Part shown: in pieces, positions 1-64,000 of the stretch
How positions within the stretch are numbered: position 1 is the first letter of the stretch
How the letters are laid out: each line of letters begins with the position of its first letter
Assembly: GCA_002724185.1 (NCBI GenBank)
Contig: PBOB01000066.1
Coordinates: 1-64,000, forward strand
Direction: 5' to 3'
DNA length: 64,000 nt
Source of the DNA: Acidiferrobacteraceae bacterium
Lineage (GTDB): Bacteria > Pseudomonadota > Gammaproteobacteria > Arenicellales > UBA868
Program-made: the position numbers and the translations under genes
Notes under the pieces: model-generated
What the model was told of the DNA's origin: nothing
The model's database searches: none
The model's input: only the letters and a program-made list of their open reading frames with translations

Positions 1-1
1 A

Positions 2-73
2 CATGAAGAGCATGAAGGACATGAAGAGCATGAAGGACATGAAGAGCATGAAGGACATGAAGAGCATGAAGAA
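2..73 (+). repeat. In-frame 18-bp tandem repeat encoding the His-rich loop of ZnuA
   Basis: Four back-to-back 18-bp units start at 2, 20, 38 and 56. The first three are identical (catgaagagcatgaagga) and the fourth differs only in its second-last base. Each encodes HEEHEG (the last HEEHEE). The array runs off the left edge, so the true copy number is unknown. The unit is a multiple of three, so slippage would change loop length without breaking the frame. Confidence 0.9.
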
Positions 74-586
74 AATCGACCAGACCCCCACGCTTGGCTT
101 GACCCTGAAAATGGCAAACTATGGCTCGATGCTATAGCATCTGAGCTGTCTCTAATCGATCCAATTAATTCCGCCACTTATCGTGCCAATGCTGAAAGTG
201 GTAAATTAGAAATTGACGCTGTAATTGCAGAAGTTGAAGCAACATTATCGCGAGTACTAGATATACAATTCCTCGTATTCCATGATGCCTACCAATACTT
301 TGAGAACCGACTCGGTATCTCAGCTATTGGCGCAATTACCGTTGCAGATGCTGTGGATCCAAGTCCCGCACGGATTCTAGAGCTCAACAATCTCGTAAAG
401 AAAACGGGTGTGATCTGCATATTTTCTGAACCACAGTTTAATCCAGGACTTATAAGAAGTGTTATGGGTGATGCGATTGTAAAAAGTCACGTCATTGACC
501 CCCTTGGAACGCAACTTGAATTAGGGAAGCACTTTTACCCACAACTTATACGAAGCATCGCACAAACACTCGCTAGTTGCTTGTAA
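2..586 (+). CDS. znuA: Zinc ABC transporter substrate-binding protein ZnuA (5' end outside window)
   Basis: The reading frame is open from base 2 to the TAA at 584-586, so only the last 194 residues are present. They begin in a His/Glu loop (HEEHEG units) followed by DPHAWLDP, then FHDAYQYFENRLGI, FSEPQF and DPLG. These are the landmarks of the periplasmic zinc-binding protein of ZnuABC: the histidines of DPHAW and FHDAY correspond to zinc ligands, and the charged His-rich loop is typical of ZnuA rather than of manganese-binding relatives. The protein would deliver Zn(II) to a ZnuB/ZnuC importer that must lie outside the window, since neither is seen here. It converges on the secreted copper-protein-like gene at 628-1461. 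Family assignment is secure; the metal is inferred from the loop. Confidence 0.9.
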   Translation, partial: HEEHEGHEEHEGHEEHEGHEEHEENRPDPHAWLDPENGKLWLDAIASELSLIDPINSATYRANAESGKLEIDAVIAEVEATLSRVLDIQFLVFHDAYQYFENRLGISAIGAITVADAVDPSPARILELNNLVKKTGVICIFSEPQFNPGLIRSVMGDAIVKSHVIDPLGTQLELGKHFYPQLIRSIAQTLASCL

Positions 587-627
587 CACGGAAGATTCAA
601 ATCTTTTTACTGAAAAGTAGGTATCAG

Positions 628-1461
628 CTAGTCTGGATAAACTTCAATATAAAACAACGCGTGGTGATCATTAGATCCATGGATCTCAACAGGGAAACGC
701 CCTGTCGCACTAACATCAAAATCAACAAGCGTGGAACCCATGGGATCAAGATTAACTACTATATTATAGCCATGTATATGAAGCTCATGAGGTTCATCAC
801 TTACAAATTTAATTAACACGCGTTCGTTGTGGGTAAACCGGATCGACCGCTGATGCTTACTAACTTTGCCACCTTTGACTGACACGTAGACTACGGAATA
901 AGCCGAGACCTCATCGCCACTCTCACTAACTTCCTCAAATTCATCTTCATGAGCATGAGCCTTTCTGATCTTTACGTTGACAGATACACTGCCTGCCCTC
1001 TCAAAAACTAGAATCAGAGGAAAACTCTCACCCTCTTGGAGTGGCACATCAAGACCGACTAGTTTGATGTACTGTTTTCCGGGTGCTAATACGACCTCTT
1101 TTTTAGGTGGTAGCTTCAATTGCCCTAATGGCACACCCTTTTTCTTACCATCATCTCCCTGTTGGGTGAGTATCTGTGCAGACATCGCTACTGGAGTTTC
1201 TATTCCAACTAAATGATCCACTTTGCCACTACAATTATTAAGGATTAAATATACTTCAGTGCTATCGCTAGTAGATGACGTTTTGTATGCAACTGGATCG
1301 ACAATGGTTATGGCTTCAACTTGAAAAATCTCTGCGGCCCCTACTGGCGCTGAAAAACAAAAAACAATCACAACACAGCTCGCCAATATTTTCTGAAAAC
1401 AGCAATGGCTTGCACGATTTCTAAGTGTCATACTATGAAACCAGAATAATCGATTGGGCAT
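628..1461 (-). CDS. Secreted PCu(A)C-like / cupredoxin-like two-domain protein
   Basis: 277 residues. A long N-terminal region ends in a signal peptide (hydrophobic stretch near residues 26-42, cleavage around VGA-AE); Met11 (base 1431) is an equally good start, and neither has a clear ribosome site. Residues about 50-170 resemble the PCu(A)C periplasmic copper chaperone fold (DHLVGIETPVAMSAQI, LAPGKQYIKLVGL, PLQEGESFPL). An acidic His-containing linker (AHAHEDEFEE) follows, then a cupredoxin-like domain with DEPHELHIHGY and VEIHGSNDHHALFYIEVYP. The usual PCu(A)C H-x-M pair before the LxGL segment reads Y-I-K here and the downstream Met is absent, so classical Cu(I) binding there looks lost; the C-terminal domain has many His but no Cys. 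A role in periplasmic metal handling is inference. Confidence 0.65.
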   Translation of the reverse strand: MPNRLFWFHSMTLRNRASHCCFQKILASCVVIVFCFSAPVGAAEIFQVEAITIVDPVAYKTSSTSDSTEVYLILNNCSGKVDHLVGIETPVAMSAQILTQQGDDGKKKGVPLGQLKLPPKKEVVLAPGKQYIKLVGLDVPLQEGESFPLILVFERAGSVSVNVKIRKAHAHEDEFEEVSESGDEVSAYSVVYVSVKGGKVSKHQRSIRFTHNERVLIKFVSDEPHELHIHGYNIVVNLDPMGSTLVDFDVSATGRFPVEIHGSNDHHALFYIEVYPD

Positions 1462-1608
1462 GACAGTAAATTTTCGAGTCTGAATAAGTTGCGAATTCTC
1501 TACTACATGTCAATTAAGCTATAGATACTGTCTGTGGTGTTATTAGAGCAATAATCAACCTGCTATCTTCTGGGTGTCGATATGATTACGAGCTATAACT
1601 AAACCAAA

Positions 1609-2247
<639 letters not shown>

Positions 2248-3165
2248 ATGTCTGAGCTACCTATCATAGATGTTGAGACTTATTTTCGCAGTCTTCAGAA
2301 ATACATCTGCGGTGAACTTGAACTTGCTGATGGCAGAGGAGAATTCCATAATGATAACTGGTCAAAATCTAATGGTGAAGGCATAACCAGTGTTCTATCA
2401 AGCGGGGATGTATTTGAACAAGTCGGCGTAAATTTCTCTAAAGTTAGGGGTGACAAAATGCCTCCAGCAGCAACAGCTATACGAAATAAATTAACCGGCA
2501 ATACTTTTCAAGCAATGGGCGTCTCTGTCATTGTCCATCCGTTAAACCCTTACGTACCAACATCACACATGAATGTTCGCTTTTTCCTATCAGAAGATAG
2601 TCAACAAACACAAGCTTGGTGGTTTGGGGGGGGATTTGATCTAACACCATACTATGGATATGTAGAGGATGCTGTTCATTGGCATACACTGGCCCGAAAT
2701 GCCTGCCAGCCATTCGGAACAGAACTCTATCCAAAGTTTAAACAAAAATGTGACGATTATTTTCGAATTGAGCATCGGGATGAACAACGTGGGATTGGTG
2801 GGCTTTTTTTTGATGACTTTAATGAGCGTAGTTTTAGTCATTCTTTCGGCTTAACACAAAGCATTGGGAATCACTTTTTGCCAGCCTACTTGCCTATAGT
2901 CGAAAAGCGTAAAAATGTCACATTCGGCGACCATCAGCGCCAATTTCAACTATTTCGGCGAGGTCGCTATGTAGAATTTAATTTGTTGCATGATCGTGGT
3001 ACGAGATTTGGACTACAAAGCGGAGGTCGGACACCATCAATACTCATTTCTCTTCCGCCACAAGCTACTTGGCAATATGAGAAACCAACTAATAAAAAAG
3101 ATACGCCAGAGGAACGCCTAAGTGATGAATTCCTACAGCCCAAAGACTGGCTTGTCGACTCATGA
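2248..3165 (+). CDS. hemF: Oxygen-dependent coproporphyrinogen III oxidase HemF
   Basis: 305 residues from the ATG at 2248. The frame could also start at a TTG at 2224, but the ATG gives the usual length and N-terminus. The enzyme decarboxylates coproporphyrinogen III to protoporphyrinogen IX using O2 in the cytosol. Hallmarks seen in order: SHMNVRFF, WWFGGGFDLTPYYGY, CDDYFRIEHRDEQRGIGGLFFDDFNE, FLPAYLPIVEKRK, FQLFRRGRYVEFNLLHDRGT and FGLQSGGRTPSILISLPP. It is first of a same-strand group of haem genes (hemF, hemJ, hemA, hemE). It implies aerobic haem synthesis. Confidence 0.96.
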   Translation: MSELPIIDVETYFRSLQKYICGELELADGRGEFHNDNWSKSNGEGITSVLSSGDVFEQVGVNFSKVRGDKMPPAATAIRNKLTGNTFQAMGVSVIVHPLNPYVPTSHMNVRFFLSEDSQQTQAWWFGGGFDLTPYYGYVEDAVHWHTLARNACQPFGTELYPKFKQKCDDYFRIEHRDEQRGIGGLFFDDFNERSFSHSFGLTQSIGNHFLPAYLPIVEKRKNVTFGDHQRQFQLFRRGRYVEFNLLHDRGTRFGLQSGGRTPSILISLPPQATWQYEKPTNKKDTPEERLSDEFLQPKDWLVDS

Positions 3166-3312
3166 TTCTCTGCAATGCCCTTTATTATCTAAAAAACCAC
3201 CGGACTTCTTTTGAGATTTGTCCAATGCCGGTTGCTTTATTATTGAAGGCCAAAAGTATTGAACTAAATCAAAGGAGGATGCAAAAAATTAACCACGCTC
3301 AGAATTATTATA

Positions 3313-3726
3313 ATGCTCTGGCTTAAGTCATTCCACATCATATTCATGGTCACCTGGTTTGCTGGGCTATTTTATCTCCCTCGCCTCTTTGTCTATCACG
3401 CTGCGGCCAGAGACAATCAATCTAAAGAACGATTCATAACTATGGAGCGAAGACTTCTTTACGGAATAACTACACCAGGAAGCATTCTTACAATCATAAC
3501 AGGTCTTTGGCTCTGGGCGAGCTACGATATAATCGGGGACTGGATCTATGTAAAATCTTTACTGGTACTATTGTTGATATTGTATCAGGCGTGGTGCGGA
3601 ATTATAGTTCAGAAGTTTAAAAAAGATCGTAACACTAGAACAAGTACATTCTTCAGATGGTTCAACGAATTTCCCACTATCATTCTGATGAGCGTAGTTC
3701 TACTTTCGGTTTTAAAGCCGTTCTAG
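3313..3726 (+). CDS. hemJ: Protoporphyrinogen IX oxidase HemJ
   Basis: 137 residues, a small multi-spanning membrane protein. The N-terminus LKSFHIIFMVTWFAGLFYLP and the following RLFVYH carry the conserved His and Arg of the HemJ family; four hydrophobic segments are visible (about residues 5-25, 50-70, 78-98 and 118-135). HemJ oxidises protoporphyrinogen IX to protoporphyrin IX and is the usual form in Alphaproteobacteria and cyanobacteria. The start is set by homology at ATG 3313. A strong Shine-Dalgarno-like AAAGGAGG sits about 35 bases upstream (3271-3278), too far for a normal ribosome site, which is odd. The product of HemF is its substrate, and hemF is the preceding gene. Confidence 0.88.
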   Translation: MLWLKSFHIIFMVTWFAGLFYLPRLFVYHAAARDNQSKERFITMERRLLYGITTPGSILTIITGLWLWASYDIIGDWIYVKSLLVLLLILYQAWCGIIVQKFKKDRNTRTSTFFRWFNEFPTIILMSVVLLSVLKPF

Positions 3727-4030
3727 CGTAAAACAACACAAAGAGAACGTTTTCACACATGGATTATTTGGTCTTCCCATTTTCTGGACATTCTATGACT
3801 CATAGCACAACATGACTGAACCCTATCTCGCTAACTCGGCAGTACCATTGATAGACCTATATCTGATCATGACCACCATAACGAAAGTTTGCAAGCTAGA
3901 ATCTAACGTCTCAAGTACAATATATGGTTGTCTGCTCCATGGATCATCTATCTCTGGCTAAGAATTAGAGAAGAAAATACCTCAGGGTAATTATTCGGCC
4001 TAGCTTTTACAACACAATGCAAACCACAGT
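3727..4030. other. Gene-free spacer between hemJ and hemA
   Basis: 304 bp without a convincing reading frame, RNA gene or strong hairpin. It presumably carries the hemA promoter, but I could not pick out a -35/-10 pair with confidence. Confidence 0.5.
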
Positions 4031-5248
4031 ATGACAGATTTCGACGCCCTTGCTAGCCAAGCCTTAGATCGACTGCGGTCTGAAGGTAGATATCGAGTTT
4101 TCATCGAATTGGAACGTTCTTGTGGTCAGTTTCCGAAAGCGCAAATGCATCGTAACGGTCTCGTAAAACCGGTGACCGTATGGTGCTCCAATGATTATTT
4201 AGGCATGGGTCAACACCCGGATGTGCTGGAAGCGATGCATAAGGCACTGGACCACTATGGTGCTGGTGCAGGTGGTACTCGTAATATTTCTGGCACTACC
4301 CACGCTCATGTGAATCTGGAAAATGAGATTGCAGATCTCCATGACAAAGAAGCTGCCTTGCTGTTTAGCTCCGGCTATGTTTCAAACTGGACAACGTTGA
4401 GCTGTTTAGGCGCTGAACTAGAAAATGCTGTGATACTTTCTGATGCTGGAAATCATGCTTCAATGATTGAGGGGATAAGGCATGCCCGATGTGAAAAACT
4501 CATCTGGAGGCATAATGATCTGGACGATTTAAGGACCAAGCTCTCAGAATGTGGCAAAGACCAGTCAAAAATCATAGCCTTTGAAAGCATTTACTCGATG
4601 GATGGCGATATTGCACCTATTTCCGAGATTTGTGATTTAGCAGATAAGTATGGTGCGATGACCTACCTTGACGAAGTCCATGCTGTTGGAATGTACGGGC
4701 CAAGAGGAGGTGGAATCGCAGAACAGGAGGGCTTAATGGATCGTATAACAATAATCGAGGGAACCCTTGGCAAAGCTTTTGGAGCCATGGGTGGTTATAT
4801 TGCAGCATCAACTGCAATATGCGATTTTGTTCGCAGTTTATCTTCTGGTTTTATCTTTACCACTGCCCTACCTCCTGTGGTTGTAGCCGGCGCCCATGCT
4901 TCCATAAAACACCTAAAAGTGAGCAGCAATGAACGACTGGAACACAAAAAACGTGTCAGAGAAGTTCGCTCGAAACTAGATCTAATAGGCATTCCTCATC
5001 TAAATAATCCGGGTCATATTGTACCGGTCATAGTAAAAGATCCTGTAAAGTGCAAGTTTGTTAGCGATGCTCTGTTGGAGCAATATGGAATCTATATTCA
5101 ACCAATTAATTATCCAACCGTACCAAGAGGCACAGAGAGGCTGCGAATTACTCCATCCTGTGTTCACTCTGAAGCAGATGTTGAATATCTTGCGCAGTCA
5201 TTGAACGATCTTTGGTCACAATGTGCACTGGCACGTGTTGCTGCGTGA
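4031..5248 (+). CDS. hemA: 5-aminolevulinate synthase (ALAS, C4 pathway)
   Basis: 405 residues, the normal length. It condenses glycine and succinyl-CoA to 5-aminolevulinate with PLP. Seen: [16 protein letters not shown] near residues 48-63, [17 protein letters not shown] near 77-92, [17 protein letters not shown] near 212-228 and [13 protein letters not shown] with the PLP lysine at residue 248. The RISG/LGKAFG pattern separates it from related AONS/KBL enzymes together with its haem-gene neighbours. C4-type ALAS is characteristic of Alphaproteobacteria and mitochondria, which drives the taxonomic guess. Its TGA stop overlaps the GTG start of hemE. Confidence 0.95.
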
Positions 5249-6309
5249 CTGAGACTCTTAGGTCCCGTAGACTCTTAAACGCTTTACGGTGTCAGCCTGT
5301 TGATTGCACGCCGGTTTGGCTGATGCGTCAAGCCGGTCGATATCTGCCCGAATATCGAGCTATGCGTAAGAAAGCAGGTAGTTTTGTCACTCTATGCAAA
5401 ACACCTGAGCTAGCATGTAAAGTGACACTGCAGCCTCTACATAGATTTGATCTAGATGCAGCTATCATCTTTTCGGATATTCTCACCATACCAGATGCCA
5501 TGGGCCTTGGTTTAAGCATACGTGAGAACGAAGGCCCCCGGTTCGAGCGCCCGATAAGATCCATAGATGACATTAATAAGTTGGGTGCCCTAGATCCGGC
5601 TACTGACTTAGCGTACGTCATGAATGCATTGCGACTCACGAGAAACGAACTAAATGGCCGCGTTCCATTGATCGGATTTTCGGGCAGCCCTTGGACGCTA
5701 GCAACCTACATGATCGAAAACGGATCGAGCGCAGACTTTCGGCGAAGCAAAAGCTTGCTGTATCAGGAACCAGAGGCATTACACAAACTCCTCAGACTGT
5801 TAACTGAAGCGGTATCATCGTATATGATCGAGCAAGTTAAGTCAGGGGCGCAGGTTCTCATGATATTTGATACTTGGGGCGGAATACTTGCACACGCAGA
5901 TTTTAAAGACTTCTCTTTAGCGCCAACACGACAAATAATTAGTAATATAAAAAACACTGCTGAAGCCTCTGAAATTCCCATTATTGTTTTTACAAAAGGT
6001 GGAGGGCCATGGATTACTGATATTGCAGCGACAGGTTGCTCTGCGGTCGGCTGTGACTGGACTGTTTCACTTGGTGCAACCCGCCGACTCGTTGGAAACC
6101 AAGTCGCGCTTCAAGGAAATATGGATCCTTCTATCCTGCTTGAATCACCTGAGATAATAAGGGAACAGGTAAGAGTCGTACTGGATGATTATGGAGGTGG
6201 TGCAGGTCACATATTCAACCTCGGCCATGGGGTTTCACCCGGCGTAAATCCAGAACATGTAGCTATATTGGTCAATAGCGTCCATGAATTAAGCCAAACC
6301 TCAAACTGA
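5245..6309 (+). CDS. hemE: Uroporphyrinogen decarboxylase HemE
   Basis: 354 residues from the GTG at 5245, which overlaps the hemA stop (GTGA), the classic translational-coupling arrangement. Earlier in-frame codons (TTG 5212, ATG 5221) would add an unlikely Cys-rich tail. HemE decarboxylates the four acetate side chains of uroporphyrinogen III. Seen: [17 protein letters not shown], the Asp-containing [57 protein letters not shown] and [16 protein letters not shown]. It follows hemA directly, so both are probably cotranscribed. Confidence 0.95.
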
Positions 6310-6493
6310 TAACACGAAATAAAACAAACACTGTAATGAATAACCGTTAAAATAGGTATAACCTAAGCCAAAAATAGTAACATCTTATTATTTAGTCACA
6401 ACTTTTATATTCAGCGAGTGATAGTTCCAGCCCTGATCATCTAGAATGCATAAGCCACCAAACAAGACTCGGTAAAAGAATAAGGCTATCAAC

Positions 6494-7369
6494 GTGTCCA
6501 AAGTAATACATGTAGGCTCACATAACGTCGGGGATGGCAATCCTTGCTATATCGTAGCGGAGATCGGAATAAATCACAATGGAGATATGGATAACGCGAA
6601 ACTCCTAATTGACTCTGCGGTAAATGCTGGATGCAGTGCCGTCAAATTCCAGAAAAGAACCCCCGAATTATGTGTACCGGAGAATCAAAAGGGACAGAAG
6701 AGAGACACGCCTTGGGGGACCATGACATATATCGACTACCGACATAAAGTAGAGTTTAGTGAAGCACAATATAGCGAGATTGATAATTACTGTAAGAAGA
6801 AGAATATCGCATGGTTTGCTTCCTGTTGGGATGAACCCAGTGTAGATTTGATGGAGCAGTTCGACCTTCCTTGCTATAAGATTCCTTCCGCAGCGTTAAC
6901 TAACGACAAACTAGTCAAGTATATAGTTAGTCAAGGACGTCCAGTAGTGCTATCAACAGGGATGTCAACTAGCGAAGAGATAGATCATGCAGTCAGCCTG
7001 CTAAATGACAGTAATTATGTTATCTGTCATACCACGAGTACGTACCCCTGCCCAATTGAAGAAATTAATCTTCGGATGATTCAAACGCTTAGAAGTAAGT
7101 TTGATAGTCCAATCGGCTATTCGGGTCACGAGATAGGTATACCAACAACAGTCGTTGCAGTAGCATTGGGCGCAAATCTCGTTGAACGCCATATCACTCT
7201 GGATCGGACCATGTGGGGTACTGATCAAGCAGCTAGCGTACAACCCGTAGGCCTCTCAAATCTTGTTCGTCATATTCGCTCAATTGAGAAGGCTATGGGG
7301 GACGGTATCAAACAAATATATGATAGCGAACAATCTGCCCGAACAAAGCTACGAATCTACAATACTTAA
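6494..7369 (+). CDS. N-acetylneuraminate synthase-like (NeuB/SpsE/PseI family) protein without SAF domain
   Basis: 291 residues, starting at a GTG (6494). The TIM-barrel domain of sialic-acid-type synthases is clear: YIVAEIGINHNGDMDNAK, SAVKFQKRTPELCVP, WFASCWDEPSVDLM, CYKIPSAALTND, VVLSTGMSTSEEID, HTTSTYPCP, IGYSGHEIGIPTT, LVERHITLDRTMWGTDQAAS. These enzymes condense phosphoenolpyruvate with an amino-sugar to make nonulosonic acids. Typical members have about 340-350 residues because of a C-terminal SAF (antifreeze-like) substrate-capping domain; this one stops after the barrel. No other nonulosonate genes (epimerase, CMP-transferase) are nearby, so the actual substrate is uncertain. Confidence 0.8.
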   Translation: MSKVIHVGSHNVGDGNPCYIVAEIGINHNGDMDNAKLLIDSAVNAGCSAVKFQKRTPELCVPENQKGQKRDTPWGTMTYIDYRHKVEFSEAQYSEIDNYCKKKNIAWFASCWDEPSVDLMEQFDLPCYKIPSAALTNDKLVKYIVSQGRPVVLSTGMSTSEEIDHAVSLLNDSNYVICHTTSTYPCPIEEINLRMIQTLRSKFDSPIGYSGHEIGIPTTVVAVALGANLVERHITLDRTMWGTDQAASVQPVGLSNLVRHIRSIEKAMGDGIKQIYDSEQSARTKLRIYNT

Positions 7370-7392
7370 AAGATTAAGAGCGCCAATAATTA

Positions 7393-8520
7393 ATGTTAAG
7401 ACCTAATCCACTTCTTCTTGCTACTGAGGCAGGATATGAAGAGTGGATGAAGCTACGAAACCGTCGGTGGGCCTTTCACAATTTTCATAAGGTATGTCGC
7501 TATGGTTTTAGTATGCGCTCTCCTGACATATTAGTTCTCGATACAGACCTCATTCCCGAAATAGAACACCACGAGATTGTCCAAGATTTAACCAATCACT
7601 ATGGATTTTCGGCACTTGTTGTTGTGCGGAACCAATCAATCTTGTATGAAGCATATAGCGACGATTTTTCTAGGAATAAGCTCCATACAATTATGTCCAT
7701 TAGTAAAACTATGATGCATTTGCTGATTGGTAAATGCATAGACCAAGCCTTAATTGATCCCGCAAAAATAATTCAAGAATATCTTCCAGAGATTGGATCT
7801 GGGTATGCAGATGCGACAGTCCAAGAAGTATTAGATATGGATGTTATCAATGACTATACCGAAGACTACGCAGACCCTAGTTCTACTGCCCTTCTCCAAA
7901 ATACTTCTATGGGATGGAGATTACCTGCAGCTGGAGAGATAGAAGCTAACACAAGAGAGTTCTTGGTGGATATTCATAGCAACAATACAAGCAATACTGA
8001 TAAGGTTGTTCAGTACAAATCAGCCAACACTGATGTACTTGGCTGGATCGTTGAAAGAACTACCAAGAAAGCCCTGCGAGAGCACTATCTCGATATAGTC
8101 GAGGCGTCTGGATTTGAGCACTTGCTATATATGTCAACAGATCGGCTCGGTGTGCCAAACTCAAGCGGCGGAGTTTGCCTGACCGCCCTTGATCTTGCCC
8201 GATATGGTCTAATTTTTACCAAGCATATGTGTGGTGTTCACGGAGAACGAATTGGGAGTTCAGCACTTCTAGAAGCGACCCGGCAGTGTTCGGGAACACA
8301 CTACCCTGATCCTGACTCACATATTTATTACTGCAATCAATTAATAACAAATGGCAGATGGGTTGGGCACGGTGGATGGGGCGGTCAATTCTTTTTAGTT
8401 CATCCTGAGTCTAAAACCGTCGTTGTATATTTCAGTGTTCTAGAAAATGATGGTGCATCTGATGACAGACATAGGCGCTCTGTAATCGAAATGGCAGACA
8501 CTATTACTACTATTTCTTAA
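7393..8520 (+). CDS. Serine hydrolase of the class C beta-lactamase / 6-aminohexanoate-dimer hydrolase (NylB) type
   Basis: 375 residues, no signal peptide. SISK at residues 102-105 gives the catalytic Ser and Lys (SxxK); YKSANTDVLG supplies the Tyr of the Y-x-S/N motif in the form seen in NylB-like esterases/amidases; VGHGGWGGQFF is the third (KTG-equivalent) box. Such enzymes hydrolyse esters, short amides or linear oligoamides in the cytosol; the substrate here is unknown. It lies 23 bp after the NeuB-like gene in the same direction, so the two may be cotranscribed. It converges on metG. Confidence 0.8.
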   Translation: MLRPNPLLLATEAGYEEWMKLRNRRWAFHNFHKVCRYGFSMRSPDILVLDTDLIPEIEHHEIVQDLTNHYGFSALVVVRNQSILYEAYSDDFSRNKLHTIMSISKTMMHLLIGKCIDQALIDPAKIIQEYLPEIGSGYADATVQEVLDMDVINDYTEDYADPSSTALLQNTSMGWRLPAAGEIEANTREFLVDIHSNNTSNTDKVVQYKSANTDVLGWIVERTTKKALREHYLDIVEASGFEHLLYMSTDRLGVPNSSGGVCLTALDLARYGLIFTKHMCGVHGERIGSSALLEATRQCSGTHYPDPDSHIYYCNQLITNGRWVGHGGWGGQFFLVHPESKTVVVYFSVLENDGASDDRHRRSVIEMADTITTIS

Positions 8521-8556
8521 TTCGTTACTTGCTAGTAGGACAGCGCAAAGATTGCT

Positions 8557-10590
8557 CTATCGAACACGCATTCCTGGCTCCGCACCTGTATCGGGTTCGA
8601 TGAGAAAAATTCCGTCGTCGTCAATACCGGAAGCAGCTAACACCATTCCCTCAGAAATGCCGAATCGCATCTTCCTTGATGCTAGATTAGCTACCAAAAC
8701 TACTCGGCGACCAACGAGCTCGTCTGGACTGTACGCAGATTTTATACCGGCAAAAACATTTCGCGTTTCCCCACCCACATCTAACGTAAGCTGAAGTAAT
8801 TTGTCAGCATTCTCCACTAAAGAAGCCTGCATGATAACAGCGACTCTAAGGTCAATCTTAGAAAACTCGTCTATAGAAATTTCTTCCCCTATTGGGTCCT
8901 GGAGGAGATATTGGCTCATATCGGCTTCCTTCCGATTACTTGATTCTTCAATCATTGATTCAATTTTCGTGGAATCGATCCGCTTCAGCAAGGGAAAAAA
9001 CTCTCCTATTGAATGATTTAATAATGGCGTTCTGATGTCTTGCCATACGCCGCTCTTGGAGATAGAACACCGCAAGAAACTCTCGCTTCGTGAAGTCAAT
9101 CCTGGTACAACTGGATTTAACCAAATAATTAGCAGTCTGAATAAGTTAATACCTTGTGTACATATCTTGTGGAGTTCTTGTCTTTTTTTCTCATCATGAG
9201 CGATCTTCCATGGTTGCTGCTCATTGAGGTATTGATTGGCCTTGTCCGCAAAACTCATAATATCCCGCATAGCGCGACTAAACTCTCTTGCTTCATAATA
9301 CTCTGCAATAGATTCACTTTCACGAACAAATTCCTCATAGAGATCAGTATCGTCGAGCTCCGCACCGAGCTGATTGTTGAAATGTTTTGCTATAAATCCC
9401 GCGCACCTACTCGCTATATTGACGACTTTTCCGACCAAATCTGAATTTACCCGCTGCAAAAAGTCGTCAAGATTTAAGTCTAAGTCTTCAACATGACTAT
9501 TCAGCTTCGTCGCAAAATAGTAACGTAGATAATCTGGATCCAGATAATCAAGATAAGTGCGGGCTGATACTAATGTGCCTCGTGACTTCGACATTTTCTG
9601 GCCATCAACTGTGAGAAAACCGTGCACAAAAACTGATGTCGGTTTTCTAAACCCTGCACTATGCAACATTGCTGGCCAAAACAACGTGTGGAAATAGAGT
9701 ATATCCTTTCCAACAAAGTGGTACAGTTCGGCTCTGGAATCGGAACCCCAATACTCATTGAAATCTTTACCACTCTTGTCGCAAAAAGACTTAAAACTTG
9801 CCATATAACCTATTGGTGCATCAAGCCAAACATAAAAGTACTTTCCTGTTTCACCGGGTATCTCGAAACCAAAATATGGCTCATCCCTAGATATATCCCA
9901 GTCTCTAAGTCCTGCAGTAAACCACTCCGACAACTTGTTCGTCACTTCAGACTGAAGCTTACCTGTAACTCCAGTCCATTCCTTCAACATAGCCTCAAAA
10001 TTCGAAAGTTTGACAAAAAAATGATCTGACTCTTTGAGAACTGGTGTAGCGCCAGAAATTGCAGATACAGGTTGCTTGAGATCAGTAGGTGAGTATGTTG
10101 CGCCACATGACTCACAGCTATCTCCATATTGATCTTTTACATCACACCGGGGACATGTTCCACGTATAAATCTATCTGGTAAAAACATATTCTCTTCAGG
10201 GTCATAAGCTTGCCGAACGGTCCGCTTCTGAATATGATTGTTGGTTACGAGAGAGTTATAGATAAATTCAGAATAGTATCTATTCTCCGATGAATGCGTT
10301 GTGTAATAGTGATCAAAAGCAATATTAAAATCTCTAAAGTCATCTCGATGTTCAATTTCAGTTCGTTTAATTAGCTCCTCAGGTGACACTCCCAGTTTTC
10401 TAGCCTGCAACATAATTGGTGTTCCATGTGTGTCATCCGCGCAAACATAATAAACGACATGGCCTACACTGCGCAAAAAACGAGCCCATATATCAGTTTG
10501 AACATATTCAACCATGTGTCCAATGTGGATTGGTCCGTTCGCGTATGGTAAAGCGCTAGTAACCAGAATTTTTCTTTGAGAATCGTTCAT
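8557..10590 (-). CDS. metG: Methionyl-tRNA synthetase MetG
   Basis: 677 residues. Charges tRNA-Met. Seen: the N-terminal [19 protein letters not shown] with the HIGH box, a zinc-binding knuckle ([21 protein letters not shown] region, residues about 145-165), [27 protein letters not shown] and the KMSKS loop in [14 protein letters not shown]-terminal EMAP/OB-fold tRNA-binding domain (residues about 575-677: [42 protein letters not shown]) is present, as in long bacterial MetG. It appears monocistronic. Confidence 0.97.
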
Positions 10591-10756
10591 AAGTCAAAAC
10601 AACATGAAGAGGAAAACAGAATTAGTTGGTCTCCCTAATGGGGTTAACAGTTAATTGCAGTAGATCTCTATTACCCCACAATATACGCAGCTCAGAAACG
10701 GATTATAACGCAATGATGTAGATAGCTTAATCGCAAGATTATTTACTGCATAGGAC

Positions 10757-11140
10757 TCAAGACAAATGTGCAATAGAAGAAATCTCAACAAGAAATTCAG
10801 GCTTTACTAGATCAGCGCGAATGCACCACCGTGCAGGTGGATTTACTGGAAAATACTCTTCGTATATCGTATTCATTAATGAATAATCTTCAAGATCTTT
10901 CAAAAATATCATGTTGTAAACAACATCAGTCATGTCACCTCCTGCCGCCTCCACAACCTTTTGTATACTTTCTAGCACATGACGTGTCTGAGCTGATGTG
11001 TCGCCAAGACCAACTGTCTCTCCATTATTGTCGATCGGCAGAGTACCAGAGACATAAAGAATGCCATTCGAATGAACCCCAGGAGAATATGGTGCCAATG
11101 GAGGAGCTGCGCCAGGCGGTATAATAATGTTTTTAACCAA
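10757..11140 (-). CDS. rutC: RutC-like 3-aminoacrylate deaminase (RidA superfamily)
   Basis: 127 residues from a TTG at 11140, chosen because AAGGAG lies 8 bases upstream and because RutC proteins begin at this point (VKNIIIPPGAAPPLAPYSPG resembles their PKSVIIPAG start). RutC removes 3-aminoacrylate in the Rut pyrimidine pathway. Seen: LYVSGTLPIDNNG, AQTRHVLESIQKVVEAAGG, PARWCIRADLVKP with the RidA substrate-binding Arg, and LVEISSIAHLS with the conserved Glu. No rutA, rutB or rutD is in the window, so it may deaminate another enamine. It diverges from the GMC oxidase gene at 11199. Confidence 0.8.
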   Translation of the reverse strand: MVKNIIIPPGAAPPLAPYSPGVHSNGILYVSGTLPIDNNGETVGLGDTSAQTRHVLESIQKVVEAAGGDMTDVVYNMIFLKDLEDYSLMNTIYEEYFPVNPPARWCIRADLVKPEFLVEISSIAHLS

Positions 11141-11198
11141 GTCATGATCTCCTTTCGTCCCAGTCAACTGCTAATAGCATAACGCAAAAAATACTTGA

Positions 11199-12752
11199 GT
11201 GGATAACTTTATAGTCATCGGAGGCGGTAGTGCCGGTTGTGTAATAGCAAGTCGGCTATCAGAAGATCCTTCTATTCATGTAACATTAATGGAAGCTGGC
11301 CCTGCTACGTCTCATATAGGAATCGATGATCCAAAACGATGGCACACTCTTGGAGGCTCAGTTTTTGACTGGGCGTTCACAACTTCATGCCAAAAATATA
11401 CTGCGGGTCGTAAACATCAGTGGCCACGTGGAAAGATATTGGGTGGCTCAAGCAGTATCAATGCGATGGCGCATGTAAGAGGGCATCCTAGCGACTTTGA
11501 TGATTGGAAAAATGATGGATGCAATGACTGGTCATATGATGATTTATTGCCCTATTTTATTAAGTCAGAAACTTCAGCATATAGTGAGTCGCCTTATCAT
11601 GGAGCAACAGGCCCTCTACAATTAATGCAGCCAGATTCTCCACACGAAATAACGCAATGCTTTCTAGCCGCCGCTGAAGGCTTCGGCATGCAACCAATAG
11701 CTGAACACAATGGCGCCAAAATGTTAGGCCCCACATTGAACACACTAAATATAGTTGATAATAAGCGGCAAAGTGCAGCTGATGCTTACCTAAGGCCAGC
11801 TCTCGCGAGAAACAATATAACCGTAGTGGATAACTGCCTAGTTGATCGACTCTTAATCAACAAAAATGGTGGGTGTATTGGCGTCACTTATATTAAAAAT
11901 GGAAATACTAACGAAATATATAGTACAGCGGGAGTCATACTATGCGCCGGCGCGATTGGCTCTCCACAAATACTACTAAGATCTGGCATTGGGTGTGCAA
12001 AACGTGCCCAAAAACTCGGCATTCAGCCAACTATAGATCTACCAGGCGTTGGCCAGAACCTCCATGACCACTGCCTTGGTGCGGGCAATATGTACTTGTC
12101 CCGACGAGCTCTCCCCAAAAGCCAATACCAACATTCAGAATCGCTATTATATGTTGACACGAAAAGCTCTTGTGGCAAACCAGATATTGTACTTGCCTGC
12201 GTAGTACTGCCTGTTGCTACCGAACAATTTGAACTACCTACGGATGAGTCTGCATATACCATAATGTATGGAGTCACATCGCCAAAGAGTAGGGGAATGA
12301 TTGAACTGCAATCCACTGATCCGTTTGCGCATCCTATAATAGATCCGAATTATCTAGGCCATCCAGAAGATCGCATTTCATTCATAGATGCATTAGATTT
12401 TGCGAGAGAGATTGGCGCTTCTAGCATGTTGAGTGAATGGCGCAAGAGTGAGCACCTTCCAGGGCCGAATATACAATCGATAGCAGAAAAAACTATATTT
12501 AATGCTCAGGCTGCATTTACACACCATCATCCCGTAGGTACTTGTCGCATGGGCACAGATAGTACATCTGTCGTATCCCCGCGCCTTCAAGTCCATGGTA
12601 TAGAGAACCTATTTGTTGTCGATGCTTCAATTATGCCAAAGATTACGTCGGGCCCAACAAACGCGGCAGTAGTAGCAATAGCAGAGAAAGCCAGCGATAT
12701 CATCCAAAATCGTTCAACTCTCCAACCAGTCACAATCAAAGAGCGCATATAA
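11199..12752 (+). CDS. GMC family FAD-dependent oxidoreductase (choline dehydrogenase-like)
   Basis: 517 residues from a GTG that places the FAD-binding motif at the very N-terminus (NFIVIGGGSAGCVIASRLSE). Also seen: WPRGKILGGSSSINAMAHVRG (first GMC signature), CAGAIGSPQILLRSGIG (second signature), and the C-terminal HHHPVGTCRMG and GPTNAAVVAIAEKA that supply the active-site His and Asn. GMC enzymes oxidise primary alcohols; many use choline, but this one lacks betaine-gene neighbours. It sits between a RutC-like gene and a probable pyridoxine 4-oxidase, so an alcohol in the same pathway, for example 4-pyridoxic acid, is a possible substrate; that is inference. Its stop overlaps the next gene by one base (TAATG). 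Confidence 0.85.
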   Translation: MDNFIVIGGGSAGCVIASRLSEDPSIHVTLMEAGPATSHIGIDDPKRWHTLGGSVFDWAFTTSCQKYTAGRKHQWPRGKILGGSSSINAMAHVRGHPSDFDDWKNDGCNDWSYDDLLPYFIKSETSAYSESPYHGATGPLQLMQPDSPHEITQCFLAAAEGFGMQPIAEHNGAKMLGPTLNTLNIVDNKRQSAADAYLRPALARNNITVVDNCLVDRLLINKNGGCIGVTYIKNGNTNEIYSTAGVILCAGAIGSPQILLRSGIGCAKRAQKLGIQPTIDLPGVGQNLHDHCLGAGNMYLSRRALPKSQYQHSESLLYVDTKSSCGKPDIVLACVVLPVATEQFELPTDESAYTIMYGVTSPKSRGMIELQSTDPFAHPIIDPNYLGHPEDRISFIDALDFAREIGASSMLSEWRKSEHLPGPNIQSIAEKTIFNAQAAFTHHHPVGTCRMGTDSTSVVSPRLQVHGIENLFVVDASIMPKITSGPTNAAVVAIAEKASDIIQNRSTLQPVTIKERI

Positions 12753-13213
12753 TGTGCGAAAGATTGGTTTTACTCCAAGAAATGAGACGATATCTTAAGC
12801 TAAAAGTATATTTTTCCGCTGCTCTATTCATGACTCTCCAGGCGCTTGCTCATGGTAATGACGATAGAGAGGCGTATTTATTGAGAAATGTTCAAGTAAA
12901 GAACCAACAGTCCGCTCATGAAATCCGTTGTCAATTGATTCTTGCACACTTTGTGACCTACGATTTATCTAAACTAGGTCCCGGGCAATCGCTTGATTTA
13001 CCTATTATGCTTCGAGCGCCCGACCGTACACTTTTTTTTCGCCACGCAGGAAAAAATATGGCTATCGAGAATCTATTATGTGGACTAGACACTAACTGGT
13101 CAATTACGAAAACAGCATTGCCACTCGCATTCTTTCAAACAACAAATAGGCAATCATTAGTTTTTGAATGTGTATTTAACACAACATTCTTATGCAATAT
13201 AACCGAACTCTAA
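12752..13213 (+). CDS. Small secreted protein of unknown function coupled to the GMC oxidase gene
   Basis: 153 residues from the ATG at 12752, or 143 from the better signal-peptide start at 12782 (MRRYLKLKVYFSAALF, then cleavage near ALA-HG). The mature part is about 115 residues with four cysteines, compatible with disulfides in the periplasm (RCQLILAHF, NLLCGLDTNW, LVFECVFNTTFLCNI). I do not recognise a family. The start overlaps the stop of the upstream GMC oxidase, which argues for coupled translation and a related role, for example an export or electron-transfer partner; this is only inference. Confidence 0.55.
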   Translation: MCERLVLLQEMRRYLKLKVYFSAALFMTLQALAHGNDDREAYLLRNVQVKNQQSAHEIRCQLILAHFVTYDLSKLGPGQSLDLPIMLRAPDRTLFFRHAGKNMAIENLLCGLDTNWSITKTALPLAFFQTTNRQSLVFECVFNTTFLCNITEL

Positions 13214-13264
13214 CATTCAGTTGCTATCATTCAACATTAGGCTTGTTGAGTTGTGAGGGAAGAT

Positions 13265-14881
13265 GTGAAAAAAGAATCATCTTATGATTACATCATCGTC
13301 GGCGCCGGTTCCGCGGGCTGTGCTCTTGCTGCACGCCTCAGTGAAAATCCTGATTGCAAAATCTTACTAATTGAAGCTGGTGGATGGGATCGCGACCCAT
13401 TGATCCATATTCCGCTCACATGGGCCAAAATGCTGCTCGAACAAACCCATGACTGGGGATATTTCTGTGAACCAGAGGAAGCTGTGAATGGTCGGGCCAT
13501 TGAATGTGCGCGTGGTAAGATATTTGGTGGATCTTCGTCAGTTAACGCAATGGCATATGTGCGTGGTAATCGTGGTGACTACGATAGATGGGCAGCAAAT
13601 GGATTAGTCGGATGGTCTTATAAAGATGTACTCCCATATTTTAAGAAACTTGAAACTTGGGAACATGAAGACCCTTATCGTGGGAATTCTGGCCCATTGA
13701 ATGTCCAATACTGTCGATACAAAGATCCATTAGTCGACTCTTTTGCGGAAGCTGGCAAAGAAGCTGGCTATGGGTGGACAAACGACTACAATGGCAAAAC
13801 CCAAGAGGGTTTTAGTAAACTGCAAATGACCATAAAAGATGGGCGACGCTGCAGTGCCGCAACAGCTTATATTAGACCCATTAAGAATCGAAAAAATCTC
13901 ACCATTTCGGTTAACTCTTTGGCCAGTGAAATAATCTTCGAGCAAGATCGTGCTGTTGGTATCAAATATATTCAACGTAATCAAATTAATATTGCACGAG
14001 CAAGCCAAGAGGTAATCTTAAGTGCTGGTGTAATTAATACGCCCCAATTGCTAATGCTATCTGGAATTGGCAAATTCGATCATCTATCTCAACACAACAT
14101 CCAAACAAGAATTGATCGGCCTGGTGTTGGTCAGAATCTCCAGGATCAAATGTCTACTGTTATCCTCTATAAGCGAAAAGATCCAGGGCCATTCCATCGC
14201 ATGATGAGATATGATCGAATTGGCCGAGAATTGATTAAAGCATATTTGTTGGGCTCCGGAGGCGCCACAGATGTCCCAGGCGGCATTACAGCATTCCTCA
14301 ACAGTGACAACGATGCTCAATTACCGAACTTGCAACTCCTATTAACAGCTGCGCCATTAGGGGCCTGGCCATATCTAAGACCCTTCAAGAAGCCGTTCAA
14401 CGATGGCTTTGTATCTCGAGTTGTACTTCTCGATCCAGAAAGCCGCGGCACAATAACACTGAAATCTGCCAACATCTTGGATAAACCCGTAATAAAGCAA
14501 AATTTTCTGTCAACACCCAGAGATTGGGAAGTAATGAGGGCTGGACTGAGAATAGCACGAGAAATCGCTTCACAACCAAGTATGAAGCCCTTCATTGGTG
14601 CTGAAATCACACCCGGCAGCTCCAAAACATCAAATTATGATCTAGATCAGCATATTGCTTCAACAGCCATCACCTTGCATCACCCTTTAGGTACATGTCG
14701 CATGGGCAAACAAGACGATACATATGCCGTTGTCGATTCGGAGCTAAAGGTGATTGGTGTAGACGCGCTTCGCGTGGTAGATGGGTCTGTGATGCCAGAC
14801 CTTGTCCGTGGCAACATAAATGGCCCAATCATAATGATTGCGGAAAAAGCTGCTGATCTTATCCAGAACAAAATTCCTTGA
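13265..14881 (+). CDS. GMC oxidoreductase, probable pyridoxine 4-oxidase
   Basis: 538 residues from the GTG at 13265, preferred over GTG 13253 because AGGGA lies just upstream of it. FAD motif [19 protein letters not shown], then [49 protein letters not shown] and [15 protein letters not shown] with the GMC active-site His/Asn. The segments [23 protein letters not shown] and [11 protein letters not shown] resemble, as far as I recall, pyridoxine 4-oxidase of Mesorhizobium loti, which oxidises pyridoxine to pyridoxal with O2. It lies convergent to an operon with the next three enzymes of that pathway, which strongly supports this reading over a generic choline dehydrogenase. Confidence 0.7.
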
Positions 14882-14914
14882 ATATCAAAACTTCGAACCT
14901 GCGTAGCATATTGA

Positions 14915-15655
14915 CTACCAGCGCACCATGCCTGCATCGACATTAAGAACTTGACCCGTAATACGATGCGCTTCTGGCGAAGCAAGAAATACGACAGCAG
15001 GCGCAATATCAGAAGGTTGATTATGTCCCTTGATCGGTTGCAACATCTCAACAAACTCGAATGCATCTTTATGCGGAGTGCTCTGGACTCCTTCAGTATT
15101 TGTCAATCCAGGCGTAACACCATTGACGGTAATCTTATAGGCACCCAACTCTGTCGCTAACGCCCTAGTCAAACCAAACACGCCACCTTTCGCAGAAACG
15201 TAAGCTGCCATGTTAGGCGTTCCTGCAAAAATTGTGTTAGAAATAATATTAACAATACGCCCATACTCTTTTTTACGCATCACATCTGAGGAAGCGCGAC
15301 ACATTAAGAATGTACCATCTAAATTGACGCGCATTATTTGTCTCCAATGATCAAAATCAACATCATCCCATGCGATAAAAGGCACAATAGCCGCATTGTT
15401 GACGAGCACATCTACACCGCCATACTGTGTTACAACTGTCTCATGTAAACTGCTTACCTGCTGAGGGTCGCCAATATCACACTGAATCCCAATAGAACTA
15501 TTGCCACACTCCTCTGCAGTTGTATTAGCGCCCTCCGCATTTTGGTCTACCGAAATTACTAGAGCTCCTTCACTACCAAGTTGCAGTGCAACAGCCTTAC
15601 CTATACCTTGAGCTGAGCCAGTAACAATCGCTACCTGATCTTTAAAACGTGTCAT
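14915..15655 (-). CDS. Pyridoxal 4-dehydrogenase (short-chain dehydrogenase)
   Basis: 246 residues from the ATG at 15655, which has GGAGGA just upstream; an ATG 12 bases earlier lies within that ribosome site. SDR landmarks: VTGSAQGIGKAV (NAD-binding TGxxxGxG), VLVNNAAIVPF, a catalytic Asn/Ser/Tyr/Lys set with YVSAKGG. The stretches VPFIAWDDVDFDHWRQIM, FAGTPNMAAYVSAKGGV and LNVDAGMVRW closely resemble the tetrameric pyridoxal 4-dehydrogenase of Mesorhizobium loti, which converts pyridoxal hemiacetal to 4-pyridoxolactone with NAD. It is last in the operon after the aminotransferase and the lactonase, exactly the neighbouring steps. Confidence 0.8.
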   Translation of the reverse strand: MTRFKDQVAIVTGSAQGIGKAVALQLGSEGALVISVDQNAEGANTTAEECGNSSIGIQCDIGDPQQVSSLHETVVTQYGGVDVLVNNAAIVPFIAWDDVDFDHWRQIMRVNLDGTFLMCRASSDVMRKKEYGRIVNIISNTIFAGTPNMAAYVSAKGGVFGLTRALATELGAYKITVNGVTPGLTNTEGVQSTPHKDAFEFVEMLQPIKGHNQPSDIAPAVVFLASPEAHRITGQVLNVDAGMVRW

Positions 15656-15706
15656 ATCTTCCTCCATTCACTGATGATATTGCTGCCAAAATATTCCAAG
15701 GCAGAA

Positions 15707-16894
15707 CTACGCCGATGCATCTTTTACAATAGCTTTAGTCGCGGCATCAATGCCTGCCGCAGTATCAACATTATGCCCTAAATGATTGAGAGCCCCGCCT
15801 AACGCTGTGATCGCTATCAATGCATAAATCGGTTGCGCAACGAGACCCATATGGCCGATGCGTAACAGCTTGCCTAAAGTTTCATTTCTTCCGCTAGAAA
15901 AAGCTACTCCAAAAATGTTCCTGGCAGTCATTCTCAGGGATTCGTCTTCAACGCCATCAGGAATACGAACTGCCGTGGTAGTATCGGCAGCGATTGATTC
16001 ATCAACTGCCCAAAGATCGCAACCCATTGCGCGAATTCCAGCTCGGCATGCGCTGGCAGTTGTTCTATGGCGAGCCCAAACATTCTCAGGACCCTCCTCT
16101 AGATAATTATCAATGACTGCATTAAGGCCATTCATTTCCGCAACCGAAGGCGTAAACGGGAAGGGTTGGTCATGACGCCACGCATTTCTCCAATCTGAAA
16201 GACTGAGTGCAGACGCAAACGGTGCATCTTTATTATTGTCTATGTGCTGCCATGCGCGTTCATTGACCGCCATAATCGTTAGACCAGGTGCACCACCAAG
16301 GCATTTTGATGGGCCGGTAATAAATATATCAGCACAACAATCATTGGGGTGAATATTCATTCCCCCCCAAGATGAAACAGCATCTACTAATAAAAGCGCA
16401 TTATTGTCTCTAACAATCTTGCCGATTTCTTCGATTGGATTAATGGTTCCTGATGGTGTGTCATGATGAACCACGGACACCACACTAATATCTTTTCTTT
16501 TTGCAAACATTGAGTCTACTTGGTCTGGAGATATTGACTCGTTATATGGCACTTCTATTTCAAGAAGTTCCTTATTGTATCTTGCTGACCAGTAACCAAA
16601 ACCCTTTCCATATACTCCAGAAGCTAGATTCAGAACCACATCCTGCTTAGATATCAAGGAGGCCGCAGCAGCCTCAATACCTGGTGCTGGCTCACAATGC
16701 ATAATGAGCGCTGGGTAATCAATTCTTAAGGCTTCCGACACTTTATCATTAACATTTTCATAAAACTCCTGGAAATATGGATCGAAGTCATATTGAACTG
16801 GCGTTGCCATAGCGCGAAGCACTCGTGGATAAACGCCTACAGGGCCAGCCGATAAGGTAATGGCCGGCTCTGTCTGCGTCTGCTTTTTTTTCAT
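15707..16894 (-). CDS. Pyridoxamine-pyruvate aminotransferase (PPAT)
   Basis: 395 residues, class V aminotransferase fold. It would convert pyridoxamine and pyruvate to pyridoxal and alanine. Segments LSAGPVGVYPRVLRAM, LNLASGVYGKGFGYW, VVHHDTPSGTINPIEEIG, LVDAVSSWGGM and GPSKCLGGAPG match the Mesorhizobium loti enzyme as I know it. By count, the aldimine lysine falls at residue 197 and arginines at 336 and 345, the positions reported for the active-site Lys and substrate-binding Arg of that enzyme. An alternative is serine-glyoxylate or alanine-glyoxylate aminotransferase, but the neighbours (lactonase and pyridoxal dehydrogenase) make PPAT far more likely. A gagaggt ribosome site precedes the ATG. 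Confidence 0.85.
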   Translation of the reverse strand: MKKKQTQTEPAITLSAGPVGVYPRVLRAMATPVQYDFDPYFQEFYENVNDKVSEALRIDYPALIMHCEPAPGIEAAAASLISKQDVVLNLASGVYGKGFGYWSARYNKELLEIEVPYNESISPDQVDSMFAKRKDISVVSVVHHDTPSGTINPIEEIGKIVRDNNALLLVDAVSSWGGMNIHPNDCCADIFITGPSKCLGGAPGLTIMAVNERAWQHIDNNKDAPFASALSLSDWRNAWRHDQPFPFTPSVAEMNGLNAVIDNYLEEGPENVWARHRTTASACRAGIRAMGCDLWAVDESIAADTTTAVRIPDGVEDESLRMTARNIFGVAFSSGRNETLGKLLRIGHMGLVAQPIYALIAITALGGALNHLGHNVDTAAGIDAATKAIVKDASA

Positions 16895-16968
16895 ACTAGT
16901 AACCTCTCAGAATTAACTTCTTTTGTAGCTTTTCGAAAGACAGACCAATGCTGCTCTCGGTCCGCAAT

Positions 16969-17781
16969 TTAGGAATAAAATCCGGGCGCTTTAACATAAT
17001 TCGGAAAACTATCTGGATCATGAGAATAGAATAACTCCGCATCATGCTTTTCGGCCAATGTCTTCAATTTTTTTAGAGATTCAACGCCGGCAGTCGGATC
17101 CAAATGAAAACTCGCAATACACATCATGTCCATACTTTTTTGGCTGTAGCAAGCATCCGCTGTGAACAGCATAGGTCGTCTGTTTTTTAGCTCAACCATC
17201 ATACTGTAATGACCAGCAGTATGGCCAGGCGTCTCAAACAACCATATCCCCTTTGCAATTTCCTGATCACCAGATACCGTTTCAAAAGTCGGCGTAAAAA
17301 TATCCAGTTCAGGATCAAGAGCCGTCTTTAATTGATCAGATCGCTCTTTGGCTACATCAGACGAGAAAGTCAAGTCTGAATAACCCAGCATTTCGAATGG
17401 CTGCGGACACGCGCACACTTCTAATTCTTTTGTATGACAGATTGTGCAGGCTGTTGTCAGATGCTTATTACCGCCGCAATGGTCAAAATGATAATGCGAG
17501 TTAATTACATAATTAACGTCGGACGGCTTCAAATTGAGTTTCTCCAGCTGGCCCGGTATGGTTTGCTCCTTTGTTTGCAAAGGCTTCTCAAATGGCAGTA
17601 CTTTCTGCACATGATCATAGTCGTAACCAGTATCAAAAATATAACGCCCATCCTCATGCTCAATAAGCACGGAATAGGTTGGGAATCGCAATTCGCCGCC
17701 AGGTCCCCTATTCCAAAAGGCGTGAAACCCGTCAATGACCAAGCTCCCACCATCTAGAATATATACTTTGGTATCAGCCAT
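16969..17781 (-). CDS. 4-pyridoxolactonase (metallo-beta-lactamase fold)
   Basis: 270 residues; GGGAGGT lies just upstream of the ATG. It opens the lactone of 4-pyridoxolactone to 4-pyridoxic acid. The metal motif HYHFDH occupies residues 96-101 and PGHTAGHYS supplies a further His. The N-terminus (TKVYILDGGSLVIDGFHAFW, then NRGPGGELRFPTYS) and LPFEKPLQTKEQTIPG are close to the Mesorhizobium loti lactonase rather than to AHL quorum-quenching lactonases, which share the fold. It lies between the transporter permease gene and the PPAT gene, all on one strand. Confidence 0.82.
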   Translation of the reverse strand: MADTKVYILDGGSLVIDGFHAFWNRGPGGELRFPTYSVLIEHEDGRYIFDTGYDYDHVQKVLPFEKPLQTKEQTIPGQLEKLNLKPSDVNYVINSHYHFDHCGGNKHLTTACTICHTKELEVCACPQPFEMLGYSDLTFSSDVAKERSDQLKTALDPELDIFTPTFETVSGDQEIAKGIWLFETPGHTAGHYSMMVELKNRRPMLFTADACYSQKSMDMMCIASFHLDPTAGVESLKKLKTLAEKHDAELFYSHDPDSFPNYVKAPGFYS

Positions 17782-17839
17782 GATTTACCTCCCTAGTGAT
17801 ATGTGTTCATTACAAAGACTTTATTGCCGTGTATAGTAT

Positions 17840-18775
17840 TTATCTTTCGCCACGAATATAAGGAAGGGCTAGCGCTGCCGGTAAATAACTATTACGACCG
17901 AGTAAAATCAGCATAACAATGACCATGGTGAAAGGCAACATCTGAACAACATCAGTTGGTATATTAAACCCTGCTACCTGCAAAGCAGTTGTTAGCGATA
18001 GACTCACACCAAATAACGCTGCTCCATAAAGCACCCATGTTGGATGCCCGCGCGCTAACATAGCCAATACAATACCAATAAACCCTGCTCCATGAATCAT
18101 ATGGGGCACAAAAATTCCTGCACCTATATTGGCTAGAAATGCGCCCCCTACGCCCGCCAAGAATCCTGTTGCGAGTACAGCCCATGTTCTGGTACTACGC
18201 ACGCTAACTCCAGTAACGTCTAGAGCAGCTGGTACATCACCAGCAGCTTGCAAATTTAAACCGACGTAAGTTCGTTTAAATAGCCATACCAAAAAGAAAA
18301 CAAGGCCAACTGCTAAATAAACTACTGGATGCCTATGAAAGAAAACTTCACCCAAATATGGAATGTCTCCAACTACGGGGATGACTAATGGCTCGACGGC
18401 GGATAAACGCGGATAGGTTCGACTAAATTGGAAATGATGAAGTAAGGCAGTTAGGCCATCGGCGCCTAAAGTAAGCGCGATACCGATTACGATCTGATTG
18501 AGCCCTAGGATCACACAGAATAGCACCATGAGCATGGCCACCGAAACACCGCCCAACCCGCCAAAGAGAAATCCAAGCCAAAAAGAATCAAAATAATAGG
18601 CGGCACAAAAACCCGTATAAGCTCCGACTAACATCATGCCCTCTAAGCCTATATTTAAGACGCCAGATTTTTCAGAGATTTGTTCGCCTATACCTGCCAA
18701 TAAAAGGGGTACACCGGCCGTGACCGATCCGAACAGAAGAGCTGTTACAAAAGTTTCTGTTAAGAGTTCAGACAT
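17840..18775 (-). CDS. BMP-type ABC transporter permease (YufQ-like), candidate vitamin B6 importer
   Basis: 311 residues with about eight to nine hydrophobic segments. It carries the family hallmark near residues 38-46 (LNIGLEGMMLVGAY) and GVSVRSTRTWAVLATGF typical of the second permease of nucleoside/BMP importers. It is the fourth gene after the solute-binding, ATPase and first permease genes, 6 bp behind the latter, and 58 bp ahead of 4-pyridoxolactonase. Known BMP systems move nucleosides or riboflavin; the genomic context here points to pyridoxine, pyridoxal or pyridoxamine. Confidence 0.85.
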   Translation of the reverse strand: MSELLTETFVTALLFGSVTAGVPLLLAGIGEQISEKSGVLNIGLEGMMLVGAYTGFCAAYYFDSFWLGFLFGGLGGVSVAMLMVLFCVILGLNQIVIGIALTLGADGLTALLHHFQFSRTYPRLSAVEPLVIPVVGDIPYLGEVFFHRHPVVYLAVGLVFFLVWLFKRTYVGLNLQAAGDVPAALDVTGVSVRSTRTWAVLATGFLAGVGGAFLANIGAGIFVPHMIHGAGFIGIVLAMLARGHPTWVLYGAALFGVSLSLTTALQVAGFNIPTDVVQMLPFTMVIVMLILLGRNSYLPAALALPYIRGER

Positions 18776-18781
18776 AATGTT

Positions 18782-19840
18782 CTATGTTGTCCTCTGACGC
18801 CAACGATGATCAAGATACTCAACGATAGCTAAAAACATTAGCAACAAACCGACTAATACCAGCACGAAAAATGTTGGAACACCAAGTCTTCGAGAAGCGC
18901 TTTCTCCGCCGATCATCAGCACCGCAAAAAATAGAACAAATGCGATGGTGCCAATACCATGAAATCGAGCTAAGAATACAAGCGGAACTACGAGTAACCC
19001 ATACGCAGGATCCCAATCAGCTCTGACGGTTCCCCATACACCCAAAATCTCGACGGCACCACCCATACCAGCAAGCGCTGCACTTAATCCAAAAGCAACA
19101 TAAGTTAGAAACCGAACATTGAGACCAGCGTGAACCGCAGCTTTTGGATTGGCTCCCACAACTTGTAGATTCAAACCAAACGACGTCCTAGTCATTAGGA
19201 AATGAACAAAGAGAACCGAGAGTAAACCTAATATAACACCATGATGAATGATTGTATCGAACAACCTTGGCAATCGATCCTCGACTGCTAATGTCACAGT
19301 TTGCGGCACCGTAGTCGCAGGATCATTAAACGGAATCTTGATCAATACATTAGCGAGACTAATTCCAATGAATGTCATCATCAACGTAGTGATGATCTCG
19401 TTAACACCATGATTTGCTTTTAAATATGCTGGAATCAACGACCAAATAGCGCCAATCGTCGCAGCCAATATGAAGCATATACAAATCATCGCCCAATTCG
19501 GAATGATAGTATTCAAGGGTGAACCTACGGCTGCAACAAGCACCGCGGCTAACAAAAACTGCCCATCAACACCTAGATTCCATATTCCAGCTCGGAAGGC
19601 TACGATCAATCCTGCAGCAACAAAAAGTAGGGGCGCAGTCCTAACAAGGGTAGCCTGAAAACCAGTCCAGCTTAGTAGACCACGCTTAACCACATACCAG
19701 TAATAAGCTATGGGATCTTTGCCGAGTATTACGAGTATCAATCCACCAACCACGAGTGCTAACAAAATCGGTGCAATGATCCTTATTGCGGACCGAGCTA
19801 ACTCAGATACTCGCCCTATGTTTATATACCGACTAGTCAA
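18782..19840 (-). CDS. BMP-type ABC transporter permease (YufP-like), candidate vitamin B6 importer
   Basis: 352 residues, strongly hydrophobic with around eight to ten membrane segments. Family landmarks: IWNLGVDGQFLLAAVL, NHGVNEIITTLMMTFIGI, VGANPKAAVHAGLNV and LVFLARFHGIGTIAF. The start is a TTG whose bases overlap the stop of the ATPase gene (TTGA), so translation is probably coupled. No better ATG exists near the N-terminus. It should form a heterodimeric channel with the following permease. Confidence 0.85.
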   Translation of the reverse strand: MTSRYINIGRVSELARSAIRIIAPILLALVVGGLILVILGKDPIAYYWYVVKRGLLSWTGFQATLVRTAPLLFVAAGLIVAFRAGIWNLGVDGQFLLAAVLVAAVGSPLNTIIPNWAMICICFILAATIGAIWSLIPAYLKANHGVNEIITTLMMTFIGISLANVLIKIPFNDPATTVPQTVTLAVEDRLPRLFDTIIHHGVILGLLSVLFVHFLMTRTSFGLNLQVVGANPKAAVHAGLNVRFLTYVAFGLSAALAGMGGAVEILGVWGTVRADWDPAYGLLVVPLVFLARFHGIGTIAFVLFFAVLMIGGESASRRLGVPTFFVLVLVGLLLMFLAIVEYLDHRWRQRTT

Positions 19841-21438
19841 TTTAAGGAGGCCCCAGTCATAAGTGATCCGATCCTATTCTCTGATCCAGGATTAGCTTCA
19901 ACAATGCCGACCATTTGACCCTGATACATGACACCGATCCGATCAGCTAAATCAATTAACTCTTCGAGCTCTGTGGAAATCAAGAGTGTAGTTATACCCC
20001 TAGATGCTCCTTCACGTATACGGTCGCGGGCAGATGCAATGTTCTGTAAGTCAAGTCCATACGTAGGTTTATTCAGTAATACTATTTCGGCATTGTCATC
20101 CATCTCGCGTGCAAACAGCGCCTTTTGGATATTGCCTCCCGACAGTCGGCCAATAGATGTCCGTTCAGAAGGTGTTCGAATATCATACTTTTTGATTTGA
20201 CGTCTTGCAAAGGAAAAAATTGCACGCCATTTGGTGAAACCATATTTCCAATATGGATTTTCGCCAATACTTTTGGCCACTAAATTAGTAGCTACTGAAT
20301 GATCAGACACTATACCCTCGCCAACACGGTCATCTGTTAGATAACGAAATCCCCGATCTCTCCTTTCGGAGACTTTGAGTACCGAAATATCTTCTCCGTC
20401 AAGCTCAATCTGGCCAGTTGCAAGATCGCGCTGCCCCGCCAAAACCTCCGCTAAGTGCTTCTGCCCATTGCCATCAATGCCGGCAATACCAAATATTTCA
20501 CCCCTAGCTACCTCAAATGAAACAGCAGATAACCCACACTCTCCCGGCAATGCGATTGTTGAAACTTCCTTGGCTGCAACAGAGATTGATCTAGTTTGAC
20601 TATCCGCGAAAACATTTCGAACAGCCACATTTGTACCTCCATTATCAACAGTCGAATCGCTCTGACCTTCTTTATCGAACATCATACGGATAATTTGTTC
20701 GATTGTTTCCTCTTCTCCCATGCCAGATCCATGATCAGGATTAATCTGACCTGCAAACGCACCGTTGCGTAGCACCGAAATACGATCACAAAGTTCGTAT
20801 GCCTCTCTTAACTTATGTGTGACAAACACGATAGCCACTCCGTTTTCGCGTAGCCGCTTCATAACATGACCAAGTTCAATAACGCCTTGTGGCGTCAGCA
20901 TTGAGGTCGGTTCATCCAGTATCAGAACTCGCTCCCCACCACGCCATAGAGCGCGCATGATTTCGACCTGCTGCCGCTGACCAAGAGACAGGCTACCAAC
21001 TAGAGCCTCTGGATCAATTGTTACTGCTAATAGCCCGCATAGCTCAGCGAATCGACTACGTGCAGATTCTTTATCCAGTTTGTTTTTCCAGGAGCCGCCA
21101 AGCATCAGGTTTTCAATAACTGATAAAGTGGGGGCAAGCAACACATGTTGAAAAACCGTTCCTATGCCCGCCAGCAGACTATCACGTGGAGAGCCAAGCC
21201 GACGCTCCACACCGCCAATTATAATGGTCCCAGCATCAGGTCGATGAAGTCCAGCAAGTATCGAGATAAGAGTGGACTTCCCTGCGCCATTCTCGCCAAG
21301 CAAAGCGTGAATCTCTCCCGCGTAAATGTCGAGAGTAATATCCTGATTGGCGACAACGCCCGGGAAAAACTTAGAGATACCTCTTAACTCAATAGCTGAG
21401 GTATGATGAATTTTTGAGTCGCTAGCTGATAATGCCAC
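19837..21438 (-). CDS. BMP-type ABC transporter ATP-binding protein with two ABC domains (YufO-like)
   Basis: 533 residues from a GTG. Domain 1 (about residues 15-245): Walker A LLGENGAGKSTL, signature LSLGQRQQVEI, Walker B VLILDEPTSML. Domain 2 (about 295-530): degenerate Walker A GIDGNGQKHLAEVL, signature LSGGNIQKALFARE, Walker B region EIVLLNKPTYGLD, in which the usual E is replaced by K (LLNKPT). A weakened second site is normal for this family. It energises the two permeases and lies downstream of the binding-protein gene across a strong hairpin. Confidence 0.88.
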   Translation of the reverse strand: MALSASDSKIHHTSAIELRGISKFFPGVVANQDITLDIYAGEIHALLGENGAGKSTLISILAGLHRPDAGTIIIGGVERRLGSPRDSLLAGIGTVFQHVLLAPTLSVIENLMLGGSWKNKLDKESARSRFAELCGLLAVTIDPEALVGSLSLGQRQQVEIMRALWRGGERVLILDEPTSMLTPQGVIELGHVMKRLRENGVAIVFVTHKLREAYELCDRISVLRNGAFAGQINPDHGSGMGEEETIEQIIRMMFDKEGQSDSTVDNGGTNVAVRNVFADSQTRSISVAAKEVSTIALPGECGLSAVSFEVARGEIFGIAGIDGNGQKHLAEVLAGQRDLATGQIELDGEDISVLKVSERRDRGFRYLTDDRVGEGIVSDHSVATNLVAKSIGENPYWKYGFTKWRAIFSFARRQIKKYDIRTPSERTSIGRLSGGNIQKALFAREMDDNAEIVLLNKPTYGLDLQNIASARDRIREGASRGITTLLISTELEELIDLADRIGVMYQGQMVGIVEANPGSENRIGSLMTGASLN

Positions 21439-21470
21439 CGTGCACGTTTTCCTCTGAGGAGAAAATCGGA

Positions 21471-21501
21471 AGAGTGGCGACCATTAAAACGTCGCCACTC
21501 T
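21471..21501 (-). terminator. Intercistronic hairpin between binding-protein and ATPase genes
   Basis: A perfect 11-bp stem AGAGTGGCGAC / GTCGCCACTCT (21471-21481 and 21491-21501) with a 9-nt loop, starting 21 bases after the binding-protein stop on the minus strand. A short T-run (ATTTTC) follows, so it could act as a partial terminator or as a barrier to 3' exonuclease, giving excess binding protein over the membrane parts. The effect is inferred. Confidence 0.7.
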
Positions 21502-21522
21502 CCACATCGCAACAGAGAACTG

Positions 21523-22581
21523 TTATCCCTCGTTTATATCGACGGACGTCATCAGTGCGCGAACAGCCTGTGCATCGGAAATATTATCAACTGAAACAGA
21601 CCCTGAGATAATCTTATCCCGCAAGTCCATTAATTCATTCCAAATATTCGCGGGTATATGTGGGCTTTTAAGCAAACGAACAGAATCGTTCTCCAAGCCA
21701 ATCTGATACCCACGTGTTCCGAAAGTGCCGTCCATGAGATCGCTCACCATGGCATCATAGACTGGAACCATGTCCCAAAGCACAGATGACAATAGATGGC
21801 CTTTGTCGATCTCGGTCTTATCACCAATCACGTCAATAAACCAAACCTTGCCACCATCGACCGCCTTAGTCGTTTCAACCGCTTGAATCATCCCAAAAGA
21901 CGACCCGTTACCCTGACCAAAGATAACATCAGCACCGGCAGAGATAACAGATTCAGTCACCCGACGGCCGCCTGCGGCATCGCCGTAAGCGGCTGGACCG
22001 ATTACAGCGTAGATGATCTTAGTTGAATCGGATGCTGCTTTAACACCCATTGCAAAAGCCGCTGATTGCGAGTTCCACGAGGGTGGCTCACCAGAAACAA
22101 CAATCCCTACACTCCCGGTTCTCGTGGTGTGGGCCGCTAATACGCCGGCAAGATAAGCTCCGTCATGACCGCTTAACGTGTAGTCGGTAACGAGTCCTTC
22201 AACTAAGCCTTGCGGAGTATCAACAATGGCGACGGGGACTCCAGTTTCTTGAGCGATTTCTGGGCCAGCTGTGTTATAGCCACTCGCATGGCAAATCATG
22301 AGACTTGCTCCCTCCTCCGCGAGTTCACGCAAAGTTGGCCGAACATCACCATAACCAAGCCCTTCAGCCGGCATAAACTCAAGGCCATATTTTTCGGCCA
22401 CAGCTCGGGCTGCATCTACACCTTGCTGATTCCAGCCATAGTCAGTTCCTTGCTCTGGTACCAAGACCGCGATCGCTTTAAGGTCGGCTGCCGAAGATAA
22501 TGCAGAAAAACCAAGGCCAAACACAATCAGGGCAGCGGAGATCAACATTTTAGATATTTGAGCAACAAGCGTTTGTCTCAT
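21523..22581 (-). CDS. BMP family ABC transporter substrate-binding protein, candidate vitamin B6 binder
   Basis: 352 residues with a signal peptide (hydrophobic residues about 12-27, cleavage near SSA-AD) and no lipobox Cys, so a soluble periplasmic protein rather than the lipoprotein form. BMP/PnrA-like features: DYGWNQQGVDAARAV, GYGDVRPTLRELAEEGASLM, CHASGYNTAGPEIAQE, VIFGQGNGSSFGMIQAVE, VWFIDVIGDKT and LLSSVLWDMVPVYD. GAGGAGG precedes the ATG. Family members bind purine nucleosides or riboflavin. Because it heads an operon whose last three genes degrade vitamin B6, I infer it binds a B6 vitamer. The gene runs divergently from a LysR regulator. Confidence 0.82.
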   Translation of the reverse strand: MRQTLVAQISKMLISAALIVFGLGFSALSSAADLKAIAVLVPEQGTDYGWNQQGVDAARAVAEKYGLEFMPAEGLGYGDVRPTLRELAEEGASLMICHASGYNTAGPEIAQETGVPVAIVDTPQGLVEGLVTDYTLSGHDGAYLAGVLAAHTTRTGSVGIVVSGEPPSWNSQSAAFAMGVKAASDSTKIIYAVIGPAAYGDAAGGRRVTESVISAGADVIFGQGNGSSFGMIQAVETTKAVDGGKVWFIDVIGDKTEIDKGHLLSSVLWDMVPVYDAMVSDLMDGTFGTRGYQIGLENDSVRLLKSPHIPANIWNELMDLRDKIISGSVSVDNISDAQAVRALMTSVDINEG

Positions 22582-22802
22582 AGACTAATCCTCCTCACCT
22601 ACTTTCAATTTAAAGTTGTTAAATTTAGTTTACAAACTGTTCAAATTTAGCTTACGATTTTTCTCTAAATCACTAAATTAATGTCGCCGGCACAATCAGT
22701 TGCACAAGCGAAACACCGATAAATACTCAATAGTAAGTGTATTCTGGAACCATTTGGTAGATAATTCGAATATATGGAATTCAGAAATCGTAAATTCGAA
22801 CA
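22582..22802. promoter_or_regulatory. Divergent LysR / transporter-operon control region with paired repeats
   Basis: 220 bp between the lysR ATG and the binding-protein ATG. It contains a near-perfect 13-bp direct repeat, AAATTTAGTTTAC (22621-22633) and AAATTTAGCTTAC (22643-22655), spaced 22 bp or two helix turns. Two AATTCGAA octamers (22763-22770, 22793-22800) are spaced 30 bp, the second touching the lysR start. These are good operator candidates for the LysR protein; which set it binds is unknown. Confidence 0.45.
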
Positions 22803-23696
22803 ATGATTCTACATGCAGACAAAATGGCACTATTTGCGGAAGTGGCTAGAGCGGGTAGTTTTACAGCAGCCGCAACAAAAATGGGGTTACCTAAATCAAC
22901 CGTCAGCGAAAGAATTACGCAATTAGAAAAACGCCTTGATACCCGACTACTAAATCGTTCAACCCGACGACTAAGCCTTACCTGGGCTGGTGAGCGATAC
23001 CTCGAAAAATGCCAAGCGTTGTTGGATATCCTAGGTGAAGCTGACGAAACTATTCAACAAATCAAAGCAGAGGCAAATGGCGAATTACGCATTACTGCTG
23101 CTGGCCGCTTTAGTGAGATGGCCCTACCAGATCTACTAGTACATTTCCAAGAACTATATCCAAAGGTCACATTTGACATAGTCGTTGAGGACGAACCCCT
23201 AGATATCATTGAGAATGGTTTTGATATAGCCTTTCGTACAGGTGATCTTAAAGACTCTTCGCTCGTCAGTTACCAATTATTAGATAACCATAAATTCCTA
23301 GTTGCGAGCACAGAGTATCTCTCTGAACATCCAATTAATACATTTGAAGATCTTTCTAGCGCGAGAGCGATTATTCATCCTGGATATCCCATCTGGAAAA
23401 TGTCTGATCAAAGCCGGACCAAAATCGTACGACCAAAACCATCTGTAAAAGTAAATAATATGATATTCGCTCGTAACTTATGCGAGAAAGGTGGCGGAGT
23501 GACAGTGTTGCCCGAAGGCTTAATTAAGCCGCAGCCAGGAACGCCTAGAATGACTCGAGTTCTCCCGGACTGGGACATTGAAGCAAATGCACTATACATG
23601 GTTTATTCGAGTCGTAAACATAACACGCCCGCATTTAAAGCGTTCACATCTTATGTAATCGAAAAGTACTCACACTTCTATAATAACCTCAACTAA
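22803..23696 (+). CDS. LysR family transcriptional regulator
   Basis: 297 residues. The N-terminal winged helix-turn-helix is clear (MALFAEVARAGSFTAAA, PKSTVSERITQLEKRL, TRLLNRSTRRLSLT), followed by a periplasmic-binding-protein-like effector domain from about residue 92 (GELRITAAGRFSEM, DIAFRTGDL, FLVASTEYL, GGGVTVLPEGLI). No ribosome site precedes ATG 22803; Met8 is an alternative. It is transcribed away from the transporter/B6 operon, the usual position of an activator responding to a pathway intermediate. The effector is not predictable from sequence. Confidence 0.9.
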   Translation: MILHADKMALFAEVARAGSFTAAATKMGLPKSTVSERITQLEKRLDTRLLNRSTRRLSLTWAGERYLEKCQALLDILGEADETIQQIKAEANGELRITAAGRFSEMALPDLLVHFQELYPKVTFDIVVEDEPLDIIENGFDIAFRTGDLKDSSLVSYQLLDNHKFLVASTEYLSEHPINTFEDLSSARAIIHPGYPIWKMSDQSRTKIVRPKPSVKVNNMIFARNLCEKGGGVTVLPEGLIKPQPGTPRMTRVLPDWDIEANALYMVYSSRKHNTPAFKAFTSYVIEKYSHFYNNLN

Positions 23697-23745
23697 ATAA
23701 GCATACTTTAGACATGCACAAGCTCTTACAAACTCCTTGTTGTTA

Positions 23746-24696
23746 TTAGCCTGAAGGGTCAGTTGCACCATCAAGCACTTTGCGAGCATCAACTAATAAC
23801 TTGGCCCTCCTCTTACGAAGAGATTCGATCTCTTCTTGGGAATATGCATATATGCCCTGACCCGTTTTCATCCCCAAATTCCCAGAAATAACCTTTCCTC
23901 GAATCATGTCACTAACATCAGACCTATCACAAAGATCTTTGTTGAGATAACTGCCAACGGCTTCATATATATCCAGACCTGCCATATCAAGCAATGCCAT
24001 TGGCCCAATCACTGCCAGCTTATAGCCTATGCCCCACGATACGCAGGTATCCAAGTCTTTAGCATCTATAACGCCGTGATCCACTAAGTCTATGCATTCT
24101 CTAAGTAAGGCATAGAGCACACGATTCTCAACAAATCCGGGTATATCTTTTTTTACAACTACTGGAATTAGCTTAAGTCTACGAATACAAGTAGTCATAG
24201 CTTCTACTACATCTGGTGATGTAGATTTTCCCGCGATAACCTCTATCATAGGAATAATATGTGGTGGATTAGACCAATGCATGCCCACAAACCTACTTGG
24301 TTTAATTGCTCCCTCCTGTAATTGACTAACTGGAATACCCGAAGAATCACTCGCCAAAATACAATCTTGAGATACGATTAACTCGAGCTCCCTGAACAGG
24401 GCTACCTTTAGCTCTAGGTTTTCAGGAATAGTCTCTATAACCAAATCAGCATTACTTACACATTCTTGGAGACTAGAAGTCAAAGTTATATCGGTCCGAA
24501 TATCTTGGCCAGCCCCCAATGACTGCAACACTTTTCTTGCTACTTTTATTTTGTCATCGGCCTGCCCGCGAGCCTCTTCATCAGCATCATAAGCGGAAAC
24601 TGATATACCACCGCTCGCTAGGGTTGCCACGATTCCAGGCCCCATCGTACCTAGCCCAATAACAGCTGCGCGCTTGATATTGTGTAGTGCTGGCAT
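23746..24696 (-). CDS. 3-hydroxyacyl-CoA dehydrogenase family enzyme, possible FHMPC dehydrogenase
   Basis: 316 residues: Rossmann domain (AAVIGLGTMGPGIVATLASGG) then the C-terminal helical domain. The catalytic His lies in GMHWSNPPHIIPMIEVIAG instead of the HFFNP of fatty-acid enzymes, and VENRVLYALLRECIDLV and DTCVSWGIGYKLAVIGPMAL follow. This pattern resembles, from memory, 5-formyl-3-hydroxy-2-methylpyridine-4-carboxylate dehydrogenase of Mesorhizobium loti, a member of this family acting after 4-pyridoxic acid in vitamin B6 degradation. The B6 genes next door support this. A lambda-crystallin-like or carnitine dehydrogenase is the main alternative. It is last in a minus-strand operon. 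Confidence 0.6.
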   Translation of the reverse strand: MPALHNIKRAAVIGLGTMGPGIVATLASGGISVSAYDADEEARGQADDKIKVARKVLQSLGAGQDIRTDITLTSSLQECVSNADLVIETIPENLELKVALFRELELIVSQDCILASDSSGIPVSQLQEGAIKPSRFVGMHWSNPPHIIPMIEVIAGKSTSPDVVEAMTTCIRRLKLIPVVVKKDIPGFVENRVLYALLRECIDLVDHGVIDAKDLDTCVSWGIGYKLAVIGPMALLDMAGLDIYEAVGSYLNKDLCDRSDVSDMIRGKVISGNLGMKTGQGIYAYSQEEIESLRKRRAKLLVDARKVLDGATDPSG

Positions 24697-24714
24697 CAGC
24701 TTAATATGACAAGA

Positions 24715-25317
24715 CTATGCAGCAACAACACGTTGATATGCTGGTAGCCCTGAAATAACCTTATGCCAGCGATTTAATTCTGGTAATTCCGGAAGTATTA
24801 CCGGAAAACCTAGGCACCGGTTGCAGATAGGCCCTAGCGCTATATCAGCGATAGTCATATGACTGCCTGCTAGCCATTCATTAGATTTCAAGTGACTATT
24901 CAAAATCGTCAAATGCATACCCAAGCTTTCAGCCATTGAAGATAAATTGGAGCTACGCTCCTCTTCGGGTTTTTTTGTTTCTTTAAAAACCTCTACGTAA
25001 TTAGCATTCAAAGAAGCCAATAACCAATCCATCCAAGTTTCACATTGAGATCGTAACTTCGGGTCAGATGGCAGTAATTCAGACGAGGTCTTGGCGCATA
25101 AGTAACGCAGAATTGTGTTTGATTCCCATACGACATGCTCTTGATCAATAAGAGTCGGTACTTTGCCAGTAGGGTTCAAACTTAAGTAAGATGAGTCGCC
25201 CGTATTTCCAAACTGCCGACCATAATCCTCCCGAGTGTATTCCAGATCAAGCTCTTCAAGCAGCCATAAAACCTTTTGAACGTTACCAGATGTTTTTCTA
25301 CCTAGTAATCTCAGCAT
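24715..25317 (-). CDS. Glutathione S-transferase family protein
   Basis: 200 residues from the ATG at 25317, which has TGAGGAAC upstream; the frame is open further up but the GST fold begins with MLRLLGRKTSGNVQKVLWLL. The thioredoxin-like domain includes LNPTGKVPTLID with the cis-Pro and WESNTILRYL for glutathione binding; the helical domain has WLAGSHMTIADIALGPI. Bacterial GSTs of this length include isomerases of ring-cleavage products such as maleylpyruvate. Its operon contains a gentisate-type dioxygenase, so an isomerase role is plausible but unproved. Confidence 0.85.
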   Translation of the reverse strand: MLRLLGRKTSGNVQKVLWLLEELDLEYTREDYGRQFGNTGDSSYLSLNPTGKVPTLIDQEHVVWESNTILRYLCAKTSSELLPSDPKLRSQCETWMDWLLASLNANYVEVFKETKKPEEERSSNLSSMAESLGMHLTILNSHLKSNEWLAGSHMTIADIALGPICNRCLGFPVILPELPELNRWHKVISGLPAYQRVVAA

Positions 25318-25363
25318 AATTTTGTTCCTCAGTAAGTAAATATCATAATTGCTAGCTCGACAC

Positions 25364-25765
25364 CTATAATGGCTTATATGCAATTGCGTCCATTTCAATC
25401 TTAGTGCTAATTGCCGCTCGCGCCTCTACCGTAGTTCTCGCAAGTAACCCTTCTGGAAAATATTCGGCGAAGGTTCTGTTATAACGCCCAAAGTCGCGAG
25501 CGTCCTCCAAAAAGACTGTGATCTTAACAATATTTTCCAGATCCGCACCATCACACCGTAGAACTCGACGAATTGATTCTATTGTTGCCCTACACTGCTC
25601 TTCAATTGTGCCATCACACATTTTTCCATCTGCATCCTTTGCGACTTGTCCAGACACAAATATGTAATCTCCGGCACGTACAGCTGGATGAAATGGAAGG
25701 TTCGGATTCTTTTCCCCAATCGGATGAATGTTTACTTTGTTATCTCTCTTTGTTACTACCGACAT
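25364..25765 (-). CDS. RidA family (enamine/imine deaminase) protein
   Basis: 133 residues with AAGGAG upstream of the ATG. RidA fold signatures: VRAGDYIFVSGQVAKDADG, EEQCRATIESIRRVLRCDG, IVKITVFLEDARDFGRYN, ARTTVEARAA with the substrate Arg, and KIEMDAIAYKPL with the conserved Glu. RidA proteins hydrolyse reactive enamines and imines. In this operon it could act on nitrogenous intermediates formed when a pyridine ring is opened; that assignment is inference. Confidence 0.85.
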   Translation of the reverse strand: MSVVTKRDNKVNIHPIGEKNPNLPFHPAVRAGDYIFVSGQVAKDADGKMCDGTIEEQCRATIESIRRVLRCDGADLENIVKITVFLEDARDFGRYNRTFAEYFPEGLLARTTVEARAAISTKIEMDAIAYKPL

Positions 25766-25800
25766 AGCAATTATCTCCTTACGAAATTCTAGCAGTACGA

Positions 25801-26928
25801 CTACCAGACCGATGTCTCGATGATATCAACACCTCGCTGGCGATCAATAATATAAATCAATCCACGTTCGTCTATAGTCACGTCATTAGTAGATGCTAGA
25901 CCATGACCAGATGGCGCGTCAGGCTCAAAAAAGCCTATTTCCCTGGGCAAAAAAGGATCGGAAACATCAACTAATCGAAGCCCTTTCGCGAACCAGGCGA
26001 ACGGAATTACAGTACCAGTTATTTTCTCGGATGGCTGGTGACAACCCATCATAGGTGGTTGTGGTTCACCGTCTATATCTAAATCCGGAACTTGAAATGT
26101 TGAAATTGGGACCGGGTTAGACTCATTCGTAATATCGAAAATCCAGGTAAACGCAGGGGCAGCGTCCCATAGTTTTGCCACATCTTCATCGGCTACAATC
26201 ATGACATCTCTACCCTTAAGTCGCTCGGGCATTGCCAAACAAGTATGTGTTGGATGAGGAAACACGGAGCTAGTGTTAACGGCGGATACTAAGGTCGGTC
26301 TTGACATATCACTGATGTCAAGAATAAAAAAACCGTGGTGCCAATAACTGACATAAAGCCGATCCCCTCTTCGCAATGGATGATGACAACGTGGTGGAAC
26401 CCAACTATCCCATGGGTACGGCTCCCCGCCTGCCTCCCACTGCCCTGGAATCCACCAACGGCCGACCTCTTGTGGACTACTAGGGTCAATCAAATCCAAA
26501 ATCATAACGATGTTACCAATGTAACCTTCGACAGTCGGTGAGATATACGCATATCGGCCGTCAAAACTATATCTATGTACTCCTCGGCCTCCAGTTGTCC
26601 ATTTCGTAATCAGAGACGGATCAGCGGGTTTACTTACGTCATATATTGCTATACCACCTCCGAATTCCTGAGAGCCTTCCGTTCCCAATCGCTCATGATT
26701 GACCAACATAATGTCATTAAAAACCCGGACTTTATGGGAATGCCACCCTTTAGGCATACCTATACGGGCCACTTCTCTGGGATGAGCGGGATCCGATATG
26801 TCAAATAGGCTGGTCCCTGCCGGCTCATGCATATGCCCAACAAACAAGGTATCACCATCAACCCATACCTGGCCTCCTCCTGGGCAATCAATATGAGCTA
26901 CATGCGATGTATTCTTAACTCTTGGCAT
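25801..26928 (-). CDS. LVIVD-repeat beta-propeller protein
   Basis: 375 residues, no signal peptide. Repeated units of the form SLFDISDPAHPREVARI, IAIYDVSKPADPSLITKW, MILDLIDPSSPQEVGRW, FILDISDMSRPTLVSA, LRLVDVSDPFLPREIGFF mark LVIVD-type propeller blades. Many His residues (HSHKVRVF, PPRCHHPL, FPHPTHTCL, MMGCHQP) sit at equivalent places and could line a metal or substrate site. It is cotranscribed with a dioxygenase and a RidA. Function unknown; a ring-cleavage accessory or a hydrolase is a guess. Confidence 0.75.
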   Translation of the reverse strand: MPRVKNTSHVAHIDCPGGGQVWVDGDTLFVGHMHEPAGTSLFDISDPAHPREVARIGMPKGWHSHKVRVFNDIMLVNHERLGTEGSQEFGGGIAIYDVSKPADPSLITKWTTGGRGVHRYSFDGRYAYISPTVEGYIGNIVMILDLIDPSSPQEVGRWWIPGQWEAGGEPYPWDSWVPPRCHHPLRRGDRLYVSYWHHGFFILDISDMSRPTLVSAVNTSSVFPHPTHTCLAMPERLKGRDVMIVADEDVAKLWDAAPAFTWIFDITNESNPVPISTFQVPDLDIDGEPQPPMMGCHQPSEKITGTVIPFAWFAKGLRLVDVSDPFLPREIGFFEPDAPSGHGLASTNDVTIDERGLIYIIDRQRGVDIIETSVW

Positions 26929-27002
26929 AAATTCTCTTCAACCCTATCAAAATAGCTTACTGTTTATTTGAACCATTTCTCAGCCCAACTGCCAAAAACG
27001 TC

Positions 27003-28148
27003 TCAGCGGTCGAGTCTAACTATCTCGCCTGAACCAGTCTTCCCAAATTTCGAGTAGAAACCCAATGTCTTAAGTGTAGGCTCATCGCTGGCAACGAATA
27101 GTATCGCCCTATCTGTTTGAGATCCATTGACGTGCTCACACCAATGCCCCCCTGGCACCGCAACAGTATCGAATGGAGCCCAATCAAATCGTTCCCCGTC
27201 AATCATGCTATAACCCGACCCTTCTAATGGGGCTAATAGTATCGATGCATTTTGCTTCATAGGAAGAGTTTGCTCACCAGGTCGGAGCATCTGAGCAAAG
27301 AAAGTCATCGTATTGTAAATTGGCCTGCCGCGCAAAGGATCAACGTACTCAATCAGTATGCCTTCAAATGGATCACCTTCCCAATCCTTGTACCGATCAA
27401 GCAACTCTAACATTTGCTCCCATCTGTAGACATACATTGGTGAAGCATTGCCCGTGCCCCGCTGGTGTGAAACAAATCTTGGCAAGAATCCGCCTTGGCC
27501 ATAAATTTGTTCTGAGTAATTTGTGCAAAACCGCTCCGACTGCATCCGTTTAGAGACAATTACACCCTCCTCTTCTTCTGTGTAGTCGTGTTCAAAATGT
27601 AAAGAATTTAATGCTTCTGCCAATGGCAAATCGAGCACACTTAGATTAATTGCCGGTTCCGCCCCTTCATTCCCATGATTATGCCAAGTATCGTGAGGTG
27701 TTAGCACGAGATCTCCTGGCCCAAAAACAATATTCTCCCCCTCCACTCCGGTAAAGTTTTGATTCCCAGTTAAACCTAAACGGATTGCATTAGGAGAATG
27801 CCGATGTGGCGGCATGATCTCTGTTGGATCGTTTAGTCTATATGCCATATAGAGTGTAGTTACAGTCGCCCTACTCGGAGCAAGACCGGGATTAACTAAC
27901 ACGAGAGAACGACGTTCAGAATTCTCCATCTTGATAAGTTCGGCCGAACGATATAACAAGGGCTTGATAGCATTCTCATAATTCCAGCTAAATGGAATAG
28001 CCTTGCGCTTATCCATCACTTGCTGGTCTTCATCGTGATCAGAACTTGCATCAATCGCCCAGTAGGGCGCCATATTGCTCTTGTATACATCACGATGAAG
28101 GCTATCTAATGCTTCCACACGTTCAATTTCCCTTTTTGTATTGACCAT
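27003..28148 (-). CDS. Gentisate 1,2-dioxygenase-like bicupin protein
   Basis: 381 residues from ATG 28148, which has GGAGGA at ideal spacing; the ATG 12 bases earlier forms part of that site. The first cupin has PPHRHSPNAIRLGLTG, VFGPGDLVLTPHDTWHNHGN, giving the three His Fe(II) ligands of gentisate and 1-hydroxy-2-naphthoate dioxygenases. The second cupin (about residues 275-370: MLRPGEQTLPMKQNASILL, FDWAPFDTVAVPGGHWCEHVN) has lost most ligands, which is common in this family. The enzyme should cleave a hydroxylated ring between adjacent carbons. It starts an operon with LVIVD, RidA, GST and an FHMPC-dehydrogenase-like gene, so a hydroxypyridine substrate is possible. Confidence 0.75.
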   Translation of the reverse strand: MVNTKREIERVEALDSLHRDVYKSNMAPYWAIDASSDHDEDQQVMDKRKAIPFSWNYENAIKPLLYRSAELIKMENSERRSLVLVNPGLAPSRATVTTLYMAYRLNDPTEIMPPHRHSPNAIRLGLTGNQNFTGVEGENIVFGPGDLVLTPHDTWHNHGNEGAEPAINLSVLDLPLAEALNSLHFEHDYTEEEEGVIVSKRMQSERFCTNYSEQIYGQGGFLPRFVSHQRGTGNASPMYVYRWEQMLELLDRYKDWEGDPFEGILIEYVDPLRGRPIYNTMTFFAQMLRPGEQTLPMKQNASILLAPLEGSGYSMIDGERFDWAPFDTVAVPGGHWCEHVNGSQTDRAILFVASDEPTLKTLGFYSKFGKTGSGEIVRLDR

Positions 28149-28558
28149 ATTCTCCTCCATGATTTACCTACATTGTCTTTTGGGAAATCTAGAACAACAC
28201 TCATCAAATTAGTCGCTGATAAGCTAATAGAATCCTTCATGCCGCTTTCACTATAACTCAGCAGAAGGCTGGCAGAAAACCCATCGCACAAACCCCCCAA
28301 TTCTATCGATATTGATAGTACACCATAGCTAGAACGTCTCCAGGTCCGACAAATGGCGATTTTGCAACAGAACTAGCCATGGAACCCAAAATCGATTAAT
28401 AATAAAATCTGGATACTTTTTCTCTATTCCTTGAATAATTTAATTAGTAGTAAATATAGATTATCAGGAGGGCAGTGGCAGCAATTGAGCTTGGTAGTAG
28501 AATACGTCGAGGGGAAGCCATTCCTTGAAAGGATTAGAATAATTGCTGGTAGCGCAAT
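28149..28558. promoter_or_regulatory. Divergent spacer upstream of bicupin and PhyH-type genes
   Basis: 410 bp without a supported gene. It should hold promoters for both directions. A weak plus-strand candidate is TTGAAT (28431-28436) with TATAGA (28455-28460). AGGAGGG at 28466-28472 precedes a 17-codon frame (GTG 28475 to TGA 28528), not supported as a gene. Nothing else is clear. Confidence 0.3.
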
Positions 28559-29476
28559 ATGAAAATTACCCAACACCATATAGACCACTATAAAACACAT
28601 GGATATGTGGCAGTCGAAAACTTTTTAACAGCAAAACAACTGGAAGCGATACGCGACGAGCTAAGAGAGCTAATGCCAGGATGGGTTGAATTTTGCGACA
28701 ACCCAGAAAATGGAAAGCCGCCAAATTGGGATCAGGATGGCTACTTTAACGATGACTCGGAAACAAAATTTCCATACCCAGGAAAAATTCTCAACAGTAT
28801 GGTAACACATCCAGAATTTCGAGCATTTGCTAAAATGATGGCAAATGGTCAGGATGTTCGTTGTGATGAATCATCCCTAAGTCTAAAATGTCAAGGTCAC
28901 CCAAGAGATGAAGATCAGGTCATGCATTGTGACTATGGAAATCACACTCTTGCCTATCCACCGGATAATTCTGACTACTGGCAAACTACATTTGTACTCT
29001 TTTACACGAATGTCGATCTCAATCATGCTCCAACAGCAATATGCCCCAAAACCTATTATAGTGATGACTACATCCTATCAAGAGTATGTTCACGGGCCGA
29101 TCGACCTGAGCTCTATGCTAACGAGATAAAAGCAACCGTGTCCGCAGGTTCAGTACTAATGTACAGCCACCGGACATACCATCGCGGAACTAAGTTCTTG
29201 AAAGATGTGGGGCGAATTGGCCACTGGATTAGCTATTCTCCAACTGCTTGGCAATGGCTTGGTAGAGACGGACTCTCTAAATCTGGAGGAAATCTCCGGG
29301 GACCAGAAATCCTTAGGCCGTGGATGGAGTCGGCAACAGCAGAGGAACGAACAGCAATGGGCTTCCCCCCTCCTGGTCATCCTTACTGGTGCGAGGAAAC
29401 AATCGCTGGTGTGTCGGCACGTTATCCGGGCATGGATATGACGCCCTACAAACTAGGTAGAGTTAGAGCAAATTAG
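28559..29476 (+). CDS. Phytanoyl-CoA dioxygenase family Fe(II)/2-oxoglutarate enzyme
   Basis: 305 residues. The N-terminus HIDHYKTHGYVAVENFLTA is typical of PhyH proteins. QVMHCDYGNHTL supplies the H-x-D iron ligands (about residues 121-123) and YHRGTKF the distal His with a possible 2-oxoglutarate-binding Arg. Such enzymes hydroxylate small molecules; the substrate cannot be deduced. Its stop codon overlaps the stop codon of the convergent SMP-30 gene (TTAG at 29473-29476). Confidence 0.8.
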   Translation: MKITQHHIDHYKTHGYVAVENFLTAKQLEAIRDELRELMPGWVEFCDNPENGKPPNWDQDGYFNDDSETKFPYPGKILNSMVTHPEFRAFAKMMANGQDVRCDESSLSLKCQGHPRDEDQVMHCDYGNHTLAYPPDNSDYWQTTFVLFYTNVDLNHAPTAICPKTYYSDDYILSRVCSRADRPELYANEIKATVSAGSVLMYSHRTYHRGTKFLKDVGRIGHWISYSPTAWQWLGRDGLSKSGGNLRGPEILRPWMESATAEERTAMGFPPPGHPYWCEETIAGVSARYPGMDMTPYKLGRVRAN

Positions 29477-30399
29477 CCTGGGACAATACCACTAGTCGCT
29501 ACAACGACAGAATATAGAGAGCTAGTGGCGCAAATGAACAGTCTATTGAGTTTTGGCCCACCAAAAGTCAAATTGGCAACCCACTCAGGAATACAGATAC
29601 GTCCGAGAAAACGAGCAGATGCATCGTAACAATGGACGCCATCTCTCGCGCTTGTCCAAATGCGTCCTGCTCTATCAACACGGAAACCATCAAACACACA
29701 GCCGGGACATTTTAGGAAAACCTCACCACCAGACAATTCGCCATCGGAACTAACCGAAAACCGCCGGATGTGCGGCGCACCATTTTCTTCATCTGATTGA
29801 CCAGTATCTGAAACATAAAGAAATTCTTCATTGGGTGAAAACGCGAGTCCATTCGGCTGACAAAAGTCATCTGCCACACGCTCTATAGTGCCAATAATTG
29901 GGTCAACGCGATAAACATGGCACCCGCCAATCTCGCTCTCGGCCAGATCGCCCTCATAATCATTCATAATTCCATATGTCGGGTCGGTAAACCAAATTGC
30001 GCCATCAGACGACACTACAACATCATTAGGTGAGTTGAATCTCTTCCCGCCAAATCGGTCGGCTATAACTGCCTGGCTGCCATCGATTTCAGTGCGCACA
30101 ACACGTCGCGTCTGATGCTCACATGTAACTAATCGACCGCATCTATCGACGGTATTGCCATTAGCATTATGTGAAAGATGTCTAAATATTGAAACCGAGC
30201 TATCGGTCTCATCAAAACGAAGTATGTTGTCATTAGGAATATCAGACCACAATAAATAACGACCCGCTGCAAACCATGCTGGTCCCTCACACCAGCGTCC
30301 TCCGGTCCACAATCTCTCAACCCGCGCATGCGGAATGATGCATTCTTCGAAGCGCTTATCCAAAATTTCATACCCAGTTCCTTCAATTTTTCCATACAT
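29473..30399 (-). CDS. SMP-30/gluconolactonase/LRE-like lactonase
   Basis: 308 residues, six-bladed propeller type. Metal-site residues: Glu in WCEGPAWF, Asn in FNSPNDVVV, Asn in CQPNGLAFSP and Asp in VFDGFRVDRAG. The enzyme would hydrolyse a lactone using a divalent metal in the cytosol. GAGGAG precedes the ATG. It converges on the PhyH-type gene, and the PEBP gene lies 79 bp upstream in the same direction. The lactone substrate is unknown. Confidence 0.85.
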   Translation of the reverse strand: MYGKIEGTGYEILDKRFEECIIPHARVERLWTGGRWCEGPAWFAAGRYLLWSDIPNDNILRFDETDSSVSIFRHLSHNANGNTVDRCGRLVTCEHQTRRVVRTEIDGSQAVIADRFGGKRFNSPNDVVVSSDGAIWFTDPTYGIMNDYEGDLAESEIGGCHVYRVDPIIGTIERVADDFCQPNGLAFSPNEEFLYVSDTGQSDEENGAPHIRRFSVSSDGELSGGEVFLKCPGCVFDGFRVDRAGRIWTSARDGVHCYDASARFLGRICIPEWVANLTFGGPKLNRLFICATSSLYSVVVATSGIVPG

Positions 30400-30478
30400 T
30401 GGACTTCTCTCCTCGCCACTCTAGCTTACCCATTCATATATCAAACGTTGCCCAGTGAATTTCCGAATGATGAATTGG

Positions 30479-31015
30479 TCAGATCTGCTCATAAACTGCT
30501 GTTATCAGGCCTCTAGCAACTGTAGTTCCGAACATATTAAAACCACATACAGCCGGAGTTGTGTCTTTATCAATTGGTAACGATGTTACGCTTAACGCAT
30601 GGACAGAAAACATGTATCGATGCGGCCCATGCCCCGGTGGTGGCGCAGCCCCCAAATAGCCATATAATCCGGCATCGTTACGGAGCTGCTTTGCTGAATC
30701 TGGCAAAGTGCTACCATCTTGCGAACCCGATCCCCTATCAAGCTCCATAATGGTCTCAGGAATATCATAAACAACCCAATGCCAAAAACCACTACCTGTG
30801 GGTGCATCAGGATCAAAACAGGTGATAACAAAACTCTTTGTTTGAGGCGGCGCTCCTGACCACGATAGCTGTGGCGAGATATCTTGGCCCCCGGCTCCAA
30901 AGATCCCAGAAACATGAGGAAGCTCCAAGGTACTCCCATCTACAATATCTCGGCTTTCAACCTGCAATGAAGCAACAGAAGGGAGAAAGTTATAAGGGTT
31001 AGTTGGTCTATCCAT
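30479..31015 (-). CDS. YbhB/YbcL (PEBP) family protein
   Basis: 178 residues. PEBP hallmarks: ISPQLSWSGAPPQTKSF, CFDPDAPTGSGFWHWVVYD and PPPGHGPHRYMFSVHAL forming the anion-binding pocket. Bacterial members bind small phosphorylated or other ligands; the role is not known. GGAGGT lies upstream of the ATG. It lies between hemH and the SMP-30 lactonase, all on the minus strand. Confidence 0.88.
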   Translation of the reverse strand: MDRPTNPYNFLPSVASLQVESRDIVDGSTLELPHVSGIFGAGGQDISPQLSWSGAPPQTKSFVITCFDPDAPTGSGFWHWVVYDIPETIMELDRGSGSQDGSTLPDSAKQLRNDAGLYGYLGAAPPPGHGPHRYMFSVHALSVTSLPIDKDTTPAVCGFNMFGTTVARGLITAVYEQI

Positions 31016-31073
31016 AGTGTTCTACCTCCAATAAGAGTACATATGGAACTTAACTATAGTTCACTGCTATTAA

Positions 31074-32147
31074 TTACATTACATCCATTTGATTAGACTG
31101 GATACTGTAGTAAGACTCCGAAATAATAGACTGCAATCCCTCAACGAAATCACTGCTACTATTGAGGCACGGAATATAGGTAAATGATTCTCCTCCAGCA
31201 CGTTCAAAAATTTCTCGACCTTCACTATCAATTTCCCATAGAGTTTCTAAACAATCACAAATAAATGATGGACACAGAATTGCAACATTTTTTTTGCCTG
31301 CCTGTGGTAGCATCTCCAGCGTATTCGCCGTACTAGGATCCATCCATCTTGGTCCAACTGCTGATACCCTAGACTGGAAACTTATTTGCCATTTGTCTGA
31401 CGGAATACCGATACGCTCCGCGGTTAAGCGTGCAGTTTTTATTGCGTTAGCTCTATAGCATGCTCTGGAACTTTCACATTCTATACTACAACATTCTGGA
31501 GTAACTACGCAGTGAGAGCTCGTAACATCTGCCTTTTGCAACTGTCTCACTGGAAGGCCATGGTAACTAAAAAGCAACATGTCTATGCATTCTGGGAGGT
31601 GCTTTTGTATGCAATTTGCTAGTGCCGTAATATAATTATCGTTATCAAAAAACGGATCAACAAACGAAACAGATAATCCTGAAAACTTCTTCCTTATAAT
31701 GCTCTCTACTTTTTTTCTTGTACTTCCCACAGTTGCGGCAGCGTTATGCGGATAAAGTGGAACTACCACCACTTCTTTGTATCCATCTCTAGAAATTGTG
31801 TTCAATACATCCTCTATCGAAGGCTGCTGATAGCGCATGGCAGTGTAAACCCTCCAGCCAGTTCTATCTTGTAGAGCTGACGCAAGACAATGCGTGTTTG
31901 TTATCAGAGGGGATCCTTCCGCTGTCCATATCTGCTCATAGAACAATTTCGTACGCTTAGGACGGTATGGAAGTATAAATCCACGTAAAATCAATTGCTG
32001 TAATACCTTGGGCAAGTCAATCACATCATCATCTGATAAGAACTCCTTTAAATACTTCTTTATATCACTAATTTCGAGACTCGAAGGTGAGCCCAGATTA
32101 ACAACAAGTACGCATGGTGAATTGCCGTCAGTCATATCTTTTACCAT
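31074..32147 (-). CDS. hemH: Ferrochelatase HemH
   Basis: 357 residues from ATG 32147; Met5 (32135) is an alternative. It inserts Fe(II) into protoporphyrin IX, the last step of haem synthesis. Seen: VLVVNLGSPSS, TAMRYQQPSIEDVL, VVVVPLYPHNAAATVG, LLFSYHGLPVRQL with the catalytic His, FQSRVSA, LCPSFICDCLETLWEI with the catalytic Glu. A Cys-rich segment (about residues 195-215, HCVVTPECCSIECESSRACY) matches the long ferrochelatase class rather than the short Escherichia coli form. It is about 25 kb away from the other haem genes. Confidence 0.95.
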   Translation of the reverse strand: MVKDMTDGNSPCVLVVNLGSPSSLEISDIKKYLKEFLSDDDVIDLPKVLQQLILRGFILPYRPKRTKLFYEQIWTAEGSPLITNTHCLASALQDRTGWRVYTAMRYQQPSIEDVLNTISRDGYKEVVVVPLYPHNAAATVGSTRKKVESIIRKKFSGLSVSFVDPFFDNDNYITALANCIQKHLPECIDMLLFSYHGLPVRQLQKADVTSSHCVVTPECCSIECESSRACYRANAIKTARLTAERIGIPSDKWQISFQSRVSAVGPRWMDPSTANTLEMLPQAGKKNVAILCPSFICDCLETLWEIDSEGREIFERAGGESFTYIPCLNSSSDFVEGLQSIISESYYSIQSNQMDVM

Positions 32148-32389
32148 AAACTTCTGGTTACCAAAAATTCATTTTGATCACACTGTAGATCCAAGCAATT
32201 AGATCTATATACTATCGCATAGTATGGTGTGCGCTCTTTCCTAAAAAACCATCGCTTCAGTCGAATTCTACTCGTGTTCAACTTTTGTTACTATAAGAAG
32301 GTGATAGGCTCAGACAACTCTACTTAGGCTAATCATTAGCTTAAGACTGAAAACCAGAGACGAACCGAAAACCAAATAAATTCTTGATT

Positions 32390-33583
32390 ATGTCTATCCC
32401 AACTTTTATACAATCACCCACAGAAAAAGATTTTGTTCAAAATCCGTATCCGTTTTATCAAGAAGCTCAAGCATCTGGGGATCTATTTTTCTGGAAAGAT
32501 TATGGCCGTGTTTGTGCAGTTTCGCACAATGCTGTGAATACTATTTTGCGTGATCGGCGCTGGGGTCGGGAAGTGCCATCCGAGCTCAAGAATATATTTT
32601 CTGAACATATCAAGCCGTTTATAGAAGTAGATCGACACTCAATGCTTGAGAAGGAGCCACCCGCACATACCCGACTTCGCGGTTTAGTTGTAAGGGCCTT
32701 CACAACCAGTGGTATCGCAGCCCTTAAGCAAGAAATTGCCCTACTTTCGAACGAGTTAATTGATAAATTTCCGGATAGGGACTTTGATCTGATAAAAAAC
32801 TACGGAGAAATCATACCGGTAGTGATTATTACGCGGCTATTAGGTATCCCGGAGTATATGGCTCCACAGCTTTTAAGTTGGTCTCATGATATGGTTGCTA
32901 TGTATCAAGCTAAGAGAAATCGCGAGATAGAAGATAAAGCAGTGTTAGCAACGATTGAATTTGTGGAATTCTTAAAAGAGCATATAAATCGCAAAAACAA
33001 TGAACTAGAAGATGACTTATTGTCCCGACTCATTGTGGCTGAAAACGAAGGCGATAAGCTTTCAACAAAAGAGCTTATATCTACGTGTATATTGATATTG
33101 AATGCCGGTCATGAAGCGACTGTACATGCAATTGGCAACGGAGTTAAATCCATCCTGGAAAGTGGTTGGAATCCACAAGCATTGCTAGATCCGACACTGG
33201 TCAGCGCGACCGTTGAAGAAATTCTCCGATTTGATCCGCCTCTACATAAATTCGAACGCTATGCCTATGAAAATATGCGAGTATTTGGATATGATTTTAA
33301 GCGTGGCGATCAGATAGCATTGCTATTAGCAGCTGCAAATAGAGATCCAAAGGCTTTTAGTAGTCCAAAATCTTTCGACCCAACTCGCACTGGCAGCCAA
33401 CAACTATCACTAGGAGCAGGTATACATTTCTGCGTGGGAGCGCCACTCGCTCGCATGGAGCTTTTAGTCGCCCTGCCAATTCTCTTTGAGCGATGTCCAA
33501 ATATTGCTATTACTAAGACACCAACCTATTCCAACCGATACCACTTTCATGGCTTAACTGAGTTAGTAGTAAAGCAGAACTAA
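32390..33583 (+). CDS. Cytochrome P450
   Basis: 397 residues from ATG 32390; an in-frame TTG at 32384 would add two residues. P450 landmarks: I-helix LNAGHEATVHAIGNG, ExxR in VEEILRFDPP, and the haem-binding loop LGAGIHFCVGAPLARMEL with the thiolate Cys. It is a soluble bacterial class I enzyme that needs ferredoxin and reductase, neither of which is adjacent. The ABM-like gene 41 bp downstream may belong to the same pathway. Substrate unknown. Confidence 0.93.
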   Translation: MSIPTFIQSPTEKDFVQNPYPFYQEAQASGDLFFWKDYGRVCAVSHNAVNTILRDRRWGREVPSELKNIFSEHIKPFIEVDRHSMLEKEPPAHTRLRGLVVRAFTTSGIAALKQEIALLSNELIDKFPDRDFDLIKNYGEIIPVVIITRLLGIPEYMAPQLLSWSHDMVAMYQAKRNREIEDKAVLATIEFVEFLKEHINRKNNELEDDLLSRLIVAENEGDKLSTKELISTCILILNAGHEATVHAIGNGVKSILESGWNPQALLDPTLVSATVEEILRFDPPLHKFERYAYENMRVFGYDFKRGDQIALLLAAANRDPKAFSSPKSFDPTRTGSQQLSLGAGIHFCVGAPLARMELLVALPILFERCPNIAITKTPTYSNRYHFHGLTELVVKQN

Positions 33584-33624
33584 TAATCATAAAAACCAAA
33601 GGCTCTAATCAAGAGGGGGCAATT

Positions 33625-33906
33625 ATGTATTACCGAATAACAACGTTTTCATATGTAAAAAACCAGGAAAAAGAAATTCTCGAATGGCTGAATTCCGCAC
33701 GAGAGGAAATGAAATCCCTTCCAGGGGTTCAATTCGGACATGTCGTTCGTCTTGAAAACGGTAAAGCAATGATGGTTGGTGCTTACGACTCAGAGGAGTC
33801 AGCAATAATTGCACAGACTAAAGTCCAAGATTTGCGGGAAAAAATGATGGAAGTGCTTGTGTCATCACCTAAAGTGGCAGAGGGGCCTGTCATCTGGGAA
33901 ATATAA
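33625..33906 (+). CDS. Small ABM/dimeric alpha-beta-barrel domain protein
   Basis: 93 residues: MYYRITTFSYVKNQEKEI, GVQFGHVVRLENGKAMMVGAYDSEESA. The alternating pattern fits a ferredoxin-like dimeric barrel of the antibiotic biosynthesis monooxygenase or related groups. A GGGGG-type ribosome site precedes the ATG. It follows the P450 gene closely and could be a partner or clearance enzyme. Function otherwise unknown. Confidence 0.65.
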   Translation: MYYRITTFSYVKNQEKEILEWLNSAREEMKSLPGVQFGHVVRLENGKAMMVGAYDSEESAIIAQTKVQDLREKMMEVLVSSPKVAEGPVIWEI

Positions 33907-33953
33907 GCTAATCAAAAGTGTCAATTTATTATAATCGACGCATACTGGGCATA

Positions 33954-34937
33954 CTATCTCCACACCTGCTCGGCGACTCTCCTAAAATTCTTACCCATAA
34001 TCCCAGCGATCTCGGTAGCAGAAAATCCTCGTGAAGTCAGTAACTCGCTAACTCGAGGTAGTTTATCAGGGCTCATAAATCCACCTATGGAGTCTTTATA
34101 TTGTGTCTGTGGCCAAAAATTAGCATTCGCTTCAAAAACATCGGCAATATCTTCAGCTTCTTCTTCATCAGCGTAATCAAGCCCAAGACCAACATATTCT
34201 GGACCAACCAGATCCGAAACATAAACAATGTGATCAGCAAAAATTGCTGGATCAATCGTACCGCCTAAAAATAGCCCGATCCCATTTATTCCTACCACTC
34301 CCCCAGTAGCTGCGCATGCCTTAATCTGGGCGTCCACAATATTTCGCTCATGATCAACAAGAGCTCTTGCGTTTGAGTGTGAAAAGATTACCGGGTCAGT
34401 GGATATCTCCATAGCATCCATCGTAGTGCTGTACGCACTATGCGAACAATCAACCAACATACCAACATGGTTCATATGTTTAATCACATCACGACCAAAA
34501 TCTGTAAGACCCACATTTTTATCGTGACAGCCCCCACCCGCACGATTATTCAGATTATAAGCAAACAACATTTGGCGAACTCCAAGATCATAATACAAAG
34601 ACACCATATCTGTATTACCATTCAGTGATTCCATTCCCTCAATATCAAACGAGATAGCTAATTTTCCTTCTGCTCGAGCACGATCAATATCTGTCACTGA
34701 CTTAACAAGTACGTAGTCATCTGACATCTTAGCTAGTTGGGTGCGAAAAGAGGCCAAGGTATTAACGGTGTTCTGCCAAGGTCGGACATCATATCCAACA
34801 TTGACCGACAAATAGGACACGCCTGCGTCGCGCCACGTTTTTAGCTGATTTAGTCGCGCGTCGGGACGACTTTCAAATCCGGAATGTGAATCCCAAACTA
34901 ACATATCATTTATTGACCACTTATCACTGTCACTCAC
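33954..34937 (-). CDS. M19 (membrane/renal dipeptidase-like) peptidase with altered metal site
   Basis: 327 residues from a GTG with AAGGAG upstream. TIM-barrel M19 features: FDIEGMESL with the bridging Glu, GMLVDCSHS and VIFSHSNARAL with two metal His, and GLGLDYADEEE. The N-terminal H-x-D of renal dipeptidase is WDSHSGF here: His is kept but the second ligand, Asp, is Gly. So one of the two zinc positions may be weakened. It ends the operon HyuA-HyuB-HyuB-M19. Substrate could be a dipeptide or N-acyl amino acid made by the HyuAB complex. Confidence 0.8.
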   Translation of the reverse strand: MSDSDKWSINDMLVWDSHSGFESRPDARLNQLKTWRDAGVSYLSVNVGYDVRPWQNTVNTLASFRTQLAKMSDDYVLVKSVTDIDRARAEGKLAISFDIEGMESLNGNTDMVSLYYDLGVRQMLFAYNLNNRAGGGCHDKNVGLTDFGRDVIKHMNHVGMLVDCSHSAYSTTMDAMEISTDPVIFSHSNARALVDHERNIVDAQIKACAATGGVVGINGIGLFLGGTIDPAIFADHIVYVSDLVGPEYVGLGLDYADEEEAEDIADVFEANANFWPQTQYKDSIGGFMSPDKLPRVSELLTSRGFSATEIAGIMGKNFRRVAEQVWR

Positions 34938-34977
34938 AAGAGTCTCCTTTTCTATATCGCTGACCGATCATCCCCAA

Positions 34978-36603
34978 TCATAAAACTTCATTGCTCACAT
35001 TGATCCCGTCTTTCAGATCAGAATCTATAGCTGATTGATGACGCAGCTTCTTCGAGCCCCATCCTCCTCCAGACCCGGTTCGAATTCTTATTATGTCTCC
35101 TTTATCAAGCAAGATTCCGCTTTTCGAAGAGTATCGAATCGTATCACCTGATACTTTATGCAGTTCAACAAAATTCACTGATCCTGAACCACCACCAGCA
35201 AGACCCCATGGCGGTACAACCGATCTGCTGTAACCTACTGATAGCTGTCCTGTGCCGCGCATCCGGTAACTAATTTCAAGACCGCGTCCGCCTCTCCATT
35301 GGCCGTCGCCACCAGGGCTAGAATTTAATGCAACACGATCGACATCAATGCCGTATCGCGCTTCCGAGATCTCTGCTGGACACCGATATGTATCACCATG
35401 AGTCAGAGAAAACATAGCATCAACACCATCTTGACCAAGCGATGCACCCCATCCGCCCATCTGTGGCTCCACCATGGTAAATCGACGCCCATGATCAGGG
35501 TGAATCCCTGAAATAACAGTACCGCAGATAGAAGCGAAGTGACCAGCAGGGAACAGATTCGGCATACCCTCGGATAAACACTGCAATAACATGTCGAAAA
35601 GCGACATCCTTACCTCAAAATAATACCCTTGCGCCGCTGGTGCGATCGGGTCATAACAGCTACCCTTTCTAGTTAATACTTTGAGAGCTCTGAAACTTCC
35701 ATCATTAGCTGGGGATTTAGGAGTACTGATAACTTTCAGTAACATTTGACAAGCAATCATAGCGCTGTCCCGACTGGTATTATAGGGGCCATCATGTTGA
35801 TCGGGTGCTTTGGTAAGATCTACAAGTAGCATCTCATCTCGAATCGTCACTGATATTAAATGGATAGAACCATCATCCAAGATTGATTCCAGTTGATAGG
35901 TGTCATTCTCGAGTTTCGATAAGGCATTCTTGACGCGAGACTCCTCAATATAGAAGGAATCTTCCATCGCAGTTTGAAAAATATCTACTCCGTAACGATT
36001 AACTAATTCAGAGACCCGAATAGCCCCACGTCGTGCCGCAGCAATACCAGCCCAAAGATCCCCAAGAATCATATCTGGCAGCCTCGAGTTTGTCTGAATA
36101 ATCGAAAAAACACTCTCTATTTCATTACCTGCCTGAATGATTTTAATCATCGGGATTCGAAGACCTTCACAAAAAATATCCTTTGCATCGGTAGGTAAGG
36201 AACCCGGAGTAGCGCCGCCAATATCGCTCCAATGTGCAATATTAGAAGTCCATGCTATTAACTTGTTTTGTGCAAAAACCGGTACCATTAATATGACGTC
36301 ACTTGAATGCGTCACACCACCCTGATATGGGTCATTTGTGCAGAAAACATCGCCTGGATGGATGCTGCTAAGTTCCGTATTGTCAATTAATGCCTTGACA
36401 GTCTTGTCAAGCACTCCCACAAAACTCGGTATACCAGCACCACTGCACGCTAAACGGCCATCAGCATCTGTTATTGCAACTCCAGCATCCAGAACTTCGT
36501 AGATAATGGGGCTCATTGCCGTTCGCTTTAACACAGCGAACATCTCTTCCGCAATAGCAAGCAGAGACGATTGAATAACCGTTATTGTAAAGCGATGATC
36601 CAC
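34978..36603 (-). CDS. Hydantoinase/oxoprolinase B subunit (HyuB), copy 1
   Basis: 541 residues. HyuB features: MFAVLKRTAMSPIIYEVLD, GDVFCTNDPYQGGVTHSSDVIL with the conserved His/Asp pair, NIAHWSDIGGATPGS, and a C-terminal RIRTGSGGGWGSKK loop. With HyuA it forms an ATP-dependent enzyme opening cyclic amides such as hydantoins or 5-oxoproline, or carboxylating relatives. It shares most motifs with the adjacent copy 2, suggesting tandem duplication. Third gene of a minus-strand operon. Confidence 0.9.
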   Translation of the reverse strand: MDHRFTITVIQSSLLAIAEEMFAVLKRTAMSPIIYEVLDAGVAITDADGRLACSGAGIPSFVGVLDKTVKALIDNTELSSIHPGDVFCTNDPYQGGVTHSSDVILMVPVFAQNKLIAWTSNIAHWSDIGGATPGSLPTDAKDIFCEGLRIPMIKIIQAGNEIESVFSIIQTNSRLPDMILGDLWAGIAAARRGAIRVSELVNRYGVDIFQTAMEDSFYIEESRVKNALSKLENDTYQLESILDDGSIHLISVTIRDEMLLVDLTKAPDQHDGPYNTSRDSAMIACQMLLKVISTPKSPANDGSFRALKVLTRKGSCYDPIAPAAQGYYFEVRMSLFDMLLQCLSEGMPNLFPAGHFASICGTVISGIHPDHGRRFTMVEPQMGGWGASLGQDGVDAMFSLTHGDTYRCPAEISEARYGIDVDRVALNSSPGGDGQWRGGRGLEISYRMRGTGQLSVGYSRSVVPPWGLAGGGSGSVNFVELHKVSGDTIRYSSKSGILLDKGDIIRIRTGSGGGWGSKKLRHQSAIDSDLKDGINVSNEVL

Positions 36604-36612
36604 AGATCGATC

Positions 36613-38271
36613 TCAGGCGTCAATCTGATATCCGTACACCTCTCTAGCGCGTTCAAGGGTTAAATAGCCATTTTGAAGATCTTCCTGAATTAGTTCTGGA
36701 CTGCGCTTTTCTGGCTCTCCAAAGCCTCCACCCGCGCCTGTAATTACGCGAATCACATCGTCTTCATCAACCACCAACCCAGTGACAGAAGAAAACTTCT
36801 CCTTTTCACCAGTTTTGCGAATTACCTCAATATAGTTTGGCGTCCCTTCCCGACCACCATTTGAGGGCCATGGAGCGTATTTAGACCGAGTGTAACCACA
36901 GGTAAGAAAAGACTCATTAGATCGTATGCGGTAATCCATTCTGATACCACGTCCACCTCGCCATTCGCCTTCTCCACCGCTTTCTGGATTTAGCTCCATC
37001 CTATCAACATAAACTCCGTAGCGGGCCTCAGAGATCTCTGCTGGGCAATTGTATGTATCCCCATGAATGCCCGAAAAAACGGCGGTATTACCGTCCATGC
37101 CATCAGCCGCTCCCCACCCTCCTAACTCCGGCTCAACTATGGTGTACCATCGGCCAGTGTCAGGATGACAGCCGCCGATGATAGTGGCACAAATAGATGC
37201 AAAATGGCCACTGGGCAATTGTGGAACATGTGGAGCCAGGCATCGCCACATGAGATCGAAAACACGAATTATGACCTCGAAATAGAATCCCTGAGCACAG
37301 GGCTCGGCTGCATCAAATACCGATCCGGCGCGAGTTAGTAATTTTAGTGGACGAAACGTTCCCCCATTGCAAGTCGTATAAGGGTCAGTAACTGATTTAA
37401 ATATCTGCTGCGCCATGACCATGACCCCATCACGGCTAGAGTTAACTGAGCCGCCTTGCTGATCAGGATTATCACGAAGATCTACAATGAATTCAGTATC
37501 TGTAATCTCAATCGTTACATTATTGACCACTCCATCATCTTGCGTCTCTGAATGTTGAAATCTACCCTTAGGTAAATTCTTGAGCGCAGCAAGAGAAACC
37601 TGCTCCCCAAAAGTCATGTAATCAGTAATGGCAGACTCAAAAACATCTTGGCCATACTTTTGAATAAGATCAAGAATTCGACGCTCACCAAGTCGCGCTG
37701 CGGAAATGCCTGCCCACATATCCCCAACCAAAAAATCCGGCAATCGAGAGTTGGCCTCAATTATCTTTACTACTGGCTCAATTACTACACCTTTCGAGAT
37801 GAGTTTGACGCCTGGCAGTCTAAGACCTTCCTGGAATAACTCTTTCGCCTCCGTAGACATCGAACCGGGCACCATACCACCCACATCATTCCAATGCGCG
37901 ATATTCACTGTCCATGCTATTAACTTCTCTCCAGAAAAAACAGGCATCGCAAGCACAACATCGTTCAGGTGAGTTACACCACCATAGAATGGATCATTAG
38001 TAATAAATATATCGCCCCGCTCAATAGCGCCAGAAGCGCCATGCAATTCGATTATTCTTCTGACACTTTTGTCTAGCATGGCAGAGAAGGCGGGAATGCC
38101 TGCGCCTGAGCTAGCTAGCTCACCCTCTGCGGTTGTTATCGCGGTACCCATATCGAGCACCTCATAAATTATTGCACTCATCGCTGTCTTGCGCATAGCC
38201 GCAAACATTTCATCACTAATTGATCGTAATGAGTTCTGAATTATCTCTAGAGTAATTGGATCTTTATCCAT
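36613..38271 (-). CDS. Hydantoinase/oxoprolinase B subunit (HyuB), copy 2
   Basis: 552 residues. MFAAMRKTAMSAIIYEVLDMG, GDIFITNDPFYGGVTHLNDVVL, NIAHWNDVGGMVPGSMS and VITGAGGGFGEPEKR are the same blocks as in copy 1, 9 bp downstream. Its start overlaps the HyuA stop by 8 bp, so it is the direct partner of that HyuA. The domain order is normal and the C-terminal Gly-rich loop is intact. Confidence 0.9.
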   Translation of the reverse strand: MDKDPITLEIIQNSLRSISDEMFAAMRKTAMSAIIYEVLDMGTAITTAEGELASSGAGIPAFSAMLDKSVRRIIELHGASGAIERGDIFITNDPFYGGVTHLNDVVLAMPVFSGEKLIAWTVNIAHWNDVGGMVPGSMSTEAKELFQEGLRLPGVKLISKGVVIEPVVKIIEANSRLPDFLVGDMWAGISAARLGERRILDLIQKYGQDVFESAITDYMTFGEQVSLAALKNLPKGRFQHSETQDDGVVNNVTIEITDTEFIVDLRDNPDQQGGSVNSSRDGVMVMAQQIFKSVTDPYTTCNGGTFRPLKLLTRAGSVFDAAEPCAQGFYFEVIIRVFDLMWRCLAPHVPQLPSGHFASICATIIGGCHPDTGRWYTIVEPELGGWGAADGMDGNTAVFSGIHGDTYNCPAEISEARYGVYVDRMELNPESGGEGEWRGGRGIRMDYRIRSNESFLTCGYTRSKYAPWPSNGGREGTPNYIEVIRKTGEKEKFSSVTGLVVDEDDVIRVITGAGGGFGEPEKRSPELIQEDLQNGYLTLERAREVYGYQIDA

Positions 38272-40357
38272 TACTATCCTCCGTTAAAACAATATGAATG
38301 TTGCCAAATACATCAACACTGGCTTTGTTGCCTGGATGAATAACAGTTGTGGCACCAGAATCTTCAATGACCGCTGGCCCTTCAAACTCCATGCCAGGGG
38401 ATAGCAGAGCTCCATCATAGATGGATGTAGAATGAACGCCCTCTTGGGCGAAATCCACATCTCTTATCTCCTTGTGTGCAGTCTCAGGCCCGCATCCAGC
38501 ATCAGCAACCTTAACTTTGCTAAGCTCAAATCTCCCAATATCAGCTGTCACAACAACATGGATCCCAACGATTTCAACTGGTGATTGCAGTCGATAGGTA
38601 TACTCTCTTTCATATATTTCATGGAAACGTATTTCGAGATCCGACAAAGATGATTTGCTTAGAGGTCGTCGTGGCACTTCTACCTCAACAGAATGTTCCT
38701 GATTTTGATATCTCATTTTGGCTAGATGTCGAAACGACACTCTATCATTAGATACGCCCTCCGACGCAAACTGAGCAATTGCTTGATCTTCTACTTGAAG
38801 CAATAACTCATCGAGAATCCTCCAGGCATCATTTTGCAGATCTAAGAGCTGTGTAACAAAAATATCTCGCCTAAGATCAGACATAATCATGCCCCACGCT
38901 GAAAATACGGCGGCCCCATTTGGTATTATCACTTTTTTTACACCGAGTTCAGCCGCAAGAGCTACACCATGCATGCCACCGCCTCCCCCAAAAGCCACAA
39001 GAGTAAAATCCCTTGGATCGTAACCGCGATTTAGTGATACCAACTTAAGGGCATTCGTCATATTGTTATTAGCAATCCTAACAATACCCCGTGCTGCTTC
39101 GATCATATCAATTCCTAGTTGGCTCGCTACTCGCGAAACCGCATCTGTCGAAGCTTTGACATCAGCTTGGATCTCTCCACCACAGAAATACTCTGGATTA
39201 ATCCGTCCTAACAACAGGTTTGCATCAGTTGTGGTCGCTTCTACCCCACCTTTTCCATAAGCAGCTGGCCCCGGAAGAGCGCCGGCAGATTTTGGACCAA
39301 CATGAAGCTTTTCAAACTCGTCAACCCAGGCAATTGATCCTCCACCATTCCCGATTTCAACAATATCTACAACTGGCACCATAACAGGATAGCCTGCATT
39401 ACTTGGCGTACGCTCTATCCAATAGTCTGAAACAATCTTAACCTCAGAGTTTTCGATTAAGGAGCACTTTGCCGTTGTACCACCGATGTCTAAAGCAAGA
39501 ATATTGGGCTCTCCAATCGCCTTGCCAAGTTCTGCTGCTGCCAACACACCACTTGCGGGACCAGATTCAACCATGGTAATCGGGATTCTTTTTGATCGAG
39601 ACAGATTATCTACTCCACAATTAGACTGCATTACGTAAAGATTGCCCATAAAACCTTTCCTATCCATGGCGCTTTCTAGACCAGACAAATATTGTTCTGC
39701 TATCGGCTGTACATAGGCGGACAGAACTGCTGTATTTGTTCTCTCATATTCACGCCACTCACGATTGATTTGATGGGAGGCAACTACAGAAACATCAAGC
39801 CAATATTTTTTTATTGCAGCAATTACTTCCTCTTCATGGCGAGTATTGGCATAGGAGTGCAATAGGCAGATAGCAATTGCTTCGACATTTTGCTCCTTAA
39901 AATCATCGAGTATTGCGGATAAACCACTTAAATCTAATGGTATTCGCTCTTCACCACGGTATGTAATCCTTCCAGGCAACTCGCGGCGAAGATATCTAGG
40001 CACGAAAGGTGCTGGTTTTTGGTAATGGAGATTGAAGAAATCTGGTCTATTACCGCGTGCAATCTCTAGTGAATCACGAAAGCCCTCAGTAGTAATCAAA
40101 CCGGTTTTAGCACCCTTTCTTTCGGTAAGTGCATTGATCACTACAGTCGTTCCGTGCGCAAGAAATCCTACTTCAGTTATTTCCACACGACCTCGTTCTA
40201 GAACATTAAGAACTCCCTGTTCAAAATTCGGCGGTGTCGTATCAGTTTTCGCAGTACGCACAATCTGAGTTCCATCCGAACCAACCTCTATAAAAGCCAT
40301 GTCGGTGAATGTGCCCCCTACGTCCGTGGCGACGCGAATGATTGGCTGAATACTCAT
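38264..40357 (-). CDS. Hydantoinase/oxoprolinase A subunit (HyuA), set 1
   Basis: 697 residues with AGGAGA before the ATG. N-terminal VATDVGGTFTDMAFIE phosphate loop of the actin-like ATPase fold; LAHGTTVVINALTERKGA, INREWREYERTNTAVLSAYV, LALDIGGTTAKCSLI, GNGGGSIAWVDEF, GPKSAGALPGPAAYGKGG and VAFGGGGGMHG follow. It binds ATP and drives ring opening with HyuB. First gene of an operon with two HyuB genes and an M19 dipeptidase. Confidence 0.92.
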   Translation of the reverse strand: MSIQPIIRVATDVGGTFTDMAFIEVGSDGTQIVRTAKTDTTPPNFEQGVLNVLERGRVEITEVGFLAHGTTVVINALTERKGAKTGLITTEGFRDSLEIARGNRPDFFNLHYQKPAPFVPRYLRRELPGRITYRGEERIPLDLSGLSAILDDFKEQNVEAIAICLLHSYANTRHEEEVIAAIKKYWLDVSVVASHQINREWREYERTNTAVLSAYVQPIAEQYLSGLESAMDRKGFMGNLYVMQSNCGVDNLSRSKRIPITMVESGPASGVLAAAELGKAIGEPNILALDIGGTTAKCSLIENSEVKIVSDYWIERTPSNAGYPVMVPVVDIVEIGNGGGSIAWVDEFEKLHVGPKSAGALPGPAAYGKGGVEATTTDANLLLGRINPEYFCGGEIQADVKASTDAVSRVASQLGIDMIEAARGIVRIANNNMTNALKLVSLNRGYDPRDFTLVAFGGGGGMHGVALAAELGVKKVIIPNGAAVFSAWGMIMSDLRRDIFVTQLLDLQNDAWRILDELLLQVEDQAIAQFASEGVSNDRVSFRHLAKMRYQNQEHSVEVEVPRRPLSKSSLSDLEIRFHEIYEREYTYRLQSPVEIVGIHVVVTADIGRFELSKVKVADAGCGPETAHKEIRDVDFAQEGVHSTSIYDGALLSPGMEFEGPAVIEDSGATTVIHPGNKASVDVFGNIHIVLTEDSNG

Positions 40358-40606
40358 TCCTTAATTTCTCTCCTGTTCGGCAACTATATAAACCTGCCTG
40401 ATATCTATTTTGTAAACCATTATACCTACCTACATCATAATAACTATTTCGAGTCCAGAACAACGTATTTTGATTGAAAAATAGTCAAATGTGGCTGCAA
40501 ATTATAATAGACACGAGACTGGGATAACCTAGTTTACTACTTGGCTATATTCGTTGGTATATTAGGCACCAAAACTCAACCTCTAAGCATGACGAGCAGG
40601 TGATAG

Positions 40607-41383
40607 ATGATGGCGAATATGGCAAAGAAAAACATACTAGTTACTGGGGCGTCATCGGGTATTGGCTGGGCAATTGCTGAACACTTTGCATCAAATGGGC
40701 ATCGAGTTGTTGCCGCAGCACGACGCAATGGTCTAGTTAACAAACTATCGAAAACTCATCCCAACCAGATACATCCAATAACTTTAGACGTCAAGAATCT
40801 AGATGCCGTAATTTCAACTTTGTCTCAACTACCCAATGACTATCATCAGATTGACATTCTAGTAAATAATGCTGGCATGGGTCGCGGAGGGGATTCTTTT
40901 TATGATGGAAGCCCAGCCGATTGGCAAGAGATGATCGATACCAACATAACAGGTGCAATGAACATACTGCACGCCATTTTACCTCAGATGGTTCAGAGAA
41001 AATCAGGACAAGTGATCAACATGGGCTCCATTGCAGCTAGCTATGCTTATCCAACTTCCAATGTCTACGGAGCTACAAAAGCCTTCTTGCGGCGCCTCTC
41101 TTTAAATCTCCGGACTGACTTGATCGGTACCAACGTTAGAGTCACGGATGTCGAGCCTGGGGTTGTCGAAACTGCGTTTACCGCAACCCGTCTAAGCGGC
41201 GACCAAGAAGCAGCAGAAAAACTCTACAATAGTTTTAAGGCACTGCAGCCTGAGGACATAGCTAGGGTGGTTGACTTTGTAGCTTCGACACCTGAGCATG
41301 TAAACATTGACACAATTGAAGTCATGCCTACCGAACAAGCTGCCGCTGGTTTCATTCTAGGCACTCAGGCCTATAGTGGTTAA
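40607..41383 (+). CDS. ydfG: YdfG-like NADP-dependent 3-hydroxy acid dehydrogenase (SDR)
   Basis: 258 residues; ATG 40610 is an equal alternative. SDR motifs: ILVTGASSGIGWAIAEHF, DILVNNAGMGRG, INMGSIAASYAYP, NVYGATKAFLRRLSLNLRTDL (YxxxK), and RVTDVEPGVVETAF. The NLRTDL..RVTDVEPG and HVNIDTIEVMP blocks are those of YdfG, which reduces malonic semialdehyde and oxidises 3-hydroxy acids such as serine. It stands between two hydantoinase A genes on the opposite strand. Confidence 0.82.
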   Translation: MMANMAKKNILVTGASSGIGWAIAEHFASNGHRVVAAARRNGLVNKLSKTHPNQIHPITLDVKNLDAVISTLSQLPNDYHQIDILVNNAGMGRGGDSFYDGSPADWQEMIDTNITGAMNILHAILPQMVQRKSGQVINMGSIAASYAYPTSNVYGATKAFLRRLSLNLRTDLIGTNVRVTDVEPGVVETAFTATRLSGDQEAAEKLYNSFKALQPEDIARVVDFVASTPEHVNIDTIEVMPTEQAAAGFILGTQAYSG

Positions 41384-41420
41384 TACATCAAGAAGGAGTG
41401 CACCACACTTCGTCGCACGT

Positions 41421-43445
41421 TTACTCCATAATTAAACACTGGGATGGATCTACCTTAACAGTAAAACTTGCATCCACATATGTAGTAGCTGTTTCCTCTG
41501 TGATGATAGCAGGTCCTGCTATTGAAGTGCCAATGGCCAACTGACTTCTTTCATATAACTTAAAATCCATCTCCTTTTCTTCAGAAAATGAAAAAGCTTT
41601 GCATTCACCCGCTTGACTGCTTGATTCCTGTTTAACAGGACTTATTTGGTGATCTCTTCGTGGCAAAGGCATTCGCACAGTCGCTCGCAGGGAAACAATT
41701 TCAACATCCTCACCAAGTTTATGAGCGAATGTTCTTTCATAAGCATCTTGAAAAGCCTCATATATGGCGGAAGTTGTTGCAGTGATTGTTCCTGAATCAT
41801 GTTGAATTGGAACAGTAATCCAGTGTTCCTGTCGTACGTATCGCATGTCCAAAGCTACCTCGCGAATACGCTCAACATCGATAATCTTCTGCTGCCGAGA
41901 TTCTAGCTCCTCAAACATTTCGGTCAGGTACTCATTGCCTTGCGATAGGCCACTATCGGAAAGAGGCAGAACTCTTGTCCTAGCTGTTGCATGGGTGAGA
42001 TCAGCACCTAGCAAGCCCCAGGCAGAAAAATTTCCAGCATATGGAGGAATGATGACACGAGACACATCCAATTCTCGTGCCAAGAGGGTACTCATTAAAG
42101 GTCCGGCACCGCCAAACGCAAGCAAGCTCAGTTCACGGGGGTCAAAACCCTGGTCAATTGTGATCTCACGGATGGTAGTCGCCATAGTTGCAGAAGCAAT
42201 TGTCATAACGCCACGAGCTGTTTCCTCTATTGAATAGCCTAGTGCATCAGCAATAGGGCTAAAGGCATCTTGAGCTGCCTGTCTATCAAGGGCAATACCA
42301 GAAGCTAGTTGCCCTTTGCCAAGCATGCCGAGCAGGAAAGCAGCATCAGTCAGCGCTGGCTCAGTGCCGCCTCGGCCGTATGACGCTGGACCAGGATCTG
42401 CCCCTGCGCTTCTAGGTCCGACTCTTAAAAGCCCTCCCTCGTCAACATAAGCAATAGATCCTCCACCTGCACCGATAGAACGCACATCCACCCAGGGTGT
42501 TTGCACAGGCAAACCAACTACCTGCCCCTCATACATCAGCTGTGGTCGGCCGTTTACGATCATACAAGTGTCAAAACTAGTACCGCCGACATCGGCAGTA
42601 ACTAGATCGCCAAAATCGAAGGTGCGCGTCAACTCACCACTGCCCTCTGCCCCAGCAACCGGTCCTGACATAATAGTCTCAAAGGGTCGCTCCATAGCCT
42701 CATTAAAAGTCATAGATCCGCTACCAGATCGAGTAACCAACAAATTTCCATTAAAACCTAATTCACCTAAACTCTCTCTTAGGCGATTTAAATAGCGCGT
42801 CATTCGTGGCCTGACATACGCATCTATAACGGTTGTGGTTGATCTCTCATATTCTCGATATTCTCGTGATATCTCATGTGAGAGAGAAATAGCTCCCTCG
42901 AAGCCTTCCTCTCGCAAAATTTCTGCGGCCCTTTTTTCATGAGTCGGATTCACATAAGCATTCATAAAGGTTATGGCAACAGTAGCGACATCTTCTTGAG
43001 CAAACGTCTGGGCTGCCCTTCTGACATCATCCTCATCTAAGGGGATATGCACTTGCCCGTCAGCGCGGTGTCTTTCCCTAATTGGAATACGTAAGAACCT
43101 TGGCACGAGCAATGGAGGAGGGCTCCAAAACATATTATAAGCCTCATCACGATCTGCCCGACGTATCTCAAGGACATCTCGGAACCCTTCCGTACATAAC
43201 ATTCCTACTTTAGCACCGCGTCGCTCAAGTAAAGAATTTAATCCAACTGTCGTACCGTGCAAGAAATATTGTGAGTCTGAAATCTTAGATTCCGACACTG
43301 ACAATCTGACCGCCGATATAACGCCTTCATCGGGACTATATGGGGTTGTCGGCACTTTACCGATCACCGCGTCGCCGGTTTCATCATCGTAAAATATGAG
43401 ATCGGTAAAAGTACCCCCGATATCCACACCTATTCTCGTCGCCAT
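41421..43445 (-). CDS. Hydantoinase/oxoprolinase A subunit (HyuA), set 2
   Basis: 674 residues. RIGVDIGGTFTDLIFYDD, FLHGTTVGLNSLLERRGA, ISREYREYERSTTTVIDAY, VTADVGGTSFDTCMIV, GAGGGSIAYVDEGG, GPRSAGADPGPASYGRGG and LAFGGAGPLMS. It has no HyuB next to it on the same strand. The closest unpaired HyuB is at 50594, on the other side of the peptide transporter, and may be its partner. It converges on the YdfG gene and diverges from the second M19 gene. Confidence 0.92.
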   Translation of the reverse strand: MATRIGVDIGGTFTDLIFYDDETGDAVIGKVPTTPYSPDEGVISAVRLSVSESKISDSQYFLHGTTVGLNSLLERRGAKVGMLCTEGFRDVLEIRRADRDEAYNMFWSPPPLLVPRFLRIPIRERHRADGQVHIPLDEDDVRRAAQTFAQEDVATVAITFMNAYVNPTHEKRAAEILREEGFEGAISLSHEISREYREYERSTTTVIDAYVRPRMTRYLNRLRESLGELGFNGNLLVTRSGSGSMTFNEAMERPFETIMSGPVAGAEGSGELTRTFDFGDLVTADVGGTSFDTCMIVNGRPQLMYEGQVVGLPVQTPWVDVRSIGAGGGSIAYVDEGGLLRVGPRSAGADPGPASYGRGGTEPALTDAAFLLGMLGKGQLASGIALDRQAAQDAFSPIADALGYSIEETARGVMTIASATMATTIREITIDQGFDPRELSLLAFGGAGPLMSTLLARELDVSRVIIPPYAGNFSAWGLLGADLTHATARTRVLPLSDSGLSQGNEYLTEMFEELESRQQKIIDVERIREVALDMRYVRQEHWITVPIQHDSGTITATTSAIYEAFQDAYERTFAHKLGEDVEIVSLRATVRMPLPRRDHQISPVKQESSSQAGECKAFSFSEEKEMDFKLYERSQLAIGTSIAGPAIITEETATTYVDASFTVKVDPSQCLIME

Positions 43446-43585
43446 AATCTTCGCTGTATTGTCAGTATTTAATAAATCTGTATCATATTCCGGTCTTGAC
43501 CTTTGTCAAACCAAGTTTACAAAATTGGATTATGCATTGTACATTACTCTTTAGGTATCCACGCAATAATGGAGGTATCTTTTTA

Positions 43586-44620
43586 ATGCTAAACAATCCA
43601 GGACCCGGACCCAGGCCATCATACACGCCAGAGAATATCGATGAAAAAACTCAGGAATTGTACAAAGAATCCCTAGTTTGGGACATGACATTACCATGGG
43701 TCGAAGGATATGCAGATGAGAATGTAACGTTGCCCCGTTTTAAAGCAGCCGGCATCGACCTCATATCCCTAACAGTTAATGATTTCCCAGGGTCCATACG
43801 GGGAACCATGAAACAGATTGCGTGGGTTAAAGATCAAATTAAGCGACACGATGATATGACATTGATCGCAACAGTCGATGACATCATAACTGCAAAAAAC
43901 TCTGCGCAACTTGCACTGACTCTAAATCTACAAGAAACAAATCCCCTCGAGCGCTCACTGGATATGGTACAAGTTTACTATGATGTTGGTGTCCGCCATA
44001 TGTTGCTCGCTTATAACCAAAAGAATTTTGTAGGAGATGGATGTGCTGATGATACGGACGCTGGGCTTAGCCTTTTCGGTCGCCAACTAATCAAAGAAAT
44101 GAACTCAGTCGGTATGATGGTTGATGGCACCCATTCTGGACGACGCACTACTCTTGAAGCGATGGAGCTCACAGAAAAGCCATTTATATTTTCGCACTGC
44201 TGCGCGCTTGGCGTAGCTAAACATTATCGAAACATCACAGATGAACAAATTCGTGCATGTGCTGCAACTGGTGGTGTGATTGGCGTTAATGGAGTGGGTG
44301 GTTTTCTTATTGACAAAGAAGCTCGCACAGAATTAATTTTTCGTCACTTAGATTACATGGTTGAGCTAGTCGGCCCTCAACATCTAGGAATTGGCTGGGA
44401 CTACGTTAAGAATGTCGATGCATTTTGGTCCGCAGCGAAGGCTAACCCTGATGCCTGGCCAAAAAACCAAAACCAATCTCACGTTAACTGTGACAATGCA
44501 CAACCTGAACAAATTCTTGAGCTAACACAAATGATGGTTAATCATGGCTATCAGGAATCTGACATTCAAGGCATCCTCGGACAAAACTTCTTACGAGTAG
44601 CAACAGATATCTGGTTATAA
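43586..44620 (+). CDS. M19 dipeptidase-like protein lacking the N-terminal H-x-D
   Basis: 344 residues from ATG 43586, which has GGAGGT at 43571-43576; an upstream TTG at 43496 lacks a ribosome site. M19 features: VYYDVGVRHMLLAYNQ, GLSLFGRQLIKEMNSVGMM, VDGTHSGRRTT and PFIFSHCCA with two His, ACAATGGVIGVNGVGGFL and LGIGWDYV. The N-terminal metal motif is VWDMTLPW, so both residues of H-x-D are missing; LNLQETNPL replaces the usual acidic loop. It belongs to a divergent M19 subgroup. It lies next to the Dpp transporter, whose imported peptides may be its substrates. Confidence 0.8.
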   Translation: MLNNPGPGPRPSYTPENIDEKTQELYKESLVWDMTLPWVEGYADENVTLPRFKAAGIDLISLTVNDFPGSIRGTMKQIAWVKDQIKRHDDMTLIATVDDIITAKNSAQLALTLNLQETNPLERSLDMVQVYYDVGVRHMLLAYNQKNFVGDGCADDTDAGLSLFGRQLIKEMNSVGMMVDGTHSGRRTTLEAMELTEKPFIFSHCCALGVAKHYRNITDEQIRACAATGGVIGVNGVGGFLIDKEARTELIFRHLDYMVELVGPQHLGIGWDYVKNVDAFWSAAKANPDAWPKNQNQSHVNCDNAQPEQILELTQMMVNHGYQESDIQGILGQNFLRVATDIWL

Positions 44621-44681
44621 GAATCGCCATGACCTGATGTAAAGATAATTTTTAGCTTGCTGCAAGCACTGCTCTTACTGG

Positions 44682-45638
44682 TTATCTCAAATTCGGGTGA
44701 TAGCAACCCACGCTATGTTGCTCTCCAACACTCCGATTCTCTGGAATCTGTTCCCAACATTCAACAGTCTCTTTTGGGCAGCGAGGTGCAAATGCACAGC
44801 CATTTGAATGCCTCTCTTCCCCTTCAAAGAGTGATCGTGTCCACGTCCACTTTGGCTTAATCAACTGCTCTTCTTCTGAGACTACGGGCACCGATGATAA
44901 AAGCATGGTTGTGTAATGATGCATTGGTGCTGCAAAAATACGGCGTGTCTCCCCCGCCTCGATTATCTTTCCGCGATACATGACAGCTAGGCGAGAGGCC
45001 ATGTTTCGCACAACACTAAGGTCATGCGTAATAAATATAAAAGTTAGCGAGAACCGCTGCTGTAGCTCTCTCAGAAGAAACAAAATTCTTGCTTGAACTG
45101 AAACATCCAGCGCAGAGGTAGGCTCATCGAGAATGATGACTTCAGGCTCCGCCGCGAGCGCTCGCGCAAGAGCGGCTCTCTGTCTTTGTCCACCAGAAAG
45201 AGATGATGGATAGCGATCCATAATTTCTGGGGCAAGACCAACGGTATCCAGTAATTTGGCAACTTCGTCTCTAGTTTGTCTCCGATTAGAGCTTCCATGT
45301 ATGCGAATCGGTAAACTAATTGTTTGCATGATTGTTCTTTTTGGATTTAAGGTCAGCATGGGATTTTGCTGGACTACCTGTATTTTTTTTCTCAATGCCT
45401 TGGCTCGTTTGGGCATAAGAGTAGAACCACTAAAGATCAACTCACCGCTTGTTGGGCTCTCGACACCTAGAATTAATTTAGCAAGGGTTGTTTTGCCCGA
45501 ACCTGACTCTCCTACGATCCCAACACATTCGCCCTTATTTATTTCTAGATCAACTCCATCTAAGGCGCGGACGACTGTGCGCTGAACCTGGTAATGCTTT
45601 TTGAGATCATGGATCGAAAGCACGATATCTTTAGACAT
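44682..45638 (-). CDS. dppF: Dipeptide ABC transporter ATP-binding protein DppF-like
   Basis: 318 residues. Walker A GIVGESGSGKTTLAKLI, signature LSGGQRQRAALARAL, Walker B VIILDEPTSALD, H-loop FITHDLSVV. The C-terminal oligopeptide-transporter domain has NGCAFAPRCPKETVECW, with the Cys set that often binds an Fe-S cluster in Opp/Dpp ATPases. Last gene of dppABCDF, 14 bp after DppD. Confidence 0.9.
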   Translation of the reverse strand: MSKDIVLSIHDLKKHYQVQRTVVRALDGVDLEINKGECVGIVGESGSGKTTLAKLILGVESPTSGELIFSGSTLMPKRAKALRKKIQVVQQNPMLTLNPKRTIMQTISLPIRIHGSSNRRQTRDEVAKLLDTVGLAPEIMDRYPSSLSGGQRQRAALARALAAEPEVIILDEPTSALDVSVQARILFLLRELQQRFSLTFIFITHDLSVVRNMASRLAVMYRGKIIEAGETRRIFAAPMHHYTTMLLSSVPVVSEEEQLIKPKWTWTRSLFEGEERHSNGCAFAPRCPKETVECWEQIPENRSVGEQHSVGCYHPNLR

Positions 45639-45652
45639 GTCGCTACACTGCC

Positions 45653-46642
45653 CTATTTGACCGATAGCCTATTGATATTATTATGTAGCACGCAAGCCAC
45701 GCGATGACCATGACCCAGATCAGTCATATGCTGATCCTCGCGACATGCATCTTGCGCAAAAGAGCATCTTGTATGAAATCTGCATCCAGTTGGAGGGTTA
45801 GTATAGTCAGGGACCACACCTTCGATTGTCTTCGGTAAATCGCCACCTGTTAATTTTGGAACAGCATCGATTAGCGCCCGAGTATATGGATGTGCAGGAT
45901 TATTGAATAACTCCTCCACTCCAGCTTCCTCTACAATGGAGCCTGCATACATGACATATACCCGCTGCGCAAACTCTCGGACAACTCCCAAATTATGGGT
46001 AATAATTAGTACGGCAGCGCCGTCTTCTTGAGTAAGGTCACTCATCAGATGAAGCGTCTGCTCCTGAACTGTCACATCTAACGCCGAACCAGGCTCGTCT
46101 GCAAGAACCAGTTCTGGTCTATTGATCAGAGCCATTGTAATCATTACACGCTGTGCGAGACCGCCAGAAAGCTGGAAGGGGTACGTATTCAATATACGAT
46201 CAGGGTCAGCAATGGCAACCCGTTTTAACGCATCCCGAGCAATATTTAATGCGGCCTTTCGGCTTCTAACCTTGCCACCCCGAATAATGACATTTGTCAT
46301 CTGGTCTTTAACCGTAAAAACCGGATTAAGCGCAGCGGTGGGATCTTGGAAGATCATACTGATTCTTCTACCCCTGATGTCACCCCACAACTTTCGACTC
46401 TTATTATCTATCAGTTCATTCCCGCCAAACAAGATGCTACCAGACAAATGCACATTTCGTCCCCGCAGTAATCCGAGAATTGCACGAATAGCAGTTGACT
46501 TTCCGCATCCCGATTCTCCAACGATCGCAACGCGTTCACCTTTTTTTATTGAAAGATCAACGCCATTTAATACGTGAGACCTGCCTTCAAAAAGGTCAAA
46601 CTTAAGATGGAGTCCGCGCATCTGAAGAAGAGGTGAAGGCAT
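45653..46642 (-). CDS. dppD: Dipeptide ABC transporter ATP-binding protein DppD-like
   Basis: 329 residues. Walker A AIVGESGCGKSTAIRAIL, signature LSGGLAQRVMITMAL, Walker B LVLADEPGSALD, H-loop IITHNLGVV; C-terminal NPPTGCRFHTRCSFAQDAC. The Walker B region keeps the catalytic Glu but has PG for the usual PT after it. Partner ATPase of DppF, 2 bp after DppC. Confidence 0.9.
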   Translation of the reverse strand: MPSPLLQMRGLHLKFDLFEGRSHVLNGVDLSIKKGERVAIVGESGCGKSTAIRAILGLLRGRNVHLSGSILFGGNELIDNKSRKLWGDIRGRRISMIFQDPTAALNPVFTVKDQMTNVIIRGGKVRSRKAALNIARDALKRVAIADPDRILNTYPFQLSGGLAQRVMITMALINRPELVLADEPGSALDVTVQEQTLHLMSDLTQEDGAAVLIITHNLGVVREFAQRVYVMYAGSIVEEAGVEELFNNPAHPYTRALIDAVPKLTGGDLPKTIEGVVPDYTNPPTGCRFHTRCSFAQDACREDQHMTDLGHGHRVACVLHNNINRLSVK

Positions 46643-46644
46643 AC

Positions 46645-47496
46645 TTACATCTCCACATCAAGCATGTCGCGCAAACCATCACCCAAAAGGTTAAAACCTA
46701 AGACCACAATAAGAATAGCTATACCAGGAAAAACAGACAACCACCACTGGTCAGGCAAATACTGTGACCCATCCGCAACCATAGATGCAAGATCGGGTGT
46801 AGGTGGCTGCACACCAAGACCGAGAAAGCTTAATGATGCAGCAACTAAGATAACAAAACCCATATCTAGCGTCATTTTTGTCAAAATTGTTGGAAGACAA
46901 TTAGGAAGAATTTCGAACAATATAATGTGGCTATCCGAAGCGCCAACCACCTTAGACGCAACAACATAGTCTTCTGTTTTGATTGAACGTGTCAAGTTGT
47001 AAACCAGCCGAGTTGTCCAGGGCCACCACATGACAGACACTGCGAGCATAGCATTTATAAGCGTTGGCTCCAGGAAGCCCATAATTGCCATTGCGAGCAC
47101 TAAAGCTGGTATTGCAAGAAACACATCAGTGATTCGCATTAAGACGATTTCTACTCGGCCTCCGTAGTATCCAGCAATGAGTCCAAGCCCAACCCCAATC
47201 GGGACGGCTAGTGACAAAACAACTATTCCCAGAAGCAATGAAACTCGATAGCCGTAAATAACTCGAGTAAAAACATCTCTACCCATTCCGTCCGTACCAA
47301 AGAAATTCTTGCTATCAGGAGGATTATTCATATTTGCGAAATCAAGCGCAGCTCCACTATGGTCAGGATAGGGAGTCACATAGGGTGCAAAGACTGCCAA
47401 AAAAACTACAACAATCACAATCACCGCCCCGGTGATTGACAATGGATTTCGACTAAAACGATACCAATTGCGTGTCTTAAAAAAATTAGTAGGCAA
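46645..47496 (-). CDS. dppC: Dipeptide ABC transporter permease DppC-like
   Basis: 283 residues, six hydrophobic segments. An N-terminal region with FFGTDGMGRDVFTRVIYGYRVSL, typical of DppC/OppC, and the EAA-type coupling motif (VVASKVVGASDSHIILFEILPN). Forms the channel with DppB. Confidence 0.92.
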   Translation of the reverse strand: MPTNFFKTRNWYRFSRNPLSITGAVIVIVVVFLAVFAPYVTPYPDHSGAALDFANMNNPPDSKNFFGTDGMGRDVFTRVIYGYRVSLLLGIVVLSLAVPIGVGLGLIAGYYGGRVEIVLMRITDVFLAIPALVLAMAIMGFLEPTLINAMLAVSVMWWPWTTRLVYNLTRSIKTEDYVVASKVVGASDSHIILFEILPNCLPTILTKMTLDMGFVILVAASLSFLGLGVQPPTPDLASMVADGSQYLPDQWWLSVFPGIAILIVVLGFNLLGDGLRDMLDVEM

Positions 47497-47526
47497 TTTC
47501 AGTCACCTGTTATTGTCTTCGCTACA

Positions 47527-48540
47527 CTAACCGAGTCGAATACGAGGATTAAGGTATGCTACAACCAGATCGATGACCATATTGACCAACAAGAAAAACA
47601 TGGAAATAACGAGAACAGTGCCTACAATTCCGTTAAGATCTTTGTAAAAAATAGCACTCACACAATACTGCGCTAAACCTCCCCAAGCAAACACTTCTTC
47701 AACCAAGAATGCATTTCCCAACATCACTGCAAAATCCAAACCAAGAATGGTTAGAGTTGGAATCATTGCAGGCCGTAAAGCATATTTCATAGATGTTTGG
47801 ACTTCAGTAAAGTTGTAAGCACGAGCCATCTCGGTATATGGCCTGCCGAAACTTTCTAACATATTTGTTCGCGTCAACCTCGCTGCCTGACCTAAACCAG
47901 AAAGGGCTAGAGCGGCAGCTGGCATAATCATATGTAAAAGCGCATCCTTGCAGGTATGCCACTGCCCAGCCAATATTGAATCAAATACATACATACCTGT
48001 GATATGTGGGGGCGGTTCAACAGTCTCTCCCAATCTCCCCATGACCGGCAGTATGTCAAATACATAGGCGAAAATCAGCATGAAAAAGATAGCCCAGACA
48101 AAGGTAGGCGTAACCACTCCTAGCAAGGCAATGATTCGAGCAACATTGTCAGTTAGCCTATCTTGGTGACGTGCCGACAAAATACCAAGAGGGATACCGA
48201 CGATTACCATGATAAGCCCAGCAAAGAACACTAATTCGAAAGTTGCAGGAAAATATTCGGCTAAATCTTGCACTACTGGACGCTTTGTATACAGCGACAT
48301 CCCTAAATCGCCTTCAGTTACACCTCTAAGAAAATGATAATACTGTACTGGAATTGAATCATTCAAATGTAGCCGTTCGCGTAACTGCTCTACCATCTCC
48401 GTACTGGCACGAGGGCCAAGAGCCATCCGGGCGGGATCTCCCGGAATTGCCCTAGCAATGAGAAAAATTAGAACAGAGACTCCAAATAAAACGAATATTG
48501 AAGCCCATATTCGATTGAAAAAATATTTCGTTAGCGGCAC
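47527..48540 (-). CDS. dppB: Dipeptide ABC transporter permease DppB-like
   Basis: 337 residues with six hydrophobic segments. The N-terminus FLIARAIPGDPARMALGP and the loop GDLGMSLYTKRPV are typical of DppB/OppB; the coupling motif is YTEMARAYNFTEVQTSMKYALRP. It follows the binding-protein gene across a spacer that holds a hairpin. Confidence 0.92.
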   Translation of the reverse strand: MPLTKYFFNRIWASIFVLFGVSVLIFLIARAIPGDPARMALGPRASTEMVEQLRERLHLNDSIPVQYYHFLRGVTEGDLGMSLYTKRPVVQDLAEYFPATFELVFFAGLIMVIVGIPLGILSARHQDRLTDNVARIIALLGVVTPTFVWAIFFMLIFAYVFDILPVMGRLGETVEPPPHITGMYVFDSILAGQWHTCKDALLHMIMPAAALALSGLGQAARLTRTNMLESFGRPYTEMARAYNFTEVQTSMKYALRPAMIPTLTILGLDFAVMLGNAFLVEEVFAWGGLAQYCVSAIFYKDLNGIVGTVLVISMFFLLVNMVIDLVVAYLNPRIRLG

Positions 48541-48648
48541 TAGTTGTTAACTCAAGCAGTAGTTTCTTTATTAATCATAACGAACCCTTCGGATAAACTG
48601 TACCCCACGCAGTTAAGATTGCAAAACAACACTCGCACCCGCAAAGAA

Positions 48649-48689
48649 AGAGGGCCAAGTCTGCATATCTGAGCAGCACCCGGCCCTCT
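48649..48689 (-). terminator. Intercistronic hairpin between dppA and dppB
   Basis: A perfect 8-bp GC-rich stem AGAGGGCC / GGCCCTCT (48649-48656, 48682-48689) with an inner CTGC/GCAG pairing in the 25-nt loop. On the minus strand it starts about 32 bases after the dppA stop and is followed by TTCTTT. It probably lowers expression of downstream genes relative to dppA or protects the dppA mRNA end. Confidence 0.65.
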
Positions 48690-48721
48690 GGAAGTACGAC
48701 TAATTTCTATTCTTTCTCTTA

Positions 48722-50317
48722 CTAATTATCAACTTCCCATGTATTGAAACGCCAGTTACCGCCCATCATCGCCACCGTATTGGTAGGATCATCGAGAAAT
48801 GGCGCCTTAACGTAATCTTGCTTTGCAAACAATGCGCGCGTTTCATAGGCATAAATTGCTGCCCCTACATCAATAAGCCTCCGTTGCAGCTGCACAAGTA
48901 GATCATTCTTCTTTGCCTCATCCATCTCTGCCGTTGCAGCATCAATCAAACGATCGACTTCTGCATCCGACATCCAGTCATGGGACGTATAACTACCCCT
49001 GACTCGTGAATGATATGCGCCAAGCAATGAAAGCGGATCAGGATAGGTTGCAGAAAAATACAATTGCCCGACGTGAGGCGTCGTTTCCAATTGAGTTACG
49101 CGATCGCTGTAAACTGCCCACGGTACTTTCACTACCTTTGCCTTCATTCCAATTTGAGACAAGTTATGAGCCAACAAGAATGCGATCTTCTCTTCCTTGG
49201 GCACTTCCGCAATCCACGCAATTTCAACCTCATAATCGCCAATATTATCGGCATATTTTGACTTTGCCAGATGTGCCTTTGCAGCTTCTAAGTCTTGAGT
49301 AAATTCAGGTGCGCTAGCATCGTACCCGGCTAAAGCAGCTGGCAACGCAGTTCGGCTTCGATTCGCCGCGGTCAAGTCTTCCGTAACCTTTTCTATCGCC
49401 ACCATCTGGGCGTAATCTGTTGCTGCGATCATTGCCCGACGGACATGGACATCATCAGTGGGTGCCTTTGCACTATGTATCGGCATTACTAAGTAGGCAA
49501 TACCATCTTCGGTAGTGAGGCCGAGACCATCTTCTGCTGCAAGCCCCGCAAACATGGTACCGGGATGCCATTGGGCAGTGATCTCATGCTCTTTATTGGA
49601 CATCAAAGTACGAATTGTTGCCGTTTCCATAACATAAATCACGCGTATGGTATCAGGTGATTTTGGGAGAAATCCCCCATAGTGATCATCAAACTTGGAT
49701 AGAACCGTAAGCTCCTGCATATTGTGTGAATCAACTTTATACGCGCCCGAACCAGCACCTTGCGCTGATAAAAAAGCTGAGCCGTAATCACCGTTGTCTC
49801 CAAAATCTCCGTCCTGATGATTGGCTTTTACCAAATCACTATTCACAATTCCTAGGCGTGTGAGGCCTGCCAATATCGTCGAATCTGGATTATTTAATGT
49901 TAGTACAACTTCCATATCACTCTTTTTTGCGATTGAGCTATTCGCAAATAGGAAGGCATAACCCATTCCGAGAGCCTTATTACGATCAAATGAGTAAACT
50001 ACATCGTCAGCATTAACTGTGCTTCCATCATGGAAATGGATGCCCGCCTGTAGCTTAAAAGTAATCGCGAGGTTATCGCTTGAAACTTCCCAACTCTCAG
50101 CCAAGCCAGGTAGAAATCCTCCGCCCGGCTTTGGACGAACAAGTGGATCATAAATATTTACAAGCAAAATTGAGTCTATGTAGTCGAGTGCTTTATGCGG
50201 ATCCAATTCTCCTACCGCTACCTCGTTGAGCCGCAACACACGCTCTGCCTGAGCAGAGGTTGCGGGAAGAATGAACACTACCGCCACCAACAAAAGGCGT
50301 ATGATGTATCGCATCAC
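48722..50317 (-). CDS. dppA: Peptide ABC transporter substrate-binding protein DppA-like (family 5)
   Basis: 531 residues with a signal peptide (hydrophobic residues 5-20, cleavage after SAQA) and AGGAGG before the ATG. Family 5 features: LNEVAVGELDPHKALDYID, LAESWEVSSDNLAITFKLQ, GIHFHDGSTVNADDVVYSFD. The periplasmic protein presents di- or oligopeptides or related solutes to DppBCDF. Clustering with dipeptidases and hydantoinases suggests small modified peptides. Confidence 0.92.
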   Translation of the reverse strand: MMRYIIRLLLVAVVFILPATSAQAERVLRLNEVAVGELDPHKALDYIDSILLVNIYDPLVRPKPGGGFLPGLAESWEVSSDNLAITFKLQAGIHFHDGSTVNADDVVYSFDRNKALGMGYAFLFANSSIAKKSDMEVVLTLNNPDSTILAGLTRLGIVNSDLVKANHQDGDFGDNGDYGSAFLSAQGAGSGAYKVDSHNMQELTVLSKFDDHYGGFLPKSPDTIRVIYVMETATIRTLMSNKEHEITAQWHPGTMFAGLAAEDGLGLTTEDGIAYLVMPIHSAKAPTDDVHVRRAMIAATDYAQMVAIEKVTEDLTAANRSRTALPAALAGYDASAPEFTQDLEAAKAHLAKSKYADNIGDYEVEIAWIAEVPKEEKIAFLLAHNLSQIGMKAKVVKVPWAVYSDRVTQLETTPHVGQLYFSATYPDPLSLLGAYHSRVRGSYTSHDWMSDAEVDRLIDAATAEMDEAKKNDLLVQLQRRLIDVGAAIYAYETRALFAKQDYVKAPFLDDPTNTVAMMGGNWRFNTWEVDN

Positions 50318-50593
50318 AAATCCTCCTAATAAGTTTTAGATATAACAAAACGTTCTGACGAAGTCGGCTGCCATAATGGCTAACCCTATTCTCAGAAAAT
50401 TCTACACCTCGTCGAACGTAATGGGCAATCATCTTACCTAACCCTATATCAGTTGTACATTGTGATTGACGACTAAGCTAACAAAAGATTGTTATGTCAT
50501 TGATTATTATGGGATTTCCTAATAGGTTGATCAGATACCAACTGTCGGAGATACTCTAACCCAAGCTACAACCACCCAAATAGAGATTCGGCA

Positions 50594-52336
50594 ATGACTA
50601 ACTCAGACCTATATGTGTACAACGCTCAGCCAAGTCGCCCAGAGGCGGCCAAAGGTGCTGATCCCGTAACCACCGAAATTGTGCGGCATTCGCTCAATAT
50701 GGCGGCAAATCAAATGAAACGGTCATTAGTCCGGACGGCATTCTCATCAGTGATATATGAGGTACTAGATTTTGCTGCCGCAATCTATGACAGAGATATC
50801 CGTATGCTAGCACAGTGCCAAACTCTACCTATGTTCATGGGCACAATGAACTTTTGCATTGAGGGAGCCATTGCAGAAAACGGCGGGATAGAAAATTTTG
50901 AGCCAGGTGATGTCATCTTGTACAACGATCCATTTGGTATTGGATCTCACCAGCAAGATGCATCGATTGTTATGCCAATCTTTAAAGATGATGAAATAGT
51001 CGGTTATGCGACCGCTAAAGCTCATTTGCCAGATGTGGGTGGAAAAGAGCCATACTGTACTGACACTGTCGATGTCTTCCAAGAAGGAACAATATATCCT
51101 GCGGTAAAAATATATAAAGCAGGCAAACTGAATGAAGAACTGCATCGTTTGTTTCTTGCTAATTCTAGATTCCCTCGATATACCGCTGGAGATCTAGAAG
51201 CATTAGTGGTTTGTGTAAAAGCTGGTGCGAAGGAACTGATAAAAATTATTGATAGATTTGGAAAACAGACATTTGATCAATGTGCAGAACGAATGTTTGA
51301 TCATGGGGAAATTGTTGTCCGGAAATATCTTGAGAATATCCCTGATGGCAAATACGTCGGAAAAGGTATGATAGATAATAATGGAATTGATGACGAACCC
51401 ATTCCCTTTGAGGTTTCAGTTGAAGTCACCGGGTCTGACATTACGGTAGATTACTCGAATGCCCCCCCTGTAACTGGCGGTCCCTTAAACTGTCCAATTG
51501 CAACGACAGTTTCTGCTACCAGAATGGCACTCACTTATCTCGCAAATGGCGGTGACATGGCCTCAGAGGGCCATTTCCGACCCTTAAAGGTTATTTCAAA
51601 GCCAAATACATTGTTCCACGCCGAAAAACCGGCACCGACATTTCTATTTTTCGTCCCAGCGATGCGCGCTATGGAGGCTATATGGGAAGCAGTATCAACC
51701 GCGATGCCAGATAATGTTACGGCTGGAAGTGACGGTGACATTGAAGGAGCTGTCTGGTGGGGGACACATCGTGATTCTGGTGAAGATTGGGTAGAAGGAT
51801 TTCCTCATCCTGGAGGTCAGGGTGCCAGCGCCCATGGGGATGGACTAAGCGCGATGATGCATCCAATGCAAGCGGCAACCCGAAATACACCGGCTGAAGT
51901 ATTTGAAACCCGTGCACCATGGTTGCTCAAAAAGTATGAACTAGCCCAAGACTCTTGCGGAGCTGGAACTTATAGATCAGGACTCGGCTGTGATATTGCT
52001 TATCATATGCTAGACGATTCTTATGTCACTGTATTTATTGAGCAACAGAAATCGGAGCCATGGACTGTGGAGAGTGGGCGTCCTGGTCGATCAAATCGAG
52101 GCGCTTTAATAATGCCCGATGGCACCGAGAAATCCGTGACTAAACATACCGGCATGCTCGTACCAAAAGGCCATACCCTTGAAATTCGTACAGGAGGAGG
52201 TGGTGGCTACGGCCCAGCTGAGGAGCGGTCAGTAGCTGCAGTATTGGATGATTTGCGAAATGGGTACATCTCTGTCGAGCACGTAAAAAAACACTATCCC
52301 CATGCACTGGATTCAGACGTACAGTCTGCAGCATAG
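50594..52336 (+). CDS. Hydantoinase/oxoprolinase B subunit (HyuB), set 2
   Basis: 580 residues. MKRSLVRTAFSSVIYEVLDFA, GDVILYNDPFGIGSHQQDASIV with the His/Asp pair, AKAHLPDVGGKEPYC and a Gly-rich RTGGGGGYGPAEER end. It has an N-terminal extension of about 20 residues before DPVTTEIVRHSL. It stands alone and diverges from dppA. Its HyuA partner is probably that at 41421-43445, as the other HyuA genes already have a HyuB attached. Confidence 0.9.
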   Translation: MTNSDLYVYNAQPSRPEAAKGADPVTTEIVRHSLNMAANQMKRSLVRTAFSSVIYEVLDFAAAIYDRDIRMLAQCQTLPMFMGTMNFCIEGAIAENGGIENFEPGDVILYNDPFGIGSHQQDASIVMPIFKDDEIVGYATAKAHLPDVGGKEPYCTDTVDVFQEGTIYPAVKIYKAGKLNEELHRLFLANSRFPRYTAGDLEALVVCVKAGAKELIKIIDRFGKQTFDQCAERMFDHGEIVVRKYLENIPDGKYVGKGMIDNNGIDDEPIPFEVSVEVTGSDITVDYSNAPPVTGGPLNCPIATTVSATRMALTYLANGGDMASEGHFRPLKVISKPNTLFHAEKPAPTFLFFVPAMRAMEAIWEAVSTAMPDNVTAGSDGDIEGAVWWGTHRDSGEDWVEGFPHPGGQGASAHGDGLSAMMHPMQAATRNTPAEVFETRAPWLLKKYELAQDSCGAGTYRSGLGCDIAYHMLDDSYVTVFIEQQKSEPWTVESGRPGRSNRGALIMPDGTEKSVTKHTGMLVPKGHTLEIRTGGGGGYGPAEERSVAAVLDDLRNGYISVEHVKKHYPHALDSDVQSAA

Positions 52337-52365
52337 ATTTAAAACCATTGACAAGTTGTTTCTCA

Positions 52366-52402
52366 AAAGCTCCTAGCGTTGACATAAATCGCTAGGAGCT
52401 TT
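52366..52402. terminator. Bidirectional Rho-independent terminator
   Basis: A perfect 13-bp inverted repeat AAAGCTCCTAGCG / CGCTAGGAGCTTT (52366-52378, 52390-52402) with an 11-nt loop lies between the convergent HyuB and amidohydrolase genes. T-runs occur on both strands (TTT then ACTAG on plus, TTTTGAG on minus), so it can stop transcription from both sides. Confidence 0.8.
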
Positions 52403-52449
52403 ACTAGTAAAGCACCTCACTAGACTAATATTTAATCAGCTACTGTCTA

Positions 52450-53682
52450 TTACAAAATGTTCTTATACATCTGGCCATCTTTCATGATGACTTGTAATGT
52501 TTTTTCAGGTTCAGTTAACAAAGATAGGTTGGCTAGAGGGTCCCCATCAACAATCAATAAATCGGCTTTTGCCCCTGGAGCAATGAATCCTAAGTCGTCT
52601 TGTCGGTTTAATATCTCCGCATTAACCGCAGTTGCTGAAACCAACACGTCTCGAGCCGAATCAACCTCATTTTGGGTCCGAAACCCCGCTGATTGCTCAG
52701 ATTGGAGCGCGCCTAGTAAATCAGTCCCAAAGCCAACCTTAACTCCAGAAGAACGACAAAGCTCCACCGCGTTAAAACCTTGATCTTTAACCTTTTGTAG
52801 TTTATCAATACTGGCTTGGGGTAGACCCAAAGCTGCCCCATTGCGATCCATCGCATCATAGGTAATAAGCGTTGGAACTAAAAAGGCATCGTGCCTTGCC
52901 ATAGAATGTGCAGTGTCGACATCAATTAAATTGCCATGCTCAATAGTCCGCACACCACATTCGACAGCATGCTGTGATGCGTGAGGCGTATAAGAATGCG
53001 CAGCTACATAGGTATTCCACGATGCTGCTTCCTCAACAATAGCTGTCAATTCTTCTGTGGAATACTGCTTATTATCAATTGGGTCGTACGGAGAAGCTAC
53101 CCCTCCAGAAACCATGACTTTGATTTGATTAGCACCCTTTCGAAGCTCTTCTCTCGCAGCACGACGAACCTCAGAAACACCATCGGCAATCACTGCCGAA
53201 TGGGAAAGTGCATTGCCACACCCACACGGCTCTAATCCTTGAGTACGTCTTCGGAAATCTCCATGGCCACCAGTTTGGGTAAGTGCGCGCCCCGCAAAAA
53301 AAACTCTGGGCCCAACAAGTAACTTTCTTTCCACTGCTTCAGCCAAACCCCAGTCGGCTCCCGCCAGATCTCTTATAGAGGTAAAGCCGCGCATCAACAT
53401 ATCACGTAACATCTGAGCTGCTTCTGCAGTCATCAGAGTTAAGGGCTCTTCCTCAAGAGCACGGACATTAACTGAAGTCAATGTAACATGACAATGGCAA
53501 TCAATAAGACCTGGAATCATAGTCTTATCATTGCACTCAACAATATGAGCACTGTCCGCGCTGATTGGTACATCCGAAATCTCTTTAATTCGATCATCCT
53601 CGACTAGGACGTGCATACCACTTTCGACCTCTAATCGAGAAGCATCCCAAATCTGTGTATTGCGAAATAACGTACTCGTCAT
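52450..53682 (-). CDS. Amidohydrolase, prolidase / imidazolonepropionase-related
   Basis: 410 residues from the ATG at 53682, which has AGGAGC upstream. Metal-binding blocks: IPGLIDCHCHVTLT (HxH), QIKVMVSGGVASPYD with the Lys usually carboxylated, AHSYTPHA and TIEHGNLID with metal His, and GFGTDLLG with the catalytic Asp. This arrangement is that of bacterial amidohydrolases that cleave Xaa-Pro or Xaa-Arg/Lys dipeptides or N-acyl amino acids. A prolidase role would feed the PutA at 59185. It is transcribed away from the quinone-reductase-like gene. Confidence 0.82.
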   Translation of the reverse strand: MTSTLFRNTQIWDASRLEVESGMHVLVEDDRIKEISDVPISADSAHIVECNDKTMIPGLIDCHCHVTLTSVNVRALEEEPLTLMTAEAAQMLRDMLMRGFTSIRDLAGADWGLAEAVERKLLVGPRVFFAGRALTQTGGHGDFRRRTQGLEPCGCGNALSHSAVIADGVSEVRRAAREELRKGANQIKVMVSGGVASPYDPIDNKQYSTEELTAIVEEAASWNTYVAAHSYTPHASQHAVECGVRTIEHGNLIDVDTAHSMARHDAFLVPTLITYDAMDRNGAALGLPQASIDKLQKVKDQGFNAVELCRSSGVKVGFGTDLLGALQSEQSAGFRTQNEVDSARDVLVSATAVNAEILNRQDDLGFIAPGAKADLLIVDGDPLANLSLLTEPEKTLQVIMKDGQMYKNIL

Positions 53683-54001
53683 AATAGCTCCTACGACCAC
53701 CGTGGTAGTTTTATTGGAAATTCACTTAGTCTCTCAAAACAAATCGACATTGCATTCATATCAAGTATCTTCGTAAACGAACAACTGCTAGTTATATAGT
53801 TTTCGTCGAACTGGCAACATTTAACCATCCTGGCCATGATTTAGTTTCTTGATCATATGTTGACAAGTGGATCTCTTGTTCACTATGTTTCCAATACCAA
53901 TGTACACTGGAATTGGCAGACATGTGAACAATTCTACTGTGAACTAAACACTAAGAATAGAATAGAACACACATAAATATGAGCCGGAGACACATTGTGA
54001 A
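53683..54001. promoter_or_regulatory. Divergent control region with candidate promoter and GTGAAC boxes
   Basis: 319 bp with no gene. A plus-strand promoter candidate is TTGACA (53860-53865) and TATGTT (53884-53889), 18-bp spacing. TTGTTCAC (53876-53883) overlaps it and is repeated inverted as GTGAACAA (53924-53931); TGTGAAC occurs at 53923-53929 and again at 53938-53944. These look like operator boxes for the downstream QOR-HyuAB-PutA genes. No regulator gene is adjacent. Confidence 0.4.
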
Positions 54002-55027
54002 ATGAAAACATCCAGAATTGTGAGATTTCACCGCACAGGTGAACCTGAGGTTCTCCAAATAGATGAGCTTGAAGAAGCTACTCCTGATGCTCATGAAGTC
54101 ACTGTGAGTATTCAAGCTTTTGGCTTAAACCGTGCTGAAGTCATGCTTAGGAAGGGTGCATATGCGTTCGATCCAATCTTTCCATGCAGAATTGGTGGCG
54201 AAGGCACTGGAACTGTCTCCGCATTTGGATCGGCATTGAACGATGTCAAGATAGGCGACAAAGTTGCAGTTGTGCCATTTGCTGTAACTGACAAATTTGG
54301 ATATTGGCAAGATGAGACTGGAAAATATGGCTGTTATGCTGAAACTATAACAGTTCCACGACATGCTGTTGTCTCCGTGCCAATGAATCTCTCTGTAGTA
54401 AAAAGTGCAGCGAGCTGGATGCAATATCTAACGGCTTGGGGTGGACTTATACACTATGGAACAATCAAACCAAATGATAACGTTCTCATTACAGCGGCAA
54501 GCAGCAGTGCAGCGCTCGGTGGTATGCAACTCTGTAAAGATGTTGGCGCAACAGTAATTGCAGTAACGACTTCGCCAAATAAGTCGGACCAACTAATAGC
54601 AGCTGGGGCGGACCATGTAGTTATAGCAGAACAAGATTATGGCGCTGAAATTATTGACATCACACGGGGGCAAGGAGTAAACCTCATTTATGATCCAGTT
54701 TCTGGAGCATTAACCGATACACTATTAACAGCTGCAGCTCCTGAAGCTCGTATTATCTGCTATGGGAACCTGAATCCAAACAATTTGAACTTTCCAGCCA
54801 TTCTCGCGCTAACTAAGCGCGTTAATATAAGGTTTTACAGTCTCTACGACATTACAAGGCGACCAGACCTGCTTGCTATGGGCCATAAATATGTTTACGA
54901 ACGACTTGAAAAATCAATTTTTGATCCGATTATTGACAGCGTGTTCCACGGCTTAGAATCATGTCCTGATGCGCATCATCGCATGGAAAGCAATCAACAA
55001 TTTGGCAAAATAGTTGTCGAGCTATAG
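54002..55027 (+). CDS. MDR-family NADP-dependent quinone oxidoreductase-like protein
   Basis: 341 residues. GroES-like N-terminal domain (FGLNRAEVMLRKGAY, GGEGTGTVSAFG) and Rossmann domain (YGTIKPNDNVLITAASSSAALGGMQLCKDVGATVIA). The catalytic-zinc Cys/His of alcohol dehydrogenases are absent, so it is a zinc-free quinone reductase/enoyl reductase type. It is first of a plus-strand run with an EthD-like gene, HyuA and HyuB. Substrate unknown. Confidence 0.85.
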   Translation: MKTSRIVRFHRTGEPEVLQIDELEEATPDAHEVTVSIQAFGLNRAEVMLRKGAYAFDPIFPCRIGGEGTGTVSAFGSALNDVKIGDKVAVVPFAVTDKFGYWQDETGKYGCYAETITVPRHAVVSVPMNLSVVKSAASWMQYLTAWGGLIHYGTIKPNDNVLITAASSSAALGGMQLCKDVGATVIAVTTSPNKSDQLIAAGADHVVIAEQDYGAEIIDITRGQGVNLIYDPVSGALTDTLLTAAAPEARIICYGNLNPNNLNFPAILALTKRVNIRFYSLYDITRRPDLLAMGHKYVYERLEKSIFDPIIDSVFHGLESCPDAHHRMESNQQFGKIVVEL

Positions 55028-55045
55028 ACAAAGACGGAAAATACC

Positions 55046-55363
55046 ATGATAAAACTTACAGTTCTTTATAAACTAAAACCAGAGATCAGCGAGAAGGACT
55101 TCCTCGAATGGCGCCTAACAGAACACCAAGCCAACAACAGCGCTATCCCAGGCGTTGTCAAAACTGACTTTACGCGCATTGACTCAGCCTGGCCGGATAA
55201 GAATGATACGCCTTACCGATTTATGACCACTGTGGACTGGCCAGACATGGAAAGTTTTAAAGCAGGATTTTATGACCCTACAGTACAAGAGAGCTTAAAA
55301 AAAAATCTTGAAATGCTTCAAGATCCTGTCTTTCTAATTGGTGAAATATTAATCGATCAATAA
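55046..55363 (+). CDS. EthD-like dimeric alpha-beta barrel protein
   Basis: 105 residues: IKLTVLYKLKPEISEKDFLEWRLTEH, then VVKTDFTRIDSAWP and FMTTVDWPDMESFKAGF. The layout matches EthD or REDY-type small barrel proteins, often found beside redox enzymes. It lies between the quinone-reductase-like gene and HyuA, with spacers of about 18 bp on each side. Function not predictable. Confidence 0.65.
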   Translation: MIKLTVLYKLKPEISEKDFLEWRLTEHQANNSAIPGVVKTDFTRIDSAWPDKNDTPYRFMTTVDWPDMESFKAGFYDPTVQESLKKNLEMLQDPVFLIGEILIDQ

Positions 55364-55381
55364 ATATAATCACTCTAAATC

Positions 55382-57403
55382 ATGACAAATTACCGCGTTT
55401 CCGCAGACATAGGTGGAACCTTTACAGATTTTGTTGTTGAAAAAGATACTGGTCAAGTTTTCACTGGCAAGGTTTCAACTACACCGAACAATCCAGCGCT
55501 TGGAGTACTTTCGGGGCTGAAGGAATTGATCCCGACGCCTGAGACCATCGACTTTCTGGTCCATGGGACTACTGTGGGCCTCAATGCTTTCCTAGAACGC
55601 AAGGGTGAACGAGTATTACTCATTATGACAGGTGGAGTCAGCGACGCCTACTCGATCGCTAGGGGAGATCGTAAAGAACTTTACACTCTAAAATATCGCA
55701 AGCCCGAACGATTAGTCCCTAGGCGAGATGTGCATGAAGTTAGGGAGCGTATTAAGTGGGACGGCTCTGTTCTTGAACCACTTAATAGGGAAGACTTTGA
55801 TCCAATTATAGAGAAGATAAATAGAGAAGGTATTAATGCCGTTGCCATTTGTTTTATCCACTCCTATGTCCAGCCTCAGCATGAGTTAGAGGCGCGGAAA
55901 ATACTGAACAAGGCACTCCCTAATCTCTCTGTTACTTTATCTCATGAGATAGCACGCGAATGGAGAGAATACGAACGATCATCTTCGGCGGTCACAAACG
56001 CTTACATCGCCCCAATTGTTGAACGATATCTTGTTAGTCTGGAAAAAAACGTGCGCTCAATGAGTGTGAAATCTACCTTGCATGTTATGCAGTCAAGTGG
56101 CGGTGTTATAACGCTAGGCGCAGCACAAAAAAAACCCATTTATACATTACTTTCAGGACCAGTTGGGGGGACTATTGGCGGAGTGGCTCTATCTAATTCA
56201 CTGGAACGGCCAAATCTGTTGTGTGTTGACATGGGTGGCACTTCATTTGATCTAAGTCTAGTGATCAACGGGCAACCTGAGATTACATCAGAGACAGAAT
56301 TAGAAGGATTGCCTTTACTGATGCCAATGGTGAATATTCATACTATAGGCGCAGGTGGGGGCTCCCTTGCTTGGCTAGAAGCGGGTGCTGTCCGTGTTGG
56401 CCCGAAGAGTGCTGGCGCTCTTCCAGGTCCCGTATGCTATGGGAATGGCGGAACTCAACCAACGATTACAGATGCGAACCTATTTCTGAAACGACTAGGA
56501 TCGGGTTCGTTATTGAGTGGCCGAATGACGCTTGATGAAGAGATAACTGCAGACGCAATTCAAAACATGGCCGTTGAAGTAGGCTTAGACGGTATTGCCT
56601 TTGCAGAAGGGATGCTGGCTATTACAAATGCGAAAATGGCAGATGCGATGCGAACCATAACTGTCGAGCAGGGTATTGATCCACGTGACTTTTCTCTATT
56701 GGCCTTCGGTGGGGCCGGCCCAATGCATGCGGTTTGGCTTGCCAGGGAACTAGAGATTAGTGAAGTTATCATTCCTCGCTTTCCTGGAACTTTCTCAGCC
56801 TGGGGAATGCTTCAAACAGACGTCCGACAAGATCTTACAAAAAACTATTATTGCCCCCTGGATAAGGTAATGTCAGATGAGCTAGAAAACCGGTTTAGTG
56901 AACTGGAATCTGAGGGGAAAAGTGCATTAATTAGTGAAGGAGTCCCTGATGACCAAATCTTCTTTCTGCGTACTGCCGACATGCGCTATATAGGTCAAGA
57001 ATACTCAGTAAATGTGGAAATATCTTCAGGCAATGATCTAGAAAAGATCGAACATATTTTTCATCAAGCACATTACACCAGATATGGGCATTCGACTCCT
57101 GATGCTCCGGTCGAGTTTGTTAATCTTCGGCTAGCCGCACTCGGCAGATTGAAAAAGATATCCGGTCCTACTTCTGTGACTGAAACTATATCTAGCGACC
57201 CAGTCATCGGCACACGCAATACTATCTTTGATGGGAAGGAACAGACAACAACAGTATATCGTAGAGATCGACTTGCGCTCGGCAGTCAATTACCTAGTCC
57301 AGCCGTAATTGAAGAAAACAGCGCGACTACAGTTGTCCCTCCAGGATACGATATTCACATCGATCAGCTGGGCAATATTGTTGTAACGCCAGGAGCCATA
57401 TAG
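55382..57403 (+). CDS. Hydantoinase/oxoprolinase A subunit (HyuA), set 3
   Basis: 673 residues. YRVSADIGGTFTDFVVEK, LVHGTTVGLNAFLERKGE, IAREWREYERSSSAVTNAY, LCVDMGGTSFDLSLVI, GAGGGSLAWLEAG, GPKSAGALPGPVCYGNGG, LAFGGAGPMHAV. Its TAG stop is immediately followed by the HyuB ATG. The pair is upstream of PutA, so a product entering proline or glutamate metabolism is plausible. Confidence 0.93.
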   Translation: MTNYRVSADIGGTFTDFVVEKDTGQVFTGKVSTTPNNPALGVLSGLKELIPTPETIDFLVHGTTVGLNAFLERKGERVLLIMTGGVSDAYSIARGDRKELYTLKYRKPERLVPRRDVHEVRERIKWDGSVLEPLNREDFDPIIEKINREGINAVAICFIHSYVQPQHELEARKILNKALPNLSVTLSHEIAREWREYERSSSAVTNAYIAPIVERYLVSLEKNVRSMSVKSTLHVMQSSGGVITLGAAQKKPIYTLLSGPVGGTIGGVALSNSLERPNLLCVDMGGTSFDLSLVINGQPEITSETELEGLPLLMPMVNIHTIGAGGGSLAWLEAGAVRVGPKSAGALPGPVCYGNGGTQPTITDANLFLKRLGSGSLLSGRMTLDEEITADAIQNMAVEVGLDGIAFAEGMLAITNAKMADAMRTITVEQGIDPRDFSLLAFGGAGPMHAVWLARELEISEVIIPRFPGTFSAWGMLQTDVRQDLTKNYYCPLDKVMSDELENRFSELESEGKSALISEGVPDDQIFFLRTADMRYIGQEYSVNVEISSGNDLEKIEHIFHQAHYTRYGHSTPDAPVEFVNLRLAALGRLKKISGPTSVTETISSDPVIGTRNTIFDGKEQTTTVYRRDRLALGSQLPSPAVIEENSATTVVPPGYDIHIDQLGNIVVTPGAI

Positions 57404-59134
57404 ATGGATAAGAAAATTAATCCGATTACCACAGAAATTATTCGAAACGCATTTGTATCAATTGCTCAAGATATGAATGCAACACTGATACGAAGTGCTT
57501 ACACCCCAATTATCTATGAGGGTAAGGATTGTTCAGTAGCTTTGCTCGATGAAAATGGAGACGTATTAGGGCAATCGCTTGGTTTACCATTATTCCTAGG
57601 TAATCTAGAAATTTGTGTCAAATTGATCGCGGATAAAATTGGGTGGGATGCTTTCAAGCCGGGTGATGTCTTTTATATGAATGACTCCTACATGACTGGC
57701 ACGCATCTTAATGACTCCACTATTGTGACACCTATCTTCTGGAACAACAAAAGAGTCGGATTTACAGCAGCTCGTGCGCATTGGCTCGACATTGGGGCGA
57801 AAGATCCAGGAGCACCTATGGATTCCCATGAAATTTACCAAGAAGGTATGAGATGGGGTCCTACACGCATCTATGAAAGTGGAGAACCTAGGGAGGAGAT
57901 TCTTGATTTTTTCAAGCGTAATAGCCGATTTGGCTATGGATTAATTGGTGATATGAACGCTCAAATTGCCGCTTGTCGAACTGGTGAAAATCGTTTTCAA
58001 GCTGTACTCAACAGATTTGGCCATGAAACAGTGATTCTGGCCCGTGACGAGATCTTTCGCCAATCTGAAAAACTAGAGCGTGATACTGTGCAAAATATTC
58101 CTGATGGTGTCTATACCGCTGAAGGAACGCTTGATGATGATGGGTTGGGAAGTGACCCCATACCAATAAAAGTAGAAGTACAAATTTCTGGAGATGAAAT
58201 GACGGTTGATTTAGCTGGTTCTGCAAACCAGACTCATGGACCAATCAATTGTGGTTTTGCTCAAACTATATCGGCTGTTCGCGTTGCCTTTAAGCTACTG
58301 GTCAATCCGAATCGCCCAGTTGATGGCGGCACCTTCAAAACTCTCACTGTAACAGCCCCTGAAGGTTCGCTCTTTCGTGCGCAGGAGCCTGCCGCCTGTG
58401 CCTGGTACTTTACCCCACTAGGTTTATTGATTGATCTAATTCCAAAAGCTCTTTCTGACATTCTTATGGATTCGGTCGCTGCAGCCCATTATGGAGACTC
58501 CATGGTAATTTATGTGTCAGGACAAGATCCGAGAAAAGGCAATTCGCCATTCCTATCCGTTGAACCCACACCAGGTGGGTGGGGGGCATATAAAACTGGG
58601 GATGGCCAGGACGCATTAATTAACAATGTGAACGGCTCTTTTAAAGATTTGCCTATAGAAGTATACGAAAATAAGTATCCGATTATGCTAAAGCGATACG
58701 GATTTAGAACAGATACTGGCGGTGCGGGCCAAACTCGCGGAGGCACAGGAATATATCGTGAGTACCATATGCAAACATCTTCGTCACTTTATCTTTGGTT
58801 TGAGCGTTCTCTGACACCTGCATGGGGGATCTTTGGCGGTAAAGACGCAGCCCCTCCGGACGTGGTAATAAATCCCGGAAGTGAAAATGAACATCATCTA
58901 CTCAAAGCGAGCGCATTACCCCTTCAAGCAAACGATGTCGTCCTGACACAAACAGGTGGTGGTGGTGGATTTGGTGAGCCTTGGAAACGTGACGCTGAGA
59001 AAGTCCGTGAAGACGTAATCGATGGTTATGTCTCGCATGATGGAGCGGAGCAAGACTACGGCGTTGTATTACACGATGATCTAACTATTGATAAAGATGC
59101 GACAGAAGCGCGTCGAGAAGCAATGGGTCTTTAA
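57404..59134 (+). CDS. Hydantoinase/oxoprolinase B subunit (HyuB), set 3
   Basis: 576 residues. MNATLIRSAYTPIIYEGKDCS, GDVFYMNDSYMTGTHLNDSTIV with the His/Asp pair, ARAHWLDIGAKDPGAP, and TQTGGGGGFGEPWKR near the C-terminus. Directly abuts HyuA. The YEGKDCS segment replaces the YEVLD of the other three copies, so its substrate may differ. Confidence 0.93.
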   Translation: MDKKINPITTEIIRNAFVSIAQDMNATLIRSAYTPIIYEGKDCSVALLDENGDVLGQSLGLPLFLGNLEICVKLIADKIGWDAFKPGDVFYMNDSYMTGTHLNDSTIVTPIFWNNKRVGFTAARAHWLDIGAKDPGAPMDSHEIYQEGMRWGPTRIYESGEPREEILDFFKRNSRFGYGLIGDMNAQIAACRTGENRFQAVLNRFGHETVILARDEIFRQSEKLERDTVQNIPDGVYTAEGTLDDDGLGSDPIPIKVEVQISGDEMTVDLAGSANQTHGPINCGFAQTISAVRVAFKLLVNPNRPVDGGTFKTLTVTAPEGSLFRAQEPAACAWYFTPLGLLIDLIPKALSDILMDSVAAAHYGDSMVIYVSGQDPRKGNSPFLSVEPTPGGWGAYKTGDGQDALINNVNGSFKDLPIEVYENKYPIMLKRYGFRTDTGGAGQTRGGTGIYREYHMQTSSSLYLWFERSLTPAWGIFGGKDAAPPDVVINPGSENEHHLLKASALPLQANDVVLTQTGGGGGFGEPWKRDAEKVREDVIDGYVSHDGAEQDYGVVLHDDLTIDKDATEARREAMGL

Positions 59135-59184
59135 ACAATAAGGCCAGGATTAGACACGAATAAAGAAATGTTTCTTAGCTAGCG

Positions 59185-62100
59185 ATGGAAAACGTTTCCG
59201 ACTCTCTCAGAGATCAAATGCTGCTGGTCTCTTCGGGCAAGTATTCTGATGAGATTCAACTCGTTAGTTATTTGCTTGAAAATCCTCCCTATGACTCTAA
59301 AACTGCATCAACCATAGAAGCTAATGCTGCAAGAATCGTAAACAGTGCAAGAACTGATAGTAGCCCCAAACCACTCTTAGATACTTTCCTCGCAGAGTAC
59401 GGTTTGTCTACGAGGGAAGGCGTCGCACTGATGTGTCTCGCTGAAAGCTTGCTTAGAATTCCAGATCAGAAGACTGCGGATCAGCTGATCGCCGATAAAG
59501 TTAAGCTCGGCAATTGGGCGGCTCATGCTGGAAACGCAGACTCGCTACTCGTCAATGCATCAACGTGGGCCCTCATGCTAACTGGACGATTTGTCGAAAT
59601 TGAAAATGACCTCCAAATTAGATCAGAAAATTGGTTTGAACAGGTAACAGGCCGTATTAGTGATTCGGTGATCAAGAAAGCTATGCGGTCAGCTATGCAA
59701 ATCCTAGGTCGTGAATTTGTTCTTGGGACCACAATAGAAGATGCGCTCGGAAATAGTGAAGCTGGAAAATTATACTCATACGATATGCTGGGGGAAGCTG
59801 CGCGTAATGAAGAAGCTGCACAAAGGTATTACGGCGCATATAGAAGTGCAATTGAGAATATTGGCCGGCATCAAAACCATCAAGAAACTAACAGACCCTC
59901 TATCTCGATAAAGTTATCTGCTTTACATCCGAGATTTGAATCTCTAAAACGCCATAGGATAATGAATGAGCTGCTACAAACTATTATAGATCTTTGTGGC
60001 TATGCCAAGCGCTATAACGTTGAACTCACAATTGATGCGGAAGAAGCCGATCGAACAGAGCTGACCCTAGATCTATTTAGATGCTTAATCACTGATCCCA
60101 ACCTTCAGGATTTTCGCCATATCGGAATAGTTGTCCAAGCCTATAGCAAGCGTGCTATTCCGATCTTAGATTGGCTTATCTTATTAGGCAAAGAAACAGA
60201 TCGGACGATTCCCGTGAGACTAGTTAAGGGTGCATATTGGGATACTGAAATAAAGCATGCACAGGTAAATGGATTGCCAGATTTTCCTGTATATACACGC
60301 AAAGCATCCACGGACCTTTCTTATCTCTTATGTACGAAAAAAATTCTCCAAAACACCGAACAACTCTATGGACAATTTGCGACCCACAATGCGCATACAG
60401 TTTCAGCAATCCTTGAACTCGCGCAGGGCTCAAGAGACTTTGAATTACAACGCTTACATGGAATGGGAGTCGCACTATACGATGCAGTGAAACGCAACCA
60501 CCCAGACATGCCACCATTGCGAGTGTATGCCCCGGTTGGATCACACGAGGACTTATTGGCCTATTTAGTTCGGCGTCTACTTGAAAATGGTGCAAATAGT
60601 TCATTTGTTAACCGATTTCTCGATCAAAATACTAGTCCAGCTGACCTGGTTAGAGATCCTATCAATAAGGTCCGAGATACAAAACCAATACGGCACCCGT
60701 ATATACGCATACCCAGCCAGTTATTTATGGATGAGCGTATTAACTCGCAGGGCCTCGATTTTTCATCCATAGCAACGATAGAAAAACTATGCTCCACAAA
60801 AAATTCAGTAGACACTGAATGGTTTATCGCTAACTCACTGCCGGACAAACAGCCCAATACTGACAAAGGACTTCCAATTAAGAATCCTGCCAAATTAAAC
60901 GATGATGCTGGCATATATATCAAAACAAGCAATGACCACATTGATAATACCTTCCTAAGAGCAAAGGAAGCATACTCAAATTGGAATTCTCTCAAAGGAA
61001 ATGCCCGGGCTGCACTACTAAACAATGTAGCAAATCTATTAGACAAAAATCTTGAGCGCCTAACCGCGATACTCTGTCGTGAAGCTGGGAAAACATTCTT
61101 TGATTCTGTGTCAGAAACTCGAGAAGCGATTGATTTTTGCCGATATTACGCTTCGCAAGCTAAACTTCACTTTGAAGGCGGTACATTACTACCAGGGCCT
61201 ACCGGGGAAACGAACGAATTAACCCTGCACGGTCGTGGCGTCTTCGTTTGTATAAGTCCTTGGAACTTCCCACTAGCAATCTTTGTCGGTCAAATTGCTG
61301 CAGCTCTCGCTTCTGGTAATACTGTTGTCGCGAAGCCCGCAGAACATACACCTTTTATCGCATTTGAAGTCGTCCGGCTGATGTATAACGCAGGGATACC
61401 CCATCATGCCTGTCAGTTAGTCCTTGGCGATGGAAGCGTTGGGGAAAAACTTGTAGAGCACCAATTGACAGCTGGCATTGCTTTTACCGGAAGCTTCGAA
61501 ACGGCTCGACAGATAAATCAATTAATCTCACAACGGGCTGGGCCTCTAATTCCATTCATAGCCGAGACAGGTGGTCAAAATGTGATGATAGTAGATTCAA
61601 CCGCACTGCTTGAACAAGTTACTGATGATGTAGTTGTTTCAGCCTTCCACAGTGCTGGACAACGATGTTCAGCACTTAGGGTTTTGTATCTACAAGAAGA
61701 CATTGCACATAAAGCCATCGAAATGATTAAAGGAGCTATGAACGAGCTTCGTATAGGTGACCCAGGCAAGCCCGACACAGATATTGGACCTATAATTTCT
61801 AAAGAAGCAGCGGACTCATTGCAGCGTTACATTGATCAACTTGCCTTTAAGGGGCAGCTAATACATCAGGCACCGGTAACCGATGAAACGAGCAAGGGGA
61901 GCTTTGTGGCTCCATGTATGTTAAGTATTCAATCACTTGCAGAGCTGGAGAAAGAACACTTTGGACCATTATTGCATGTTATAACATTTTCAGAAGGACA
62001 AATCGGAAAAATAATAACTGATGTCGAACAATCAGGCTATGGCCTAACATTAGGCATACACAGCCGAATTGAATCCCGAGTACATCAGATTGCCGAAGTG

Positions 62101-62304
62101 GCCGCCGTTGGAAATATTTATTCCAACCGAAATATGATTGGTGCTGTTGTAGGCTCGCAACCCTTTGGAGGTCTAGGATTTTCTGGAACGGGACCTAAAG
62201 CTGGTGGGCCACACTATGTTTATCGATTTGCCACCGAAAAAGTATTAACCATCAACACAGCAGCAACTGGTGGTAATGCTGCCCTGCTAAGCTTGGAAAA
62301 CTAG
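59185..62304 (+). CDS. putA: Bifunctional proline dehydrogenase / L-glutamate gamma-semialdehyde dehydrogenase PutA
   Basis: 1039 residues. It lacks the N-terminal ribbon-helix-helix DNA-binding domain of enterobacterial PutA, so it is the minimal, non-regulatory form. Proline dehydrogenase barrel: YSYDMLGEAARNEEAA, ISIKLSALHPRFE, LTIDAEEADRTEL, VRLVKGAYWDTEIK, ATHNAHTVSAIL, RLLENGANSSFVNR. Aldehyde dehydrogenase domain: SPWNFPLAIFVGQIAAAL, FTGSFETARQIN, AETGGQNVMIVDSTAL with the catalytic Glu, and AGQRCSALRVLYL with the catalytic Cys. Converts proline to glutamate via a channelled P5C. It follows HyuAB in the same direction. Confidence 0.96.
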   Translation: MENVSDSLRDQMLLVSSGKYSDEIQLVSYLLENPPYDSKTASTIEANAARIVNSARTDSSPKPLLDTFLAEYGLSTREGVALMCLAESLLRIPDQKTADQLIADKVKLGNWAAHAGNADSLLVNASTWALMLTGRFVEIENDLQIRSENWFEQVTGRISDSVIKKAMRSAMQILGREFVLGTTIEDALGNSEAGKLYSYDMLGEAARNEEAAQRYYGAYRSAIENIGRHQNHQETNRPSISIKLSALHPRFESLKRHRIMNELLQTIIDLCGYAKRYNVELTIDAEEADRTELTLDLFRCLITDPNLQDFRHIGIVVQAYSKRAIPILDWLILLGKETDRTIPVRLVKGAYWDTEIKHAQVNGLPDFPVYTRKASTDLSYLLCTKKILQNTEQLYGQFATHNAHTVSAILELAQGSRDFELQRLHGMGVALYDAVKRNHPDMPPLRVYAPVGSHEDLLAYLVRRLLENGANSSFVNRFLDQNTSPADLVRDPINKVRDTKPIRHPYIRIPSQLFMDERINSQGLDFSSIATIEKLCSTKNSVDTEWFIANSLPDKQPNTDKGLPIKNPAKLNDDAGIYIKTSNDHIDNTFLRAKEAYSNWNSLKGNARAALLNNVANLLDKNLERLTAILCREAGKTFFDSVSETREAIDFCRYYASQAKLHFEGGTLLPGPTGETNELTLHGRGVFVCISPWNFPLAIFVGQIAAALASGNTVVAKPAEHTPFIAFEVVRLMYNAGIPHHACQLVLGDGSVGEKLVEHQLTAGIAFTGSFETARQINQLISQRAGPLIPFIAETGGQNVMIVDSTALLEQVTDDVVVSAFHSAGQRCSALRVLYLQEDIAHKAIEMIKGAMNELRIGDPGKPDTDIGPIISKEAADSLQRYIDQLAFKGQLIHQAPVTDETSKGSFVAPCMLSIQSLAELEKEHFGPLLHVITFSEGQIGKIITDVEQSGYGLTLGIHSRIESRVHQIAEVAAVGNIYSNRNMIGAVVGSQPFGGLGFSGTGPKAGGPHYVYRFATEKVLTINTAATGGNAALLSLEN

Positions 62305-62389
62305 GGGTTATCAAATATGGCATTCGTGCTTATTAGCAGAGAAAATTATTTACGAATTGTTTCTCTATGAGAAACATAAGTTCAATCTC

Positions 62390-63394
62390 ATGAATCCCCT
62401 GCAATTTCCGAAGAAGTCACCGGATACATACCAGCCGCTAAGTATGGAGCCAATATTTGAACCCCAAAAACATCTTGCATTGGAAACGCCATCAAGCGTA
62501 TGGCATCTCGAAGAACTTGGCTATAGCGGTAGCACTCTACAAAACTTAGCTAGCCCGATTGCATTCACAGAACCATTTCGATTGCTGTCTCAGGAGGGTG
62601 CTGCTGCTCTATTGGAGGTAACTCGACAGCTTAAGGAGGTAGCGTGTCCCGCCAGCTATGTGAAAACATACACAGGCAATAGGAACCAAGTAACTGTTTC
62701 TGGAGGTGTGTATCAATCTAAGTTTCTAAGAGATCTTTGTAGCAGTCCTGAAATAACTATGTTTTTGTCTGAGATTGCTGACACTGCACTAAGTCCACAT
62801 AGCATGCCCTCCCAACAGTTATACATTAATTATCAACCGGAAAACTTAGAGGATCATGTTGATATCTGGCATGCGGACTCTATAGGATTTGACTATGTTC
62901 TTATGGCCAGCAGCCCGATTGAATTGCGTGGCGGTGAATTCCAAATCTTCTTAGGCACTGTCCAACAAGCAGCAGAACTGCTAGAGCTAACTCCGAGAAC
63001 GCTCAACCTGGGATCTCATATTGAATTGCCAGAGGAACGTTGCATAAGTTTTCAGTTTCCTGATGCCGGTTATGCCATATTCCAGCAGGGCAACCTTGTC
63101 GTGCATAGAGCTCGTCGGCTATCTCAACCTGGTGAGCGTATTACTGTAGTGCCCGGTTATGTATCTCTTGACCACACACAAGCCGATGCATCAGACCTCT
63201 CGCATATTGCAACATATGGCGAGCCTAGTATTGCGTTAGAAATACTTCGGCATGGTGCTTGGCTTACAACAGAAAAACTTACCGCGTTTCTTGAGGGGCT
63301 CGAACTTAATGATGATTCGGAAAAACAGAGGCGACTATTAAATGATGCACTATTAGATGCCATTCGCGCTCTTGAAGCTACAAAAGACCAATAG
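62390..63394 (+). CDS. Probable Fe(II)/2-oxoglutarate-type dioxygenase downstream of putA
   Basis: 334 residues from ATG 62390; an in-frame TTG at 62357 is the only upstream option. I do not recognise a named family, but VDIWHADSIGFDYVLM (H-x-D) and GNLVVHRARRL (His, then Arg eleven to twelve residues into the strand region) match the metal and co-substrate sites of 2-oxoglutarate dioxygenases. It lies 85 bp after putA on the same strand and could hydroxylate an amino acid, for example proline, or a small peptide. Low certainty. Confidence 0.5.
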   Translation: MNPLQFPKKSPDTYQPLSMEPIFEPQKHLALETPSSVWHLEELGYSGSTLQNLASPIAFTEPFRLLSQEGAAALLEVTRQLKEVACPASYVKTYTGNRNQVTVSGGVYQSKFLRDLCSSPEITMFLSEIADTALSPHSMPSQQLYINYQPENLEDHVDIWHADSIGFDYVLMASSPIELRGGEFQIFLGTVQQAAELLELTPRTLNLGSHIELPEERCISFQFPDAGYAIFQQGNLVVHRARRLSQPGERITVVPGYVSLDHTQADASDLSHIATYGEPSIALEILRHGAWLTTEKLTAFLEGLELNDDSEKQRRLLNDALLDAIRALEATKDQ

Positions 63395-63618
63395 CTCAAT
63401 ATTTCGAATAATAATAGTAAACAATTATTTTTGTAACTCCTAGTTTCGGGAAAACTTCGCAGCTCCCTTAACCCATTGAAAATATTATAGAGCCTTTTAA
63501 ATCGCACCAAAACTAGATTAGAATTTATGTGACGGCAATAGGCTCATAATACTTGATGTATAAGCATGATGTTGGGCGAATGAATTGGGGATATATAACT
63601 GATAATAATGGATACTAA

Positions 63619-63954
63619 ATGAACGAAAATTCAACAAATATAGTCCTGCATGAAAGTGAAGTGGTTGAACTCTTTGTATACTTTCTGGCTACTGCAAGAG
63701 TTCAAATCGACGATCCTGACTACTATGGACCCATGCGACTACTAATCGCAGCGGAGAAGCTACGCGACTTTGTTTCAAATCGATCGTCATCATCCTTGAC
63801 TCGCCTGTTTGAGCTTACTGAGCCAATTATTAATGATGCGCATATCGCAATTAATGACATAGAAAAGTTTTCCAACAAGCTCGATCAATTAAGTAAAGTC
63901 ATTGCAAACTACTTACTCGAGGTTAATGGAATAGAAGATCCTTCACATGACTAA
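63619..63954 (+). CDS. Small helical protein, possible DUF6092 family
   Basis: 111 residues, acidic, no signal peptide: VVELFVYFLATARVQIDDPDYYGPMRLLIAAEKLRDF and a second helical half. The pattern resembles DUF6092, whose role is unknown; this is from memory. Its last bases overlap the start of the following nitroreductase-like gene by 8 bp, suggesting coupling. Confidence 0.55.
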   Translation: MNENSTNIVLHESEVVELFVYFLATARVQIDDPDYYGPMRLLIAAEKLRDFVSNRSSSSLTRLFELTEPIINDAHIAINDIEKFSNKLDQLSKVIANYLLEVNGIEDPSHD

Positions 63955-64000
63955 CGAAACACTACAGATAATTAAGACCAGACGAGTTGTTCGAATGATG
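63947..64000 (+). CDS. Start of a nitroreductase-like gene (cut by window edge)
   Basis: Only 18 codons: MTNETLQIIKTRRVVRMM. The I-x-x-RRxVR N-terminus is characteristic of FMN-dependent nitroreductase-family proteins. The 8-bp overlap with the preceding gene supports the start. The rest lies beyond the window. Confidence 0.5.
   Translation, partial: MTNETLQIIKTRRVVRMM

Follow-up and report, generated by a model that had tools for sequence, protein, structure and literature searches.

A probable vitamin B6 importer of the BMP family, with an adjoining cupin cassette, in a B6-degradation cluster of a gammaproteobacterium

Four adjacent genes in the window analysed here, a 64,000-nucleotide stretch of a gammaproteobacterial assembly, are best read as an ABC-type uptake system for vitamin B6 compounds, supplying a B6-degradation pathway, a reading to which we assign a probability of about 80%; the free vitamers, namely pyridoxine, pyridoxal and pyridoxamine, are its most probable substrates. 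The original prediction of a B6 transporter is supported by neighbouring genes that exceed the cut-offs for B6 enzymes, by a gene order that recurs in relatives and by the loss of the ribose anchors from the binding pocket. It went too far in calling a B6-specific BMP system undescribed, because four NCBIfam equivalog models (NF047927 to NF047930), whose cut-offs are all passed in the window, already bear the name 'putative B6 ABC transporter'. The B6-importer reading is hence on record as an NCBIfam prediction and is not new as a prediction, and the more novel item of the region is the cupin cassette beside the pump.

Results and discussion

Organization of the pump operon

The genes for a BMP/PnrA-family periplasmic substrate-binding protein (21523..22581), an ABC ATPase with two fused nucleotide-binding domains (19837..21438), permease 2 (18782..19840) and permease 1 (17840..18775) form an intact four-gene importer on the minus strand (22581-17840). 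Their NCBIfam scores are 473 bits for the binding protein of the putative B6 importer (NF047927, cut-off 400; also PF02608), 716 for the ATPase (NF047930, cut-off 670), 530 for permease 2 (NF047929, cut-off 400) and 508 for permease 1 (NF047928, cut-off 465), and both permeases match PF02653. The binding protein (352 amino acids) has a signal-like N-terminal segment with the end ...ALSSAADLK. In the ATPase (533 amino acids) the first domain is intact (Walker A GENGAGKS at 48, signature LSLGQ at 150, Walker B LILDEP at 172), and the second is degenerate at Walker A and B (GIDGNGQ and LLNKP).

Three enzymes of B6 degradation follow on the same strand: 4-pyridoxolactonase (16969..17781; NF047925, 473 bits, cut-off 325; best PDB match the 4-pyridoxolactonase 3aj3, E-value = 2.5e-110), pyridoxamine-pyruvate transaminase or PPAT (15707..16894; NF046070, 616 bits, cut-off 600) and an SDR-type pyridoxal 4-dehydrogenase or PLDH (14915..15667; NF047923, 393 bits, cut-off 325). 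All of these upper enzymes of pathway I thus pass their cut-offs. From the BMP gene through the ATPase, permease 2, permease 1, the lactonase and PPAT to PLDH, which is the order of transcription, the gaps are 84, -4, 6, 58, 74 and 39 bp, and Pfam and NCBIfam are concordant on each gene. The original prediction had therefore placed the complete binding protein-ATPase-permease-permease set correctly ahead of the three enzymes, on one strand and with short gaps; its wording that the importer is fused into the B6 operon holds for adjacency and fails for gene fusion, the genes being separate neighbours.

A good ribosome-binding site (AGGAGG) precedes the BMP start. Scans for promoters and terminators gave no excess over shuffled sequences, and an Rfam scan gave no match. 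Divergent from the BMP gene, and separated from it by 221 bp, is a gene for a LysR-family regulator (22803..23696, plus strand; PF03466 and PF00126), the probable local regulator of the operon, which stands between the pump operon and a second minus-strand group (28160-23746). Two GMC oxidoreductase genes lie beyond PLDH on the plus strand. The first (13253..14881), choline dehydrogenase-like and kept in most B6 loci, matches pyridoxine 4-oxidase 4ha6 (E-value = 1e-78) and another PDB entry with a better score; it may be a pyridoxine oxidase or else act as a dehydrogenase of 4-pyridoxic acid. The second (11199..12752), kept chiefly in Rhodospirillales-type B6 loci, is likewise a candidate for pyridoxine or pyridoxic acid oxidation.

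Recurrence of the gene order and the substrate of the pump

In a scan of one genome per GTDB species the BMP protein had 280 relatives, and the best 80 of the 280 loci (65-77% identity) were read. The full four-gene pump is present in all 70 loci that have at least 4 kb downstream of the BMP gene. Where at least 8 kb follow it, lactonase, PPAT or PLDH genes lie downstream in 60 of the 62 loci and all three in 57; the 80 loci include many close Mesorhizobium relatives, so these counts are not independent. They also include loci from Rhodospirillales, Rhizobiales, Dongia, Skermanella, Bauldia and Acuticoccus. For one of the two exceptions (L044) PPAT is encoded elsewhere in the genome (63% identity), and for the other (L077, from a metagenome-assembled genome) it is absent from the genome. 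Because the pump is complete in 70/70 loci and linked to B6 genes in 60/62, its arrangement with these genes is not due to chance, and the order is not confined to the window. In the window the gene order and neighbours are as in Mesorhizobium, and the pump shows no difference in kind from the systems covered by the NCBIfam models, except that the usual members are alphaproteobacterial and this one comes from a gammaproteobacterium.

The same BMP pump precedes lactonase, PPAT and PLDH genes in the pathway I cluster of Mesorhizobium loti. This locus (L080) is that of the canonical M. loti pathway, with an MHPC oxygenase, an HMPDC decarboxylase and an AAMS hydrolase that match solved M. loti proteins (E-value = 1e-255, 3e-138 and 4e-166, respectively). 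The window differs in lacking these three enzymes and the NMT1-type pump, and it has a cupin cassette instead. Altogether, the BMP pump is found with three lower pathways, namely the MHPCO type, the cupin type and, in Rhizobium daejeonense, an HpaB/amidase type accompanied by PPAT. Since three different lower pathways share the pump, its substrate should belong to the common upper part.

The pump might instead take up an oxidised B6 product, 4-pyridoxic acid or 4-pyridoxolactone, scavenging an excreted catabolite rather than vitamers. This seems doubtful to us. The lactonase gene does lie directly downstream of the pump in nearly all loci (the gap to permease 1 is below 150 bp in 66 of 68, with a median of 51 bp), and the Rhizobiales clusters additionally carry an NMT1-type ABC importer that could be the carrier of the vitamers in that order, leaving the BMP pump for a derivative. 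However, PPAT and PLDH, which the cell requires only when pyridoxamine or pyridoxal is what it takes up, share the unit of the pump in 57 of 62 loci, and the pocket as aligned appears to offer no obvious extra cationic residue for a carboxylate, which argues weakly in the same direction.

A general importer of N-heterocycles, accepting several 3-hydroxypyridines and co-opted by various catabolic clusters, is less probable still. On a Thioclava plasmid the pump has no recognised B6 genes within 14 kb, and its BMP protein exceeds the cut-off of the B6 model at just 417 bits; there and in R. daejeonense the pump adjoins genes for an HpaB-type hydroxylase, amidases and a flavin reductase, which speaks for such a role. 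These two are, however, the most divergent members (53-62% identity), R. daejeonense retains a PPAT over the cut-off, and the pocket columns are the same in all members.

The binding pocket

The AF2 model of the BMP protein (pLDDT 87, pTM 0.84) has its best Foldseek matches in the PDB among PnrA, Lbp, AtzT and BmpD, with RfuA also found (TM-scores 0.67-0.75). With PnrA, BmpA, BmpD and RfuA, which bind nucleosides or riboflavin, the window protein shares the fold, the aromatic sandwich and the cognate ATPase and permease families. BmpA sandwiches the nucleobase between Phe27 and Phe176 and engages the ribose through Asp225 and Lys242 (PMC13325309). The corresponding columns of the window protein hold Trp50, Tyr199, Ile252 and Trp269, and do so in all 83 aligned sequences of the B6 clade; the sandwich is thus kept (W50, Y199), whereas the Asp/Lys pair that anchors ribose is replaced by Ile252 and Trp269. 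A pocket comparison of the kind put forward in the original prediction, which named PnrA, accordingly came out in its favour. The column of BmpA Asp98 is alignment-dependent and was left out of the pocket argument.

BMP proteins for free heteroaromatic compounds are already known; AtzT, which takes guanine and 2-hydroxyatrazine, holds such a ring between two aromatic residues (PMC6834077). Its guanine contacts Glu165 and Ser97 (PMC6834077) are, however, replaced by Ser168 and Ala99 in the window (82 of 83 aligned sequences for each), and AtzT is tied to other pathways. The host genome encodes two further BMP proteins; the residues of L002 (F, F, D, K) are of the nucleoside type and those of L001 (S, E, W) of the AtzT type, and the nucleoside and nucleobase niches therefore look filled. 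The simplest reading of the pocket, which was aligned with solved structures that are only 20-25% identical, is that it would accept a small flat ring with no ribose, which is compatible with a B6 vitamer and is not proof of one. That the pump is an ordinary nucleoside or nucleobase importer with B6 genes as mere neighbours, as its fold, its family and its nearest solved structures (PnrA, Lbp, AtzT and BmpD) might suggest, is very improbable given that the B6 linkage is conserved over alphaproteobacterial orders, that the ribose-anchoring and the guanine-contacting residues are both replaced, and that both kinds of paralogue are separately present in the host.

A comparative-genomics survey of PLP genes gives PdxU, PdxU2/HmpT and P5PA as the only prokaryotic B6 transporters characterised (PMC9997740), and in the open-licence literature we found no paper showing B6 binding or transport by the BMP family. 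P5PA of Actinobacillus, a PLP importer, resembles the pump proposed here in being a binding-protein-dependent ABC system for a B6 compound, but its binding protein is of the AfuA type, not BMP, and it takes PLP at nM affinity and pyridoxal and pyridoxamine only at mM (PMC8427247).

For an importer of B6 vitamers, whose substrate and direction of transport we infer, the following scheme may be drawn. The BMP protein would be secreted to the periplasm, where its pocket, no longer of the ribose type, would close on the flat 3-hydroxypyridine ring with Trp50 on one side and Tyr199 on the other, and the double ATPase and the two permeases would then drive the compound into the cell. There the transaminase, dehydrogenase and lactonase would convert pyridoxamine and pyridoxal to 4-pyridoxic acid in cytoplasmic steps, and products of neighbouring genes would oxidise it onward and open the ring; the flux would thus run from the pump through the upper into the lower pathway.

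The cupin cassette

The second minus-strand group begins with a gene for a gentisate/salicylate-type cupin ring-cleavage dioxygenase (27003..28160), which matches gentisate dioxygenase in the PDB (2d40, E-value = 2e-46). Its 195 bits on TIGR02272 are far under the gentisate 1,2-dioxygenase cut-off of 442, and it is thus a relative and not an orthologue of that enzyme. His119, His121 and His160 are invariant in nine sequences, and we take them to be the metal ligands of the cupin core. The cassette continues with an LVIVD-repeat, beta-propeller-like protein (25801..26928; PF08309), a RidA-like imine/enamine deaminase of the Rid family (25364..25765; TIGR00004, 78 bits, below the cut-off) and a glutathione S-transferase/maleylacetoacetate-isomerase-like protein (24715..25398; PF02798 and others). 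The cupin is accompanied by LVIVD, Rid and GST genes in 32 of the 33 cupin loci with complete flanks. Next to the cassette is a homologue of FHMPC 5-dehydrogenase (23746..24696; NF042925, 469 bits against a cut-off of 500), with 4om8 as its best PDB match (E-value = 3e-106).

Whole-genome searches covered 24 genomes with B6 clusters, that of the window included. Nine have the MHPC oxygenase (95-100% identity to L080), the HMPDC decarboxylase (86-100%) and the AAMS hydrolase (88-100%), and no such cupin (best match 32%). In the remaining 15 the cupin is present, at 59-100% identity, and the three lower-pathway enzymes are absent; none of the 24 has both sets. The sole traces of the enzymes among the 15 are an interrupted MHPCO fragment of 50% identity in Skermanella and an aldolase-family protein of 40% in Pseudohoeflea; in the window genome (93% complete) none of the three was found. 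In Mesorhizobium it is the cassette that differs, the remaining locus being collinear over some 12 kb, with 82-90% identity at the DNA level.

This mutual exclusion suggests an undescribed route of B6 ring cleavage. The FHMPC dehydrogenase is present in cupin-type and enzyme-type loci alike, and the switch should therefore act on its product, 3-hydroxy-2-methylpyridine-4,5-dicarboxylate (HMPDC). Salicylate-type cupin dioxygenases attack a hydroxyl group next to a carboxyl group, and HMPDC would be salicylate-like in this sense, with OH at C3 beside COOH at C4. The cupin may thus open the ring of HMPDC in a direct attack that needs neither decarboxylation nor a flavin monooxygenase. Cleavage between the hydroxyl- and carboxyl-bearing carbons would give a pyruvate imine, a natural substrate of RidA, and the GST-type isomerase and RidA-type deaminase could handle the ring-opened product and release pyruvate and ammonia. 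The gene replacement is a matter of observation, and we regard a third B6-degradation route of this kind, with one pump serving both the cupin and the enzyme type, as somewhat better than an even bet. No cupin route for B6 was found in the open-licence papers.

Host and origin of the cluster

The host assembly is gammaproteobacterial. Its sole methionyl-tRNA synthetase gene lies on the window contig, at a distance of 0.6 kb from the island; it is 72% identical to that of a genome of the same genus and about 57% to those of Escherichia and Aeromonas, which gave the best matches in the plasmid collection. Misbinning of the contig was largely rejected, as this single synthetase is close to Gammaproteobacteria and the GC3 of the island matches that of the host; an assembly chimera is formally still admissible. 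The B6 BMP family exceeds its cut-off in one of 100 relatives and in one of 369 members of the class, both times in the window genome, and across the class BMP and PPAT co-occur in that genome alone, which shows rarity and no more. In a quick tree the BMP protein falls within a Rhodospirillales group with modest support. The cluster, otherwise alphaproteobacterial, was likely acquired from alphaproteobacteria and, because its third-position GC fits the host, probably not very recently. The contig also has an alphaproteobacterial-style 5-aminolevulinate synthase, and the ferrochelatase in the window is just about 39% identical to those of relatives; together with the alphaproteobacterial look of the cluster, these two had raised the question of misbinning.

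Conclusions

How bacteria transport unphosphorylated B6 vitamers is a recognised gap in knowledge (PMC9997740). The pump described here belongs to a widespread family (280 relatives in the scan of one genome per GTDB species) that is linked to fully characterised enzymes and has a clear pocket signature. B6 catabolism has been called the best understood catabolic pathway of a cofactor (PMC3538738). The cupin cassette, if it acts as proposed, would add a new ring-cleavage route for B6 and would tie salicylate-type dioxygenases to vitamin degradation.

Gene neighbourhoods of the probable B6 importer

The B6 island of the window (10757-31000) is of the alphaproteobacterial type and is hosted by a gammaproteobacterial genome, in which the single-copy metG directly adjoins it. 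This genome encodes three BMP proteins, located in C22 (L001), C10 (L002) and C54, each with a different pocket signature: the first is AtzT-like, the second is of the nucleoside type and the third is of the B6 type.

Elsewhere in the window, a gene for 5-aminolevulinate synthase (640 bits against a cut-off of 339), an enzyme typical of alphaproteobacteria, lies near a sialic/pseudaminic-acid-synthase-like gene (4031-5248 and 6494-7369, both on the plus strand). Hydantoinase/caprolactamase-like subunits, including two copies of the alpha-like one, occupy 36613-43445 (minus strand); they are relatives of CapA/CapB, scoring far under the cut-offs.

The B6 clusters of Rhizobiales harbor an additional ABC importer, whose binding protein is of the NMT1/THI5 type, between the FHMPC dehydrogenase and BMP genes (6479-9435 in L080, the canonical M. 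loti-type cluster, and 6703-9438 in the homologous locus L056). No such importer was found at the matching position of the window locus.

A third locus type, retaining the same pump and PPAT, exists on plasmids of Rhizobium daejeonense (L024) and Ochrobactrum quorumnocens (L025), with an HpaB-type hydroxylase, a flavin reductase, two amidases and MmgE/PrpD as neighbours and, in L024 of this pair, an additional 2,5-dihydroxypyridine dioxygenase; it possibly represents another B6 or hydroxypyridine route. The pump is also present on a Thioclava plasmid (L026; BMP protein 417 bits, over the cut-off) alongside an HpaB-type hydroxylase and amidases, and no recognised PPAT, PLDH or lactonase was found there within 14 kb.

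In the window, genes for a cupin dioxygenase, an LVIVD-repeat protein, a RidA-like protein and a GST, together with the FHMPC dehydrogenase homologue, are found at 23746-28160 (minus strand). Among 24 genomes, this cupin-type set and the MHPC oxygenase, HMPDC decarboxylase and AAMS hydrolase were mutually exclusive. The group apparently constitutes an alternative lower pathway for B6 degradation.

Follow-up and report, generated by a model that had tools for sequence, protein, structure and literature searches.

A bicupin dioxygenase cassette as the probable replacement for flavin-dependent ring opening in a bacterial vitamin B6 degradation cluster

The bacterial pathway for vitamin B6 degradation has been assembled from a few organisms and is centered on a flavin-dependent ring opener. 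The locus examined here raises the question of how the pyridine ring is opened where the upper steps of this pathway are encoded beside a bicupin dioxygenase gene. The locus belongs to an Acidiferrobacteraceae bacterium (GCA_002724185.1 PBOB01000066.1:1-64000), and we refer to the whole stretch of 64,000 nucleotides as the window. A preliminary description had placed five genes, all running in one direction, next to the B6 genes; ORF calling recovered all five on the minus strand between 23746 and 28160, transcribed in the order bicupin, LVIVD propeller, RidA, glutathione S-transferase (GST), and FHMPC-dehydrogenase-like enzyme (HCDH) with roughly 18 to 75 bp between genes, and Pfam and NCBIfam searches confirmed the family of each (Table 1). 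An in-frame ATG at 28148 provides an alternative start for the bicupin gene; for the GST gene the ATG start was taken, and a TTG start at 25398 is also possible. The neighboring B6 degradation genes are genuine as judged by curated NCBIfam models, with pyridoxamine-pyruvate aminotransferase (PPAT), pyridoxal 4-dehydrogenase, and 4-pyridoxolactonase all scoring above the cutoffs. The window's genome is 2.69 Mb in 96 contigs and 93% complete, and a whole-genome search found a single copy of the bicupin. A scan for promoters and terminators gave sites no more numerous than in shuffled sequences. Genes for a PhyH protein (28559-29476), an SMP-30 lactonase (29473-30399), and a PEBP protein (30479-31015) were considered as cassette members and rejected, since conservation of them was not found in the related loci.

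Table 1. Genes of the B6 locus in the window, with proposed functions and the evidence for each
Feature	Position	Strand	Evidence
GMC oxidoreductase, pyridoxine 4-oxidase-like candidate	11199..12752	+	42-47% to GMC gene at B6-cluster edge
GMC oxidoreductase (GMC2), proposed 4-pyridoxic acid dehydrogenase (4PADH)	13253..14881	+	~60% to GMC gene adjoining FHMPC dehydrogenase gene in classical clusters
SDR pyridoxal 4-dehydrogenase	14915..15667	-	NF047923, 393 bits (cutoff 325)
Pyridoxamine-pyruvate aminotransferase (PPAT)	15707..16894	-	NF046070, 616 bits (cutoff 600); PDB 2Z9U
4-Pyridoxolactonase	16969..17781	-	NF047925, 473 bits (cutoff 325); PDB 3AJ3
BMP-type ABC importer: substrate-binding protein, ATPase, two permeases	17840..22581	-	Conserved in both cluster types
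LysR regulator, divergent, candidate regulator	22803..23696	+	ORF and family
FHMPC 5-dehydrogenase orthologue (HCDH), predicted to make HMPDC	23746..24696	-	4OM8, 358 bits
Glutathione S-transferase-like protein, proposed isomerase of ring-opened product	24715..25323	-	Family match, cassette conservation
RidA-family enamine/imine deaminase	25364..25765	-	Pfam/NCBIfam; Arg110 and Glu124
LVIVD-repeat beta-propeller, proposed metal-dependent hydrolase of ring-opened product	25801..26928	-	Pfam LVIVD; 5HRM best match
Bicupin Fe(II) ring-cleavage dioxygenase, proposed HMPDC 3,4-dioxygenase	27003..28160	-	ORF; PDB 2D40/3BU7/2PHD; active site; model

The last gene of the run, HCDH, links the locus to the known pathway, in which 5-formyl-3-hydroxy-2-methylpyridine-4-carboxylate (FHMPC) is converted to 3-hydroxy-2-methylpyridine-4,5-dicarboxylate (HMPDC). 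HCDH scores 469 bits against the FHMPC dehydrogenase model NF042925, just under the cutoff of 500, with the next family model at 194 bits; among solved structures, the FHMPC dehydrogenase 4OM8 is followed by one at 136 bits. Its homologues in Rhizobiales clusters of the bicupin type reach 533 to 560 bits and so exceed the cutoff, except one at 467 bits (genome G622). The gene adjoins a 4PADH-like GMC gene in classical clusters, and the step that it encodes is common to the classical pathway. The preliminary description had counted this gene in the ring-opening operon, but it lies outside the alternative ring-opening cassette. Across the 369 genomes of the window's class, an NF042925 search matched the window's own genome only, and association tests were therefore carried out in the Rhizobiales and in the order of Pelagibius. 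Plasmid searches with HCDH and with the bicupin returned distant homologues only.

The bicupin had been described as gentisate-type, a label that fits its fold and metal site but not its substrate recognition. Its score against the gentisate 1,2-dioxygenase (GDO) model TIGR02272 is 195 bits, far under the cutoff of 442, and the best curated model is that of the 5-aminosalicylate 1,2-dioxygenase MabB (NF049978), at 212 bits against a cutoff of 650. Its matches in the PDB are the GDOs 2D40 and 3BU7 and the salicylate 1,2-dioxygenase (SDO) 2PHD, and the best structural matches of its predicted model (pLDDT 81) are GDO 3BU7 (3e-29) and SDO. In enzymes of these two kinds the iron is bound by His119, His121, and His160, with Arg83, Arg127, and His162 as catalytic residues (PMC11264262, PMC10306065), and in GDOs Gln108, Trp172, and Asp174 are strictly conserved, Asp174 recognizing the 5-hydroxyl group of gentisate (PMC10306065). 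Alignments show that the numbering of the window's bicupin coincides with that of SDO. The three iron ligands and the three catalytic residues are invariant among 32 bicupin sequences, and in all 32 Gln108 is replaced by Arg, Trp172 by Asn, and Asp174 by Ser. Gln, Trp, and Asp are retained at these positions in four GDO-type proteins used as references. The gentisate-recognizing residues having been replaced, we therefore conclude from the alignments and the model that the bicupin is a predicted dioxygenase of the GDO/SDO fold and probably not a gentisate dioxygenase. The Arg108/Asn172/Ser174 pocket is also common to paralogues outside B6 clusters, and it is therefore compatible with HMPDC as a substrate without being specific to it or proof of it; Arg108 and Ser174 were accordingly dropped as a B6-specific signature. 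Apart from positions outside the mapped pocket, only Tyr104 and Leu178 distinguish the B6 clade from the paralogues. A phylogenetic tree groups the B6-linked bicupins in one clade with support values of 96/92, and the paralogues fall outside it.

When genome contigs were searched with the bicupin, 45 loci were obtained, and the order bicupin-LVIVD-(RidA-GST)-FHMPC dehydrogenase-ABC importer-lactonase recurs in about 30 genomes, including those of Dongia, Pelagibius, Tistlia, Rhizobiales, and many Rhodospirillales-like MAGs. About 30 of the 45 loci group the bicupin and LVIVD genes with HCDH and, usually, RidA and GST; contigs of sufficient length also show PPAT, SDR, lactonase, and the BMP importer there. 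Recurrence in some 30 other genomes means that the arrangement is not due to chance; co-occurrence with PPAT and lactonase genes elsewhere was the check proposed in the preliminary description, and it was found. Many of the surveyed genomes are incomplete MAGs. Of 20 genomes that carry a B6-clade bicupin within its cassette, 19 also have the lactonase. It was found in none of eight others, in which the bicupin lies outside a cassette; seven of these have paralogues, and the eighth (locus L026) has a bicupin that branches as sister to the B6 clade. In all 61 genomes of the order of Pelagibius, the 4 with lactonase are also the 4 with bicupin, and two of them were known beforehand as bicupin carriers. 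The FHMPC dehydrogenase gene, usually adjacent, is kept in nearly every cluster except that of genome G389, which has two B6-clade bicupins and no match to the lactonase or to FHMPC dehydrogenase. One of its loci (L075) carries bicupin, LVIVD, RidA, and GST genes together with a 52% homologue of the 4PADH-like GMC2 and NMT1-type and TRAP importers, and this cluster may scavenge 4-pyridoxate. Two further loci, L026 (genome G393, which lacks the lactonase) and L029, have bicupin and LVIVD genes with no B6 genes visible on the contig.

The comparison with the classical pathway is most direct in the Rhizobiales, where 11 of 397 genomes carry FHMPC dehydrogenase. Their clusters are of two kinds built on one frame, which consists of the GMC dehydrogenase, FHMPC dehydrogenase, BMP importer, and, where the stretch reaches, lactonase. 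Five are classical and carry the flavin oxygenase MHPCO (758 bits to PDB 3ALJ), HMPDC decarboxylase (446 bits to 2Z7B), AAMS hydrolase (named by fold family and position), an AA_synth protein, and a PEBP protein. The other six, one of them split over two contigs (L061 and L076 in genome G516), carry the bicupin-LVIVD-RidA-GST cassette between the 4PADH-type GMC2 gene and the HCDH gene, where their classical relatives have MHPCO and HMPDC decarboxylase. A bicupin search of the same Rhizobiales genomes found these six and G389, which had been picked as a center genome for its paralogue and was excluded from the association test. In the 396 genomes that remain, all six with the bicupin have FHMPC dehydrogenase (Fisher test, 9e-11, shared ancestry ignored), and the remaining five with FHMPC dehydrogenase have MHPCO.

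Whole-genome searches of 32 genomes gave the same division. All five classical genomes have MHPCO (83 to 100% identity), HMPDC decarboxylase (73 to 100%), and AAMS hydrolase (72 to 100%), and orthologues of these three enzymes were found in none of the 27 bicupin genomes searched, that of the window included. For AAMS hydrolase these 27 genomes gave no match at all; their MHPCO-like matches are generic flavoproteins at no more than 38%, and their class II aldolase matches, present in many of them, are weak and generic (25 to 42%). The window's genome itself has no match to MHPCO or AAMS hydrolase and only a generic aldolase at 29%. Since all three enzymes are missing, the cassette replaces three enzymes and not one. 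The weak class II aldolases leave room for a distant decarboxylase in the bicupin genomes. Together with the position of the cassette in Rhizobiales, this mutual exclusion supports the central suggestion of the preliminary description, that flavin-dependent ring cleavage has been replaced.

Of the three proteins encoded with the bicupin, the LVIVD protein has as its nearest solved relative the phosphotriesterase 5HRM from Sphingobium TCM1 (profile match, 1.5e-10). Foldseek places its model (pLDDT 84) closest to the same structure (1.5e-17; next protein, 6.6e-10), and by Z-score 5HRM is tied with ordinary WD40 propellers. Its orthologues have many invariant His, Asp, and Glu residues, and the profile match to 5HRM is weak, at about 20% identity. 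The LVIVD protein is a good candidate for the cassette's hydrolase, since almost every locus with a B6-clade bicupin also encodes it. RidA proteins hydrolyze imines and enamines, and in the cassette RidA the residues Arg110 and Glu124, which we take, from a match made by eye, to be the counterparts of catalytic Arg105 and Glu120 of the Escherichia coli protein, are near-invariant among 14 orthologues. The GST is conserved within the cassette, and the five classical clusters contain neither it nor RidA. Several cassette loci lack one or both, for which reason neither is regarded as an essential member; imine and enamine species also hydrolyze spontaneously, so loss of RidA in some loci would be tolerable.

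Gene content, synteny, replacement and exclusion, a conserved iron site, and an altered substrate pocket are established computationally, and at this level there is strong support for replacement of the ring-opening step. We infer the substrate, the site of cleavage, and the products, together with what the LVIVD protein, RidA, and GST do, and consider it quite likely overall that the locus joins the classical upper steps of B6 degradation to a bicupin-LVIVD-RidA-GST cassette replacing the lower ones, with cleavage of HMPDC proposed between C3 and C4. The upper steps would lead from pyridoxamine or pyridoxine through pyridoxal, 4-pyridoxolactone, 4-pyridoxate, and FHMPC to HMPDC, and the enzymes swapped out would be HMPDC decarboxylase, MHPCO, and AAMS hydrolase. 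Enzymes of the GDO/SDO class cut between a carbon bearing a hydroxyl group and a neighboring carbon bearing a carboxyl group. HMPDC has this ortho geometry at C3 and C4, but it is lost on decarboxylation to the classical substrate. A GDO/SDO-type enzyme would therefore need to act earlier, which would explain the loss of the decarboxylase. The Fe(II) bicupin would bind HMPDC through its ortho 3-hydroxyl and 4-carboxyl groups, much as salicylate is bound in SDO, and O2 would split the C3-C4 bond to give HOOC-C(CH3)=N-CH=C(COOH)-CO-COOH, a compound in which a Schiff base (imine) of pyruvate is linked to an enamine (aminomethylene-oxaloacetate). Such a pyruvate imine is a product to which RidA and a hydrolase-like propeller would be suited. 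The GST may isomerize it, RidA or water would hydrolyze the imine and enamine, and the LVIVD protein would hydrolyze the formyl-oxaloacetate-like remainder, for a net reaction of HMPDC + O2 + 3 H2O -> pyruvate + oxaloacetate + formate + NH3; if decarboxylation follows, the carbon products would be two pyruvate, formate, and CO2.

An earlier point of attack is conceivable, in which the cassette opens the B6 ring and the bicupin acts on 4-pyridoxate or FHMPC before the ring substituents are fully oxidized. Both compounds have a 3-hydroxyl group ortho to a 4-carboxyl group, and the L075 locus of G389 has the whole cassette and the 4PADH-like gene yet no FHMPC dehydrogenase. We regard this as unlikely, given that nearly every other cluster retains FHMPC dehydrogenase, mostly in the adjacent position; the change of Gln108 to Arg also adds a positive charge that would suit a second carboxylate, although the paralogues have Arg there too.

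Retention of the classical chemistry by nonhomologous enzymes encoded elsewhere, with the cassette as a side branch or a means of detoxifying B6 intermediates, is still less probable. The class II aldolase homologues in many bicupin genomes and the 38% MHPCO relative in one of them (G380) could be read in this way, but clustering of conserved genes found no monooxygenase or decarboxylase family common to the cassette loci, AAMS hydrolase is absent as well, and in Rhizobiales the cassette occupies the place of MHPCO and HMPDC decarboxylase. Least probable of all is that the bicupin attacks an unrelated benzenoid as a gentisate- or salicylate-type dioxygenase and adjoins the B6 genes only incidentally. 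It shares its fold and iron site with GDO and SDO, paralogues outside B6 clusters adjoin, by inspection, dienelactone hydrolase or FAH-like genes, and a more distant cupin (L069) adjoins an annotated dienelactone hydrolase. Against this stand the colocalization in some 30 genomes, the concordance with lactonase and FHMPC dehydrogenase, the exclusion of MHPCO in Rhizobiales, the loss of the gentisate-recognition residues, and the absence of a classical ring opener from these genomes.

Returning to HMPDC cleavage as the preferred reading, we think it reasonably probable that Dongia, Pelagibius, Tistlia, Rhizobiales, and many uncultured Alphaproteobacteria use a third B6 route, in which a new Fe(II) bicupin, HMPDC 3,4-dioxygenase, opens the ring by salicylate-type chemistry, and RidA and a new LVIVD hydrolase convert the aza-diene product to pyruvate, a further oxaloacetate or pyruvate, formate, and ammonia. 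The open-access literature, whose silence is weak evidence of absence, gave no description of such a route, and the pathway with its ring-opening module exchanged would thus add a third, undescribed mode of B6 breakdown. If this is true, the bicupin would provide, to our knowledge, the first case of pyridine ring opening by a gentisate-type cupin, adding a nitrogen-ring class of substrates to the gentisate/salicylate dioxygenase family; RidA would gain a role in ring catabolism, and LVIVD propeller, RidA, and GST proteins that are now unannotated or generically named would acquire functions. Genomes without MHPCO would have been wrongly scored as nondegraders, and the exchange of core chemistry under unchanged upper steps and importer would be a case of modular pathway replacement.

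Among characterized systems, the SDO of Pseudaminobacter salicylatoxidans (2PHD) and the GDOs 2D40 and 3BU7 have the same bicupin fold, three iron-binding histidines, and Arg83/Arg127/His162 as the window's enzyme, which is about 26 to 29% identical to them and differs in the three pocket replacements. MabB is the top curated match, yet the window's locus has no amino-salicylate context. By both profile and fold, no solved structure is nearer to the LVIVD protein than the haloalkylphosphorus hydrolase 5HRM, at the low identity noted above. The gentisate/maleylpyruvate pathway likewise combines a dioxygenase, a GST-type isomerase, and a hydrolase, as exemplified by locus L070 with its maiA and FAH-family genes; here, in contrast, the hydrolase candidate is an LVIVD propeller and not an FAH-family protein, RidA is added, and the setting is that of B6 degradation. 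A further counterpart is the B6 pathway of Mesorhizobium loti, which shares the upper steps and the frame of GMC dehydrogenase, FHMPC dehydrogenase, BMP importer, lactonase, and PPAT, and which has HMPDC decarboxylase (mlr6791/2Z7B), MHPCO (3ALJ), and AAMS hydrolase where the present locus has the bicupin, the LVIVD protein, RidA, and GST.

The Rhizobiales cluster L075 (genome G389) combines a B6-clade bicupin gene with LVIVD, RidA, GST and 4PADH-like GMC genes and with NMT1 ABC and TRAP importers; neither the lactonase nor the FHMPC-DH gene is present in this cluster, which is possibly devoted to scavenging 4-pyridoxate only. The Arg108/Asn172/Ser174 pocket is also found in paralogous bicupins at three other loci, where the neighboring genes are of dienelactone hydrolase, FAH-like or flavin monooxygenase-like type; we interpret this as a further, undescribed substrate of this enzyme clade.

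Those B6 clusters without RidA and GST share a conserved HalD-like 2-oxoglutarate oxygenase, which could provide an alternative accessory step there. The B6 region of the window is itself bounded at both ends by RidA genes. Farther along, repeated HyuA and HyuB genes, accompanied by dipeptidase-like and peptide-ABC importer genes, probably serve cyclic amide catabolism, and a PutA-like proline catabolism gene is followed by a weak HalD-family gene.

Positions of accessory features in the window and at other loci (L-numbers)
Feature	Position	Remark
Second RidA-family gene	window 10757-11167	adjoins pyridoxine-oxidase-like GMC gene
PEBP gene	window 30479-31015	unlinked
Hydantoinase/oxoprolinase-type repeats	window 34978-59134	three HyuA, four HyuB
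Weak HalD-family protein	window 62357-63394	27.1 bits (cut-off 26)
HalD-like oxygenase	L028:10616-11476	likewise in L027, L040, L045
Paralogous bicupins	L034:8637-9914, L039:7932-11831, L041:992-2924	
AA_synth/PEBP site	L067:13251-14371	likewise in L058, L059, L065, L068
G389 cluster	L075:1-19901	

In the classical Rhizobiales clusters, AA_synth (PF06684) and PEBP/YbhB proteins are strictly conserved between MHPCO and the HMPDC decarboxylase.
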